The notes below the pieces were generated by a model. That model was given only the letters and a program-made list of their open reading frames with translations. It ran no database searches and had not been told where the DNA came from. The position numbers were made by a program, and so were the translations under genes. This document shows, piece by piece, positions 1 to 64,000 of a stretch of 64,000 nt of DNA; the first letter of the stretch is position 1; every line of letters begins with the position of its first letter. Location of the stretch: positions 67,823,072 through 67,887,071 of the forward strand of contig OU862907.1 in assembly GCA_917880885.1 (NCBI GenBank), in the 5' to 3' direction. This DNA comes from Limnephilus marmoratus (taxonomy: Eukaryota; Arthropoda; Insecta; Trichoptera; Limnephilidae).

Positions 1-170
1 CTTGAATTAGAAACCGAATCACAGAGGGAGCTTTGTTTGAAATTCCACGTACACAGATTTAACTTGTGGCGCGGCGCGTAAGTATTCGATTCCTCGGCTG
101 GCTAAGTCCTCCATCACAACACAAGCAATATTTTCGGCTTTCTGTTGTGGTAGTAGGAGATTTTCAAACA
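1..170 (+). repeat. tRNA-headed SINE-like repeat, partial
   Basis: The stretch around 85-120 (cctcggctggctaagtcctc and what follows) also occurs, inverted, near 48200-48240. The complete copy there has A-box-like and B-box-like sequence, so this is probably the B-box side of a tRNA-derived SINE. The left part runs off the window or is diverged. I see no gene here. Confidence 0.4.
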
Positions 171-1619
171 TGGTTGGGTTATTCGGAACCCAACAATGTT
201 TGTCTTTCTTTAAAAAAAAAAATGTCATGTTATCACGAAAAAATTGGGTAAAAATATAGTTTTATTTGATGATATTTTCCATTTTAAAATATAATTTAAT
301 AATGTTGGTTTCATTGGGTGACTTAACCGCGCCGTTATTTTATCTTTTGGTGAGTAAATGCAAGCGGAAAAAGATAAAAATAATGATGTCATAATAACGG
401 CAAACACTATTGGTGTACGTGACGGTTTTTTGACTCAGAGCGCTACGACGCAGTGGCGCACCCAGGCTTTCCCCTCCCCCTAAAATTAAAATAATACATA
501 TTTTATATAAGTAATCAGCGGTTTTTCCGAGAACAGAACAAAAAGCAAGGTATCTGCATGTGTAATGCATGCATTGGTTGTCAACTGTGCAATATGGGAG
601 TTATTGTCTAATTCATTTGAAATCTTGCTCACAATTGCTGCAGGAAAATTACAGAATTGGACTTCAACATAAAAAAAAAAATTGTCTGTGCTTATGTATG
701 TCACCAGTCGTTGGACTGCACCTTATGGCGGAAAATGATCGGAAACGGACTGCATCTAGCAAGGGTAACAAATTCTTCAATGTCAATCAAATTTTGTGTT
801 AACTGGTATGTTAAGATTTATTAGTTAAAAACGCGGATTCTGAAGATATAAGGCTTATTCTAGTATAATATAACAACACGTGGAATTAATAAACCGTCAT
901 TAAAACGGTAAGGGGCTTAAAAGCCCTGGGTTCTGGCTGAACTTACACCACTACCTCACAGTACTACCGCTATAGGTTGGTCGGCCGCATGAGTTGAATG
1001 CGGATAAATTTTTGCCAAGTTGCGCTGCGTAAACTCGCTCGTGTGACCATAGCGATATACAATTTATTTAAAAAAAAATCACGTTTTATAATTTAATAAT
1101 ATCTTGATAAATATTTAAATTTGGAATTTTTTGATTTCATGTCGACCTGAGTGGGATAAACCTTAATATTAACCTATAAAAGGGAGGTACGTATGACGTC
1201 ACGTGAACCCGGCAGATTTCGATCGTTTTGATTTAAATTCAATCTTTGTAAATTATTTTAACTACGAAATCGACATTTCTTTTATTTAAAAAATACTTTA
1301 ATTAAGTTAGGAAGTGAATAATTATATGTACAGTTTGTCAAATAAGACTAGAAAACATTATGAGGACGCCAATGTTGTTCAAATGGCAATACTAAGAATA
1401 TAACTCATTGTGAAAATGTAAAGTTGTGTAACTTACATTTTTATGAAAAATTAGAAAATAATATATTTTCTTTGCAATACCCAGCGATCTCAAAATTAGA
1501 TTTTCATATATTATGTAGGTATATTATACCTTTGCAATTTTGTGTTAATATAATGAAGAATAACAATATTGTAATAAAATATAAAGCACAGTTATGAAAT
1601 TACTCACATTTATTTAATA
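171..1619. other. No recognised gene; AT-rich repeat debris
   Basis: No frame longer than about 77 codons and no protein family recognised. At 451-470 there is a hAT-like terminus (CAGTGGCGCACCCAGG) without a convincing partner. A CRE-like TGACGTCA followed by CGTG lies near 1194-1204, with no gene seen next to it. Confidence 0.3.
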
Positions 1620-2662
1620 CTAGCGTACCTAGCGTTGCTCGGGCTACAGAACATGTCTCTAATTTTAGATCTGAATATATTTAACTCATTCAGATCTAAA
1701 AGTAGGGTAACTAAACTCACCATTAGTGATACTTTCTTTCTACCTACCTACTGTTAAATTCAAATTTATGAAAAATTAAATGAAAGCTAATCACTTTGTA
1801 AAACACCATTTAATCAAATGTATGTCATTAAGTAGGTACTTTGACAACAGAGCTTCTTCGATTTAATTTTTATTCTTTAAGAAAAAAAAGTTTTTTTTAA
1901 ATGTGTATAAAGTGTTCTATAGCACTTAAAAATAATATTTGACAGGTAAATTGGTGTTGCCAGCCTACAAATTTTATAGTTCCATTTTAAATAATTTATA
2001 TTAATATTCTTATATGACAAACTATACATTTTTTTTAATCTGACTTGAATTCCTTGTTATGTAACCAAACTTTATGAAATTGACTTGTTCACAAGTTCGA
2101 GTAGGTAAGAACACCTGAACGAAGAACGTTAGAACTTGAGAACTTCTGTAAAACCTGTGTATTATGTTAAAGGTTTTTACTGAATTCATAGCATTTTTTT
2201 CATTCTCTTAACCCGCCCCCGGAAGACAAAATCCTGGGCGCGCCACTGCCCGGCAGGCCTTAGCGGGGAATTCCCTTTAGAATCGAACTAACCATCTGGC
2301 CGTTTCTCGCAGCGATAGGCAGAGAGGATAGACCGCCAACAACACCAACTGTCTTACAACACTCTCTTTGCTTCATTCCCTTTCATACAACCTCTCTTAC
2401 ACACTCTTCCGTTATTTGGATTATTGACATTACCCAAATTTTGTATTGATTCACTTTTTCGTGCCATGTTTTTTTCCTATTTCTTCTTAAATGCTTTCTC
2501 CCTTCATCCTCTTCATAAATCCAAACCGTCTAAGCGTCCCTTTCTTTATCTCACTCACCACGCTCACATCTGCCCTGCTTTCTTTTCCTATCTTTAATTT
2601 TGTAAGACGGTCAAATGTGATTTTATCACACAGACACACAGACAAATATAGGTATATATAGA
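1620..2662 (-). mobile_element. Candidate Helitron, reverse orientation
   Basis: Read on the - strand the element starts A|TCTATATATACC at about 2662 and ends GGTACGCTAG|T at 1620. This is the TC...CTAG form with insertion between A and T that marks Helitrons. No Rep/helicase is visible, so it would be non-autonomous. The interior holds an unrelated RTE-type LINE tail (about 2270-2620), so the element is nested or chimeric. Boundaries are read by eye. Confidence 0.4.
2270..2625 (-). mobile_element. RTE-type LINE 3' end, fragment
   Basis: On the - strand about 2520-2610 reads as KKGTLRRFGFMKRMKGES-like sequence, matching the 'LRWFGHVERM' tail typical of insect RTE-type reverse transcriptases. 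At 2300-2345 is the companion 3' UTR (gccgtttctcgcagcgatag and neighbours), also seen at 62400-62510. It is a decayed fragment with no open frame. Confidence 0.55.
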
Positions 2663-2689
2663 TTATCTTTCAGAGCTTCAGGCGTCATA

Positions 2690-3060
2690 AGTATCTCATT
2701 TGTATAGCATTCAGTCTTGGTAGGTACAGTTTTCAAGCAGCTCGCGTGCCACCTATATAATGCCAGAGCTCACCAGTATATACAGAAACCTTTGCGAGCG
2801 TGTTTACAACAACTTACCAAAGATTCATCGCAATCGGATGAATAATTCAGGAAATAATTTCAAAACTATTACCTACTAGCCTACTATTATATTTAGAAAC
2901 CATCGCGGGCATGCGCACAATAACTCACTACAATTTCATGGCAATCGGATGAATGGTTTAGCAACATGGCGCCAGAGCTCACTATTGTATATAGGAACCA
3001 TCGTGAGCATGCGCACATCAAATCCCCAAAGTTTCATGACAATCGGATGAATGCTCTTTT
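2690..3060. repeat. About 100-bp repeat units with 'aatcggatgaat' core
   Basis: Three diverged units each contain 'gccagagctca', a 'gaaacc(t/a)tcg(c/t)g(g/a)gc' motif and 'caatcggatgaat'. The same unit occurs at 36890-37110 and 39716-39960. Units repeat head to tail, so the unit is locally tandem, either satellite-like or part of a larger element. Confidence 0.6.
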
Positions 3061-3297
3061 TTATATATTTTTTATGATTATTTTTGACAGGGGATAACCA
3101 GAGAAAACCAGAAATATGTCATTTTTAAATAAGATTTAAGACGTATTGACTCTTTTACATAAAAAATTTAAAATCGATTTCGAGAGATTGTTCTTTTATC
3201 TAATAAACGCATGTTTTAAATTTTCCAAAAAAATTTAATTTTTAGTATAATAAGGCTATTATACTATAGGTCGTTGGCAGATTTGTTAAATTTTCAA

Positions 3298-3476
3298 AAA
3301 AGATATTGTACCAGTATGTGTATCCCCTGACTGAAAGAATCCTGAAGATCTTCATACAAAAAGTTAAAATTTTGCAAAAAAAAATTTTTTCAGCTACTAC
3401 TCATTAACGTCTATAACTTAACATATTTTTCAATCTTAGCGCTCCAGCTCACTGAAAACTCACGGGCTCACTGGTC
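3298..3476. repeat. Arm of the 54847-55151 hAT-type MITE family
   Basis: The segment ending 'ctcactgaaaactcacggg' and its 'ttcatacaaaaagttaaaat' interior match one arm of the complete MITE at 54847-55151. Only one arm remains. Confidence 0.5.
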
Positions 3477-3491
3477 TCCATGTGTAATAAA

Positions 3492-5611
3492 CAGAGCCGG
3501 ATTAAGCATGTCGGGGCCCCTAGGCAATCCACGTCTCGGGGCCTCCTTGTTCCTTTGATCACATCCTGAATGTTTTTGTTTTTCTGAATGTACGTTGTAC
3601 GTTTTTATGTTTTTCTGAATGTACGTGTCGAAAGTATTGTGTCAAAATTTCAAGTAAATCAGAGCAAAACTAATGAAGATACAGAGTTTCAAGCGACTGG
3701 CCCTCATGCTCGATTCAAGTATATTTCGAGTATAAAATTTTTAAATAGGTTTTCTCGCAATCAACATTTCTAAAGTTCGTGAACATCATAACTCAAAATC
3801 TTGACTTGACGTGACCGATGCTTTTGAAATTTTGTAAACTATTTCTACCCATAAATCAACAGATAGTCAAAGGGAGTTTTTTACCATATTATAATAACAA
3901 ATTCACCGAAAATTTTTAGCAAAAATTGCGTTTTTCACTTCAAAATGCTGCCAAAAATAAAAGAAATCGAAATAACTCCCTCTGACTACCTAGGAAAAAA
4001 TACTACCTTTTTAAACGCATTTCGATTTTTTTGTTTCAAATGATCCGGTGACGAGTAATTTTTTCCGAGGCGCCTCCGGAGATTCACTCTCATGGACTTA
4101 TTTATTGATATTTTTAATTGAAATTTTTTTCAGATACTTTAGATGTTATACTATAAATAAAAATACTTTGATATAAATAAAACCAACATTTTTCATATCT
4201 CAAAAAAAAACATGACAATACGTCTTTATTTCGCCTTTAAAAAGATACCCCCTCCCCCCTTAAAGCACCAGGACACTGTAAAAATACTTTTGCATTTTTC
4301 TTACTTATTTCATTTTCTGAAAGATGCGTTTATTAAAAATGCTCCTACCGAGAAATTCGAAAAATTGACGGAGATACAGCATTATATGTGAAATCATTTT
4401 GAAACAGTTTGTATATTGAATTATCCTTCAGCAAAACTTTGAATGCGTTTTTCTCGAAACTTAGTGCATGCAAATCGGATATATAGTTTTTCTAATATGT
4501 TGTCAACCAGGATGAAAAACAGGTTGCAGTTTCGAGAAACACGCTTTAAAAGTTTTGCTGAGGATAATTCAACATACAAACTGTTAAAAACGGTTTCATA
4601 TAAAATTCTCTATCTCCATCAATTTTACCAATTTCCTCAAATGGTGAGAGTATTATTGACAAATTCATCTTTTAAAAAATGAATTAATTTTTTTTTTTTG
4701 CAATGACTTTAAAGCCTCGTTTAGGATTTGATCAAGGGAACATGGAGGTGTTTGGAGGCCCCCGAGAGTTAGAGGCCCAAGTGAACTGAATAAAAAACTT
4801 GTAAAATTTCATAAACTTCACTAAAGGGGGGGAGGGTTAATTCAACTTTGCCGCCCGGGCTTCTGATGGGCTTAGTCCGCCACTGCACTTAACCCTTTTC
4901 CAACTTCCAAAATTATTGTTTTCTACCAAACGTAATTTTATTCATAATTAATCTGTACTTTTACTACATCATGAAAGGAACACCATCACCCCACCCCATT
5001 CAATAAAAAACGAATACAACAAAATACAATAACCATTTATTGCACATAAAAGTTCACATACAAAGAAACAAAAATACCTATATATTATCTTAAAAAAACA
5101 TTACAATGAGTTGTCTTGTCACTAAAGTGATCTCTTCCAGACAACCTTTCCCAAAGAATTTTAGCAAGCAGATAGGTAGTGCATACTGAAGCTTGTACAA
5201 CATTTATATTTTAAACATACAATTAGAAATAAAAGCAAAAAATAAAACAAATAAATGCCAATATAAACCACACACGGCACCTTCAACCACTTCAGATACT
5301 AAGTAATGTTGCAACAAATATAAGAAAAGAAAAGTAAAATACAACTACCTACGTTTATATATTTGCTTTAATTATCGACTTTTTATTTGTTATTTGTGCA
5401 TGATGTGAACATTGGTTATTTATTGAGTTATAATAATTTGTTGTTGTCTTTAATGTGTACCTAATGTTATTAACCTGTAAATGTTCCTAATAAAAAAATT
5501 AAAACATCTTGAAAGCTGACTTTTCCCAAACTTCGTTCGGGCGCGAGGCCCCTTGCCGATGCGGGGCCCCTAAGCAGTTGCTAACGCTGCCTTAGGGATA
5601 ATCCGGTACTG
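3492..5611. mobile_element. hAT-type element, about 2.1 kb, non-coding
   Basis: The ends are CAGAGCCGGATTA on the left and the inverse of CAGTACCGGATTA on the right. The flanking 8-mers GTAATAAA (3484-3491) and GTAATGAA (5612-5619) match at 7 of 8 positions, as expected for a hAT target duplication. The G/C-rich subterminal 'tcggggcccctagg' recurs at 26080-26130 in another copy. No transposase frame is visible. A LINE tail (5020-5175) lies inside, and another TIR-like end (tagtccgccactg) is at about 4885. The frames at 3588-3773 and 4443-4682 show no known domain. Confidence 0.6.
5020..5175 (-). mobile_element. LINE 3' UTR tail, reverse
   Basis: On the - strand it contains 'gtctggaagagatcacttta', a conserved LINE 3' UTR phrase that is also present on the + strand at 25040-25080. 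No coding part is attached, as expected for a severely 5'-truncated insertion. Confidence 0.5.
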
Positions 5612-6216
5612 GTAATGAAGCTTCTTTAATAGGTACCTACAGTACCTACACATGTTAAATGAAATATTAGTCAGGCATAAATTAAACTCCTTTAGTAGAA
5701 CGGAAAAACTTCACCAAATGAAACCGCGATAACATATTCTGAAGAAATTGTGTCTCCTGTCCCCTGTGGTTTCCTGTCTGACAACACACCGCCACAGTTT
5801 CTATTTTTGTATTATAACTGATAAGCTTTCCTTACTTTACTGACTTGTCCATATAATAATATGAATTTTAAACCCGTTTACCATTGTTGGGTTGGTACCT
5901 ACTACTTTTTTTAATATTTTAATTATTCCTTTTTTATGTGAAGAGGGAATAACCAGAGAAAACCGGAAATATGTTATTTTATATGTATATGTATTGACTC
6001 ATTTCCTAATATATATAAATATTCTGAAATTGTTTAAAGATTTTCATTTATGAGATGTTGTAAATAGTATCTATAGCTTCGGTGTATATAACTACTATTT
6101 ATTATTTTAGTAGTAATGTGGCACTAAAGCACGTCCGCCCGCAGTCCCTAAACCCGCCCTCGCTTGAGCTGGCCGCCATATTGGCCGATCCTTAGTCGAC
6201 CAAGGACCCTTCGTTA
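5612..6216. other. No gene recognised
   Basis: AT-rich sequence with a 'gaataaccagagaaaacc' phrase shared with about 3096-3115. No open frame of note and no recognisable repeat ends until the TIR element that begins at 6217. Confidence 0.3.
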
Positions 6217-7084
6217 ATGCTGCGGCTACATTAGCGGGCTATGGCGAATATTCGCGTTATCGCGATAAGTGTGGCCGGGTAGATCGTAGCATCGCGTAAT
6301 AAACGGGCGATGACGAATGCCTATCGGGGCACTGTCGGTAAACTGGCGCGCATCAAAGGGTTTTGTCCAGTGGCGGCGTAAGGGGGGGGCGGAGGGGGCG
6401 GTCCGCCCCGGGTGCCAAGCACCAAGGGGTGACAACGACAACTCACTCGCATAGCCAAATAATGCGTTAAAAATCTCCCTCTCTAAAGACATGTCAATAA
6501 TTAACTACCTACTTTTGTACCTAGCTACTTACATACTAATATCATATTTTGAAACGCATTGCAATTATATTTTCTTTTTTCCGAATATAATTTCTAATTC
6601 CCTAAAAGAATGAAATCATGTTAGGCTTGGTCTGATCTTATACCGCATGTAACATCGAGCGCAGTGGGAAATATTAATGAAAAATGTAGACGTGTCCGTT
6701 AAACGACTATCAGAGACAAGATGGAGTGCTCATCACGACGCTGTTTAACCACTGAAGAATAATTTTAAGAAGCTTGTATCAACGCTCGAAGAGATGTGTC
6801 GATGTGTGATCCCAGCTGTGTGTGACATCAGTTTTCTATGCTATCTTTCCTTTTGGTGTGAAACTCCTGGAAGAAGTTAATCAGACAAAAAAGTATAGGC
6901 AAAAATCCGGGCTATAATTGGAAAAGTTTGTAATAAAAAATAAAGCTCTTAAAAATTTTCTTCAAAATCAACGCAACCAAATAGTAGAAAAGGTTGATAT
7001 GATTTTAGATTTTCACGGCCAAAAATTTTATGGTTATTTCCTTTTGGGGTATTATGCCGTGTTGCGCTACCTCCTCCTTTAGCC

Positions 7085-7119
7085 AACGTTTCGGACAGCG
7101 TTACAGTGTCCATCATCAG
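7085..7119 (-). ncRNA. Hammerhead-ribozyme-like core, opposite arm
   Basis: This is the mirror of the + strand core. On the - strand it reads CTGATGA, an extra T, GGACA...TGTCC, GAAACGTT. All core positions are intact. Stem I pairing is weaker than in the other arm because the upstream flank is the loop sequence. Confidence 0.55.
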
Positions 7120-7130
7120 ACAAATCTGCC

Positions 7131-7165
7131 CTGATGATGGACACTGTCACGCTGTCCGAAACGTT
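7131..7165 (+). ncRNA. Hammerhead-ribozyme-like core
   Basis: CTGATGA (7131-7137), one extra T, stem II GGACA/TGTCC (7139-7143 and 7153-7157), then GAAACGTT. The ACGU after GAA can act as a palindromic stem III with U as the H17 cleavage position (a GUU site). The GGC that follows can pair with the GCC just upstream (7128-7130) as stem I. Palindromic stem III implies action as a dimer, as described for Penelope-like elements. Activity is inferred only. Confidence 0.6.
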
Positions 7166-7895
7166 GGCTAAAGGAGGAGGTAGCGCAACACGGCATAATA
7201 CCCCAAAAGGAAATAACCATAAAAGTAGAAAAGGCTATTTATTTGCTATGCAACAAAAAAATGTGTGGACTTAGACATTCCGATTGAAGGAAGAAGAGGA
7301 AGGAGGAGATGTCGAAAACGTATGCCTGGAGAAATGGCCCAATATGTTGGACCTAACCAGAGGAGCTGCAGAGAACAATGTTAGAATGTCACGATAGATT
7401 TTACGAAGAAAATTTTTTTAAGAATTAGACCTTCGTCGCAGGTTTTTTTAACAATTTGTGTTTCGGTGGCTTCACGGGAAAAAAGCTTTTCGAAGTTAAA
7501 ATTAATAAAATCTTAATTAATGTCCACGATGAGCGAAGCGCGAATAACCAATCTTTCAATTAATTTTGGTAATGTGATCGAATATTTTAGTAAAATAAAG
7601 CCTCGTAAGCATGTTTGGTACGTGGTGTTTTATTTTAAGTAGGGGTGCTCAATACAAAACCGCCCCGGGTGCCAATCTACCCTACGCCGCCACTGGTTTT
7701 GTCGCGACAATATTTGCTTGCGTGGCTACATCTGCGTAACTTCAGTGCAGTTCAGCCTACGTCGCGACCTATGGCGATGTGAGCGCCAACGCGATATGGA
7801 ACTAATGTAGCCAAGAACATCGCGTATACCCGTTTACGATGTTTTTAGCACGCCAACGCGACACGAATCTTCGTCCGCTAGTGTAGCCGCAGCAT

Positions 7896-8559
7896 TCGTG
7901 ATATTGTTGTGTAGGTAACTAAAAATTTGGGAAAAAGGTTTTTTGCCAACCGTTTTGATAGAAGGAATTACAAAAATTATTAAGGCATATCAACATAAGT
8001 ATATAAGCTTGTTGAAGTTAGAAAAAGGTCGAAAAAATACAGTTTCCTTCCAAAGAAGAGCCTCTCCATTTAAAATCGCAAGCTCCCTACGGTTTTAAAT
8101 TTGTTACTGTAAAGATAATAAATGCAATTTTATATTGCAAATTATAGACAATAAATTAAAGTTTCCCTTAAAGTATATTTCATACCGCTAGGTGATTAGG
8201 GTGTTCCTATCTAGAAATAAAAATATTTTTTTAAAATTTTTATTTAATTTTTTTTTTATTTATTTGGCATCAAAATATGTCTATAATCCTAAATTTTAAC
8301 CCTCCTACCCCCACCCTCCCACTTTTTAATCGCGATTTTAGTATTTTTGTATAAACAAATTTAACCGTCTTTCGTATTTCAAACAGAACGAAATTATTTA
8401 TGTTTTGAATGACAAATGGCGGTACGTCCGCCTCATTAAACTTTCATCCGCACATGCGCAAGACATTCTCGAGAAGCGTCGCGTTGCGTCAATTTGATAT
8501 TTCATTTGGCATCATGTTCTCGCATGGGCAAACCATCGAGCTTATTTGTGTTGGCTAAA
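7896..8559. other. No gene recognised
   Basis: AT-rich with long T and A runs around 8220-8260. No frame or repeat end I can name. Confidence 0.3.
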
Positions 8560-8811
8560 GACGGAGTGACAAAAAATATGGTACACCCAATTGCTCATCG
8601 AAATTCATATTGATTTTCTTTACTTCATTTTCCTACTTTAGTTGGTGTTTTTTTGTTTTTATCGGCGGTCATCGTCTACATTCCTCTTTCTGTCATAGAT
8701 CCCATCCCCACACACTTCCAATATACCTATTCGTTATTTTTTATTTAACAACCAAAATATTCACTAGAAATAATTTATATGGCAGAACAACGTTTGTCGG
8801 GTCAGCTAGTA
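8560..8811 (+). mobile_element. Helitron 3' end
   Basis: The sequence ends 'gtcgggtcagCTAG' followed by T at 8812, the CTAG|T terminus of insect Helitrons. The same ending is found at 63747-63763 and, inverted, at 16828. The 5' end is not identified. The frame at 8610-8849 crosses this terminus and is not a gene. Confidence 0.5.
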
Positions 8812-9029
8812 TACATATATATTATCTCTCAGAGCTTCACGCGTCGTAAGTAATTCATAAATATTTTTTTAATTGAAATTAAACCAACGTTTATTTGATA
8901 ACCGCATCAACCTATAGGCTGTATGTGAGTGTGAGTGTAGGTGCTTCCGGGAAATGATCGCATCTCTCTATCAGCAACATCAATTTAAATACATGTTTCA
9001 TTTCGTTTGGATTTGAATGTACAAATCAC

Positions 9030-9505
9030 AAGTGCGCCCCACGGTTGAATTTGGCAGCCACCTCTGGTCTGGAGCTCCAAAATACCTTAAAATGCTCTCG
9101 ACTCTGTGCAGAAACGGGCGGTCCGTTTAATAGATTCTCCCATCTTAACAGACGGATTGTAATTTTTAGACCACAGGCGTTGGGTGGGAATGCTATCCTT
9201 GTTCTACCGGTATTACAATGGAAGATGCTCCGAGGAACTAGCGTCATTGATCCCTTTGGCCCAACATTTTTACATGGTTGATATTTGTCACATGAGAACG
9301 GGTCGTTTCTTCGACTCGTTCTTGTGTTCAACAGCTCGGCTGTGGAATGATTTGCCGGCCTCTATTTTTCCTCCTTCCTACAACTTGGGTCTCTTCAAGA
9401 CCAACGTTCATTCCATCCTCTCATCAAAAAGACCCTCCACACAGCATCCCAGATGACATAGGCCCTGAGGGAAAGTATTTTCGTCAGGGCCTCCTGTGTT
9501 TTTTT
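9030..9505 (+). pseudogene. LINE reverse transcriptase C-terminus and 3' UTR
   Basis: Pieces in shifting frames read SGLELQNTLK (9063 region) and then LSLFYRYYNGRCSEELASLI, ending with STARLWNDLPASIFPPSYNL and LFKTNV at about 9330-9410. This is the conserved tail of many insect non-LTR retrotransposons (trimmed RT thumb and C-terminus). The 3' UTR (agaccctccacacagcatcc) follows to about 9505 and recurs at 22000-22075, 35720-35790 and 54400. At least two frameshifts are present. Confidence 0.7.
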
Positions 9506-9757
9506 TTTACAGTGAATACCGCACAAGAATCTCAACTGCTCCCGTCTGGAGCCAGTGAGACTATGGCATCCCCAATTGGGGTATGTTGTGAGGCTGAAGG
9601 TAGTGAGGAGGGGAAGGAGGTGGGGGAGAGGAAGGTTGGGAAGTACCTGGCTATTCAGATCTGGTCACTAAACACGGCTAAAGCCATTTTCAAGCAACGT
9701 TTCAATTCTGAATGGTGGTCTTACACCAGGGCGATACTGATAGTATCTTTGTGTGGA
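9506..9757 (-). mobile_element. SINE body, headless copy
   Basis: Carries the family's tail-to-body blocks in reverse order: 'cgcacaagaatctcaactgc', 'ggcatccccaattggggtat', 'aattctgaatggtggtctta' and 'gggcgatactgatagtatct'. The complete copies with tRNA-like heads are at 25606-25975, 31648-32500 and 36247-36778. This copy has no head. Confidence 0.75.
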
Positions 9758-9984
9758 GTTAATGTAAAAAAAAGAATAAAAAGCGCTGTTGCAATTTGAT
9801 GATTTGTATTTTTTAAATAATTTTTATAGAAATGTATTATTCGAAGCAAAAGGTATTAAGATGAAGCTATACGTGAAATCACCATTTAGATTAATCTTTA
9901 CTAAGAATTGGTTTACATTATGAACATCAAAAAATATGCTACAGATAAATTTAAACTTTTACTACCTTTTGTATGTATTGGAAT

Positions 9985-10135
9985 TACAATAAAATTATTT
10001 TCTTTATTTGTTTCTGCGCTACCTCCTTCTTTAGCCAATGTTTCGGACAGCGTTACAGTGTTCATCATGCACACCACACATCGCTCTGATGATGGACACT
10101 GTAACGCCGTCCGAAACACGTGCACCCTAATATTC
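9985..10135. mobile_element. Penelope-type foldback, diverged copy
   Basis: Inverted arms contain the family phrases 'gcgctacctccttctttagc' and 'tgatgatggacactgtaacg'. The right arm has lost part of the outer sequence. The + strand core at 10085-10116 keeps CTGATGA, the extra T, a GGAC/GTCC stem and GAAAC, but the stem III palindrome is altered. The frames called at 9908-10185 are products of the foldback. Confidence 0.65.
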
Positions 10136-11331
10136 TCATAAATTGCATTGCTAATTAAATTAACTGGCTGAGCCGATTTGTCCATTGTTTAATCAATCGC
10201 TTGACACAGGACACAGGTTGCTTCCCGGACATTTGGAAACGTTGTTATCTAACGCATATATTAAAAAGGGTAATAAAAGTGATGTCACTAACTATACACC
10301 TATATGTAAGCTATCTATAATTCCGAAACTTTTTAAAAATTAATTCTTCTTAAAATTTCCCCATGTATTAACCATCTCATTGTTCCAAACCAACATGGAT
10401 TTTTGTCGGGCAGGTCAACTCTGACAAATTTCTCAATATATGAAAACTTTATATCAAATGCATTAGCTAATAGAACTCAAGTCGATTCCATGTATACAGA
10501 TTTTATCAAGGCCTTTGACAAAGTGTGCCATAAAATTCTACTGGTTAAACTACATAAGCTCGGTATTGACGGAAAACTTTTAGACTGGTTTGCGAACTAT
10601 CTATCTTATAGAGTTCTACTTGTAAAAATTAATTTGTTCTATTCCAATCAATTTATAGCTACCAGTGGCGTACCACAAGGGTCCCATTTAGGCCCAATTT
10701 TATTTTTACTGTTTATAAATGATATTGTTGACATATTTGAAAAAGATGTAAATGTATTGGTTTTTGCAGATGATTTAAAAATATTTAAAATCATCAAAAC
10801 CGCTGAAGATTGTGCCTGTCTACAAAATAATTTAAACAAATTAATTAGTTGGTGTTTTCTTAACAAACTTTATCTGAACATAAATGAGTGTTATTCAATA
10901 AGTTTTTACAGAATAAGTCAACCAATTATTCATCCTCTGTCGAAGAAATTAATGACCTGGGCATAACTTTCGACTCTAAATTAAACTTTATATCCCATGT
11001 AAACTCAATCTATAATAAAGGTATCAAAATGCATGGCTTCGTTCTTAGAAATTCCAGAGGTTTCAGGAATATTTCAACTTTAAACATTTTGTATACATCC
11101 TTAGTACGTAGTCAAGTCGAATATAAAATCTGGTCCCCTCATTTTAAAATACATTCAGATTCAATCGAAAAAATTAAACACAAATTTTTAAGACACATTA
11201 ATTTTAACCTCGGTATTCCCATTGAAAACATAAATTATAATTACTCGATGTAAGAATTAAATTTATTAAGACTCTCAGATCGAAGAATTATATCCGACTT
11301 CATTAATATTTATGTTCAAAATTGTAAAGGG

Positions 11332-11746
11332 TAGTGATAGAAGTGTTTTTTGTGGGGTTGAGGAGCTGGTGGAGAATGTTTGACCTGGTGCTCCGTCTTC
11401 TCATCAGACGAGGTAGTACCAATACTTTACCATAAGGAATAGTCAGGCTCCTGGGGATCACGGTACTTCTAGGCCGCGATCCAGTGTTCAGTAATTATAT
11501 TGGATGATGATTGATAACACTTGCTCATTTACGAGTGATTAACATTCATTTGAGATTAAATATTTACACGATTTAGTGTTCACGTATGAAACGGGTAGAG
11601 AGGCACAAAACGCGAGTGGCCGGCCGGATCGAGCACTGGAGACGGAATAATTTGCTCGGTCATCGCCGGAGCGATCCAGAGATGCTTTCTTAGCGTGGTG
11701 GGGATGCCACACGCGTAAATAAATAAAAGTGATGCCCATAGTAGAA
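11332..11746. mobile_element. Unclassified insertion inside the Jockey copy
   Basis: The retrotransposon reading frame stops after YVQNCKG at about 11333 and resumes with DSPDLTK at about 11750, so the 410-420 bp between are foreign. The insert is GC-richer near 11590-11710, ends close to 'taaataaataaaagtgatgc', and has no inverted ends that I can see. A SINE or a truncated LINE is possible. No protein match recognised. Confidence 0.55.
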
Positions 11747-11869
11747 TAGACAGTCCAGATTTAACTAAGCTCATTGAATTTCATATTCCCACGAGAACCA
11801 CTCGTTCTAAAATCCTTTTTGAATGCAAGAATAATCGGACTGAGTATACGAAACACTCGCTTTTACCTA

Positions 11870-11980
11870 GGTTGCATGAAGTTACTAATAGATATGCAGA
11901 TGTGATAGATCTATTGATCTAGGTTGCATGAAGTTACTAATAGATATGCAGATGTGATAGATGTGATAGATCTATCTATT
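11870..11980 (+). repeat. 55-bp tandem duplication
   Basis: The block beginning 'ttgcatgaagttactaatag' occurs twice (about 11871 and 11926) within the LINE C-terminus. The second copy carries an extra 'atgtgatag' repeat. It is a local slippage duplication. Confidence 0.8.
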
Positions 11981-12180
11981 TAAGTCGTAACAATACTGTT
12001 GTTGAGTGAGGACGTCTGCTTTGTGATACTCCACTGCTTAACCACTCTTAGTATTCACAACAATAAGTTTGTACCTACTATATTACATTCCGTTTACCAG
12101 TGATCATAAAGTGTGTTGTAGGGTGACCACCATTCATTTATAAGTTGTGAGTCATTATTTATTTAAGTAAATCTTTTACA

Positions 12181-12987
12181 ATGCCCAACAATCAGAATCT
12201 AGTGCAAACTAGGTCTAAGGCATCGGATTCTCCAGCAGTAAACGAGGATCATTTTGGAAAAATTGTAAAATACATGGATAAAAAAATGGAAGAATTTAAG
12301 CTACAAGTTTTTGCAAAAATTGAACTTGAATCGTCAACACTGAAAAAAAATCTCGAATCTGAGATATCCGACATGAGAAAAAGCATTGAATTTATTGGTC
12401 AGCAATATGATGAAATAACTAATAATATCGGAAACATGATGCAATTAAAAAAAAATGTGGATAACTTGGAAAACGCAAATTCTATCAAAGATCTAAAAAT
12501 AAAACATTTAGAAATTCGTCTAGCTGATATAGAACAACAAAATGTAAGCTATAATTGTGCTGAATTGTCTGGCCTAGAAACCTTGATGAATGAAAATTCT
12601 GTGGAAACCGTGGAAAGATTCATAAAAAAATTTGACATTCGGATTGAACCAGGTAGAATAAATAAAATTACTCAATATCCTGATAAAACTATTAATAAAC
12701 CCGGAGCTCAGAGGATGATCATCCATTTCAAAGATGAAAAGTCCCAATTTGAATTTCTCAACGCACGCAAAAGTATAAAGCAATTGAAGGACAGGAACAT
12801 CTTCATTGGAGAAGTTCTATCATCATATTCCAAAACCCTTCTTTGGAAAACTAAACAAAAAGCTAAAGAAGCTAAATTTCAATTTGTGTGGTTTCGGAAC
12901 AATAAAATTTGCGTGAAAAAGAACCCAGAACTATCTTCAAGAGTCATTATCATCAAACACGAAGATGATTTGAATAAATTGTTGTAA
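12181..12987 (+). CDS. LINE ORF1 protein (coiled-coil, FP-like domain)
   Basis: An intact 268-residue frame starting at ATG 12181. Residues about 20-130 are a Lys/Glu/Leu-rich coiled coil (for example KKMEEFKLQVFAKIELESS and LEIRLADIEQQN). Residues about 135-265 resemble the FP-like nucleic-acid-binding fold seen in many insect LINE ORF1 proteins (CAELSGLETLMNEN, RMIIHFKDEKSQF, IFIGEVLSSYSKTLLW, NNKICVKKN). The expected role is to coat the element's RNA as an RNP and act as chaperone during target-primed reverse transcription. ORF2 follows 51 bp downstream after a 19-A run. No zinc knuckle is seen. The frame is free of stops although ORF2 is broken, so the copy is fairly young. Confidence 0.85.
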   Translation: MPNNQNLVQTRSKASDSPAVNEDHFGKIVKYMDKKMEEFKLQVFAKIELESSTLKKNLESEISDMRKSIEFIGQQYDEITNNIGNMMQLKKNVDNLENANSIKDLKIKHLEIRLADIEQQNVSYNCAELSGLETLMNENSVETVERFIKKFDIRIEPGRINKITQYPDKTINKPGAQRMIIHFKDEKSQFEFLNARKSIKQLKDRNIFIGEVLSSYSKTLLWKTKQKAKEAKFQFVWFRNNKICVKKNPELSSRVIIIKHEDDLNKLL

Positions 12988-13038
12988 TCCTCCCCCCTAA
13001 GTCTGACACTTTTATTGAAAAAAAAAAAAAAAAAAAAA

Positions 13039-16020
13039 ATGGATGATTTGGAAAACATAAATAATATAACCGACAATACTGAACCTAACATAACTTTTGA
13101 AGATTCATTATCTTGCAAAAATTTTTTGAAAGATTCAAAATTTTCTTTACTATGCATGAATATTAGAAGTATAAGCAAGAATTTTGATGAAACTGTTTCT
13201 ATGCTGGATTGCATTAATCATCGTCCGGAAGTACTAGTCTTTACAGAGGCTTGGCTGAGCAGTGTAATTAATATGCCTAGCATTCCAGAGTACGTAGTCT
13301 ACAAAACTATGATGAACAATTTACAAAATGATGGAGTAGTTATCTACGTAAGACAAAACATTCAGGTAACTGTTGAGGAAATTGCTCTCCCCAGTGCAAA
13401 CTGCTTGAAAATGCAATTATCCAATACATTATATTTATTAGCTGTATATCGATCTCCATCCCAGACTAAAATAGACAACTTTCTCGACTCATTGAATAAA
13501 TTCCTTGCATCTGAATCCTTGCAAAATAAGGAGATTATCTTATGTGGGGACTTAAATATTGATACCCTAGATTTGAAGAACATAAAAACACAAAAATACC
13601 TATCACTTCTGGCGTTTCATGGTTTGAAGCCCATAATAAACTCACCAACAAGAGTAACTCCTAATAAATCTAGCTGCATTGATCATATTATGGCAAAATC
13701 AAAAATTGAAACCACAAGGAGCAGCATTTACTACTGGCATAACAGACCATTATGCAATTTTAATGAAGTTTATGAGCTTAAATCTACATAATATTTCAAA
13801 TAATAATGTAAAACCTAAATTTGTTGTTGACAACCACCTCTTGAAGACCAAATTAAAGGAGGAATCCTGGGATATAGTTCTATCAACAAATGACGTCAAT
13901 CTGGCAACTGATAATTTCATAAAATGTTTGAAAACCCATGTGCAAAGTTGTACGTCAGTACAAAAAAAGAAACATATTATGAAACATCTAAAACCATGGA
14001 TAAACGCTGGATTAATCAAATGCCTCAGAACACGTGATAAATTGCACAACAGATGTAGAAAAGAAAGCTATAACTTGGAACTGTTTGAATATTATAAGCG
14101 ATATCGAAACTGGTGTTCTAGGATAATACGAACAACAAAACAAGCATATTTCAGAAGAAAATTAGATGACGTCAATGGTAACATTAAACAACAGTGGAAA
14201 ATTATAAAGGAGGCCATAAACCTTAAAAAGGAACAAACTACCATAAAAAAATTGAAAATTAATAATATTATTACTTCAATGGAAGAGAGTCCAAATATAA
14301 TTACTAATCACATTAATGACTTCTTCAGTGATATTGGTCCAAGTTTCGCTAACAATTTGTGCAGTGATAATAAAACCAGTGAGACGTATCTTGTGAATGA
14401 TTTTAAATCTGAACTTCAGATTACCGGGGACAATTTTGACTTTAAGCCAACTAACATTTCTGAAGTGACAAATGTGATAAATGATTTAAAAATGTCTTTC
14501 TCATGCGGTATTGATTCTATAAGTGTTATGATATATAAACTCCATGTATCCGAATTAGCTGGTCCCATATCTCATATTATTAATATTAGCTTCAAGAGTG
14601 GGATGTTCCCTTCTCACTGTAAGAAAGCTAAAGTGATTCCTCTTTTTAAAGGTGGAGATCAACTAGATGTCAATAATTATAGACCTATATCCCTACTCAA
14701 CACGCTTTCAAAAGTAATAGAGAGATTGGCTAAGTCGAGATTGGTATCATTCTTAGAAACAAATAAACTACTCTCTAGCAATCAGTTTGGTTTCAGAGAA
14801 AATAGAGGAACAAGTGATGCAGTATTGAGGGTATTGTCGAAAGTCACTAGTGCCCTGGATTATGGAAACAAAGCCTTAGCTGTGTTTTTAGATCTATCAA
14901 AGGCATTTGACACGGTTTCCCATGGATTACTCCTCAAAAAATTATCTTCTCTTGGCATTTCACATTCCAGTACAGCATTAAGTTGGTTCAAATCCTATCT
15001 TAGCGATAGAACACAACAAGTAGAGATAAATAATAATTTAAGCATTAGCAAACAAATCTCATTTGGGGTTCCACAAGGTAGTGTACTTGGACCAATATTG
15101 TTTTTAATCTACATTAATGATTTATGTAATTTAGATATTCCTGGTAATATTGTTAGTTTCGCAGACGACACTGCTTTAATATTTGAGGGTAAAACCTGGA
15201 AAGATGCTTTTGACAAATGTGATTCAGGATTAAGAATAGTAAAGAGTTGGCTAAATAATAACATCTTAACTTTGAATACATCAAAAACAAAATATGTAAC
15301 TTTTAGCATATCATCAAAAAGTCAGCCTTCCAACACTCATAATCTAATTATACACAATTGTCTGCAAAATTGTAATTGTAATTGCCACCCTTTAGAAAGA
15401 GTAGACTGTATAAGGTACCTAGGTGTAAATATTGATCAATATTTGAGATGGAATGACCATATTGACATGTTAACAAAAAATATCAGGAGACTTACCTATA
15501 TTTTTAAAGAACTTCGTAATATACTGGATAAAGATAAATTAAAATCTGTCTATTATGCCTTAGTACAATCTCGACTTTCTTACAATATTGTATGCTGGGG
15601 ATCCTGTCTAAAGTCCAATGTAGAGCCACTAAATATTGCTCACAAATTAATTCTTAAGGTCATGTACAAAAAAAAATTTCGTTATCCATCGAAACTTCTT
15701 TACAAGGAATCTGACGTTATGAGTATAAAACAGCTGTACATCTCTAAAATAATTTGTAAATTTTTTATCAATATTTATTCTGCAGAAAGAACCCAACAAA
15801 TCCATACCACTAGAATTGGCTCAAGAATGAACTTTGTCGCAATAAGTACTAAAACATCTTTTGGCCAAAGAAACTTTTATATCAGGCTCCACTTCTATTT
15901 AATATTCTGCCAGATTACATAAAGTCTTCCAATTCATTAGCCAAATTTAAAAAAAATGTTAAGATTTTTGTGTTGTCAGAGGATTGGCATACTATTTTTT
16001 CATCCTTGGCCTTTTTTTAA
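13039..16020 (+). pseudogene. Jockey-type LINE ORF2 (endonuclease + RT), two frameshifts
   Basis: The sensible start is ATG 13039 at the end of the A run; the upstream poly-Lys start is an artefact. The N-terminal AP-endonuclease blocks are CMNIRSISKNFDE, VLVFTEAWLSS (catalytic Glu), ILCGDLNID and SSCIDHIM. A 1-nt shift between about 13705 and 13735 separates these from GITDHYAIL (the SDH-type block) and the RT. The RT has VIPLFKGGDQLDVNNYRPIS (14634-14693), FLDLSKAFDTVSH, FGVPQGSVLGPILFLIYIND (15062-15121) and SFADDTALIF (catalytic FADD, about 15157-15186). A second shift near 15870 moves the tail (LPDYIKSSNSLAKFK) back to the first frame, with a stop at 16018. Apart from these two compensating indels the polymerase is complete. 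Confidence 0.9.
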
Positions 16021-16498
16021 ATAATAAAAAAAAAAACATATTTTAAAATAATAAGATTTTTTTTTAATAATATTTGTTTTTTAAATAAAAAGATATATAT
16101 AAACATATATATTTTTTAAATAACCAGATTTTATTTGAGTCCCATTTGTAAAAATCGGAGTGTCACCCTAGTTGTTTTGAACTACCTTTGTTTCTTGGTG
16201 GGTATAGTAATTTATTAAGGATTTGTTTTATGGTCTATATTGTTACAAATTACCCATCTGGTCACCAATATAATATTGTTATTTCTTACTTTCCGCATAT
16301 AATATTTTAGTGTTTTGGATGTAGTGTTTTGTATTTTAGTGATTTTTTTGTATTTTAGTGATTTGTGTGTAAATGCACCACTCAAATTTATGAATTTAAC
16401 CTCAATACAGGCTGCTAGCCTAGTGAGGTTAATATTTTTGTAAAAAAAAAATAAGAACACATGTATGGTGAGAAATTATAAATAAATAAATAAATAAA

Positions 16499-16827
16499 AC
16501 TGCACGGAACATAGGTACAAGAAGGCTATGCTATCATATTTTTTTAATCACTATTAATTTTATTTGTATTATAGATTTTTGCATGTCAATGTATCTCTGG
16601 TGTCACTTCCCAATGTAACGTCACAATTAACTGTTATTCATACACTGTTTCATCATTACTAATATTTTGAATATGAATTTGTGACACATTAGTGTTTATG
16701 GCACACTTATGCCGTTTGTTTTAAATAAATAAATAAGCATGGCATAATACCCATACAAAATAAAATTATTATTTGCATAACTACTACTAAAAAAATTGTT
16801 TTTTTTTTTTTTTTACTTAACTATCAC
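16499..16827. other. No gene recognised
   Basis: AT-rich, with a 14-nt T run at about 16800-16814 next to the Helitron end at 16828. Nothing else supported. Confidence 0.3.
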
Positions 16828-17449
16828 TAGCTGACCCGGCCACGCGTTGCTGTGGCTAATAAAACACTTTGTAAAATCCAACCTTTGTAACCACCGCCGT
16901 CTTTGAGTTTATCGCGAAGAGATAGACAGATGCCGCGGAGGACTTTAATTTATAATACGTAGAGATGGTGTGAAAAATTATAATAATGTGAATGAAATGC
17001 TTAGGGTAACTAACGTATTTAAGTTAATAAGGATTAATACTAAATGACCTTCCAATTATCCCATTGTACGTGACCATTTTTTTTAGAAAAATGGGTATAG
17101 TAAGCTATCCGTAAAAGATTGATGTATGCCATCGTGGACTTTTTTGTATATCTATAAAAGAAGAATATACCATCATGCATTGTTTTGTTATATTTCAAAT
17201 GGATTAGGCAGTGTTTTTGATGAAATCTCCCAGGCGGCTTGACTTTTTCCAACACTTCTAACAATATCGTTATGTTTCAACCAATTTACACAAATCCTTG
17301 ACAAATTACATAACTAACCTTTCTCACGAAACACTCTATCTATTGGTGAAAACCGCATAAAAATCCGTTCAGCAGTTTTCGAGTTTATCGCGAACAGACA
17401 GACAGACAGACAGACGGCGCGGGGGACTTTACTTTATAATATGTAGAGA
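16828..17449 (-). mobile_element. Helitron-like elements, reverse, two 5' ends
   Basis: On the - strand a 3' end GGCCGGGTCAGCTAG|T lies at 16828. Two Helitron-type 5' ends (TCTACGTATTATAAAT near 16965 and TCTACATATTATAAAG near 17448) follow the same subterminal phrase 'ttatcgcgaa(c/g)aga(c/t)agacaga'. One reading is a very short element (16828-16966) next to, or inside, a longer one (to 17449). No Rep/helicase seen. Confidence 0.5.
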
Positions 17450-18029
17450 AGCAGTAGCGGCGTTAGGGTATGGCGCCGGACATAAAGGGGCGCCCCTTCA
17501 TATTCCCTCGCTCTTTGAGCCAGATCTACTTACTCGTAATTCCCTAAATTTAGGAAAAAAATTGTTATGGTGGCAACACTAGAACTGGAACGTAGTGTAC
17601 AATCTCTTCGATCGGAGCACTGCATGCAGTTCATTTTACTGGGAATCCCCAACCATAGAAAAACACATTATCTATCTATTTTTAACATTTTATTTAAAAA
17701 GAGTAGGCGTTATTTTTGACGAGGCGGAACACATCCAGCTCATTTTCATTTATTGCATAAGTGGACACAGTTATTCCAATTATTTTTAAATCAAACAAAC
17801 GCAGTAATCAGACGTTCTACGCTACGTTGCACTGCTCTTGTTCGTCACTCTTGGTTCTGACTAGGGAGTGCCATTAGTTTTATTTAAAAAGTTGAAATAT
17901 AAATAATGTAAAGTGTAAAATAGGTATTTTTTATTTGATATTTTGACGGATCATTTTATTAGATAAGTACAAATTTATTTTAACAATCTATACTAAACAC
18001 CCTCTACTATAGTTTTCTCTCTCTGCTAT
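17450..18029. other. No gene recognised
   Basis: Begins with a hAT-like terminus (CAGTAGCGGCGTTAGGG at about 17455) without a partner. The frame at 17595-17789 has no known domain. Confidence 0.25.
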
Positions 18030-18740
18030 CTATCGATCTCTATAACATTTAATAATAATTTCCTTTCTGAACTTTGTATAATAAAACAAATTGCTATAAA
18101 TAACGGATATGAACCAAAATTAATTGATAACATCCTAAATAAAAAACTTAGCAAAATTTCAAAAAATAATTATCTATACAATTCTAATAATATTAATGAT
18201 AAAGAATGGCGTAAAATTTTGTATATTAATAATTTTTCAGTTCAATGTTGCACAAATCTCCCTTCTAATATTAAACCAGCGTTTTATACAAGAAATAATA
18301 TCGGTAATTTTTTGAGAAATACTAAAGATAAAGACCATAAATTGACCAATTCCGGAATAAATAAACTCAAATGCAATGATTGTCCCTCATTTTATATTTG
18401 AAAAACAACTCGTAATTTTGAAATCAGAATCAAAGAACATTTAAGGTGTCTTAATAATAATAATTTTTATGAGTTTGCTAACCTAAACTAAAAGCTTTGC
18501 TAAGCTAAATAATGAATCTATTGTCAACAAACAAAAAATATTGTCATATAGCCCAATCATGGATTTGTTCCCCTACCCACCCACTCTACACTAATACCTA
18601 CCTACCCAATCTACATTATTATCTAGCAACGGCTCCACCCCTACCATAATAAAACATTGTTCGAAACTGTCAAATTAGTATAAGCTTTCCCTGACGAAGG
18701 AACGTTTGTTCCAAAACCGGTTGGATTTGCGCATCATATA
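18030..18740 (+). pseudogene. Penelope-like element C-terminus (GIY-YIG) and 3' end
   Basis: The translated segment runs IAINNGYEPKLIDNIL, then WRKILYINNFSVQCC and SGINKLKCNDCPSFYI, followed by KTTRNFEIRIKEHL after a stop. This is the linker and GIY-YIG endonuclease of Penelope-like elements (GIY is GIN here; YIG is broken because the Gly codon is TGA at 18399-18401). The RT domain upstream is missing. The tail holds a decayed hammerhead-like core at 18691-18720. In the living element the endonuclease nicks DNA to prime reverse transcription. Confidence 0.75.
18691..18720 (+). ncRNA. Degenerate hammerhead-like core of a Penelope element
   Basis: CTGACGA (consensus CTGATGA), an extra A, stem II GGAAC/GTTCC (18699-18703 and 18708-18712), then AAA (consensus GAA). 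The palindrome ACCGGT, which could serve as stem III, is followed by T as H17. Two core substitutions should inactivate it. The plan (extra base before stem II, palindromic stem III, NUU site) matches the foldback family elsewhere in the window. Confidence 0.5.
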
Positions 18741-19276
18741 AGTGGTTTATACAAAGTTGCATTATTTCATTTTTCTATAATGGATAACCACAAAGTAATA
18801 GCTACATTCAAAAATATATCTATAACATTTGTTTGTATGTTTATACGTTTGGGGCGGGGTAATCTTTGGAACTAGTTATACTATATTGATGAAATTTTGA
18901 CATGGAGATAATATAGATCCCGAGGAAATATATAAATTACCTACTTTTTAATGCGGAAAAATCTCATTCCCACGGGAACGAATGGATGATCGTGATTTTT
19001 TTGTCCAAATCTAAGCACTGTCGCGAAACACAAGCTTGTAAAAGTAAAACATTTCACAAATATTCTGCTGCCATGCCAATGTTACCTATGTACATTTGTT
19101 GATCTTCCTTCCCGTGTTTAACGCTATCCCAAATATAATTCGTTTTTGGTCTTCCTCGCTGGATAGCGTTATAATGAAATTTTATTGTAATCAATTTATT
19201 TTTAGAAATGTTTCGACCTACAGAGATTTAATTTGCTGGAGATTTTATTGTTTACTACTTAACTAATTAGTGCAAA
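18741..19276. other. No gene recognised
   Basis: AT-rich. Contains 'ttaacgctatcccaaatataattcg' and an inverse-like 'ggatagcgttataatg' at 19120-19170, perhaps a small inverted repeat. Nothing else supported. Confidence 0.25.
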
Positions 19277-19850
19277 ATGTCTGAACACGTTTATTTTCAA
19301 AAGAAATCTGGGTCAAAATATAGAAAACGAAAAGCAGAAGAAGAAAAGGAATTTCAAAAAACAAAAAAGTTTATGAATATAGATAAATATATCCTAACAA
19401 AAAATCAAGACCTGAATGTGGCATCTACATCTGGAATACAAACGATTTCATCGGTAATGGAGCCTCTTGCTGACAAGTCAGATCAGATAACTGCTGCAGA
19501 GATTGTGGACGAAGTTTCCCGAAGTGAGGGAAAAGTTTGTGCTAGATGCTGCTCAGGATGACTCCATTGGTGATGTACAACAAATAAAAATGCTAGATGA
19601 CGTTAGTACTGTTGTCCCGAATATAGCGGATCCAGCCACATGGCCACTCATTCGAAATAGCAAAATAATTGATCATATAATAATTAGTGGCCCAGTGCAA
19701 ACTCACATTGATAATTATCCGAAGAATGATACGGGGCGACATTTCTATAATTCCCATTTCATAAAAAAAACTAGCAATCAATGAAACAATTTATTCAAGA
19801 TAAAAACGTATCTGCGATCGTCGGGTGAAATTGCCCCTTTTACGCAGTAA
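19277..19850 (+). pseudogene. hAT transposase N-terminus (TTF-type finger group)
   Basis: The first frame (19277-19560) starts MSEHVYFQKKSGSKYRKRK with a basic KRKAEEEKEF stretch, as in ZMYM1/TTF-type hAT transposases. A frameshift at about 19535-19560 leads to NIADPATWPLIRNSKIIDHI, then GPVQTHIDNYPKNDTGRHF and NSHFIKK, the block that precedes the TTF zinc finger. The sequence then decays at about 19850 with the finger itself gone. The same transposase group supplies the relic at 6640-7580, which keeps the other end. Confidence 0.7.
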
Positions 19851-20800
19851 GCTAATTTGAAAAGGTCATTATGTTTATTTGTGAACTGTTATTTTCATTC
19901 GTAAAGGTCTTTGACTTAAGTATAGGTCATATACCTTGGTTGTGTGCCCATCTAATACAGTGAATAACGCCCAATTTTTTTTAATTATTTTGTATTTAGA
20001 CTTCGCAAATTTGTTCATTACGCAGCGAGCAATTCGCGCTCCCATGTAAAAAAGGTTTATTCATTCAAAAGCAGAGTTTACTTTTAAGAACTAAATGGTG
20101 ATATTATAATGCGAGATGCCTATATACTGTCATATTGAGTTATCGACGAATCACATATCTCCAGTCATTTTCCCACTGCGCCCCACTGTAGTTGTTGTCT
20201 ACCCCTCACTTTTATGTTCTGGTCTATTAATATTAATATGTCTATGCACACTCCCATGCACCAATTACCGAAATTTTATGTTAAATCATTCACAAACAAG
20301 AGTTTCAAAAAAATGATGCATTCGTTTTTCGTTGTAGGTACGGCTTTTCAGTCTTTTTAGACCGTACGCCACTGTACATTAGTAAAGAGAACAAACCCGT
20401 CAACAGTGGTTAATTTATCATCGTTTACTGAAATTATTAATTAGTCAGAGATGACTAATATGGCGTTGGTTTTCCACTAACTTGTGTGCACAAATTGCAT
20501 ATTGCTGATAAAGAAAATATTTATATGTTTCCAGTTCAGCCACTTCCTTCTAGTATTTAGATAAGGAGCTTCTCCTTATCTCGGGTTTAGTGGTGAGAGG
20601 CGTCGCGGATATAAAACCACGATAAGGATGTACAATTACTTGCGATTTTTTTGAGCAACTAAATAAAGGGAAACATTTAATTCAATAAATAAAACTAATT
20701 GTGCCTATAGTAGAACTTACGTACAAACAAATGTTTCTTTTGATTTTCTAATTTTATCTTATTTAATAAATCAAAATCAATTTTTTTTTTCAATTTAAAG
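19851..20800. other. No gene recognised; short perfect hairpin
   Basis: No meaningful frame. A perfect 20-bp palindrome-type hairpin (gataaggagcttctccttat) lies at about 20561-20580. A possible TIR end (taccgtacgccactg-like) lies at about 20360-20376 without a partner. Confidence 0.3.
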
Positions 20801-21287
20801 CTTGAGCTCGGGCTGCGTTTTCTCAGGCTCCATTGGGACGAAATGACTGTAATTTTGAATAATTTTTCAACATAACAGTCCAAAGAGGAATCAACAAAAT
20901 GTCCAAAAAGTAGCATTTGTGGAAAATGAAAATTATGTATGATCATAATGCGAGGCTTGGGAGTTTGAAAGCCATTATCTCGGGTTCTGTTAGGCCGAAC
21001 CGACTGAATACTAAGATTCATATTAAAAATGGTAGTTTGAAGAGGAATCATTAACAAAATCCACAAAATGCATCATTTATGGAATTTTTTTAATTTTCAT
21101 GGGCATGATTTGAGACTTGGGCTCTGGCAATGATAGCAGGTATCAGCTCGGTAGGGCTCCGTGTCACTGAACCGACTAAAATTTTGGACTCTCATCAAAA
21201 ACGATGGTTCCAGAGAATCAGTAACAACATCTTTAAAAAGTAGCGTTTGTTGGAATTTCATCATTTGAAGGCTTGGGCTCGATCTTT
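20800..21287. repeat. About 160-bp tandem repeats, three diverged units
   Basis: Three successive blocks share 'gcttgggctc'-type phrases, 'gggttctgttaggccgaacc'-type phrases, 'agaggaatca(t)(t)aacaaaat' and 'agtagc(a/g)tttg(t)tgga'. Each is about 150-165 bp and strongly diverged. The frame at 20695-21066 (-) is a product of the repeat. Confidence 0.5.
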
Positions 21288-21650
21288 GACATACCCCGAT
21301 CAGGGTATGTTGTGAGGCTGAAGGTACCTAGTGGGGAGGGGAAGGAGATGGGGAATAGGAAGGTGGCGAAGTCCCAGGCTATTCAGACCTGATCACCAAA
21401 CACGGCTAAAAGCCATTTCAAGCAATATTTCAATTCTGAATGGTGGTCTTACACCAGGGCAATACTGAGAGTATCTTCCACTCTGAAACATGCCGCAAAT
21501 ATACGATACATTATTTTTAATGAATTAATTGTGATATAACACAAATTAATCAAATTAAATTTATGTGCCCACGCCTGGGTTCGATCCCACAACCTTTGGA
21601 TTACGAGTCAAGAGCCTTACTGCTAGACTACGTCGGCCGTCATATTTACG
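21288..21650 (-). mobile_element. SINE with tRNA-like head, reverse
   Basis: Body blocks (gggtatgttgtgaggctgaa, ttctgaatggtggtcttaca) run into a tRNA-like head on the right (about 21575-21645). On the - strand the head carries an A-box-like 'tagtctagcagtaaggctct' and a B-box-like 'ggttgtgggatcgaaccc'. Same family as 25606-25975 and 36247-36778. Confidence 0.8.
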
Positions 21651-21714
21651 TCATACAGTCATACCTGAACCCGCCTCCCACCGGTAAAAAAAAAAATATA
21701 TAACTTGAGTCGAA

Positions 21715-22125
21715 ACAGAAGGGAACTATTCATTGGATAATTAACACCCCTGCCATAGGTCACCCCAAGTGATTCAATACGTTTCGTGACTTAGCAGAGG
21801 TGTTGGGGTGAGGTGTGTCTAGGTCTTGGCGGTGGATGCGTTTGCTCGCCTACTGCGTGGCGGTCGAGGGAGACCTTTCATTTCATCGTCTTGCGGCTCA
21901 GTGAGTGGAATGAATTCACACGTCCGTCACACCTGGACAAACTGACCCCCAGATTCCTACCCACACCTCATACATGTTTCCTTCCCAGGACTTCTCTAAT
22001 AAGACCCCCCGCACAGCATCCCCAAAGATGACATGAGCCAAGAGGGGAAATTGTTTTCCTCAGGGTCTCCTGTGTGGAGCTATTGTTAAAAAAATGTGTC
22101 TCCGCCTACCCCTATGAGAAACGGC
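21715..22125. mobile_element. LINE 3'-end fragments, head-to-head
   Basis: The left part (21722-21800) matches, inverted, the 'agaggtgttg(g)ttatcca' tail seen at 36010-36050 and 50250-50290. The right part (21830-22080) encodes FIVLRLSEWNEFTRPSH and ends with the 'acagcatccccaaagatgac' 3' UTR. No intact frame. Confidence 0.5.
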
Positions 22126-22324
22126 GTGAATGTTAGTTTGTAGATTTTTGATTAAATATTTAAAAAGAGTTTGCATTGATTTGATTGTTCGACATATCAT
22201 GCAAACCTTATCGCTATTAACTTGCCCAAGAGATTACCAACTTAAAAATAACTTCGCTGTCACCAACAGGAAAACCATATTCTGGAATTACAAATGCGTA
22301 GTGAGTACCTAAAATATTTCAAAT

Positions 22325-22460
22325 TGATGTAAGTGTTGCACAGGGCCGCATTTAGGATTTGTAGACTCCGAGGCCGAACCTGTGATGGGGCAGGCCTGTG
22401 GCAAATAATAAAAGTTGATATAAGTGTTGCACAGGGCTGCATTAGGATCTGTAGTCTCGG
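22325..22460 (+). repeat. Direct duplication, about 47 bp, spacing about 90 bp
   Basis: The block 'aagtgttgcacagggc(c/t)gc' followed by 'ttaggat(t/c)tgtag' occurs at about 22331 and 22422. CAGGGCCGCATTTAGGATTTGTAG resembles a hAT terminus, so these may be two element ends. Confidence 0.6.
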
Positions 22461-23324
22461 AGGTCTCTATCGTAACATACATTTAAAAAATAATGTCAAA
22501 CCAAAAAAATGCTTTTGTTTTATCATCCATGAAGAACTAAACGACTATGGATATAGAAAAATTAATTAGTTGTGTTTATAATAGACCAACCCCGTGGGAT
22601 AAACATTCAAGAAAATAAAATAATCGAGATGTTTCGAAACGGTTATAGGCTGAAATTGCACCGGAAATGGATATAGCGGTTACAGACATGAAGCAACTTA
22701 AGGGAATAATTTCATAAATAATATGACAAATGCAATGAAACAGGAAAATCCGGTGCTGCGGCGGATCACAAATCACCTTCGTGGTCATATTACGAATCGT
22801 TATTAGTCTTGGCGAAACAAATCGCACCGATACCTTTAACGGGAAATGTGCCTGAACCTCCCAGCCAAGAATTTTTTTTGAATATTTTCTTGTTTCGATC
22901 TCTACATACTCTTGGTCCACATCAATATTTCGCTTTTTATAAGTCTTCCAACTTGCGATATAGGTACACGAATAGGTTTGGTGTGTGGTCTAGTGTGTTG
23001 TGGAGATTACTGCTTGACTCGAAATCGAGGCTCTTAGCTGCGACAAAGATGAAGGTCCAGGCTGGGGTACTGTTTATGGCTGTGATTCAGGTGAATACTG
23101 TTGTAGGAAATTTTATTGATGTTTTGGGTGGATTTTGGATTCCAATACTCTTTATCACCCCTTTGATAGATAGGTATTTCTTCTGAGATTGTAAAACCTA
23201 ATATATTTTTTTAGATAGGGATTTCTACTACACTCCTACCCTGACCACAGTTTTGTAAACACGATCTAACTAATTCAATAATACACAAGTATTATTCATA
23301 TGAATATTGATCTGACCACGTTAC
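22461..23324. other. No recognised gene
   Basis: The 125-codon frame at 22809-23186 (+) starts MAKQIAPIPLTG and has hydrophobic stretches near its end. I recognise no family, and an antisense frame overlaps it. I do not call it a gene, but it is the longest unexplained frame in this part. Confidence 0.2.
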
Positions 23325-23520
23325 AAGAAAAACCACTGCTGCCATGCCGTTTCCAAACAGTGGACAACATGGCGGCAGCAGCGTTTGAAAGTCAAGAAAA
23401 TTGGCGTTTTAATTCGGTTTTATCAGCGATCGCCCGGTTGTTTTCGATTTATATTATTGAAATACGCCTTTCACTATCATGAACAATGCATTTTACGGGT
23501 CTTTGATTGTTTAAAAAAAT
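23325..23520 (+). repeat. Inverted-repeat partner of 28690-28845
   Basis: Contains 'gtggacaacatggcggcagc' and flanking phrases, whose inverse ('gttgccgccatgttctccac') lies at 28780-28800. The two blocks are about 5.3 kb apart and diverged. They may be two insertions of one family or the ends of one large element. Confidence 0.55.
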
Positions 23521-23607
23521 GAAATCGCATATTTTATGCGATATCTGATATATGATACATTATGTGAAATTCCCTATATTTCGGTGGTACAAATCAAAAC
23601 ACGAGTC

Positions 23608-23626
23608 GGGGGGGGGGGGGGGGGGG
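23608..23626 (+). repeat. Homopolymeric G run
   Basis: An uninterrupted run of about 19 G. Such runs can fold as G-quadruplexes and are prone to length errors in assembly. Confidence 0.85.
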
Positions 23627-23764
23627 TCGTCGAACTGAAGCAGTGCTTCTTATTAAACAAACAGCCCCGTATTTTGCGTATCGCTTGTTGGAATATAACA
23701 AACCGCGTACTGGCAACGTAATAAAAAATGTCAATGAATAAAGAAGTAAAAAAAAGCTTTTCGT

Positions 23765-23897
23765 ATACGATGCATCGAATAAAATACATCGATACATATT
23801 CGATGTTGAAGTATTAACAATACATCGCTTCAATACGATGCATCGTTACAATACATCGAGTGTTTATAATACATCGATGTATATCGTCCATCCCTAC
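23765..23897. mobile_element. hAT-like terminus with 'atacatcgat' microrepeats
   Basis: Repeated 'atacatcga(t)' and 'gatgcatcg' motifs end at 'atatcgtccatccctac'. Read inverted this is (C/T)AGGGATGGACGATATAC, the terminal plus subterminal pattern of some Ac-like hAT elements. The other end is not found. Confidence 0.4.
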
Positions 23898-24745
23898 TTC
23901 ATTTCATTTTCTAAAAATCGGCGACACGACGAGTGTAATAAACTGAAGTTACATTACGATACCACGTATGTTTAATTACTAGATTTTATTTAACATACTT
24001 ATTTCATTTAATATTATAGAATTTGAATTGTGTCGAAAACAAACTTCATATCGTTTTGTCTTAAATTACGATTTGGGAGTTTTGCGACAGTGATTTAATT
24101 TAAACAGTTTTTCTCTGTTCGATGTTTCAAAACTTTCGAAATTTGTTAAGAAGTGTTATATTTTTATTGTTTGCAAGTGACGTTAATAGTACCTACCTAA
24201 GTAGTAAGTTAAATTCATTGGCGATAACGTCGATTGAAAATGATATTTTGGAAAAGGTCAACTTTCAAGATGTTTTAAACGATTTTGTGTCTAAAAAAGT
24301 TAGAAGAGTTAATATTTAAGGCTCTGCAACCGGGCCCGAAAAGAAGAAGATAGAGAGATACGAAATTACGAATGTTAGAGGAGAGCGCTAACATTTGCAG
24401 CGACAAAATCGACGCAAAAATTGCGAAAATGTTTAATAAAACACGACTCGTTTAAAATAGAGCAAAAAGCTCGCGGGCATTATCTTAAACAGCATTTAAA
24501 GAAACAATGTGAATTTTTTCATACATATAACTTGTAAAATAACTGAAACAAACATGTTAATAATAATTTTTGGAGCATACTTTGCGATTTTTTTCTATCG
24601 AGGGAATTTTATATAATTTGCGTTTCTATTATCTTCAAGAATAACATATATTTTTTAAGAGCTTTAAAACTTACCGTGTTTAAGGGAGATATGTAATAAA
24701 TCGGTACATATCCGAGTTGCGGGCCCTTAAACATCATTGTATTTT
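23898..24745. other. No recognised gene; one short frame
   Basis: A 65-codon frame (24122-24319, +; starts MFQNFRNLLRSV) has a hydrophobic N-terminal segment (VIFLLFA) that could be a signal sequence. It has no known family and no neighbouring exon signals I trust. Confidence 0.2.
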
Positions 24746-24866
24746 TGTTATTAGTTTTTTGGGTGTTACGCCGTGTAATAAACCAAAGAAGGAGGTAGCG
24801 CAATACGGCACAACATCCCAAAACTAATAACAAAAAATTTTTGTCCGTGAAAATCTAAAAACATTG
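24746..24866. mobile_element. Penelope-type foldback, internally deleted
   Basis: Keeps the outer arms ('ttttttgggtgttacgccgt' left; 'ggaggtagcgcaatacggca' and 'ttttgtccgtgaaaatctaa' right) but has lost the central hammerhead part. It is flanked by TTGTATTTT at 24737-24745 and 24867-24875, a 9-bp duplication. Confidence 0.65.
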
Positions 24867-24959
24867 TTGTATTTTACTTTACTTGACTTTTATTCATTAA
24901 GCAGCATTATTTAGTATCAGGTAGGTGCCGAGTGTGGCTTTTATTGGTATTTATTTTGT

Positions 24960-25560
24960 TTCAGTTTTTTTTTTACTTTTTATTTCTAATTATGTGTTTA
25001 AAATATAAATGTTATACAAGCTTATCTCCATACCAAGGTGGTCTGGAAGAGATCACAAGAGTGATAAGACCGCTCATAGTACCGTTTTTTTTTTTTATAT
25101 ATATTTTTGTTTCTACAACGTGTCCAGAAACTTGTAGTACAAGTGGGAAACTAGTGAATCTACATCACACAGAGAACCAAAAAAAAAATTTTTTTCGATC
25201 TGACCATTTCGATTTTTTATTATTTTTTTTTACTTTTTTTCTATTTTTTCGGCAACTAAAGGGTTAAAAAAACTTTTGAGCCTGGTTTAACATTCGATGC
25301 ATTTTAAAAGACATTACACAAAAAACCTTTTTTTCTAATATTTACCCCCTAGTGTTCGATTTTTTCAAATTTGACTAAAAAAATTCCAACTTCGGACCCG
25401 ATTTACTCGAAAACGAAAGCTCAAATCAAAAAAATATATCACGAATCGCTCCAATTGTGATGTAGATTGACCAGTTTCCCGCTTGTACTATGAGTTTCCG
25501 AACACCGTGTATATCTGTGCCTTTTTATGTCTAATAAAGAATTATTGTATTGTATTGTAT
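24960..25560 (+). mobile_element. LINE 3' UTR tail split by a MITE
   Basis: The conserved tail phrase 'gtctggaagagatcacaag' and 'gataagaccgctcatag' (25041-25078) is interrupted by the MITE at 25115-25510. It resumes with 'tctaataaagaattattgta' and an (attgt)n terminal repeat at about 25530-25560. Confidence 0.55.
25115..25510. mobile_element. TIR MITE, about 395 bp
   Basis: Left 'acaacgtgtccagaaacttg' and 'tagtacaagtgggaaact', mirrored at 25452-25510 by 'agtttcccgcttgtactatg' and 'agtttccgaacaccgtgt'. Arms are about 58 bp with some mismatches. The frame at 24932-25267 crosses this element and is spurious. Confidence 0.6.
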
Positions 25561-25605
25561 TCGTTTCAATTTTTTTATTGGATGGGATGATGGCATTACT
25601 TCGTA

Positions 25606-25975
25606 GCCGGCCGGCTTAGTCCAGCGGTAAGGCTCTTGACTCGCATTTCGAAGGTCGCGGGATCGAATCCCGGCGTGGCAAATACTTATTTAAAATAATA
25701 TACAAATAGTATATTTGCGGCACGTTCCAGAGTGGAAGATACTCTCAGTATCGCCCTGGTGTAAGACCACCATTCAAAATTGAAACGTTGCTTGAAATGG
25801 CTTTAGCCGTGTTTGGTGATCAGATTTGAATAGCCAGGTACTTCCTCACCTTCCTCCTCCCTATCCGCTTCCCATCTCCACTACCTTCAGCCAAAACATA
25901 CCCCAATTGGGGATGACATTGTCTCACTGGCTCCAGACGGGAGCAGTTGAGACTCTTGTGCGGTATTCATATAAA
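25606..25975 (+). mobile_element. SINE with tRNA-like head, complete
   Basis: The tRNA-like head (about 25606-25680) has the A-box phrase 'ttagtccagcggtaagg' and B-box phrase 'gggatcgaatcccgg'. The body follows: 'cgttccagagtggaagatac', 'aagaccaccattcaaaattg', 'ccccaattggggatgac' and 'cagacgggagcagttgagac'. An A/T-rich tail (aaataaataaataaa) lies at about 25990-26015. Pol III promoter boxes drive such elements, and a partner LINE supplies the RT. Confidence 0.85.
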
Positions 25976-26069
25976 AAAATTAAAAAAATTAAAAATAAAT
26001 AAATAAATAAAAAAAATGAATAAAAATACGTTGTGGTAGAAAAATATTTTTGATAGTTTGAAAAAGGTG

Positions 26070-26140
26070 TAGGTAGGGGCCCCGAGACGTGCACTGCCTA
26101 CGGACCCCGACATGCTTAATCCGGCCCTGCTGACAAGCTA
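26070..26140. mobile_element. Terminus of the 3492-5611 hAT-type family
   Basis: 'gccccgagacgtgcactgcc' and 'cgacatgcttaatccggccctg' are the inverse of the left end of the element at 3492. Only this end is seen. Confidence 0.5.
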
Positions 26141-26864
26141 GTTGCAGAAGCTTAGCGGGTAATAAATTCCAATTGTATGCAATGTTTATACAATAATAAA
26201 AAATAAAAATAAATATTGTGAAAAAATTAAAATTTATTAAATCGTCGCAGGAAAGCAATATTGCTGTATCCGCCACTTTCTACGAAAATGATTTTTACTT
26301 TTTATACACCACTTTGCAGGGTACTTTTTTCTGCGTCGATTTATCTGGGTCCCGTGATTCTACAAGGATAAATAAGAAATGTACGACATTGGAAAAACTA
26401 GCTGTTTTGTCAACAATATGTTTTTAACCGATGTACATACTTCAAAATCCTGTGTTTTTTTTTTTACATTTGGCGGTTACGACAATATACAATTTTTAAA
26501 AGAAACGACAAAATCACTTATACGGAAACATTAGACGTTCGGTAGGTTCTTACAGCATTTTCAAAGATTGCATTTAAGTGTTCGCGGCGGTTACTACATT
26601 TTATTTGTTTGCTTTCTAATAGCACTTGTCGTTTACTACAACTTGTCAATATTTAAGTACAGTACCATAACCATGCGTGTTAGAAGAATTATTAGCATGA
26701 TGTTCTGTTTTCTTCCTGTACTTACTTACTGTATTTGTTAAGAGATAAGAACAATTCGTATGTTTTGTTATCTCATATAATTAGTAAATATTTGTCACCT
26801 GTGGAAGTAAAGATTGTCAATTACATTAACATAATTTTTATTTTAAATGATTTTTTTCTTAAAT
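26141..26864. other. No recognised gene
   Basis: The 69-codon frame at 26218-26427 (+) has no family that I know. The rest is AT-rich without clear repeats. Confidence 0.25.
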
Positions 26865-28195
26865 GTTGGGTTAATTTTCGGGATTAGTGTCCATGGATTT
26901 TACGAATAATTGTTAGAAAAAACTTTAGGTTCGCCTTAATCACTATAAAAGGAAACATTTTGCATCACGGGTAGCGGAAAATGATGCATTTTAATTTTCA
27001 GTTGCGTAAAATTAAATTTCACTTCGCGAACCGATACGGCGACAATTCAGCGGCCATTCCGTCACTGTTATGTTGGTATCCCTGATACAAACAAGAGCTA
27101 GATTCGGATAAGGCATAAGGAATAAGGCGCGTAATTATGAAAAACAGAATTAATAATATAATGTAAACGAACCTCTAATCAGAACCACTTCAGAGTCTAA
27201 CTGAGGCACTGGAATGGAGACAAACCATTCAAATCCTGGGATGTTTTTTAAAATAAAGATAATATACACAAATCCGCTACACAAACCCTGCTTTGCCGGA
27301 CAAACCATTCAAATCCTGGGATTTTTTTTAAATAACAATAATATACACAAACCCGCTCTACAAACCCTGCTTTGCCAGACAAACCATTCAAATCCTGGGA
27401 TGTTTTTTAAAATAAAGATAATATACACAAGCCCGCTACACAAACTCTGCTTTGCCAGACAAACCATTCAAAACCTGGGATTTTTTTTAAATAAAGATAA
27501 TATACACAAGCCCGCTACACAAACCCTGCTTTGCCGGACAAACCATTCAAATCCTGGGATTTTTTTTAAATAACAATAATATACACAAACCCGCTCTACA
27601 AACCCTGCTTTGCCAGACAAACCATTCAAATCCTGGGATGTTTTTTAAAATAAAGATAATATACACAAGCCCGCTACACAAACTCTGCTTTGCCAGACAA
27701 ACCATTCAAAACCTGGGATTTTTTTAAAATAAAGATAATATACACAAGCCCGCTACACAAACCCTGCTTTGCCGGACAAACCATTCAAAACCTGGGATGT
27801 TTTTTTTTAATTATGATGATATGCAGCTCTCGTAGTTTAACCTCAAATTTCCGTATTATCCGTGAGGTGGACTAAATGCATTTTCTGTTGTGTTTTCATA
27901 ATTACGTGCCTTTTCATATATCCCACGAAGTCGGCTATAGTCGTATTTAGCTCTTCGCTAATATTATCAGAGATACCAACATAACAGTGATGGAATGGCC
28001 ACCGATTGTCGCCGTATCGGTTCGCGAAGTGAAATTTAATTTTACGCAATTGAAAAATATAATGCATCATTTTCCGCCACCCGTGATGCAAAAAGTTTCC
28101 TTTTATAGTGATTAAGGCGAATCTAAAGTTTTTTTTCTAAAAATTATTCGTAATAACCATGGACACTTCGATCGAAAATTTACCAAATGTTGTCA
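26865..28195. mobile_element. Long-inverted-repeat element, about 1.3 kb
   Basis: Arms of about 220 bp (26865-27088 and 27965-28195) are inverse copies, about 85-90% alike by eye. Shared phrases are 'tttcacttcgcgaaccgata', 'aaggaaacattttgcatcac' and 'gtgtccatgg'. The centre is a minisatellite (27220-27800). No transposase frame. This foldback-like plan (long arms, tandem repeat centre) is not one I can assign to a superfamily. No target duplication was found. Confidence 0.7.
27220..27800 (+). repeat. 80-bp minisatellite, 7 full units plus one partial
   Basis: Units start at about 27221, 27301, 27380, 27460, 27539, 27618, 27698 and 27777 (period 79-80). Each has 'caaaccattcaaatcctggg', a T/A-rich spacer with 'ataatatacacaa' and 'ctacacaaaccctgctttgcc'. 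Variant letters suggest a higher-order pattern, because units 2 and 5 and units 3 and 6 resemble each other. The frames across it (27214-27573 and 27690-27875) are repeat artefacts, since the period is close to, but not always, a multiple of three. Confidence 0.95.
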
Positions 28196-28689
28196 ATGAA
28201 ACGAATTTAGCCCCAAAAAAATAACGACACACATTTACAAAGCTATTCTAAATTTAATTTTGATGTTCTTTGACTCTTACAGCAATTTATACTGCTGAAA
28301 ATGAAGTTGATTTTCAGAATTCAAATGTGTTTACAACATTTTTAGTGTACACAAAAAAATGTCAACTGCTGTAAGTGCCAAAAAACATTTTCCTTCTTCA
28401 CTTATAAAAGATTTAAATATTACCATTTGATAGATCATATTTTTTCAGCTAAGCATTTTAAAAATGGCGTTTCCGTAACCACTGGTTTAAAAGTTGAAAA
28501 TTTTTTTGACTCTGGTGAACAATTGGGTTTTTGGCTCTTACAGCAGTATTGCTTTCTTGTGCCGAAATGATCGAATTATTTGAGAAACCAATCTTCTTTC
28601 TTTATTGCCCTCATTTAAATTTCAATACAATTCCATTTTATCTCGTATAAAGTCTTTTATGCGAATAAACTTAAGTAATAAACTCAAAA
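28196..28689. other. No recognised gene
   Basis: AT-rich, with scattered 'ctgctgtaagtgcc'/'tcttacagca' phrases suggesting a diverged repeat. Confidence 0.25.
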
Positions 28690-28845
28690 AAAAATTATTT
28701 GTTTGAACAATCAACGACACGAAAAATTCATTGTTCATCGCTGACAAAACCGAATCGAAACGCTAATTTCAAACGCTGTTGCCGCCATGTTCTCCACTGT
28801 TTGGAAAAGACAGCAGTAGTTTTTCTTACACAAAAATTGATGATC
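28690..28845 (-). repeat. Inverted-repeat partner of 23325-23520
   Basis: 'attgttcatcgctgacaaaa', 'aacgctgttgccgccatgtt' and 'aagacagcagtagtttttct' mirror the block at 23325-23500. Confidence 0.55.
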
Positions 28846-29925
28846 TTTCAGATAAGCTTTGGTTTTTTGAGGAGACTGATGAGTACAGATACCTCGTACG
28901 AGGCGTCTCTTATTTCTCGGTAGCAACTGAGACGGCCCACCAGGGGGACGGGCAGCTCTGCTTTTTCGTATAGTCCTACCCCTTATAGTTATAGTCTCGA
29001 GGAACAATCAGAATATGGGAGTCTTATGATTACAAAAGTCTCGAAAAAATTTTTTTTAGCGTTAACCGGTCCCAGACATGGCAGCACCGCCATTTTGTGT
29101 ACCCCTATGAATGACCTAACGATTTTTGTATATGAACTTTGGGAGACCTATCATTACAGGTTTAATGTAGTCGGCTCTCCTACCATAAGTATTGTTGCTA
29201 AGGGTAAATAGTGGTAAAATGATATTTTAGGCCTGCCAGGATTCGATTATCATCCGATGCAGTATTTTTTTTGTTGTATTGTAAACAATATTTGTTTATT
29301 CTTAAAACATAATCGGAACTTATTGCTTGGGGCGTGAAATGTCGTGGAGCCGGCCCTGTCACAGTATGGTGACGAGCAAAATAAATGTATAAATAGATTC
29401 ACAAGGCACTGCGAGCTTCACTTCAGATTGTTTAGTCCTTCATAGTACCTACACTGGTCTGTCCTCTTATATTTTCTGACAACTACTTATTCGGACCAAT
29501 TAATCACAAATTTATATTGTTTAGTAATTGAATTCAAATCCAGTGGTTTCCTGTGGCTGATCCTTGTCCGGCGTATCATTTCAGGTGACTGAAACATTTC
29601 TTCATTTATAACTACTTTTGTGTGTTGGAAATTTATTTGTACAAAATATAAACATAATTAATATCGGAGTAACATTTACAGGTTAAATACATGAGACATT
29701 TCTTTTTCATAATTTAATATTTATAAAAAGCCATGTTTATGTATTTTGATTGTAGATTGTGATTTTGATATTGATTTTGATTGTTGTGGTTTTAATTAAG
29801 GCGTTTTAATTTTAAATAAAATCATATTTTTTAAAGTTTTTATTTTCGTTGAATCTGTAGGTATATTTTATAACTATTCAAAGGTTATAAAAATATGTTA
29901 ATAATTAATTAAAAATATTATCAAC
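28846..29925. other. No recognised gene
   Basis: A few frames of 60-90 codons without known domains. The phrase 'gtggagccggccctgtcac' at about 29343 resembles a hAT end. Nothing else supported. Confidence 0.25.
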
Positions 29926-29929
29926 TAGC

Positions 29930-30025
29930 GAGTTCCCGGCATGCATTGCAATGCTACTTAATAAAGTAATTGTTTCTCCCTGCGTGTCCTTTCCTATTCG
30001 TCCTGTTCCCCTTCCTTTCTTTTGA
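29930..30025 (-). mobile_element. GA-rich Helitron family, 3' end, reverse
   Basis: On the - strand the end reads GCAATGCATGCCGGGAACTCGCTAG|T, and the neighbouring 'ctgcgtgtcctttcctattc' matches the family at 38770-39541 and 48860. The rest of the copy is lost. Confidence 0.55.
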
Positions 30026-30320
30026 GTAAATCGATTATTTTTCGTAAGGCCATGTTTTTTTTAAAATTATAAGTTTGCGAAATTTCCAAGACGGAAAATT
30101 TTTATTTATTTGAAAATCTTCCAAGAAAATTAAAAATTGAAAATTAAAAAAGGTCGAAAAATTTATCGGAAAACAGATCGGGAATTTTTTATTAACACAT
30201 TTAGACATTTATCTTTTTGATATCATTATTTGAAGTTTTGGAAAAATAAAATTATTTTATATATTTAATAATATGGTATTTAATTAATAAATGTCGTTTA
30301 TTACAAACAAGATCTGCTAT

Positions 30321-31255
30321 GTAATTATTTTTATGCCAGACAGCTGTTTCGCCTGAGGCTAAGCCACTTACAGACGATATATTTATATTATTTCTGGAGA
30401 GGTGAATTGCTTTTAATTTTTATTACCTATCCCCTTATTGACTTCCGAGTAAAAAGTTGGAAATTCTGAATGGTTATTACTCTTTTTAAAGTTTCCCCAA
30501 TTACTGCTGCGTTTAAATTTGACTAAAGTTCGTTAGATGAGTCCAAATGATGACTCAGGGGTTTATTTCCAGCATATTTAAGTATTTTTGTGGTCATTTT
30601 AGAGAAAATAAAAATACTTAATTGTTCTGGAAAAAGAAATCCCTGAATCATCATTTGGAAAACTGACTAAACGACCAACGACCTTCAATCAAATTCAAAC
30701 AATGCAGTCATTTTGGAAACCTTAAAAATAGTAATAAGAATTAATAATTTCCATCGTTTTACTCGGAAAACACAGACACAGGGCATAGCAAAGATATTCA
30801 AATACAAAAGAGATAATCTATGGTGTCCGCGCATCAGTCGGCGGACTACGCCCTAATTAGAGTAGTTTGAATACAAAAATAATTTCTTCATTTCGTTGAT
30901 TTTTTGAAGATGTGCTTTAGTATTGGCTAAAAATATTGTTTGAATACGGAAAGAATTAGTTAATTTAGTTTAACGTTCGTTTGGTTTATACGTTAATTAT
31001 TCGTTCATTTAGTTTATTTGTTAATTGGTAAACAATATCGGCGACACCCGGAAGCGCAGTCCCACGTAGTAAAAACTGCTAATAGCACATCTACTTATAT
31101 TTTAATATCTTTGGGGCATAGGCAATAAAAATAAAAGCAATAAGCTTTCACCACAAGTACCTATCTAGAAATAATATTAATACATTGTCTGTAAGGGGCT
31201 TAACCTAAGTTTGATAATGCCTTCAGATGGCGAAACAGCTGTCATGATAATAATT
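30321..31255. mobile_element. Penelope-type repeats in inverted pair
   Basis: The left block (30321-30395) and right block (31167-31255) are inverse copies sharing 'cagctgtttcgcc', 'gctaagccacttacagac' and 'taatattatttct'. The 770 bp between show no reading frame of note. The right block has the hammerhead-like core at 31211-31243, while the left has lost the CTGATGA part. The terminal phrase GGCGAAACAGCTGTC is characteristic of Penelope-like element ends. Confidence 0.55.
31211..31243 (+). ncRNA. Hammerhead-like core, degenerate
   Basis: TTGATAA (consensus CTGATGA, two changes), an extra T, stem II GCC/GGC (31219-31221 and 31229-31231), then GAA and the perfect palindrome ACAGCTGT as stem III, followed by C as H17 (a GUC cleavage site). 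Two substitutions in the catalytic box suggest it is inactive. Confidence 0.45.
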
Positions 31256-31647
31256 AGCTGGCGTAATAATAATTAGGTATCATACCTCGTTCGTAGTGAA
31301 TTGCGTTTTTAAATTAAATATATGTATTATTGAATGTATAAAATAAACAAATAAAAAATGTAATTTCGAAAGTTTTCAAACTTTAAATGACAAATCCAGT
31401 TAAATGTCCTAAAGTTTTTTTGTTCATCCATTTGCCAGTTGTGAAAATTACAAATTTCAAAATATGGACAATTTTCAAACTTATAAAACAAAAACTTTTT
31501 TTATTATTTAAATAATTTTTTTTATATTTTTTCCGATTTTCTCAGAAAAAAATATCAGGAAAATAAAAATTTCTATGGTCTAAAAATCCCAACATGAAAA
31601 GTTTTTATACTTCAAATAACAAAATGAAGAAGATATATGTCTATTTG

Positions 31648-32500
31648 ACGACCTCCGTAGTTCAGTGGGTAAGACGACTCCAGATACTAATATCTACAGC
31701 CTGTATGTCTGACGAATATCTACAGCTCATATGTTGAACTAATATCTACGAACTTCAGAGTGTTGATTAATATCTACAGAACTTAGGTTGAACTAATATC
31801 TACAGAGCATAGGTTGGACAAATCAGCTAAATGTGTCCAATAGTCCGATATTAGGGATTTTTACATACATACTTACATAAATTAAGTTTTTTAAACTGCA
31901 TACGCAATATTACGTTATTCCAATATGCTATAAATAATTGCAAATCCAACCTCTGCCAGTGCTGTAGATATTCGTCAACACTTAGGTTCTCATAGATATT
32001 AATCAACAGTTTGAGCTGTAGATATTCGTCAACACTTTGATTCTCATAGATATTAGTTCGATTTTTTCAGTTTTTGGAATTCCTGTAGATATTAGTAGAC
32101 GCCTCCGGTAAGACTCTTGACTCACAATCCGGAGGTCGCGGGTTCGAACCCGGAATGCGCAAATAAATTTTATTTGATTAATTTGTGTTATTTCACAATT
32201 AATTCATATAAATAATATATAGTAGGTATATTTGCGGCATGTTCCAGAGTGGAAGATACTATCAGTATCGCCCTGGTGTAAGACCACCATTCAGAATTGA
32301 AACGTTGCTTGAAAATGGCTTTAGCCGTGTTTGGTGACCAGATCTGAATAGCCAGGTACTTCCCAACCTTCCGCTTCCCCACCTCCTTCCCCTCCCAACT
32401 ACCTTCAGCCTCACAACATACCCCAATTGGGGATGCCATAGTCTCACTGGCTCCAGACGGGAGCAGTTGAGATTCTTGTGCGGTATTCACTGTAAAAACC
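31648..32500 (+). mobile_element. SINE with tRNA-like head, split by an insertion
   Basis: The head starts 'cctccgtagttcagtgggta' (31653-31672; A-box TAGTTCAGTGG) and resumes at 32107 with 'ggtaagactcttgactc' and B-box 'gggttcgaacccgg'. The body runs to about 32495 with all family blocks. Removing the insert (31676-32106) and one GGTAAGAC restores the head exactly as in the other copies. Confidence 0.8.
31676..32106. mobile_element. 431-bp insert with mirrored subterminal repeats
   Basis: Flanked by the identical octamer GGTAAGAC (31668-31675 and 32107-32114). The left half carries five copies of 'aatatctac(ag)'. The right half carries five inverse copies 'c(tg)tagatatt', alternating with 'catagatatt'. 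The 15-bp TACTAATATCTACAG and its inverse lie near the two ends. The octamer duplication points to hAT or a similar superfamily. There is no coding capacity. Confidence 0.7.
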
Positions 32501-32885
32501 AAACGTAATGTTTTCCAAAATCAAACACTGGATCACACGATATTATTTATCAAAGGAAGCGGCCATCGGTTCCTTTTGGCTTTCACGGATTCAAAACGTT
32601 GACTTGTGCCTACAAATTAATTTTTATTCATCCAGTGACTTTCGACTCAATGAAGCTTTTAGTTAGAGAAAAAATGAGTAGGTACCTACGAGACAAATTA
32701 ATTTCTGCAAACATTCTAATAATTGATGTTGTACATACAAAGGAAGAAAACTCTACTATTAGGGAACTTTATTAAAATCGGCGAAGCCCATCGACAAGCC
32801 GCTTGAAGGGCCAAAAGGCCGGCCAGGGCAACGAAAGCGAGTTTTCGTCTGGTTTAATATAGTAAGGGAGACAAGAACTTCTATA
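32501..32885. other. No recognised gene
   Basis: Contains a short GC-rich segment (32770-32850) with the palindrome 'ggccaaaaggcc'. No family recognised. Confidence 0.25.
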
Positions 32886-32889
32886 AGAC

Positions 32890-33180
32890 CTTCTATGAGT
32901 TATTCCTAAATATTAACCAATTAGCCTGTGGAGCTATAATACCCCTTTACCTAGCATTCATTGGATGAATATGGATTCTTATAATAACAGAAAATGTTTG
33001 GCTTCATTCTAATAAATTCAGAAGGCTTTAGGAAAATATATCAACTTTTTACCATAATTTTGTGTGCATCATTAGTCCGAAATCAAGACGAATATAACTC
33101 CTCCATCTGGTCCCCTCATTTTAAAATATGTTCAGATTTAATCGAAAAAAATCTGAAGACATATTATTTGATTAATTGAG
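32890..33180 (+). pseudogene. Jockey-type LINE fragment
   Basis: Reads MFGFILINSEGFRKIYQLF and LVRNQDEYNSSIWSPHFKIC, the same segment as 11035-11160 in the larger Jockey copy. No RT core is present. Confidence 0.65.
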
Positions 33181-33764
33181 CAAAAAAGTTTAAAATAAAT
33201 TCCGAAGGCGTTAATTTTCAACTCGGCACTCCTTTCTGTTACTTAGGAAAATTGAAAAATGAGTTGAAAAATTTTCATAAAAAGATTAAAAGACATTTAC
33301 ATTTTGGTTTTTGAAGTTTGGAAAATTTTTACTTGAAAAACTTTTGATCCTGGAAAATTTAATTTTTCTAAAAAAAATTCTCTCGAATAATCTTTAGAGA
33401 AATATGTCAGAAAAAAGTTCGGGATTTTTTTTAAAAGCCATTCATGTATATTGTATTTTATGAAGTTTCTAACTTTTGGGAAATTTTTATTTTTTGATAA
33501 AATTCTTCCGAAAAATTATAAAATCGGAAATTTCATCTCGGAAAATTAGTCGCAAAATATGTTGGGATTTTTTGTACAAGCATTTAGTTTTTTTTTTCCA
33601 AGAAAAATTCTTTCTGGTAATATTGGAAAACCAGAATTTTTTGCTAGCAAAATTGACTATTGATATACAATTATGCGCAGAATTAATAAAACGTCATTTA
33701 AAAAAGAATAAAACGCAATCACATCAATACTGTCTTTTTTGTTGGCATCATTGGATCAGCCTTC
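33181..33764. repeat. A/T-rich 'gaaaattt' simple-like sequence
   Basis: Dense, irregular repeats of 'ggaaaatttt'/'gaaaaattct' between 33240 and 33650. No coding potential. The 100-codon frame at 33476-33778 is low-complexity. Confidence 0.5.
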
Positions 33765-33772
33765 TGACGTCA
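33765..33772. promoter_or_regulatory. CRE-like palindrome TGACGTCA
   Basis: A perfect CREB/ATF consensus octamer, 377 bp upstream of the candidate first coding exon at 34142. A second copy lies at 34060. Function is inferred only. Confidence 0.3.
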
Positions 33773-34059
33773 TGGTAAACAAAAAGACTAAATTGTTTTC
33801 GGCTGTACAAGACAACTTTTTGTTTTGATCTTATTAAATAATGTATCATTTTTAGTTCTGACAAAACTGAAACTTAATTTGAGCGACTTTTAGATTTGTA
33901 ATTTATTTAACGGACGTAGGATATTTTGATAGAAAATTGATAAGAGTTTGGAAATGGCTGTGGGTGTACACCATGGTACAATTTAATAACAATAGTGTTT
34001 AAAAAAATTGGTGCTACACTGATTACTGAACTGTCGAACGAATAAAACGTTGTGCGTTG

Positions 34060-34067
34060 TGACGTCA
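34060..34067. promoter_or_regulatory. CRE-like palindrome TGACGTCA near candidate 5' end
   Basis: A perfect octamer 82 bp before the candidate ATG at 34142. Together with the copy at 33765 it would make a plausible bZIP-responsive promoter for the lipase-NACHT-ankyrin gene. No clear TATA box; an AT-rich 'catatattga' lies at 34078-34087. Confidence 0.35.
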
Positions 34068-34141
34068 CACCAGACACGTCATATATTGAGTGTAAAAAAA
34101 GGAAAATTGTTTTATCTATGAAAAGTAAGATTAAAACAAAT

Positions 34142-34151
34142 ATGTTTGCTG
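34142..34151 (+). CDS. Candidate exon 1 of the lipase-NACHT-ankyrin gene
   Basis: ATG TTT GCT G followed directly by the donor GTATGT (34152). Position -3 is A, a fair start context. An in-frame ATG at 34118 could extend the protein by eight residues (MKSKIKTN), but its context is poorer. Spliced to the exon at 34278 it gives MFAGEDQKKY. This is inferred from splice signals and phase, without homology. It could equally be chance, since donors and acceptors are frequent. Confidence 0.4.
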
Positions 34152-34277
34152 GTATGTAATGTTGCAGACGAGTCTGCCGTAGTTTTTAGCTCAAAAATGA
34201 TGTAAGCTATTCTAAAATAGGTGTTTTACAGGATGTATTATTTTTCACAATTAATAATTAAATTATTTTCTCCTTAG

Positions 34278-34327
34278 GAGAAGACCAGAAGAAGTATCCG
34301 GCTACTAATTTCCAGACAACTGTGAAG
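34278..34327 (+). CDS. Candidate exon 2 of the lipase-NACHT-ankyrin gene
   Basis: A 50-bp exon between a pyrimidine-rich acceptor (ttttctccttag, ending 34277) and the donor AAG|GTAACT (34328). After the 10-nt exon 1 it completes exactly 20 codons ending ...FQTTVK and leaves phase 0. The acceptor at 40959 opens in phase 0 with LIPAMEVD, so the three pieces fuse without a shift or stop. The intron between (34328-40959) is filled with transposon sequence, which is common in insect genomes. Other small exons could lie in it. Confidence 0.4.
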
Positions 34328-34689
34328 GTAACTAATTTAATTTAATTAATATTTATTGACACCCTTTTGGACTTTCACAAATCTATTTATAAATGGATCA
34401 CAAATACAATATTGGATTGAGTCACCGATATAATATTGTATTTGTAATCCTTTCTTGGAAGTTTTGAGTTTTGCTTACAAACAAAACTATTAATCTATAC
34501 TAATGTTGCTTTTTTAAAGTTTCTTTATTCTTTGAATTGTTCGTTACATGAATTGGGGATTTTTCGACCACCATACTAGGCACATGCATGTGTTGTGGTA
34601 GTCAAATCATGCCTGTGTTATGCATAAGTATGTGCTTGCGCTAACAATTAATTCTTCTTCATATTTTAATGTTTTTTAAAGGGTTTTTT

Positions 34690-35120
34690 CTTATTATTAT
34701 ACTGTCGCACTCTGTGAAAGAGCAGCTTTTGAATTCTTTTAATTATCACCTTAATATCTTTATCCAAGATATTAATAACATCGTTTATATAGTGTAAAAA
34801 TAAAATTGGGCCCATATAAGACCCTTGTGGTATACCACTTGTAGTTATATATTGGTTATTATATATGTATTTGCGAACCAGTCCAATAGTTTCCCATCAA
34901 TACCGAGCTTACATAGTAACAAGGAGAATATTATGGAATACTTTGTCAAAGGTATATTAATATGTGGAATTGGCTTGAGTTCTGTTAGATAATGCCATCG
35001 AAACATAATTTTGATATAACGAGAGATTTGTTAGAGTTGATCTGTTCGTAATCCAAGTTTATTCGGAATAGTGAAATGGTTTAGGTGTGTATGGAGTAAT
35101 TTTATCTAGTAATAGTTTTA
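34690..35120 (-). pseudogene. Jockey-type LINE RT fragment, reverse
   Basis: The - strand contains RSTLTNLSLYQNYVS, ALSNRTQ, TFDKVFHNILLV, TTSGIPQGSYMGPILF and YINDVINILDKD, the central RT region of the same group as 10400-10750. Stops and shifts throughout. Lies within candidate intron 2. Confidence 0.7.
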
Positions 35121-35714
35121 AAAAAAGTTTCGATACTAAGGATAGCTATTTTTGTTTTTGTCTGGAGATTTAATCTTATTTTTTTGTAATTCTTGGGCAT
35201 TAACTACCTATATAACAATTTCTAGACATTTTGTTTTGAAAAGTTTTATTTTCTATGTACATTTGTTACTTAAAATTTTTAATTTTTTGCTACCAGTTTC
35301 GTCACTTCCGTGTCATTCACTAGCAAACTTAAAAATTTTATGCAAGTACAAAACTATTAGATTTAATTGGGTGGGGGGGGGAGTAGTGGGAGGGTTGATT
35401 TTGGGGGAGGGGAAGAAAGTTATGAGGAGTCGACATTACATGGAAACATTGTTAATAAGGGCGATTTGCAGGGTAGGTACTATTATTTTATTAATTACAT
35501 TGATTTTTGATGTCATTTTTTTGTTTATTTCCCATGCCTATGTATATGGTGCAACAAATTAAAATATTTATTTTATATTGGAATGTTTTAACTTGGTTTT
35601 ATCTTTGTTGAAGCTATAGCCTGCCTCTATTAAATGGTTAGTAAACTCGGAACAGTTATTATTTCGGAGACAAAGTCATGTTCCAAATTACTTTACAAAG
35701 TGTATTTTTTTACA
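35121..35714. other. No recognised gene
   Basis: The 136-codon frame at 35152-35562 (+) is rich in F, L and I and has a G-run-derived middle. No family, and probably chance in T-rich sequence. Confidence 0.25.
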
Positions 35715-36050
35715 TTAGCTCCACACAGGAGGCCCTGAGGAAAATAATTCCCCTCAAGGCCTATGTCATCTTTGTAATGCTGTGTGGAGGGTCTTTTTAG
35801 GAAATATGAATCCATCCCTCTTACTGCGGTACAAGGCGATGTTCCTAGAGAGTACCTACGGCTGGAACAGTCAAAGGGACTTCCTCAATCACTCTCTTCC
35901 AATATGGCCTACCATGCAGCTTATGGACAGACGCATCCGCCGCCAATACCCGTACAAACCTTACCCCATGAACCCGGGCACCACTGCTAAGTCACCAAAC
36001 GTAGCAAACCACTTGTGGTGACCTATGGCAGAGATGTTGGTTATCCACAA
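35715..36050. mobile_element. LINE 3'-end pieces, head-to-head
   Basis: The left part is the inverse of the 3' UTR seen at 9415-9505 ('aggccctgaggaaaataatt'). The right part ('cccatgaacccgggcaccac', 'aagtcaccaaacgtagcaaa', then 'cagagatgttggttatccac') matches 50190-50290. Overlapping frames of 68-79 codons are remnants of the element. Confidence 0.5.
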
Positions 36051-36094
36051 ATAAATATGTAAAAACGGGATATAAGTACATATATGTTGTTTAT

Positions 36095-36240
36095 CTTTTA
36101 GGGAGTAATGTATGAGAAATCGTATCGAAAGCCTTTGCTAAGTCTAATAATACGAGCAGTACGATCTTTTTCTTTCCCCCATCTATATTTTCAGAAACAT
36201 GTCTTGTAAGTTACGATACATGTGCAATTTTATGTACATA
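36095..36240 (-). pseudogene. LINE RT fragment, reverse
   Basis: The - strand reads VLLVLLDLAKAFDTISHTLL, the RT motif A region ('LDLAKAFDTV') of a non-LTR element. Only this motif survives. Confidence 0.6.
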
Positions 36241-36246
36241 CATAAG

Positions 36247-36778
36247 ACGGCCGGCGTAGTCCAGCGGTAAGGCTCTTGACTAGCACTCTGAAGGTCGCGG
36301 GATCGAACCCCGGCCGCGGCGTTGCAAATAAGTTTTATTTGTTTTTCTACCTCAATGTGCACTCGTTAAGATTAGAAGTAAAAAAATAATATGTGTAAAT
36401 TTAAAAAAAATGTAAAGGAAGTTGAAGACCTCTGTAGAAAGATTTGATATTACAAATATTTAAAGAAAATAAATTAATTAATTTGTGTTATTTCACAATG
36501 TATTCATTTAAAATAATATATAGTATACTTGCGGCACGTTCCAGAGTGGAAGATACTCTCAGTATCGCCCTGGTGTAAGACCACTATTCAGAATTGAAAC
36601 GTTGCTTGAAATGGCTTTAGCCGTGTTTGGTGACCAGATCTGAATAGCCAGGTACTTCCCCACCTTCCTCTTCCCTATCTCTTTCCCCTCCCCACTGCCT
36701 CCACATACCCCAATTGGGGATGCCATAGTTCCACTGGCTACAGACGGGGGCAGTTGGGACTCTTGTGCGGTATTCATG
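36247..36778 (+). mobile_element. SINE with tRNA-like head, long copy
   Basis: The head (36247-36330) has 'gtagtccagcggtaaggctc' and 'gcgggatcgaaccccgg'. An extra AT-rich segment of about 150 bp (36335-36520) lies between head and body. Body blocks then run to 36778. Lies in candidate intron 2 of the NACHT gene. Confidence 0.8.
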
Positions 36779-36884
36779 TAAAATTAAAAAATATATATTT
36801 ATTTACCTTTATATAAATATATTGAGAACCTCTGAATTCTATTTTTAATTATAATTCATACTTTTAATACATGTTTTAAAATTT

Positions 36885-37123
36885 AAAAAAAAAAACAAGA
36901 TTAGAAACTTTCGCGGGCGTGCGCACAACGAATCACCAAATTTTTATCACAATCGGATGAATGGTATAGGAAATAATTTGATAACGCCACAGAATTATAT
37001 AAAGGAAACATCACTTGTGTGCGCACAACGAATCACCAAAGTTTTATCACAATCGGATGGATGGCATAGGAAATAATTTGATAACGCCAGAGCTCATTAT
37101 TATACAAATTATATTATTTAGGA
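36885..37123 (+). repeat. Tandem units of the 'aatcggatgaat' repeat, left part
   Basis: Two units (about 100 bp each) with 'tgcgcacaacgaatcaccaa', 'tcacaatcggatgaatgg' and 'aggaaataatttgataacgc'. The array is interrupted at 37124 by the hAT element and continues at 39716. Confidence 0.8.
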
Positions 37124-37329
37124 CAGGGGTCACCAAATAGCGGACCGCGGTCCGGATCAGATACAAAATATTTGACACACGTAACTTGAGTAAGTAATTT
37201 GATAATTTTTCCAGCGCTTTGTCAATGCTGCCGTCGATTCGGCAAAGGAAAGGAAAGCTTGTATGGGAGCTCCTGACAGTAGTAAAAAGCTTTTTGCGAA
37301 AACTCGATCTTTCCAACATTGATCTTGAT

Positions 37330-37745
37330 AATTAACTAACTAACACTTCCCTAATTTTAAAATACAACGAGCTTGACGTAGGCCAATACAAAACCATCAT
37401 TAAGGATCTTAAATCGGAATTCGAAAAGAGATTTATCAATTTTAGAAAATTGAGAATGTCGTCGACATCCCCACCAACTAACACCAATAATAAGAAGTTT
37501 CTTATGAATATTTTGTTGGTGCTAATAAATACCGAGAATTAAAAAAATACCCTTGAAACTTGTCACTTTGTTTGGGTCAACACAAGTTTGTTTGGCAGCA
37601 TTTTCCAAGATCAACTTCATTAAAAATAAATTCCGGAGCAGACTTACCGATGGCAATGAACATCTCCAAGATTTAATGAATAGCTTGCACAAACTTTAGT
37701 CCAAACTTCGGACGGATTGCCTTACAATCACAAAATTCTTTTTAC
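37330..37745 (+). pseudogene. hAT transposase relic (GTF2IRD2/ZBED5-like group)
   Basis: The + strand contains LKSEFEKRFINFRKLRM at about 37405-37460. Further on comes the C-terminal block VTLFGSTQVCLAAFSKINF, then KNKFRSRLTDGNEHLQDLM (37565-37680), like the 'FGSTYVCEQLFS.MK..K...RSRLTD.HL..L' signature of this group. About half the transposase is missing and shifts are present. On the - strand an upstream piece near 37200-37300 may be chance. Confidence 0.7.
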
Positions 37746-38769
37746 ACATGTTAAACGAAATAAATAACAATAATTGAAGTAAGATTTTTTTTATTACTGC
37801 TTTAATACAAATCAAAATTAATAAACATGTTAACTACTTCTTGGAACAAACTTTTCAATAATCAACACTTAAGGCGATCCACTAGTTCACTACTGTGCCG
37901 TGGACAGTAGTTCTTCGGTGGATGCCATAGGGGTCACTTTGAATAACCGAATTCGTCGACTAGCGGCCGTATTGTAAAATATCAACGCGAAAATGCATAT
38001 TTTATTTTATTTTGGGAAGATTGGGTGTAAATATCAACTTTTTTTGCGATTATTATAAAATAAACTGAATTTGCCACATTACACAATAAAACCATATCCG
38101 AAAAGGGGTTTATAAATAGGAGAGTTTGGACTTGAAAGTGTGTTTTTTAGACCTTATACTTTATTTTTTTATAGGCTTATTAAAAGACTTATAAAAAAAA
38201 TGACCGATATTTTAAAGGGCCAAGGTATGTTCTACACGTAGTATTTAATTGAAGCATCTACAATACTTCTAAGTGATCAAATTTTCAAAACAAAAACATA
38301 TGATTTTGCATTATTTACTATGGCTTCATCTTAAAGGAAGGACCTCATTAATTGAGTATTTTGCTGATGATGGTGGGCGACATAAGAGCTACGAACTCAC
38401 CCGAAGTCAGCCGAACGACAAGTTCCAAGAAGTACTTAACATGTTTTGTTATTTTTTATAAATTTTGTTAATTTTATAGAAGTAATAGGTATAAAGAAAA
38501 TATTATTTTTTCACATGATTCAATTATTGTTTATTTTTTTGTTATTTATTTAATTTAACACGTGTTAACTGTCTGAATAAGTGTAAAAATAAGTCTAATA
38601 ACAGTAAACAATCGATTTTTAACATGTCTAAAAAAGTTTCTGTTTCGACAGATTTTCTGCGAATCTAGATTTTTTTGCCGAAACTTGCCGAAACCGAAAC
38701 CGGAACGGAACCTTCAGTCGATCACTAAAAAAACCCTTGGTTCTTCTTTTTATTCATAACATTTTTTTA
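37746..38769. other. Non-coding middle of the hAT element
   Basis: AT-rich. A 62-codon frame at 38273-38461 has no known domain. A segment at 37880-37975 (actgtgccgtggacagtagt) is GC-richer and unexplained. Confidence 0.3.
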
Positions 38770-39541
38770 TCTATAATATAAAAATGAATCGCTAAATTTG
38801 TTGGTAAGCCCAAATCTCGAGAGCGGCTGAACCGATTTCGCTAATTCTTTTTTTAAAATATTCCTTGAAGTTCGAGGATGGTTCTTACGGAGAGAAAAAA
38901 TAAGAAAATTGCGCAGAAAATTAGATAATAACATAAAACATCGCACGTTTGACAGTTCACGTGTTAGAGAATGACATTTTGCAAAACAATGAATGATTGT
39001 TCAATCAGGATTCTATTTTTGAAAAGTTGAAAAATTTATTTAAAGTAGGTACTCCCCTAATAGTTTGAATCGAATAAAGAATTTTAGATATTTTAAATAG
39101 GTACCTACCTAAGTTAGGTACCAAATTTAACATACATGAAAGATGGAAATTTGAATAAAAATTGTAAAAGGTGGCAAGCGGGCTGTTTAAAAAGTGAATG
39201 TACTGGGTTTGAATATATGGAACGCGGGAGGAGGGTTGGCGGGATGAGGGAGCGAGAAAGGGAAGAGGGAAGGCGGGGAAGCTGGAAGGGGAACGCGGGA
39301 CGGGAAGTGGAAGTGTGAGGGGGGAGGGGAACTCGGGAGGGGGGTTCGCGGGACGGAAGAAGGGGGGGTGGAGTTGGGAGAGGGAAGGTGGAGGTGACGG
39401 AGTGGGAACGCGAGAGAGGAAGAGGACGCAGGAGAAGAAGGGGAGACGGTAGGGGAACGGGACGAATGGGAAAGGAGACACTCACAGGGAGAAACAGTTT
39501 CTTTATTAAATGGCATAGCAACGCATGCCGGGACCAGCTAG
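38770..39541 (+). mobile_element. GA-rich non-autonomous Helitron, complete
   Basis: Begins A|TCTATAATATAAAAATGAAT and ends CATGCCGGGACCAGCTAG|T, the canonical Helitron boundaries with A/T flanks and no duplication. The 5' third is 'aatctcgagagcggctgaac' and neighbours. The 3' third (39225-39480) is almost pure purine on the + strand (gggaggggaactcgggaggg type). Sister copies are at 62517-63270, 63276-63650 and, reversed, at 48860 and 29930. The long frames here (39005-39521 -, Pro/Ser/Phe-rich) are composition artefacts. Confidence 0.85.
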
Positions 39542-39715
39542 TTATTTAATAAAATAATGTTCCGGAACCCATTCGTTTTATTTGTTCATTGAAATTGTTA
39601 TTATTTCAAATGTGAAGCCGGGGAGGGGGGAAGGGTAGGCTTTTTCCCTTCCGGACCGCAACGGTAATGTTATTTTAAAAAACGGACCAGTAATGAAAGT
39701 AATTGGTGAGCCCTG

Positions 39716-39965
39716 GTATAGGAAATATCTCATAACGCCAGAGCTCAACATTATATATTATAGAAACCTTCGCGGGCGTGCGCACATCATATCACAACAG
39801 TTTCATCGCAATTGGAAAAAATGGTTTATGGAATAACTTCATAACGCCAGAGATAAAACTTATAAAAAGCTTACATTGAATAGAAACCTTCGCGGGCGTG
39901 TACACAACAAATCACGAAAGTTCTTCGCAATCGGATTAAAAGTACAGGAAATAATAAGGAACAAA
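39716..39965 (+). repeat. Tandem units of the 'aatcggatgaat' repeat, right part
   Basis: Continues the array cut at 37124: 'ataacgccagagctcaacat', 'gaaaccttcgcgggcgtgcg', a second 'gaaaccttcgcgggcgtgta' and 'cgcaatcggattaaa'. Confidence 0.75.
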
Positions 39966-40257
39966 CAAAGAAATATTCATTGAATAAAAATATTATACTA
40001 AAAATCCAAATGAAATATGAAAAAGAACAAGACACAGAAAAATAAAAATATAACTGACGTAACTGGGCCACAAACCCATGACTCTCATCTTACTGGAACG
40101 ATTTGGGCAATACGGCTACTGAGACCTCATATTTTATCAATCACATATTTCAAATTTCAGATTTAACAATATTATCTGTGACTATATTCTTCCCCAAATC
40201 ATAGGCAGATACCAAATGAGAAACAACTGTTTGAAGATCAGGTAACTTTGATAGTTC

Positions 40258-40602
40258 CAGTTGCGTAACGAGGGATGGGGGGGGGGGCGGCCCGCCCCGG
40301 ATTTCACCCCCCAAGAGCACGGTCTCTAGCTCTATGGCTCTCCGTGGAGTGCCCAGAAACGGAAGAATTTTGGGTCTAACGGTTTTTATACAGGCGAAAC
40401 TAGCCTATATATATATGAAGAATTTTTTTCCCAACAATTGTCTAGCCACCCCCTCCCCCCAAGACGGACCAATTTTTGACAAGGCAGTAATGTTTTTATT
40501 TTTAAAGAAGTCGCAATTTGCGTTTTGAATTTCTCAAAGTCTACTTTAATGGGGGGTGACACCACGTAAACTGATGCCCCACCCGTGCTACCTACGCCAC
40601 TG
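40258..40602. mobile_element. hAT-like MITE, about 345 bp
   Basis: The left end CAGTTGCGTAACGAGGG and the right end CTACCTACGCCACTG (inverse CAGTGGCGTAGGTAG) resemble the CAGTGGCGTA ends of other elements here. Subterminal G/C runs (ggggggggcggcccgccccg) are typical of the group. The flanking octamers do not match, so boundaries are uncertain. Confidence 0.45.
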
Positions 40603-40941
40603 GTCTAGGATACATAAATAGCTTTTGGAAATTTAAGTATTTCCGTTTGTGTACCTACGTTATGGGTATACCGTTTCCGCCATTTGACTTCTGTTTTTTA
40701 GGTTCTTTTGTAAGTTTTTTTAGATATTTTTGTTGGAAAAGAGCAGCATCGGGGTATATCCTTGTGTTGTCTTTTAGAGATGAGGTTAACTTAGCAGTGT
40801 TCTGGATAGTGATGGGTTATGGAATTCTTCTTTGAGCAAAATTGCTTTTTCATCTCTTGGTTTGTTGCAAATTAAGTTCAAACTCCTCTTATATGCCGTG
40901 GCATAGTATGAATTTATGATAATATTCCTTCTTACCGTCAT

Positions 40942-40971
40942 TGTGTATTATTGTTTCAGTTAATTCCAGCT
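40942..40971 (+). promoter_or_regulatory. Splice acceptor and start context of the NACHT gene
   Basis: A pyrimidine-rich 'tgtattattgtttcag' ends at 40959. TTAATTCCAGCT leads in frame to ATG 40972 (AGCTATGG, with G at +4 and A at -4). This means the large exon is probably not the first, or at least that a 5' UTR intron exists. A second AG (ttaattccag, ending 40969) is also possible as acceptor. Confidence 0.5.
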
Positions 40972-43900
40972 ATGGAAGTCGACCGCAAATTACTGTTGGT
41001 GTTGCAGCATTCAAAGGAACAACTGGTTGATTCCCTCCTGGAGTCCTCGGAGGAGTACCTTCTGGATATCCTGTACACAGACCCTCACCCCAGCCACCTC
41101 ACCCTGGCGCTGCTTGCAGAGGCTGTTTACACCGAGAAGGAGCCGCGAGAAGCCGACCAAGCTTACGGGGAGAGACTTCCTCTGCCCGAGGGCTGGCGGC
41201 TGCTGACGACTGCTTCCAATTCAGACTTCCTTAATAAGTACTTCGGAGCTGCGTTCTTTAACGCCGGCTCGCAGCAAGTTGTGGTGGCCCATCGGGGCAC
41301 CATTCCAACCAAGGTAGGAGCGCTATATACAGATGTGAAGGGAATATTCTTTAATAAATATACAAGTTGCATGAATTCTTCAGTGACGTTTGTGGACTAT
41401 GTTAGTCAGGTCATACATAATGTTAACTCTAAATCAGAAACAGTTAAAAGGCGTTATAACCTTACCATAACCGGTCACTCCCTCGGGGGCTGGCTGGCAC
41501 AGGTGACCACTTTTACAGCGAGGTATGTGAAGGTGTCTGACGGGGCACTAATAAAGAACACCAGCGATGGAGTTCACGCTAAGGCCGTGGTGTTCGACAG
41601 CCCCGGGGCAAAGGATATGTTGCACAAACTTCAGGATAGGCATTACCCTAGATATGGAACAGAGTTTTTGGACAGATTAAACAGGTTGGACATAACGGCT
41701 TATGTTTCGGCGCCAAACCGCATTAACACTTGCGGAGAACATCTCCGAAAAGTTTATCGCGTTTTTATAGATTTATCTCAATACAAAGTCGAAGATTTGG
41801 AATCTTGGTCATATAATGAGAAGACTCACGCAATTGGTAATTTTGTGAAAGCTTTTAAAGAAGATTCGCCAGATCTATTGGAAGTGTTGGACTGGGCTAA
41901 GAACAGCAAAGAATATAAATACCTTTTTGAGCACCGAACGCTGAACCAGACCAATGATTTCCACGTAGATTCGAAAAAAAAAGAAAAAATAGAATTTTTC
42001 GAAGAAATAAAAAAACGGTATCAGGTGGTTTCTTTTGAGCCTCAAACTAACTTCAAAAGTAATTTAAACGCCTTTTCTGATGCTGAAGTGCAAATTCTTG
42101 ATTGTTTGGTGATTATTCAAAAGCAAACAGATATTACGATTTTAAATGAATTTCTTTTAAAGGAAAAACTCGAATTAAAAAGCGGTAAATTATTTGCCGA
42201 TTTTGAAATAAATCATATGACTAGAACAATTAGCTGCAAATCTAAACAATTGTTGGAAGAAGTAAGTGCGCGTGTAAAGCAGTTGATGCGGTGGAAGGGG
42301 TCAGAGTTCTCCAAGGCAGTTGAGGAGCAGAGTAGAACCACAGACTTGATTTACCGCCGTGAGGGTCAGACCTATTTGGACTCCATACAAAAGTCTTGGT
42401 TAAATTTCATAGATTCCTTCGGGCTTAGGGACTTTTTGCTTTCTCGCACCGAGCAAACTTTCTGTATAGTTACACAAGATAGTTCATTCGAGATGACGCG
42501 CCTTCATAACATTGTATTTTCCATGTCAGATCCACTTAATCCATATACAAGCGAAGGTCATTATACTTTCTTAGCTTGGCCGCGAATACAATCACTTTTT
42601 AATATTTACGGTTCCCCCGTCGACCAGAATGACCTGATGATAGTTGACGCTACTTTGTCCCCACCTACAAGCTCAGAACTTCTCACTTTTTTAAATAAGT
42701 ACGCACTCGTTAATTATTCTCCCATCTTGAAAAAACTTATTTTTATCTTGTCACATCCAATAGACACCATCAACGTTAAAACATTTAATGCCAATCGAAA
42801 AATTAAACTAACAGACTTAACCGCCCAGTCACAAGCAATTATATTTAAAACAAAAATGATAAATTTTAACGGAAATGTAGAGCTTAGCTTCCGAGAGATT
42901 TTGGGAAAAAATTATTCTCTAAGTGATTTTAATGAGGTCATAAGTTCGAATTGCTTAAATAGCATTTTAATAAAAGAAAACTTTGTCTTTAAAATAAAGG
43001 ACACGCGTCCAACAAATAGTGATCTTCAATCATTATTAATAAAAACAAATATTAACATAACAAGCAAGGAACATGTCTTAAAATGCGTAGATTTACCAAA
43101 CTCCCTGGTGGTGTTCAGCGGGTTGAACCGCGGGGATCTGGAGACTGGGGCCGGCTGGGAGCAGCTCCAGGGGAAAGAGATCCTCCTCGCCGAGGGAGAT
43201 GAAGAGCAGTTCTTTAAAGAAACCTGCGATGAGAACCAAGATAAAACTATTTATCTGCTGGAAGTGTCCGGGGACGTCAAGGCAGAAATCCGCTGTAAAC
43301 AAATATTTGATAGAGCATTTTATGTCTCCAGGAAGTTTCGGCATCGAGCATCTATTAACTTACAAAAGTTCGCTGAAAGTAAACATCCTGATGACCTGTT
43401 AGTTATTAGTTGTGAGGAACATAAGACCTTACTTTTAGAAATGGCAAAGGATTGTAAGGAAAGAGAAGCGTTCAAAGAAAATGTACTGATAGCCAACACC
43501 CAAGAGCAAGAGGTAGATATCATTCATAAATATTCTCATAAGAATATTCATTTCATGAAAGTTGATGAAACAGATGAACAGAATGAAAGTGTTGATATTT
43601 TAGAATCATATGAATGCTATGACAGTGACGACAGTGATGTCAGTGACGACAGTAATGTCAGTGATGATAGTAAGGTCAGTAACGATAGTGATCAAAGGGT
43701 TGAAAAGTATCCTAGCGAAATAGAGTGGCGTTTTTCCCACGGGTCTGCAAAGAGCCTGCTCCCTTGTATGACCACCAAATTCTTGAAGCCCATAGATGAA
43801 CTGTCCTTAAGCAAAACAGAACGCAACTTGGTGGTCATAACAGACGAGCCCGGGATGGGGAAAACAACTTCCCTGGCGAGATTGTCTCGGCTCCTTGAAG

Positions 43901-46323
43901 CTCCGTGGGTTATATATATGGAGTTTAAACTATTCAAAAAGCAAATAGACAGTTTATCAGATCAGCTCACTCCCCAAAACGTTGCAACTTTTCTATTAAG
44001 TGCGTCCGGCTCTGATTCTGACAGTACCCCGAATCTAGCTGAAGGATTATTATTATATTTTCTAAATAGTAAAGCATGTTCCAAGCGGGTCGTTTTAATA
44101 TTTGATGGATTTGATGAAATAGATGATTACGTTAAAAATAAAGATAGTTCTAAAGATAAAATCGTGAAACTTTTAACTTTTTTGCAAAGTATACCGACGA
44201 TTCAAGTATTTTTGACGGCTCGAAAATATTTGAAGGAATCATTAGAAACAAATTTAAGTCAATTATCTACATCATTCGTGACGCTCACCGCACAAAAGCA
44301 ACTAGACTTTTTATTTACATTTTGGCGGTCCTTTCTTCCTCTCGAGCTGGGAGAGTACGGAGAGGAAGAGGAGGGACGCCTTAAGGAATATGCCGGAGAG
44401 GTGCTACGGCAAGCAAAGGTAGTACTGGGGCCAGACATGAACCGCTTCATGGGGGTTCCCCTGCAACTGAGGATGCTGGCCGAAATCTTCAGGCCGCAAA
44501 GTCATCTGTTGCGACAGTCTCCGGAACTCTTATTAACACAAATCAACATTGTTAGCGCTCCAAATTTGTACAAACTGTATGTAGATCTGAAATACCAAAT
44601 TTATTTACAAGAAAAAACCTCCAAAGATGACGTCTTATCCGAAGAGGAAATACGTCTGTATCTTTTAGATGTAACGGAAACTCACGGCAAACTTGCTTTC
44701 AGATTATTCTTTCCTCATTTCTACATTCAGAACTTAGACCCTATTAAAGAAGAGTGGTTAAATACGTTAAACAGAGTCGGTTTGGTTCAAACAAAGGGAG
44801 ACGGTGATTGCCAATTTGTCCATCGCACATACGCAGAATATTGCTGTGCACAGATGGTTGTCAACTGGCTCAATCAACGAACCCTCCATTGCAGGTATAA
44901 ACTGTTTAAAGAAATCATTATCCCTCAAATCCTGCTTCATCCGGACAGTAAGATCATCCGGATGTTTTTAAATGTGCTATTACATGAAACAACAATATCA
45001 GAGACAGCTCTAGAATCAAATAGTAAATGCTTTAGACGATTGTGGAATGAAGACAGTTCCATATTCAGGAATAGTGAGCACCAAACTGTTCTTCATATTG
45101 CTGTCTTAGAAAATAATGTTTATATCGCCACACTGCTCCTCAGTAGATTCAGTGCAGAAGAAGCCTTTGTCTCTTTAATACATCAATATGATCTTGAAAA
45201 TAATACTGCAATAAATTACTTAAATAAACCTAAACTACATAATGTCAATAAAAATGAATTAGTATTGGATAAAATGACTACAAATATTTTTCAACGAATC
45301 GAAGTATGTTCTGATGAAAATAAGGCAAATATTTTTTTTGCAATTTTATTTAACCGGAAAGTTTCAAATTTTGAATCTGCGGAAATTTTTTTTATTGAAA
45401 GATTATTTAATCGACTTTCCACTCAAATAGAAGAAAAGGAAGAAACCATTATTAAAAGTAATATTAATTTATTTTATCGGCTTATTAGTAAGTATGTAAG
45501 TTGTAAGTCAAGAATATTTCATAGAGTAAAACAAGTTGAATTAGTAATTAAACCATTTATAGAGGCTGTTTTAAATAATAATGTTAAATATGTTCGAAAA
45601 ATATTATTTGAAACGTTAAAAAATAATGTTGAGCGGTATTGCTTTTTATTAATGAAACATAAAGATCAGTATATGTGCACAGTCCTTCACATTGCTATAG
45701 CGGAGCGCCACCTCGATATAGTTAGATTACTCGGGGAGCAAACTGCTGTTCCCTTCACACTATTAATGGCACAGAGGGATGAGTTTATTAAGACTCCTTT
45801 ACTTACAGCTGCTAAGTGGCGGGGTGAACTGGATATTATTAAGTACTTGGTGGAGCGCGGTGCTGATATTAATATACGCAGTGAGGATGGCGAGTCTGTT
45901 CTGATGTATGCGGCCTTTAGTGGAGAGTTACTAACTGTAAAGTATCTAGTTGAAAGAGGTGGTGATATCCATGCTACAGATTGGAGAGGCTGGACTGTAC
46001 TACATTACGCGGCACGGCGGGGACATCTCCCGGTAGTAGAATACTTCCTGCAGCAGGGGGTGGACCCTGACAGGGTAGACATGGAGGGATGGACCGCACT
46101 AACTAGGGCATCAGATGCTAAGGAGTGGGATATGGTGCGGCTGCTGCTGGAGAGGGGAGTGGATGTTAATGCGGATGGAGGTGAAGCTCTTAGATTTGCT
46201 ATAAGGGGGGTTAAATGGTCTATAGTGGAGACTTTCATAAATAAAGGAGCAGCCATTAAAGAAAGTCAAATAAAAAATAATTTATCCGAATTTAAAATAA
46301 AATATCCGAATTATGAATTTTAA
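40972..46323 (+). CDS. Lipase - NACHT NTPase - ankyrin repeat protein (NLR/STAND-like)
   Basis: One frame of 1,783 codons. Residues about 40-300 are a class-3-type alpha/beta hydrolase: VVVAHRGT, nucleophile elbow G168-H-S170-L-G172-G, VFDSPGA (204-213), and a candidate catalytic His at 286 (THAIGNF). Residues about 300-880 are an AT-rich, Lys/Glu-rich linker of unknown fold. Residues 882-908 are Ser/Asp repeats. The NACHT domain spans about 944-1300: Walker A DEPGMGKTT (958-966, with Asp where Gly is usual), Walker B VVLIFDGFDEIDD (about 1040-1052), FLTARK (sensor Arg1084), GVPLQLRMLAEIF (1161-1173) and FVHRTYAEYCCAQ (1282-1294). One ankyrin-like repeat lies at about 1370-1392, and about six at 1564-1760 (TVLHIAIAERHLDIV, TPLLTAAKWRGELDII, TVLHYAARRGHLPVV). 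By architecture it should be an intracellular sensor in which ligand binding at the repeats drives NTP-dependent assembly and activates the lipase. That is inferred, and substrate and trigger are unknown. I chose ATG 40972 because the frame upstream starts only at TTG. The coding exon is intact in a transposon desert, so it is probably under selection. Confidence 0.85.
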   Translation: MEVDRKLLLVLQHSKEQLVDSLLESSEEYLLDILYTDPHPSHLTLALLAEAVYTEKEPREADQAYGERLPLPEGWRLLTTASNSDFLNKYFGAAFFNAGSQQVVVAHRGTIPTKVGALYTDVKGIFFNKYTSCMNSSVTFVDYVSQVIHNVNSKSETVKRRYNLTITGHSLGGWLAQVTTFTARYVKVSDGALIKNTSDGVHAKAVVFDSPGAKDMLHKLQDRHYPRYGTEFLDRLNRLDITAYVSAPNRINTCGEHLRKVYRVFIDLSQYKVEDLESWSYNEKTHAIGNFVKAFKEDSPDLLEVLDWAKNSKEYKYLFEHRTLNQTNDFHVDSKKKEKIEFFEEIKKRYQVVSFEPQTNFKSNLNAFSDAEVQILDCLVIIQKQTDITILNEFLLKEKLELKSGKLFADFEINHMTRTISCKSKQLLEEVSARVKQLMRWKGSEFSKAVEEQSRTTDLIYRREGQTYLDSIQKSWLNFIDSFGLRDFLLSRTEQTFCIVTQDSSFEMTRLHNIVFSMSDPLNPYTSEGHYTFLAWPRIQSLFNIYGSPVDQNDLMIVDATLSPPTSSELLTFLNKYALVNYSPILKKLIFILSHPIDTINVKTFNANRKIKLTDLTAQSQAIIFKTKMINFNGNVELSFREILGKNYSLSDFNEVISSNCLNSILIKENFVFKIKDTRPTNSDLQSLLIKTNINITSKEHVLKCVDLPNSLVVFSGLNRGDLETGAGWEQLQGKEILLAEGDEEQFFKETCDENQDKTIYLLEVSGDVKAEIRCKQIFDRAFYVSRKFRHRASINLQKFAESKHPDDLLVISCEEHKTLLLEMAKDCKEREAFKENVLIANTQEQEVDIIHKYSHKNIHFMKVDETDEQNESVDILESYECYDSDDSDVSDDSNVSDDSKVSNDSDQRVEKYPSEIEWRFSHGSAKSLLPCMTTKFLKPIDELSLSKTERNLVVITDEPGMGKTTSLARLSRLLEAPWVIYMEFKLFKKQIDSLSDQLTPQNVATFLLSASGSDSDSTPNLAEGLLLYFLNSKACSKRVVLIFDGFDEIDDYVKNKDSSKDKIVKLLTFLQSIPTIQVFLTARKYLKESLETNLSQLSTSFVTLTAQKQLDFLFTFWRSFLPLELGEYGEEEEGRLKEYAGEVLRQAKVVLGPDMNRFMGVPLQLRMLAEIFRPQSHLLRQSPELLLTQINIVSAPNLYKLYVDLKYQIYLQEKTSKDDVLSEEEIRLYLLDVTETHGKLAFRLFFPHFYIQNLDPIKEEWLNTLNRVGLVQTKGDGDCQFVHRTYAEYCCAQMVVNWLNQRTLHCRYKLFKEIIIPQILLHPDSKIIRMFLNVLLHETTISETALESNSKCFRRLWNEDSSIFRNSEHQTVLHIAVLENNVYIATLLLSRFSAEEAFVSLIHQYDLENNTAINYLNKPKLHNVNKNELVLDKMTTNIFQRIEVCSDENKANIFFAILFNRKVSNFESAEIFFIERLFNRLSTQIEEKEETIIKSNINLFYRLISKYVSCKSRIFHRVKQVELVIKPFIEAVLNNNVKYVRKILFETLKNNVERYCFLLMKHKDQYMCTVLHIAIAERHLDIVRLLGEQTAVPFTLLMAQRDEFIKTPLLTAAKWRGELDIIKYLVERGADINIRSEDGESVLMYAAFSGELLTVKYLVERGGDIHATDWRGWTVLHYAARRGHLPVVEYFLQQGVDPDRVDMEGWTALTRASDAKEWDMVRLLLERGVDVNADGGEALRFAIRGVKWSIVETFINKGAAIKESQIKNNLSEFKIKYPNYEF
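43615..43695 (+). other. Ser/Asp-repeat linker in the NACHT protein
   Basis: Codons 882-908 spell imperfect D-S-x-V-S-D units built from 'gacagtgatgtcagtgacga'-like DNA. The low-complexity acidic stretch separates the lipase-linker part from the NACHT. It could be a flexible hinge or casein-kinase target, and length variation between individuals would be expected. Confidence 0.7.
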
Positions 46324-46341
46324 AAAGAATAATAATCAGCT

Positions 46342-46418
46342 TAACCCCTCAAGTCTAGAAACCATAATATCATGTTAATTAACCCCTCAAGCCTAGACAC
46401 TGTAATATCATGTTAATT
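46342..46418 (+). repeat. 38-bp tandem duplication in the 3' flank of the NACHT gene
   Basis: 'aacccctcaagtctagaaac' with 'cataatatcatgttaatt' is repeated once with three changes, starting 19 bp after the stop codon. If transcribed it lies in the 3' UTR. No AATAAA is seen within the next 150 bp. Confidence 0.85.
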
Positions 46419-46439
46419 AGAAAATCAATCAAATTTTTT

Positions 46440-47240
46440 ATTTTTTTGCACGAGAGTCCCAACTGCTCCCGTATGGAGGCGAAGAGAATATGGCATCCCA
46501 AAGTTTTTTCCGTAATTTTTTTTTTGTAAATTCTGCACTGGAGTCCCAACTGCTCCCTATCAGGGTAAGTTGTGAAGCTGAAGGTAGTGGGGAGGGGAAG
46601 GAGATGGAAAAGAGGAAGGTTGGGAAATACCTGGCTATTCAGATCTAGTCACTAAACACAGATAAAGTCATTTCAATTCTGAATGGTGGTCTTACACCAG
46701 GGCGATACTGAAAGTATCTTCCGCAAATAGATCTCATATTATGTTAAATGATTAAATTAAATTTATCTGTGATTTGAACCCGCGACCTCCGGGTTGATAG
46801 TCGAGAAGTTGAAAAGCAAACGTTGGGGAAGTACCTGACAATTCAGCTCTAGTCACCAAACATGGCTAAAATCACTTCAAGCGACGTTTCAATTCTGAAT
46901 GGTGGTTTCACACCAGGGCGATACTGAGAGTATCTTCCTCAAATAGACCTTGTATTATTAAAAATGATTAAATTGTGAAAACACAAATCAATCTAATAGA
47001 ATGTATCTGCTGACGCCGCGATATGAACCCGCGACCTCCGGATTACTAGTCGAAAGCCTCGACCACGGAGGCCGTCTTAAGTTGAAAAGTCACAATTGGG
47101 GAAGTACCTGGCTATTCAGTTCTGGTCACTAAACACGGCTAAAGCCGTTTCAAGTAATGTTTCTATTTTGAACGGTGGTCTTCACCAGGGTGATACTGAA
47201 AGTATTCTTTGTATATTATTTTTAATTAATTAATTGTGAA
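46440..47240 (-). mobile_element. SINE pieces in tandem, three to four copies
   Basis: Partial copies start at about 46450, 46548, 46807 and 47085. Each shows the body blocks ('ttctgaatggtggtcttaca', 'agggcgatactgaaagtatc'), and two show a reversed tRNA-like head ('tgatttgaacccgcgacctc' at 46766 and 'atatgaacccgcgacctccg' at 47022). All are in the same orientation, which suggests tandem duplication or repeated insertion just downstream of the NACHT gene. Confidence 0.75.
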
Positions 47241-48180
47241 TTGAATAAATTGTTAAACAAGGAGAAAACTTAGTGTTGTCTCTTTCTAATATAATATTAA
47301 TATAAGGACTTGTCACTTGGTGACAGATATGGTACAACGTGTCTCTGGTGACAGATATGGTACAAACTGTCTGATATTGATGTTTGGTGCTTTGTCATTG
47401 GGGATTGATGTCACTTTGGGTTCTGTAGCCTGAAATGGAATGAAATTTTTCATAAAAATATGTTATCTTTACAGTCGGGGGCGTCGCTACAATAGATATT
47501 GTGTACAGTGACTAGGTACTTGTTGACTAGATCTGAATAGCCGGGTACTACCATAAAGTATCCTGTCTGGAGTGTAGTGGAGTGGAGCAAACTGGCGACA
47601 TCAGTTTTGTTTGCTCTGGGAATAGATCTCCCTTCTAGGCATTATCCCCTCAGTGCTTTAAACTTAAACCAAATCTGTCTAAACTCCCAACAGGACTGGC
47701 TTCAATTAAACTAACTATTTATTTAAAGCACTGAATAGACAACACACACTAGAAATGCCTTCCATGTAGATTTGAATGTCGCCCTGACTTAATACCTTTT
47801 GGTTCTAGCCCATTTAGCACGCGCTCTGTCTCCCTTACACTTGCCTGACATTGTGTATATTGTCATCCCATTTGAATTTCATCATTTTGATGTTCCACTG
47901 TTCCATATTTGAAATAAGGCGGGAATGTTTTTAGAATATGGTTTTTGAGCAATTGTCAATTTAGGAATTTCATTTGACAATCTCATTTCACTGAAATAAA
48001 CATTAATATTTTATTAAACACATTACAGCTGTTAACCTAAACTAAGAACATTTCTCTTTTTACGCGCCGTCAGAATTATATTGCATAGAACGTTTATTCA
48101 TTCTTTTTAACTTTAAAACGAAAGAAAATACATTTCCCGGTCATGAATAATTTGACAATATTTGACAATCTCCTACTACC
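47241..48180. other. No recognised gene
   Basis: A direct repeat 'ggtgacagatatggtacaa' occurs at 47319 and 47350. A SINE body fragment ('gactagatctgaatagccgg') lies at 47525-47545. Otherwise nothing identified. Confidence 0.3.
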
Positions 48181-48184
48181 ATCA

Positions 48185-48310
48185 TTGTAAGCGGAAAATG
48201 TTTTGCTTGTGTCGTGATGGAGGACTTAGCCAGTCGAGGGATTGAACTTATGATGCCTGGTCGGAAACCAGACGCGATGCCAACTCAGCCACTAATCGGT
48301 CTATCCATAT
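48185..48310 (-). mobile_element. Second SINE family, tRNA-like, reverse
   Basis: The - strand reads 'gtggctgagttggcatcgcg' (A-box-like), 'gtctggtttccgaccaggca' (anticodon-arm-like hairpin CTGG...CCAG) and 'agttcaatccctcg' (B-box-like). It then runs into 'ctggctaagtcctccatcac', the phrase at 93-112. It is a pseudo-tRNA rather than a tRNA gene, since acceptor stem pairing is poor. Confidence 0.6.
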
Positions 48311-48859
48311 TATTTTGTGTTTTAGAGAATTAATGTGCAACTTCAACTAGCTCATACCGGCATAAATCACGGGATATTATAATTCCAATTTTGTAAAGCA
48401 CAAATTAAAATAATTATCTGTTAAAATATATTACAGTTAAATACCTACCTACTTTATCACTGAATTCCTCACATAATGAGCTCCAATTTTGAAAATGACA
48501 CTTAAATTCAAAGTAAATCGTGATGTAGAGTTCATTAAACAAGAGTTACAGACAGACCCACAACCGGAATTAGTATGTTTGCTGATATAAGTTTAACTAA
48601 CATAGTGCCCACTGACCATACAGAATTTTGAATTGATTCATTCACTTCATCTAGTGCAGTATTATCAAGTACATAATATCCCCTCCCCCCCCCCGAATGG
48701 ATCGCCGTTAAGTGTTGACAATAAGTAAACAAATGTTCATCTTTATTTTGCAAATTTAAAAGATTTAGAAAGTGAGAACATTCTCCTCTTCCCAAGGTTT
48801 GTTTGTACAGCAACATTTTTACAACAAACACAGATATTACACTTTCATTTATATTATTA
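48311..48859. other. No recognised gene
   Basis: The 98-codon - strand frame at 48535-48831 has no known domain. A C run lies at about 48685-48695. Confidence 0.25.
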
Positions 48860-49215
48860 CTAGCTGGTATCCGGCATGCGTTGCTATGCCATTAAATAAA
48901 GAATTTTATTGACTGAAGAACTTGACTGAATTTTTATTGACTGAAGACTTGACTTCTCCTGCGTGTCCTTTCCCATTCGTCCCGTTTCCCTTCCTCTCCT
49001 GCGTCCTCTTCCCCCGTTCCGCGAACCCCCTGCTGAGTTTCCCCTGCCCCTCTCTGGTTCCCCCCCCCCCCCTCCACCCAAGTTCCCCTCTTCCCTCCCG
49101 CATTTCATACATTCAGTCCAGGTACATTCAGTTTTCAACAGCTCGCGTGCCACCTTTTGCAATTTTTTTATACAAATTTTATAATGCCAGAGCTCACCAG
49201 CAGTTTTATACAAAA
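48860..49215 (-). mobile_element. GA-rich Helitron, reverse, 5'-truncated
   Basis: On the - strand the end is GCATGCCGGATACCAGCTAG|T. The purine-rich block (48955-49105, seen as C/T here) and the 'agctcgcgtgccaccttttg' and 'gccagagctcaccagcag' parts match the family. The 5' TCTATAATAT end is absent. Frames of 60-109 codons on both strands are composition artefacts. Confidence 0.7.
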
Positions 49216-49614
49216 TTGTCCTGACAATAACAAAAACAAAAAAAAATTCTCCAATTTAGTGCAGTCATTCGGAAGTTATGCGCGAACATACATTTCGGCG
49301 ATTCATTTTAATTTACATAGAAAATTCATGCACCAATAACAAAAATATAAAAAAATACAAAAAATTATACTTCTTTTTGTACAAGACTAGGAAAATTTTT
49401 TTTTGCCTTCAGGCATTTTTTTTTATTTTATATTAAACCTTGCGCGGACCCCCTGACGTTGTTCAGGGACCCCCAACTCAATTTTATTTTTCCACGGACC
49501 CCCTGCATGATCCTGAGGACCCCTGGGGGCAGTGGCGGATACAGAGGGGTGACGCGGGGGGCGCGCCCCCCCCTTGGCCCCTCCCTAAATATAAGATAAT
49601 ATTTTTTCAATCAT

Positions 49615-49965
49615 TCGCTCTACATGTCTAAAACATCTAAGCGTCCCTTTCTTAATCTTATCTATTACGCTTGCATCAGACTTGCATTCTTTTCATATTT
49701 TTCTCACACTGTCGTACTTGGCTTTACCACACATACGCTGCAGGGATCTCAATTCTATAGCATTTAGTTCTTCCTCTGCCAGTTTCATACTTCACTGCCA
49801 TACATCAGGGACGGTACCAGCCCTCCATTGTGGACTGCTAGCTTCGCTTCTTTCGACATTTTTTTGTAAGCGCCAACAGCGTTCTGTCCTCCATAAATGC
49901 GGAGTTACCTGCATTTACCCTTCTTTCAATATCTCTATCAACCTTCGCATCTCTCGTAAACATAC
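49615..49965 (-). pseudogene. RTE-type LINE RT C-terminus, fragment
   Basis: The - strand contains VDRDIERRVNAGNSAFMEDR, followed by pieces like KKCRKK, YETG and CEKNMKRM. This matches the 'IERRVNAGN' to 'VERNMLRWFGHVERM' tail of insect RTE-type elements. Stops are frequent. Confidence 0.7.
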
Positions 49966-49989
49966 TTAGAAAGGAAATAATGGAAGGAA

Positions 49990-50300
49990 AAAGGTATGAT
50001 AGGTGGTTAGGACTCTCTGGGTTAGTGTGTCCAGGAGAGATGGATGGATGAAACTTTCCCTCCCACTGCGAAGCGAGCCAATGGGTCGAGAGATTCCTGC
50101 TGGAGAGGTTAAATGGTCTCCCTCAACCAGTCCTTTCCAGCTCGCCACGCAGTACGTGGACAAATGCCTCCGCCGCTACCTTGAAAAACCACATCCCATG
50201 AACTCAGACATCCCTGCTAAGTCACCAAACTTAGCGATCCACTTAGGATGACTTACAGCAGAGGTGTTGTTATCCAATAAATAATTCCCGTGGCAGCGGT
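49990..50300 (+). mobile_element. LINE 3'-end piece
   Basis: Contains 'cccatgaactcagacatccc', 'aagtcaccaaacttagcgat' and 'cagaggtgttgttatccaat', shared with 35940-36050. Part of the 82-codon frame here belongs to the old LINE C-terminus. An RTE-type UTR phrase (ttcacattcacacatcg) follows at 50336. Confidence 0.5.
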
Positions 50301-50819
50301 ACCCACACTCGCCTCCTAAATTGAAAATTTTGCTTCATTCACATTCACACATCGTTTCATGTAAAGGTACCCTTAACATGGCCCGACTGAAGTATTTGAT
50401 TCACTTGATCGTGGAATGCAGCTCTACTGCTCCCTGTGGCCAGCCAAGTTTTAAATGTGCGATCCGTCAATCTTTTATTTATTTATTGAAGTGGAAACTT
50501 CTTTAGCACCGTTGTGATTTCACAAACACATACATCTATATGTTTTAGCTTACGAGAGAATGAGATAGTACCTATATTTGGTCTCCTCTTTGTGCGGTGC
50601 TTCGTATTCTACACACTGTTGGCTACTTTTCAGTTTTCTTAGGTATATCTTTAGCGCCCCCCCCCCCCCCCTTGAGTTTTTTTCTGTATCCGCCACTGCC
50701 TGGGGGTCCGTAAGAACCACTTTGGGAACCACTGATGTAGTACACAGGTGTTGGCTTTAGGGAATTTATCTTTTTATCAAAGGTTTAATTTAAACATATT
50801 TTAGTAAGATGTGGATAAT

Positions 50820-51795
50820 GTAAATATAGTCCGGCTGACGACAGCATACATACACACATACACACATACACACACCCTGTCGCATTAAATGAATTAGTGT
50901 TGTGTTGTCATTAGGCTAGGGGTTTTACATATAAGCCGTTATCCGCAGGGTGTCCGCATTTTGTTTATTGACCAAGACTAGAAGTATACCGGAGATTTGT
51001 ATGAAGGTGATTCCTATAAAAACAATAATTGCATAATTTGTAGAACGCCGTTTTTTATGAAAAATCACCTCAAAGGCGCTGATAATATCTGACTTACGAA
51101 GAACGTAATCCTCAGTTTTCTTACTTACGCAGTGACATTTTATTCCCACGGATTTGACCGGCTTCAATGTTTCCTGCCAATTAATTACTTTAGTGACAGT
51201 TCAATCAATGTATTGTATATACCTACTATACAATAATCTGAATGTTTAGTCACCCTATTATATACGTACAGTGTGCGTGGTGCGTGTACTCTGATAGCGA
51301 GAGGATGAGATAGTATAATCGTTCTCCTCTTTGTGCGGTGCTTCGTAGCCTCCCTACTCTTGTCTACTTTAGTTTTCTGAAGGTTTCACTTCTACCGCCT
51401 GTGAATTGTTTGAACACTCTGTTTTATTTTAAATTGTTGCTCTAAAAGCTATTTCATTAAACTAATATGTTTTAATAGAAATTAAAACAAGTTTCCATGT
51501 TTCCTTCATCATATATATGTTTTCCTAATTCTAGTGATAGCAGTTTAATAACAATGAATAGTTTGACGGTAGTGTCGCGAATGTTAAAATATACTCCGTC
51601 CCAGAAGGACGGCAAACCAAGTTTCTTCCCGACCCCTTCAGGTTAAGAAGTAGATATTTGTAAGATTGCATACAGTGTAAATAAGTTTATAAACAAATCC
51701 TTGTTTAAAACAATAACGCTGGTTATATGGACGCATAGATCAAACAATCGGATACAGAATTGAAACACAAACAGAGGTAATAACCCCCTCAGTAT
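50820..51795. other. No recognised gene; part of an inverted pair
   Basis: A segment at 51030-51080 (gaacgccgttttttatgaaa) recurs inverted at 53325-53355. A (acacat)n stretch lies at 50846-50876. Nothing coding. Confidence 0.3.
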
Positions 51796-51995
51796 TCGGC
51801 ACTCGGCACTTGGCACTCGGCACTCGGCACTCGGCACTCGGCACTCGGCACTCGGCACTCGGCACTCGGCACTCGGCACTCGGCACTCGGCACTCGGCAC
51901 TCGGCATTCGGCACTCGGCACTCGGCACTCGGCACTCGGCACTCGGCACTCGGCACTCGGCACTCGGCACTCGGCACTCGGCACTCGGCACTCGG
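51796..51995 (+). repeat. 7-bp satellite (tcggcac)n, about 28 copies
   Basis: Period 7, with two variant units (ttggcac near 51809 and an attcggc unit near 51904). Because 7 is not a multiple of 3 and the unit makes no stop in any phase, every frame is open on both strands (repeats such as AECRVPS on - and ALGTRHS on +). The 86-113 codon frames here are artefacts of the array. Confidence 0.97.
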
Positions 51996-52563
51996 ACCAT
52001 CCAACCCTTGTTTATCTGCTCGGTAATATCTCATTTTGTTTATATGAACATTGTCCCAAAACAATTATTTAGAATTATTTATGAATAGTAAAGATATTGA
52101 TGTGTTATTTGAGCAAGCTTTGCACAAGGAATGATCTAGTGAGTCATTCATACATTTGAACACAGCCCAATTTATCAAACACAATACATGAAGCACAGAC
52201 ATAAAGTGTTGAAACAACTGCTAACATATTAAGAAATTAAAACGTATTATATTAAGTGTTTAATTGAATCTTTATTCAGGTTATTTTTCTGTTTCTATGG
52301 AGTTATATTATGTATGTGCCTGTTATTACTATTGAGACATGAAAACACACTTCTTATGTTTCCTAGATTTTATTAATTTATTGTCTATTGATGTATTTTA
52401 TAGTTAGTGATTTATTTTGTTTGTTCTTATGTTTTCTATTTGTTCATTGTTCAATACATGAATGTAGTAGGTACCTATCCTACATCTGATAATAATATGT
52501 ATTATTGAGACATAAGTACTGTTATTTGTATTTAATAATGTTCCCTTTTGTTTAATTCTATGT
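51996..52563. other. No recognised gene
   Basis: AT-rich, without clear repeats or frames. Confidence 0.25.
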
Positions 52564-52625
52564 ACAGTATAGTCTCTGTAATCCGAACCTACTGTAATCC
52601 GAACCACCATGCCCGGTATATCAGT
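52564..52625 (+). mobile_element. pogo/Tigger-like terminus
   Basis: 'acagtatagtctctgtaatc' followed by 'cgaacctactgtaatccgaa' resembles pogo/Tigger ends (CAGT...CTCTGTAATCCGAAC with a second ATCCGAAC). The other end is not found. Confidence 0.45.
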
Positions 52626-52984
52626 AGCTGCATATCCTCGCTAAGTGTGGGATTCCTCGCTCAAATTTAAGCAGGCTAATCCTTGATAAACCGCAAACTA
52701 GTTACTTTTTTAAACACCGAGGTGTTAGCAGTGACACATGTTAAATTTGAGCGTTACGTAAATTGTAAAAATCTTTTTAATTACATCTTTCCTATTTCGT
52801 ATTGTAAGGTTTATAATTTTTAACTTGGCTTGACTTGATTTAAATAAAATTGTTATTGTAGTAACTTCTGTGGTAGTTTTTTGTGTCCCAAAATGAGATC
52901 AATTAACATATTTGGATTGCTAAAAGAGCCAAAGAATTGTTGAGTTATATTCTAAACATCTCCAAGGATTTATAAAGTTTATAT

Positions 52985-53180
52985 AAAATATAAATATTGT
53001 TAGTGTCTCTAACTAGAAGCCTCCTAGAATATAATTCTCCAATATCTGTCTCCTTATGGAAACCATAATTAATGTTGAAAGAGTTCAAAGCTAATTTATA
53101 AAAAAAGTGTTGATTTCAAATTTATAATTCTGTTGAATTAATCAAAATTTTATTTGGTTTTGCTCCAATGAGATTGTTTT
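52985..53180 (+). pseudogene. Jockey-type LINE fragment
   Basis: Reads SLTRSLLEYNSPI and SLWKP at 53008-53070, then LKEFKANL. This is the 'LVRS.LEY.SPIWSP' segment of the LINEs at 11090-11150 and 33080-33120. No further domain. Confidence 0.55.
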
Positions 53181-54224
53181 AATAAATGTAGAAGAATATG
53201 AATTGAAGTTGCATGTTTATTTAAAAGTATAAATAATCTGTTGGACAGCCATGAAATCCTAATGTTAATGTTGCTGTCTGTGTATGGTTGATAATAACTG
53301 GGAATTGTTGTCTGTATCAGCGCATTTGAGGTGATTTTTCACGAAAACGGCGCTATATAAATAATCCAAAAATTATTATTATTATTGTATTATTGTGACA
53401 ATAATACAAGCTTGTGTCTTGTAATTGTAATTCTGCTATAAATAGATGACACTGTTGGTGCAGCATATGCTAATATAGTCAATATGCCCTTGTTCGGGGC
53501 TGTGTTGAAATAACATAAGGTTTTACTCCTGAAGCACAACAACAGTTTTGCAGACCTAACTTTAGCATTACTTCTGTTACTCTTCCTGTTGTTCGCCATA
53601 TTATTAATAACATTTCTATTAAACTTTTCTTTCAACCACTTCTTTAAGGACATCATTATTCATGTTTATTATAATTTGTTAACTGCAATTATGTTTTATT
53701 TTATATAATTTCTCTTAACTGTTTACTTTGGAGTTGTTTACATTATGTTACTTTCCTTTTTTATTATTACATATTTGTTCTTATTCTACTGCTCTATTCT
53801 GCTATTTTTTTACTGTTGTAATTTCTGTAACAATATTAAATTACCTGAACACAGTTTTTATAGTTATTTAGTATATGACAGGCTATTAGATTAGCTGCCA
53901 TTTCTCTAAAATCAAATCAACAATATGATATTAGCAAAGAGGAACTAAATTATTATTTACCAGATGAAAGGGAGAAAGAATTAAATTGTCAACAATTATT
54001 TGTAAATATGTATTGAACTCTAAAACAATAAATGTGTCTCTTGAAATATCTTGTTTTTTATTATATTTATATATTTGTTCCTTTGTTATTCCTTTTTTCC
54101 AACACAACTATCTGTCATATAACTGACTATGGGCTCCTTCGAAGCCAGAGCCAAGTTAGCATCTCAGAACCTGGGCGTACTGTACAGGGCCCACAGATAC
54201 AGATACACAACATAATATACAACT
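53181..54224. other. No recognised gene
   Basis: A repeat segment (53310-53360, inverse of 51030-51080) runs into an (att)n tract at about 53368-53385. The 88-codon - strand frame at 53390-53656 has no known domain. Confidence 0.25.
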
Positions 54225-54430
54225 GATCATCCTGTACAGCAAGTGTTGCAAGTGCACCTGCGCTGTAGGCTAGTAGGCAGCCACCTCTGGTCTGCAGCTC
54301 CAATATACCTGACAATCTCTTGACACTGTGGATGATCGCTTAACTAACGGACTGCAATCTTTGGAGCACATATTTCAGGTGGGAAACCTTGGGCTTGGCC
54401 CTGCACAGCATCCCCAAAAGGCGAAATAAG
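54225..54430 (+). mobile_element. LINE fragment
   Basis: 'ggcagccacctctggtctgc' and 'agctccaatatacctgac' match the RT C-terminal start at 9050-9090. It ends with 'cacagcatccccaaaaggc', the shared 3' UTR. The middle is deleted. Confidence 0.55.
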
Positions 54431-54524
54431 TATTTTAAGGAGTTAAGTATGTAGTTTTAAACAATGGTAAGTATACCTACAATATTTCAGACTAGAATAA
54501 ATAGAACAAAGAAGTGTAGCTTGT

Positions 54525-54625
54525 GCAATGATGAAGGACTGAAGCTAGAATAGAGGATTGACCCCGTGACACCGCACTGGGAACCAGAACTTAGGACAAC
54601 TTGGCTACTAACCCATGGATTACAA
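54525..54625 (-). mobile_element. Second SINE family, diverged copy
   Basis: 'tgatgaaggactgaagctag', 'aggattgaccccgtgacacc' and 'ggaaccagaacttaggacaa' follow the layout of 48185-48310 with many changes. Confidence 0.4.
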
Positions 54626-54846
54626 ACATAATAAAATAAAACCCAAGTTTAAATGCACTTTATTATTTATTTATTAATTTTTCACCATTGTTCAGCATGT
54701 AATTATTAACCCCACTAGGGTTCGCCTGTATCTAATATCGGGGTTAATTATTTCACAGTTTAATAAAATTAACACTCATAAATAACAGTCATAACCAAAC
54801 AGTAAAGTTTTTATTTTAGCGACTATAGGTATATAATAATTGTATA

Positions 54847-55151
54847 CATTGGCGGACCGTGAGTTTTCAGTGAGCTAGAATGCTAAGATTGAAAAATACG
54901 ACATTACTGATGTACCTAGTTGTAGCAGAAAATTATTTTTATTTTTATTTTTTAATTTCAATTTTTTGTATGAGATCTTTCAGTCAAGGGGGGCATCGTC
55001 CCCCTAGACTGGAAGAATCCTGAATTCTTCATACAAAAAGTTAAAATTAAAAAAAAAAAAAAAAAATCATTTTCTGCTACAACTACATCAGTAATGTTGT
55101 ATTTTTCAATCTTAGCATTCTAGCTCACTGAAAACTCACGGTCCGCCACTG
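54847..55151. mobile_element. hAT-type MITE, 305 bp, exact duplication
   Basis: The ends are CATTGGCGGACCGTGAG and the inverse CTCACGGTCCGCCACTG, with inverted arms of about 70 bp ('ttttcagtgagctagaatgc' and its mirror). Flanked by ATTGTATA at 54839-54846 and 55152-55159. Long A and T runs inside. A single-arm relative is at 3298-3476. Confidence 0.85.
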
Positions 55152-55251
55152 ATTGTATATACAAAATATAATGGTGAATTTAAGCAAGTGTAGATATTAT
55201 ATTTCTTTCGTCCTCCTCACTAGGGGGTCCTGTGCCGAGGTGGACTAAAGT

Positions 55252-55513
55252 CTTTTCGTTATTTGTTTTTGAGATGTTATGCCGTGTTGCGCTAACTCCT
55301 CCTTTAGCCAACGTTTCGGACAGCGTTACAGTGTAAATCATGAGGGCAGATGTTGTTGGACAAAAATTAATGATGGACACTGCAACACTGTCTGAAACGT
55401 TGGCTAAAGGAGGAGGTAGCGCAACACGGCACAACACCCAAAAAAAAATAACGAAAATAATTTTGGCAGTGAATATCTAAACTAAAGGATCTAAATCTAA
55501 AAATCTAAAAATC
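55252..55513. mobile_element. Penelope-type foldback, full copy
   Basis: Flanked by the 11-bp duplication TGGACTAAAGT (55241-55251 and 55514-55524). The inverted arms hold the family phrases. The right arm adds an 'atctaaa' tail repeat (55475-55512). Both hammerhead-like cores have lost CTGATGA positions (the left reads CTCATGA on the - strand; the right TTAATGA), but the GAAACGTT halves remain. The - strand 85-codon frame is a product of the palindrome. Confidence 0.8.
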
Positions 55514-55762
55514 TGGACTAAAGTTATTTAAATATAGTTTATTCGTCGTATATGTAATTTTGAGTGCCTTCATTAGGTAGGGTTTTTTCATTGACCTCTT
55601 TAAGCCATATTTTATTCTTGATTAGTACTCATTAGAATTTAGTTTTATGTCTTGGAGAAGGGTGTTATGGACTTTTGTTGGAAAGTATATGTAGTTTCTT
55701 AAAAGAATGTGGTTTAATAACTTGGAATATTTTTTGATGTCATTTTTATTCGATCTAGTGTT

Positions 55763-55828
55763 TTCGTTATTTGTTTTTGGGGTGTTATGCCGTGTTGCGC
55801 TACCTCCTTCTTTAGCCAACGTTTCGGA
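55763..55828 (+). mobile_element. Single 66-bp arm of the foldback family
   Basis: Begins 'ttcgttatttgtttttgggg', runs through 'ccgtgttgcgctacctcctt' and stops inside the core at 'acgtttcgga'. It is flanked by the 12-bp duplication CGATCTAGTGTT (55751-55762 and 55829-55840). So one arm, cut at the stem II edge of the hammerhead, inserted on its own. Confidence 0.8.
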
Positions 55829-55840
55829 CGATCTAGTGTT

Positions 55841-56429
55841 ATACATTCACGGTCTAGTAGAGGATTCAGTATTTTTGAGTAACTTCAATAATATTTTTTT
55901 GCATATATTTGTTGTACATTTGGTACGTCAAAGCTATTGAAAATTGCAATTGAAGGCGTTCTAATGGGTAGATACTTTCAGTATGGTCTTTATGGTTCCT
56001 CTTTGAATTGTCTTCAGGTTGTGTACCTATGTACTTATGTGTAGCATAATATTATGTATTAATAATAATAGATTAACTTAAATAAATATAGGTATGTAGT
56101 GCTGATATTTCATATACATACATTGCAGTAATATTGACATATTTCTCAATTGCGTCTCTTAAGGTGACTGAAGGTGTAGGTATTTTAAAAATAATTTAAT
56201 TTACAATTAGAAAAGATCAGAAAGTGGATCTAAACAAAAGCATTAAACATTGAAGCAATATTGATTATCCAGTCATACACATTGTGCAGTAAACAGATAT
56301 TGCCAGGAATTAGTAGATACCTTGCAGAGTGGAACATACTCTCAGTATCGCCCTGCTGAGAGATCAACAATCACAAGCGAAACATTACTTGAAATGGTTT
56401 GAGCAACTGTAGAAATTGCATTGCATATA
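55841..56429. other. No recognised gene; SINE fragment
   Basis: A diverged SINE body piece lies at 56322-56400 ('gcagagtggaacatactctc', 'agtatcgccctgctgag'). The rest is AT-rich. Confidence 0.35.
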
Positions 56430-57867
56430 CAGGGTGTCCGGGGGTAAAGTGCATTAACTTCGGGAGGTGATTCTACATGATGGTAGGAGAAAAAAAGAAT
56501 AACAACTTTTTCCGAAATTCCAACATTTTTTTCCCATACAAAAAGACGTACCTACTAAAAATCCTTAGTGTGAGGTATAGGTCTCACAAGTTAAGTTGAC
56601 TTCATCACAGTACTCACACAGATGCAAATCTTTCATACAGCGTGTTTCGTTTTGGACTTTTAACAAAAAAGCAGTTAGGTAATAATTATTTCACAATTGA
56701 GAATTCGAATCCAAAGTGTGTTTAAATCTGTAACATAAAACTAATGTTGTTTTACAACATTTTTATAGAAATACTGAAGGTTTAGGAAGAAAAATAAGTA
56801 TATTAACTAAATGCGATAATCTTCAGGATTGAATTCAAAGGGGTATTCATAAATAACAACAAGGTTAAAAAAATATTATATTACTTAAAAAGATTAATTT
56901 ATTATAATATTCATACTTATTTAATATTTTATAAAGTAAATAATCGACAAGCCGCCACATGCCGCTACACGTTTAATAGGTATAGATTTTGAAAAGTAAA
57001 CTACTGTTAAACTTGCATTTAAATTCGGTTTTCATTCAAAGTTAAAAATTTCCCATATAAAACATCTCCATTGCCGCCATTTTTTTACGGATTTGACATT
57101 TGTAAAGTTTCGTTTAAAACTCAATACGCATGAATTACTTGGTTTACCTAAACTAAGAACCTAATGTTGAAATGAAGTGTGATTTCCAAAACCTGGGCTT
57201 ACAAATTTGGCTGCTTATGGGTTATTTATTTTTTATAATTATGTGTTCGCAATCATCAGCAACACTAATTATTTAATTATGTACCAGTCATCATCAGCAA
57301 CTATCTATACGTATATTATCTAAAATATAACAGATTACTAATACAAAGGTACAAAAGATTAACTGTTGAATAGGTACTAGTCTGTGATACTCCAGTTGCC
57401 TTAGACGTCAAATCATACAAGTCATTTATGCGTAAAAGTTGACCATTGTTTTTTTCATTATGAATAAATAAAATAATTAAACATACGGAATAAAATTTCA
57501 CTATTTGGTCCATTAGCCACGTTCCGTTTCGTAGCAGGACTCCATGATATCGTAATAAATATTAAACTTGCACACTTTATGCACAAACACTAGATATTTA
57601 TTATTTCAAATTTATAAATTTGTCATTATTTGTCACTTGCGAAATGTAGGTGCACGTATGTTTAAATCAAATTACGAACCGAATGAATAGGACATCCTGT
57701 AAGTACAGCCTCAAAAGGGTGTCGTTAAACTTGCCTCTCTTCTAACTAGTTACAATAAGTGGGCGTAAGAAAGACAGAGAGCCTTATCGGATTTGTGGGC
57801 GTCGCTTGAAATTCACACAGATAGACCAATACATCAATACTAAGCATTTTTATTGCTTCCAACTTAA

Positions 57868-58593
57868 AGGCCTTCGCCACACTTGACGGAAATTCCGTCG
57901 CGGAACTTCCGCGGGAGTCAATCCGTTGTCATCGTTGCAGCCACACTGAATATTTAGTGACGGATTATCAGTCGACTGCCAACGCTTATACAGTGTGATC
58001 GTAATGGATCCGATAGAAGTGATAGCTATTTATGAGGCATTAGAAGAAGAAAGAAAAAGAAAGCGTAAATATTGGGTTCATCCCATAAATACTCTTCGAC
58101 TAGAAATTGGGCAATTTCATACCTTGTATATGCAACTAAGACATTATCCAGATAAAGAATTCGAATATTATCGAATGTCCATACAATCGTTTGATGTATT
58201 GCTGAATTTAACGAAGGACTATATTACCAAGCAAAATACAAAACCTAGAACTAAAAAAAAAAAAAAACTAACAAACTCTATTTTGCACTTCGATAATAAA
58301 TCGTTCAGTGTCGAACATCCTGTGCGTGCGTCGTCGCCGCGTGTTATCCGCCGAATGTGGCGCGATGCATACAAATACTTGGAATGCGACTTTGCCGATC
58401 TTCCGCCGACGGAAGATCGGACGGAACAGACGCGAGAGTCGGCGGTCCGCCGCGGAGCGACCGATTGTCCGCGACGGAACGACCGATCTCCCGCGTAGTG
58501 TGCCCGCTATTTGTAATTTATATGCAATTACATGTATTGGCGTTCCGTCGCGGAAGATCCGCGACGGAATTTCCGTCAAGTGTGGCGAAGGCC
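57868..58593 (+). mobile_element. PIF/Harbinger element, 726 bp
   Basis: The inverted ends GGCCTTCGCCACACTTGACG and onward (57869-57904 and 58558-58593) match perfectly for 36 bp, then again for 8 bp after one mismatch. The flanking TAA (57865-57867 and 58594-58596) is the 3-bp duplication of this superfamily. The interior has the start of a Harbinger nuclease gene, then GC-rich subterminal repeats (gcgacggaa-type). Confidence 0.85.
58004..58498 (+). pseudogene. Harbinger (HARBI1-like) nuclease N-terminus, truncated
   Basis: From ATG 58004 (the frame upstream starts only at GTG). Residues 1-85 include WVHPINTLRLEIGQFHTLYM, DKEFEYYRMSIQSFDVLLNL and DYITKQNTKPRTK, the N-terminal helical domain of HARBI1-like nucleases ('F..YFRMS...F..LL..V...I.K..T..R'). 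The lysine run (poly-A, 58254-58266) marks a break. The remaining 80 codons are translated subterminal DNA (Arg/Ala-rich), and the DDE catalytic domain is gone. Internal deletion of an autonomous parent is the simplest origin. Confidence 0.75.
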
Positions 58594-58901
58594 TAAGTGT
58601 TTTACCTATACGATCTTACTTGCTGAGAGCCTGCCGGGCGCCCGACTCGATTGTGATTGGCCCGTATCGTAAAAGCGGAAAATAATAAATCTGGCCATTC
58701 ACGCCGGACTAATTTTATCTTTATACCTCAAAACTACCGCTAAACGTTGGAATTTCGAAAAAAATTATTCATCTTTTTTACTTGTACTATCATGTAGAAT
58801 CACCTACCGAAGTTAATGCACTTTACCCCCGGACACCCTGTATATACATATTTTTTTTATTTATTTAATACATGGTACAAAATTACAATAAAGTAGGTTA
58901 A

Positions 58902-59500
58902 CCCTAGATCACTAACCTTCGTCGAATCGACAACGCAGGATTAAAAAAACCGCGATAACTTTCGCGCTCGCGACCGTAATTCTTTCATACTCTAGCCACT
59001 TCTGCTATTGACGGTAGTGCGGACGATGGGGGGAGTCCACGAGCGCCAATTCAGCAACCATGGCTCGTCGCATCGACGAAGTTTAGTGATAACGTGACTT
59101 TTTATTTTCGCTAGATTTTCACCAAATTTTTATTAGCTTCTAGGTTTTCACCAAAACTTTAATTTAATTAGATAATTCAAGTCTTTGTTTTTGATATTTG
59201 AATTGTTTTTTTTTTTCAAATTTAGTTATAACTAATTCAAATACCAACGTTAAAAATGTTACAATTGTTAATTTTGCATGAAAAATATGGTATCATTCTT
59301 AAGGCTTTTGATTAATAAAATTGATATTTTTGTTTTTCTAAATATGAGAAATAATACAAATAAACACTGTTCATTAATAATAAAAAGAAATATTACATAT
59401 TTTGTTTTAATAAAACCCTTAAATCCCCTTTATTTAGTTCCGTAGTCGAAACGACGAAGGTTAGTAATAAGCGTCGAAAAAGAAGGTTAGTGATCTAGGG
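58902..59500. mobile_element. piggyBac-type MITE, 599 bp
   Basis: The ends CCCTAGATCACTAACCTTC and the inverse GAAGGTTAGTGATCTAGGG are flanked by TTAA on both sides (58898-58901 and 59501-59504). CCCTAG termini with a TTAA target define piggyBac. Subterminal 'tcgtcgaatcgacaacg' and 'gtcgaaacgacgaaggtta' repeats. No transposase. Confidence 0.9.
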
Positions 59501-59504
59501 TTAA

Positions 59505-60040
59505 ATCAAGTAATTTCTTTGAAAAGTACAATATTTAATATGACTTACACCTTTTTAAGAGCAAAGCTAGTATTAAAAAGGTGGAGAAAACTATATGTTC
59601 ACATTGTAGTTTGTGGTGCTACTTAGGATCCCACTCAAACAGTTACAAAGGTCTATACAATACACATGACTGGATAATGCACAACACATATCTCATTGGT
59701 AAAACATGAGGAGATGTACCGAATATGGAATGGCTTAGGTAAAAAAATCTAATTAATTATAATTGAATCGTTTATTAAGTTTAATACATTGAAATCTTTG
59801 GAAATATAGTTACGGAACTTAAACTGTCAACGAAATATTTAAAAAAAAACGCACAAACGTCTTAATTTTAAACGATAGGTAAAGCAATAGGGAACCAATA
59901 TTAAAAAAGTGGTCCTATTACCGGATACACTGATTTCTTAAATTTTGCATGCAATAATCATAAAATAAAAACAATATTATCGGCTCCCGAACACTCCAAA
60001 TAGCATCAATAGCAGCAGGCTAAACATTGGATCCACTCTC
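59505..60040. other. No recognised gene
   Basis: AT-rich, no meaningful frame or repeat seen. Confidence 0.25.
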
Positions 60041-60650
60041 CCAATATCCCGTGGGATTTCAGAAGTGCACCGGAGGGGGCGTAATGTGATGGGATGGGGC
60101 AAATGGGATGAGGTGGTGTGGGTTGAGGGATGAGGTGGTATGGGTTTCTCTGGGTCTCCTACCGCCCCCCCCTGAAAGTCTGAAATGCCCCAAGGAGGCA
60201 TTATCGCCCACGTTGAGTACCTATGCTTTAGATTTAGATCATAGGTTCTCAACGTAGGCGATAACGCCCCTTAAGGCGTTTCAGATCTTCAGAGGGACGG
60301 GAAAAGACTATGTGAAAATTGGGGGCGTTTCAGACTTTCATGGAGGTGGTAGGATACCCAGAGAAACCCATCCTATCTTGCCCCATCCCATTAAAAAATA
60401 TTTATTTCCTTATCCCTACACGCCCCCAACGTCGTGGCAAATGTAACCCCATCCCATTACGCCCAGTTCATCGTTATATCCCGTTACGCCCCCTTCGTTA
60501 TGGCAAATGTGACCCTGCCGTGGTATTACACTACGCCCCCTTCGTCGTGGTCAATTGCTGTGTCGGATTCGTGAGTTAGGGGGCGCTAGACATAAAATTA
60601 TTCTCAGAGTGGGTGGTGGGCAAAAAAGGCTGAGAATCTATGCTTTAGAT
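60041..60650. mobile_element. hAT-like elements, nested or head-to-head
   Basis: The right element has ends CATAGGTTCTCAACG (60240) and the inverse GGCTGAGAATCTATG (to 60642). A neighbouring inverse end (CGTTGAGTACCTATG, to 60225) is followed by CTTTAGAT (60226-60233), and the same octamer follows the right end (60643-60650). GC-rich 'cgttacgcccc' phrases repeat inside. The exact nesting order is unclear. Confidence 0.5.
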
Positions 60651-60654
60651 GGAC

Positions 60655-61277
60655 CTTTGTTTGCGTTGTGTCGAAATGCTCGCATATAAAATGGACCTAA
60701 CTGATTGCACTGTGGTATTTGGTAGTCCAATTTTATCTATTTGTTGTTAACTATTGTTATTACTTTTTATCCTTTGGAGATCTGTGAATAGTTTAATATT
60801 TAATAATAAACCAATTTTAGCATAGCCTTGAATTTTTTATAACGAAAAAGAAACGTAGACAAAGATTATTCCGTCTCTATCCGTTCGCCAATAATAATTT
60901 AGCTTTGATATTATGAGAGAGAAAGAGACAGTTGCGTGAGGTTCGTCCGCTTTCAAAAGTGGCTTCATACCGCATACACCCGCCCCCAACCGTATGTTTT
61001 TAACAGTTATTAGTTGTCTCTGTTTCTCGTACGTTCATGGAACCGAGCGTAAAGGAGAGATATGTTTTGGGAATATGTCGACGATTTGTAAAAATATATT
61101 GGATTGCACCAAGTCAGAGAACACAGAAAGCGCCACCTGCCCCTCCCACACTGCTCAGCCAATCGTCGAGCGAACCCGCCATACAATATCACCTAACCCG
61201 CCCCGCCCACCCCCCTAAAGCGCCCTCCTCACCATCCAACTTCTAGTCACTTCTTGTTGGCCAGCCAGATTGGCGGT
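60655..61277. other. No recognised gene
   Basis: Several overlapping 60-75 codon frames at 60994-61246 without known domains. The sequence is GC-richer (cgcccctcccacac type) at 61125-61240. Confidence 0.25.
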
Positions 61278-61340
61278 TTCCACCACACCATCCAATTTGC
61301 AGAAGCTTTTATTCCACCACACCATCCAATTTGCAGAAGT
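61278..61340 (+). repeat. 34-bp tandem duplication
   Basis: 'ttccaccacaccatccaatt' followed by 'tgcagaag' occurs at about 61278 and 61312. Confidence 0.85.
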
Positions 61341-61344
61341 CTTA

Positions 61345-62150
61345 GCTTTTGCTCTGTGCGGACGTGTTCGGAGCGCTCGCGCTGTACGCAAACGTATCAT
61401 GGCTCCGTCACTTTCAAAATTTCAACGTATTGGATTAGCGTTGGCTTTATTGACAACAGACAATGATCAATAAAAAATGTAGATGTCATTTTGTTGTCCG
61501 ATGATATATTTTTTCTATTAATAAACAACAAAAAAAGGTTTTCGATCACATGTCGCTACTGATCCCATCACGACGGGATGGGTTTAAGCGAAGCGCTGTC
61601 TCGTTTGAACGATATGCCGTTAGAACGAGACGCATCGCTTTTCAAATGACCGCTACACTGTAAACAAGTTATACTCCTGAGTACTCAGTTGCGGCGTGTG
61701 ATGGAATAATATTTTTAATGTTTTAATAGATAAAAAGTGTCATCGGACAGAGAAATGACTTTAATATTTTTTACTCTAAGCTCGGGAATCGCTGGTTAAA
61801 ATCTCTCGGGTGCGTACTGTTCCACCCTGCATAATTTTTGAAACTTAAATTTTTTGCAGGCAAACATAAAAAGTTTAAAAATATCCCACCTTATGTATTT
61901 TTCTAACTAAAATTACATACAACTAAAAAAATAAAAACACCCACATAATATATTTTATTAGGCAAATTTATTATGAACATTACTCGTTTTTGTCGTTTCA
62001 TGTAAAAACAATTAATTAAAAAATTCCCTTAGTTAAGAAAATATTAATCCTGTTGGGTATTACAGACAAAAATAATAACAGTGATGGAAAAAAAATTCCT
62101 TCTTCTAAGAATTACTGGCAAAAATAATAAAACTATCTTTTTTTACATGA
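61345..62150. other. No recognised gene; diverged inverted block
   Basis: At 61590-61660 'aagcgaagcgctgtctcgtt' is mirrored by 'aacgagacgcatcgctt', perhaps ends of a small element. The rest is AT-rich. Confidence 0.3.
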
Positions 62151-62154
62151 ATAG

Positions 62155-62395
62155 CGCACAAGAGTCCCAACTGCTCCCGTATGGAGCCAGCGGGACTATG
62201 GCATCCCCAATTGGTGTATGTTGTGAGGTTGAAGGCAGTGTGGATGGGAAGGAGATATGAAAGAGGAAGGTGGGGAAGTACCTGGCTATTCAGATCTTGT
62301 CACCAAACACGGCAGAAGTCATTTCATGCAACGTTTTAATTCTGAATGGTGGTCTTACACCAGGGCGATACTGAGAGTATCTTCCACTCTAACTA
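62155..62395 (-). mobile_element. SINE body, headless copy
   Basis: 'gcacaagagtcccaactgct', 'ggcatccccaattggtgta', 'ttctgaatggtggtcttaca' and 'gagagtatcttccactct'. Same orientation and truncation as 9506-9757. Confidence 0.8.
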
Positions 62396-62510
62396 ACTAA
62401 CCATCACGCCGTTTTCCCGCAGGGGTAGGCAGAGAGGACGGACCGCCAAACAACTCGGTCTCGGCACACACTCCTTGCCTCGTTCACATTCATACATCGT
62501 CTCATGCGCT
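62396..62510 (-). mobile_element. RTE-type LINE 3' UTR, reverse
   Basis: 'accatcacgccgttttcccg' and 'caggggtaggcagagaggac' are the inverse of the widespread insect RTE tail (ccgcctacccct...ggcgtgatg). 'gttcacattcatacatcg' follows. Confidence 0.55.
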
Positions 62511-62516
62511 GTTCTA

Positions 62517-63270
62517 TCTATAATATAAAAATGAATCGCTAAATTTGTTGGTAAGCGCAAATCTCGAGAGCGGCTGAACCGATTTCGCTAATTCTTTTTT
62601 TAGAATATTCCTTGAAGTTCGAGGATTGGTCTTACGGAGAGAAAAATTAAGAATATTGCGCAGAAAATTAGATAATTACAGAAAACATCGCACGTTTGAC
62701 AGTTCGCGTGTTAGAGAATGACATTTTGCAAAACAATGAATGATTGTTCAATCAGGATTCTATTTTTGAAAAGTTGAAAAATTTATTTAAAGTAGGTACT
62801 CCCCTAATAATTTGAATCGAATCAACAATTTTAGATATTTTAAATAGGTACCTATGTTAGGTACCAAATTTAATATACATGAAAAATGGAAATTTGAATA
62901 AAAATTGTAAAAGGTGGCACGCGGGCTGTTTAAAAACTGAATGTACTGGGATTGAATATATGAAACGCGGGAGGAGGGTTGGCGGGACGAGGAGCGGGAA
63001 AGGGAAGAGGGAAGGCGGGGAAGGTGGAAGGGGAACGCGGGAGGGGAAGGGGACGTGTGACGGGGGAGGGGAACTCGGGAGGGGGGTTCGCGGGACGGGG
63101 GAAGGAGGGGTGGAATGGAGTGGGGAGAGGGAAGGTGGAGGAGACGGACTGGGAACACGAGAGGGGAAGAGGACTCAGGAGAAGAAGGGGAGGCGGAAGG
63201 GGAACGGGACGAATGGGAAAGGACACCCAGGGAGAAACTATTTCTATAGCAACGCATGCCGGAACCAGCT
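62517..63270 (+). mobile_element. GA-rich non-autonomous Helitron, second copy
   Basis: Begins A|TCTATAATATAAAAATGAAT and is colinear with 38770-39541 at high identity. It ends 'catgccggaaccagct', but the CTAG terminus is altered (CTTT). The purine block (62960-63230) differs from the sister in unit number. The long frames (62787-63382) are composition artefacts. Confidence 0.8.
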
Positions 63271-63275
63271 TTTTT

Positions 63276-63650
63276 TTGTGTGTTCGTTATTGTCAGTACA
63301 AGGTTTGTATAAAACTTCAGGTGAGCTCTGGCATTATGAAATTTGTATAAAAAAATTGATATTGGTGACACGCGAGGTTTGAAAACTGAATGTATGGAAA
63401 GCGTGAGAGAGGGAGAGATGGGGGAGGGGAACCAGGGAGGGGGAGGGGAACCTGGGAGGGGGGAGGGGGACCTGGGAGGGGGGAGGGGAACTCGGGAGGG
63501 GGATTTGCGAGACGGGGGAAGGGGGGGGAGTGAAATTGGGAGAGGGAAGGTGGAGGCGACGGAGTGGGAAAAAACACGCAGGGATAAACAATTTCTTTAT
63601 TAAGTGGCATAGAAACGCATACCGGGAACTCACTATAATAATATAAATTA
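63276..63650 (+). mobile_element. GA-rich Helitron family, third copy, diverged
   Basis: Adjacent to the previous copy. 'gagctctggcattatgaaat', 'aaactgaatgtatgg', a purine block (63405-63570) and 'gaaacgcataccgggaactc' follow the family order but lack a 5' end. Confidence 0.6.
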
Positions 63651-63729
63651 AGCGACCGATCGATTTGATTAATTTGCAAATTAACAGATGGTGGTGTCAG
63701 TTAAAAGGTTGGATAACTATCCAGTAGAT

Positions 63730-63763
63730 TGCGTTGTGTTTAGTTAGTGGCCGGGTCAGCTAG
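63730..63763 (+). mobile_element. Helitron 3' end
   Basis: 'tagtggccgggtcagCTAG' followed by T at 63764, like 8811. The body of this copy is not resolved. Confidence 0.5.
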
Positions 63764-64000
63764 TTAATAATAAAAAAGATGATGTAAAATAAATATTCTT
63801 CCTTATTCTGAGATTATAGGCAAAGAGTGACAATTTACGTCTTCAATATCAAAATGTAAATACCTACTTAGAAATAAAATGATTTATTTCTATAATACAC
63901 ATTGGAAAGTTTATTTATGTTTATTTTAGAACAAATTTTGTTTTTGCAAAGTGATAAAAATAACCAATTTAGAGGTGTATTTACTTTACATGGGAATAAT
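63764..64000. other. No recognised gene
   Basis: AT-rich to the end of the window. Confidence 0.25.

What the first reader, a model, noticed from the sequence alone, without database searches (positions are those of the whole stretch)
40972..46323. An intact lipase-NACHT-ankyrin gene: an NLR/STAND-like sensor in an insect genome
A single 1,783-codon frame joins a class-3-type lipase (GHSLGG at 168-173, VFDSPGA, candidate catalytic His286), a NACHT NTPase (Walker A 958-966, Walker B with D1045 and D1048-E1049, the GVPLQLRML and FVHRTYAEY motifs) and about six ankyrin repeats. Effector-NTPase-repeat is the plan of animal NLRs, fungal NLRs and bacterial antiphage STAND proteins, and fungal NLRs also use hydrolase effectors with ankyrin sensors. 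Canonical NLRs are thought to be missing from most insects, so a lipase-armed one surviving in dense transposons deserves study. Its immune role is inference from architecture.
Basis: partly seen in the sequence, partly recalled or inferred. Interest (0 to 1): 0.88.

Follow-up and report, generated by a model that had tools for sequence, protein, structure and literature searches.

The report
Insect lipase-NACHT-ankyrin gene, shared with symbionts
An insect genome carries an intact gene built like an immune sensor (a fat-cutting enzyme, a molecular switch and a binding tail) whose named relatives sit in mites, a spider and bacteria that live inside arthropod cells, so it was probably passed between arthropods and their symbionts.

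Summary

The lipase belongs to a distinct family found in a mite (Blomia, 9 proteins), a spider, a Wolbachia, Rickettsia, Amoebophilaceae and unnamed environmental proteins, often fused to a STAND NTPase: NACHT with ankyrins or NB-ARC with TPRs. A single arthropod clade is rejected (p-AU 0.0095), which suggests more than one crossing between bacteria and arthropods. Cut out, the lipase matches RLip, a cytotoxic secreted Rickettsia lipase (51 bits, far below that family's cut-off).

Most likely it is a ligand-gated lipase: ankyrins sense, NACHT oligomerises, the lipase attacks membranes. Architecture and kinship are shown; sensing, activity, expression and immune role are inferred. It has the plan of an NLR but is no canonical animal NLR (no LRR, no death-fold domain). 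NACHT proteins in arthropods and phage WO were already in print.

The parts
40972..46323 (+). Whole intact ORF, 1,783 aa, lipase - middle segment - NACHT/WHD - ankyrin
41152..41931 (+). Class 3 lipase domain (residues 61-320)
41473..41490 (+). Nucleophile elbow GHSLGG, Ser170
   Evidence: Ser170 present in 38 of 38 aligned rows
41596..41598 (+). Asp209 in FDSPG, near-invariant acidic residue
   Evidence: 37 of 38 rows; N in Domibacillus
41689..41691 (+). Asp240, which by spacing could be the usual acid of class 3 lipases
   Evidence: 26 of 38 rows, 21 of 21 of the window's own clade; whether the acid is 209 or 240 is undecided
41827..41829 (+). His286, candidate catalytic His
   Evidence: 31 of 38 rows; Y in 3, gap in 4
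41932..43773 (+). Middle segment (residues 321-934), family-specific; only a weak low-complexity Pfam hit (Osteopontin, 863-917)
   Evidence: AlphaFold confidence low
43558..43722 (+). Ser/Asp-rich acidic linker (residues 863-917) before the NACHT
   Evidence: translation; low-complexity hit only
43774..45171 (+). NACHT NTPase with following helical/winged-helix module (residues 935-1400)
   Evidence: NACHT 29.6 bits; fold matches NLRP3, NLRP9, NLRC4, NOD2
43843..43869 (+). Walker A DEPGMGKTT (K964)
44101..44124 (+). Walker B FDGFDEID (D1045, D1048-E1049)
45172..45771 (+). Linker (residues 1401-1600); third-position GC 0.17 over residues 1401-1580
45772..46263 (+). Ankyrin repeats (residues 1601-1764), putative sensor
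   Evidence: Ank_2 130.8 bits, Ank 6 stretches
40942..40959 (+). 3' splice-acceptor-like sequence (TGTGTATTATTGTTTCAG) 12 bases before the ATG
   Evidence: sequence; such sites occur about once per kb in the window, so weak
46555..47205 (.). Three copies of an interspersed repeat starting 232 bases after the stop; another copy lies at about 36473-36791 before the gene. Not terminal repeats of a gene-carrying transposon, since matching copies lie at six other places in the window (about 9.5, 21.3, 25.7, 32.2, 56.3 and 62.2 kb) in both orientations

Best explanation
The gene encodes an insect STAND protein of a family that arthropods share with their intracellular bacteria, reached by horizontal transfer (most likely from bacteria to arthropod, though the direction is not proven). 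It probably works as a ligand-gated lipase. At rest the NACHT module holds the protein closed; a ligand bound by the ankyrin repeats lets the NACHT exchange nucleotide and oligomerise; the clustered N-terminal class 3 lipases then hydrolyse membrane lipids and damage or kill the cell, or a membrane-bound intruder. Shown: intact frame, the three domains, conserved Ser/Asp/His and Walker residues, kinship, and rejection of one arthropod clade. Inferred: activity, gating, ligand, outcome and direction of transfer.
For: Three domains by profile and fold. Ser170 in 38 of 38 rows and Asp209 in 37 of 38. Relatives with lipase, then NACHT, in the same order in Blomia, Parasteatoda and environmental data, with ankyrins; Wolbachia of Andrena with the same lipase, 43% identical over 294 residues. 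Lipase-NB-ARC-TPR relatives in Rickettsia and Amoebophilaceae; NACHT-ankyrin relative in a Rickettsiella. Parasteatoda pairs with Wolbachia in the lipase tree (support 99/96; 100/98). Arthropod rows as one clade rejected, p-AU 0.0095. The lipase is the best conserved part (33-43% against ten relatives, NACHT 25-29%; the ankyrin part matches at E below 0.001 in 3 of 10), as expected for a fixed effector with a changing sensor. The NCBIfam model of RLip matches the cut-out lipase at 51.1 bits; RLip is reported to be a secreted lipase, cytotoxic in a Ser138-dependent way (PMC12507273: abstract, passages and section 25). Of four Bacillota lipases run as a control, three gave no RLip match and one gave 20.3 bits.
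Against: No expression, activity or infection data. No close relative with DNA, so dN/dS could not be computed. The RLip match is far under that family's 440-bit cut-off; the whole window protein gave no RLip match at E 0.01, and neither did P0022 at 0.01, P0013 and L008 at E 1 or P0015 at E 1. The Wolbachia protein P0015 shares the lipase but not this NACHT: the NACHT profile did not list it at 1e-3. In the NACHT tree it sits on a long branch beside another long row, a join that may be false. His286 is replaced in 3 rows, and the Asp240 position varies among bacterial rows.
Confidence: 0.55

Rival explanations
1. A captured symbiont effector kept for some use other than sensing (for example digestion, a symbiont-control factor, or a selfish toxin-like element), with the NACHT-ankyrin part inherited as baggage or as a targeting device.
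For: The lipase is related to a secreted bacterial effector; ankyrin-protein genes are common bacterial transfers into insects (ants: 245 of 497 transfers; PMC13320244, passages); four of the nine Blomia proteins match the NACHT profile only in pieces (P0009, P0010, P0011, P0013), which could be decay or gene-model error.
Against: The window copy keeps lipase, NACHT and ankyrin motifs; the same three-part plan recurs in relatives.
Confidence: 0.25
2. A recent, non-functional insertion of symbiont DNA into an insect chromosome whose frame has not had time to decay.
For: One long open frame; no known expression; only one copy in the window.
Against: No other bacterial gene recognised beside it; best lipase relative is only 47% identical, so no recent donor was found; heterogeneous third-position GC of 0.17-0.52.
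Confidence: 0.1
3. An ancient animal NLR inherited by descent in arthropods and lost in most insects; bacteria took it from arthropods.
For: Bordenstein and Bordenstein place the WO NACHT inside a more diverse arthropod set (PMC5062602, passages). Arthropod rows outnumber the one Wolbachia row among named members of the window's lipase clade.
Against: Arthropod rows as one clade rejected (p 0.0095). The wider lipase-STAND family is found in Rickettsiales and Bacteroidota.
Confidence: 0.08
4. Contamination of the assembly by a symbiont or prey.
For: Relatives are often bacterial.
Against: Interspersed repeats with copies elsewhere in the window start 232 bases after the stop, and the window holds LINE sequence; no N in the window.
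Confidence: 0.02

Closest known systems
Lipase-NACHT-ankyrin proteins of Blomia tropicalis and Parasteatoda tepidariorum (named only 'hypothetical/uncharacterized')
   Same: Same lipase family and NACHT module; 40-41% identity in the lipase for P0012, P0016 and P0019
   Different: Different ankyrin parts; four of nine Blomia proteins match the NACHT profile only in pieces
Rickettsia and Amoebophilaceae lipase-NB-ARC-TPR proteins (L001, L002, L005, L006, L010)
   Same: Same lipase family, same effector-STAND-repeat plan
   Different: NB-ARC instead of NACHT (below Pfam cut-off in L001 and L005), TPR instead of ankyrin; bacterial
RLip, secreted lipase of Rickettsia (NF052630)
   Same: Homologous lipase, 51.1 bits over profile positions 30-257 of 357
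   Different: No NTPase or repeat part mentioned in what I read; the window protein is far below the family cut-off and as a whole did not match at E 0.01
Fungal NLRs with lipase N-termini (SesB-like or patatin, NACHT or NB-ARC, ANK/TPR/WD40)
   Same: Same logic of hydrolase - STAND - repeats; NACHT with ANK and NB-ARC with TPR are common pairings in fungi too (PMC12258605, PMC4986451, passages)
   Different: Another hydrolase class; no organism-named hit or 22 is fungal
Animal NLRs (NLRP, NOD2, NLRC4)
   Same: NACHT fold with helical/winged-helix modules
   Different: Those have LRRs and death-fold domains (recalled); this has ankyrins and a lipase
Plant EDS1/PAD4/SAG101
   Different: EDS1 partners act downstream of NLRs and are not fused to an NTPase (recalled)
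Prophage WO NACHT-ankyrin-latrotoxin protein and arthropod NACHT homologues
   Same: NACHT plus ankyrin shared between an arthropod symbiont and arthropods (PMC5062602, passages)
   Different: No lipase mentioned there ('lipase' 0 occurrences); kinship of its NACHT to this one not tested

Membership tests
Class 3 lipase (Pfam Lipase_3) | Profile above gathering score | tested here: met
   22.7 bits against 22, marginal
Class 3 lipase (Pfam Lipase_3) | Alpha/beta-hydrolase fold of the class | tested here: met
Class 3 lipase (Pfam Lipase_3) | Ser-Asp-His triad | tested here: inconclusive
   Ser170 and His286 in place; acid may be Asp209 or Asp240
NACHT STAND NTPase | Profile above gathering score with Walker A and B | tested here: met
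   29.6 bits against 26.7; motifs, Walker A with D in first place
NACHT STAND NTPase | NBD plus helical and winged-helix modules | tested here: met
Canonical animal NLR | C-terminal LRRs | tested here: not met
   Ankyrins instead; no LRR family among the 14 Pfam hits
Canonical animal NLR | N-terminal CARD, PYD or other death-fold domain | tested here: not met
   Lipase instead; no such family among the 14 Pfam hits
Canonical animal NLR | Ligand-driven oligomerisation and immune output | not testable with these tools
   needs protein work
Fungal-type NLR | Enzyme - NACHT/NB-ARC - ANK/TPR/WD40 plan | tested here: met
   definition from PMC12258605 passages
Fungal-type NLR | Descent from fungal NLRs | tested here: inconclusive
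   none of the 11 organism-named of 23 hits, nor the one named of six, is a fungus; no fungal sequence was put in a tree
RLip (NF052630) | Score above the family's curated cut-off | tested here: not met
   51.1 bits against 440 for the cut-out lipase; whole protein no match at E 0.01; homology only
Avs/antiphage STAND (PADLOC) | Match to an Avs model | tested here: not met
   window protein: only two matches, both in the ankyrins; the relative L002 matched Avs4 weakly (15.5 bits, 48 residues)
Prophage WO / arthropod NACHT family of Bordenstein 2016 | Kinship of the NACHT domains | not tested
   sequences not at hand; no record of the phage collection matched residues 1-1450 at E 0.01

The most novel reading that the evidence does not exclude
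Arthropods have repeatedly captured a lipase-STAND weapon that circulates among their intracellular bacteria and now use it as a cell-autonomous sensor that kills infected cells or breaks symbiont membranes: an NLR-like immune layer in insects, mites and spiders made from symbiont parts rather than inherited from animal NLRs.
Probability: 0.3. Interest if true: 0.88.

Novelty: new variant of a known kind. Interest (0 to 1): 0.64.

Why it matters
It ties together three lines that have been separate: lipase-armed NLRs of fungi, ankyrin/NACHT gene traffic between arthropods and their symbionts, and a rickettsial lipase effector reported to be toxic in eukaryotic cells. If the arthropod copies are expressed and gated, it would show that animals can rebuild an NLR-like system from symbiont genes, and give a tractable test of which side, host or symbiont, the family serves.

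Tried and rejected
A large transposon carrying the gene: the inverted repeats around it looked like terminal repeats 10 kb apart, but the same element recurs at six other places in the window in both orientations, so they are interspersed repeats; by eye a stretch near 36250-36320 looks tRNA-like, but ARAGORN and Rfam found nothing in the window. gwv_1093 of phage WO as a relative: it matches only in the ankyrins and has no lipase or NACHT family hit. Phages: 15 records matched the whole protein, each with its best place in the ankyrin part; with residues 1-1450 alone, none. IMG/VR: 17 pattern matches, none confirmed. Plasmids: 7 records, only 'Mbeg1-like' or DUF2974 proteins, 26-36% over the lipase (one looked at). 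A splice acceptor just before the ATG: such sites occur about once per kb, so it is weak. Known defence families: the window protein matched only in the ankyrins; L002 matched Avs4 weakly. Profile A4 against PDB was swamped by ankyrins; A5, a lipase-only profile, replaced it. The fold of the middle segment was not usable (low pLDDT).

Rows dropped: first lipase tree (38 rows), L007 (frame broken in the lipase) and L016, L017; second (35 rows), also P0021, L014, L015. NACHT tree (21 rows): P0002, P0009, P0010, P0011, P0013 (partial or doubled) left out; P0015, P0022-P0024 were not listed by the NACHT profile at 1e-3. Four groupings were tested on the second tree; the two joining Parasteatoda with Blomia (with or without the window) were rejected, the other two were not.

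Papers: in ten searches of the held library no listed title, start of abstract or passage I saw describes a lipase-NACHT-ankyrin arthropod protein or its link to RLip. In one search, 20 of 383 papers were listed. That library lacks most subscription papers and bioRxiv. Seven papers were looked into by passages, one of them also by abstract and one section; none was read whole.

Full report
What is there. The frame at 40972-46323 (+) is open for 1,783 codons, which chance gives with odds of about 10^-55 at its composition, and its codon positions differ in GC (0.47, 0.32, 0.39). Pfam finds Lipase_3, NACHT and ankyrins, each above its cut-off, the lipase only just (22.7 against 22).

Surroundings. 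Copies of an interspersed repeat lie on both sides of the gene, the nearest 232 bases after the stop, and the window holds LINE sequence. No bacterial gene was recognised near it: of the nine other ORFs of 150 aa or more, four are LINE parts and five have no Pfam match at E 0.01. This speaks against contamination. Of the 120 listed matches of the LINE reverse transcriptase, three carry an organism name, all moths, so the host is probably an insect near Lepidoptera; this is indirect.

Relatives. Residues 1-900 found 23 proteins: nine of Blomia tropicalis, one of Parasteatoda tepidariorum, one of a Wolbachia of Andrena, and twelve from environmental data without organism name. Residues 700-1430 found six more, one of them named, a Rickettsiella of Dermanyssus gallinae. 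Both searches scored only the roughly 8,000 candidates sharing most words. A scan of GTDB genomes found 17 loci: two in Amoebophilaceae, seven in Rickettsia, one in another Rickettsiales, three in Proteobacteria MAGs and four distant ones in Bacillota. Eleven of the 17 were scanned with Pfam (not L007, L012, L014-L017). Seven show an NB-ARC module and TPRs (L001, L002, L005, L006, L010, L011, L013; NB-ARC above cut-off in five, below in L001 and L005); six of these also show Lipase_3 above cut-off, and for L011, where 25 of 26 families were shown, the lipase rests on our own profile and the RLip profile. L003 shows lipase just under cut-off and TPRs, L008 lipase and ankyrins both under cut-off, L004 the lipase alone, L009 a short frame with the lipase just under cut-off. 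The Wolbachia protein has an OTU domain, ankyrins, the lipase (Pfam 19.6 bits, below cut-off; our profile 365 bits), an AAA/STAND-like NTPase (Pfam below cut-off; FxSxx_TPR 71 bits of 300) and more ankyrins. P0014 and P0017 have lipase (P0017 just under cut-off), NACHT and ankyrins. So one lipase family rides on two kinds of STAND module and two kinds of repeat.

Trees. The lipase tree splits a clade of the window, Blomia, Parasteatoda, Wolbachia and environmental rows from a clade of Rickettsiales, Amoebophilaceae and other bacterial or environmental rows. Parasteatoda pairs with the Wolbachia (99/96 and 100/98). Holding the window, Blomia and Parasteatoda together costs 22.9 log units, p-AU 0.0095; Parasteatoda with Blomia p 0.005; window with Blomia p 0.255 and window with JGI rows p 0.308 are not rejected. 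More than one crossing between bacteria and arthropods is therefore suggested, under this model and with long end branches for the window and Parasteatoda; hidden paralogy cannot be excluded, and the source of the insect copy is open. The NACHT tree is poorly resolved and the window sits beside another long row, a join that may be false.

What is conserved. Ser170 is present in 38 of 38 rows, Asp209 in 37 of 38, His286 in 31 of 38 (Tyr in 3, gap in 4), and Asp240, the usual acid by spacing, in 26 of 38 but in all 21 rows of the window's clade. Against ten relatives the lipase is 33-43% identical and the NACHT part 25-29%; the middle is 21-25% in the six that align over 140 columns or more; the ankyrin part matches at E below 0.001 in three.

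The RLip link. NCBIfam's profile of RLip, the secreted Rickettsia lipase, matches the cut-out window lipase at 51.1 bits, E 1e-13, well under the family cut-off of 440; the whole window protein gave no such match at E 0.01. It also matches L005 (51.9), P0004 (50.1), L001 (43.0), L010 (38.4), L004 (37.0), L002 (35.6) and L011 (35.4), but not P0013, P0015, L008 or P0022 at the limits used. Control: of four Bacillota lipases three gave none and one 20.3 bits. RLip is reported as secreted, lipolytic, and toxic to yeast and HeLa cells depending on its active serine (PMC12507273; abstract, passages, section 25). This makes a membrane-damaging output plausible for the window protein; it is not shown.

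What is known. NACHT homologues of a prophage WO protein in Bombyx, Culex and Daphnia are in print (PMC5062602, passages). Fungal NLRs with SesB or patatin lipases, and the pairing of NACHT with ankyrins and NB-ARC with TPRs, are in print (PMC4986451, PMC12258605; passages). A NACHT ATPase in R. felis that is pseudogenised in other Rickettsia is mentioned in PMC4316617 (passages). Ankyrin genes are frequent bacterial transfers in ants (PMC13320244, passages). What I did not find in the searches listed is this lipase family joined to STAND modules across symbionts and arthropods.

Verdict. The likeliest mechanism is a ligand-gated lipase (0.55 for the whole statement); effector domestication without sensing is the main rival. 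The window's own genome could not be searched (tool busy, 13 tries), so copy number, expression and selection remain open.

Noticed in passing
12181-15922: A LINE-like element with an ORF1 carrying a Baculo_FP_2nd domain and an endonuclease/reverse transcriptase, split over three ORFs.
   Followed up: partly
27218-27806: Tandem array of a 79-base unit, 7.4 copies, 91% matches.
   Followed up: no
51796-51995: Tandem array of the 7-base unit TCGGCAC, 28.6 copies, 97% matches.
   Followed up: no
38765-39539 and 62512-63270: A 780-column duplicate at 91% identity in the same orientation, with purine-rich simple repeats.
   Followed up: no
7026-7224, 54847-55151, 30443-30768, 4305-4687: Self-complementary (palindromic) stretches of about 200-400 bases, 71-96% matched to their own reverse complement; foldback-like elements.
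   Followed up: no
P0002 (Blomia tropicalis): Protein with two successive lipase-NACHT units, the second lipase matching the profile in two pieces with a part missing; tandem duplication in the mite or a joined gene model.
   Followed up: no
P0015 (Wolbachia of Andrena nigroaenea): OTU protease-like domain fused ahead of the same lipase; a profile that includes it matched the solved wMel OTU.
   Followed up: no
45172-45711: Third-position GC drops to 0.17 between NACHT and ankyrins, against 0.52 in the lipase, as if the gene were a mosaic.
   Followed up: no
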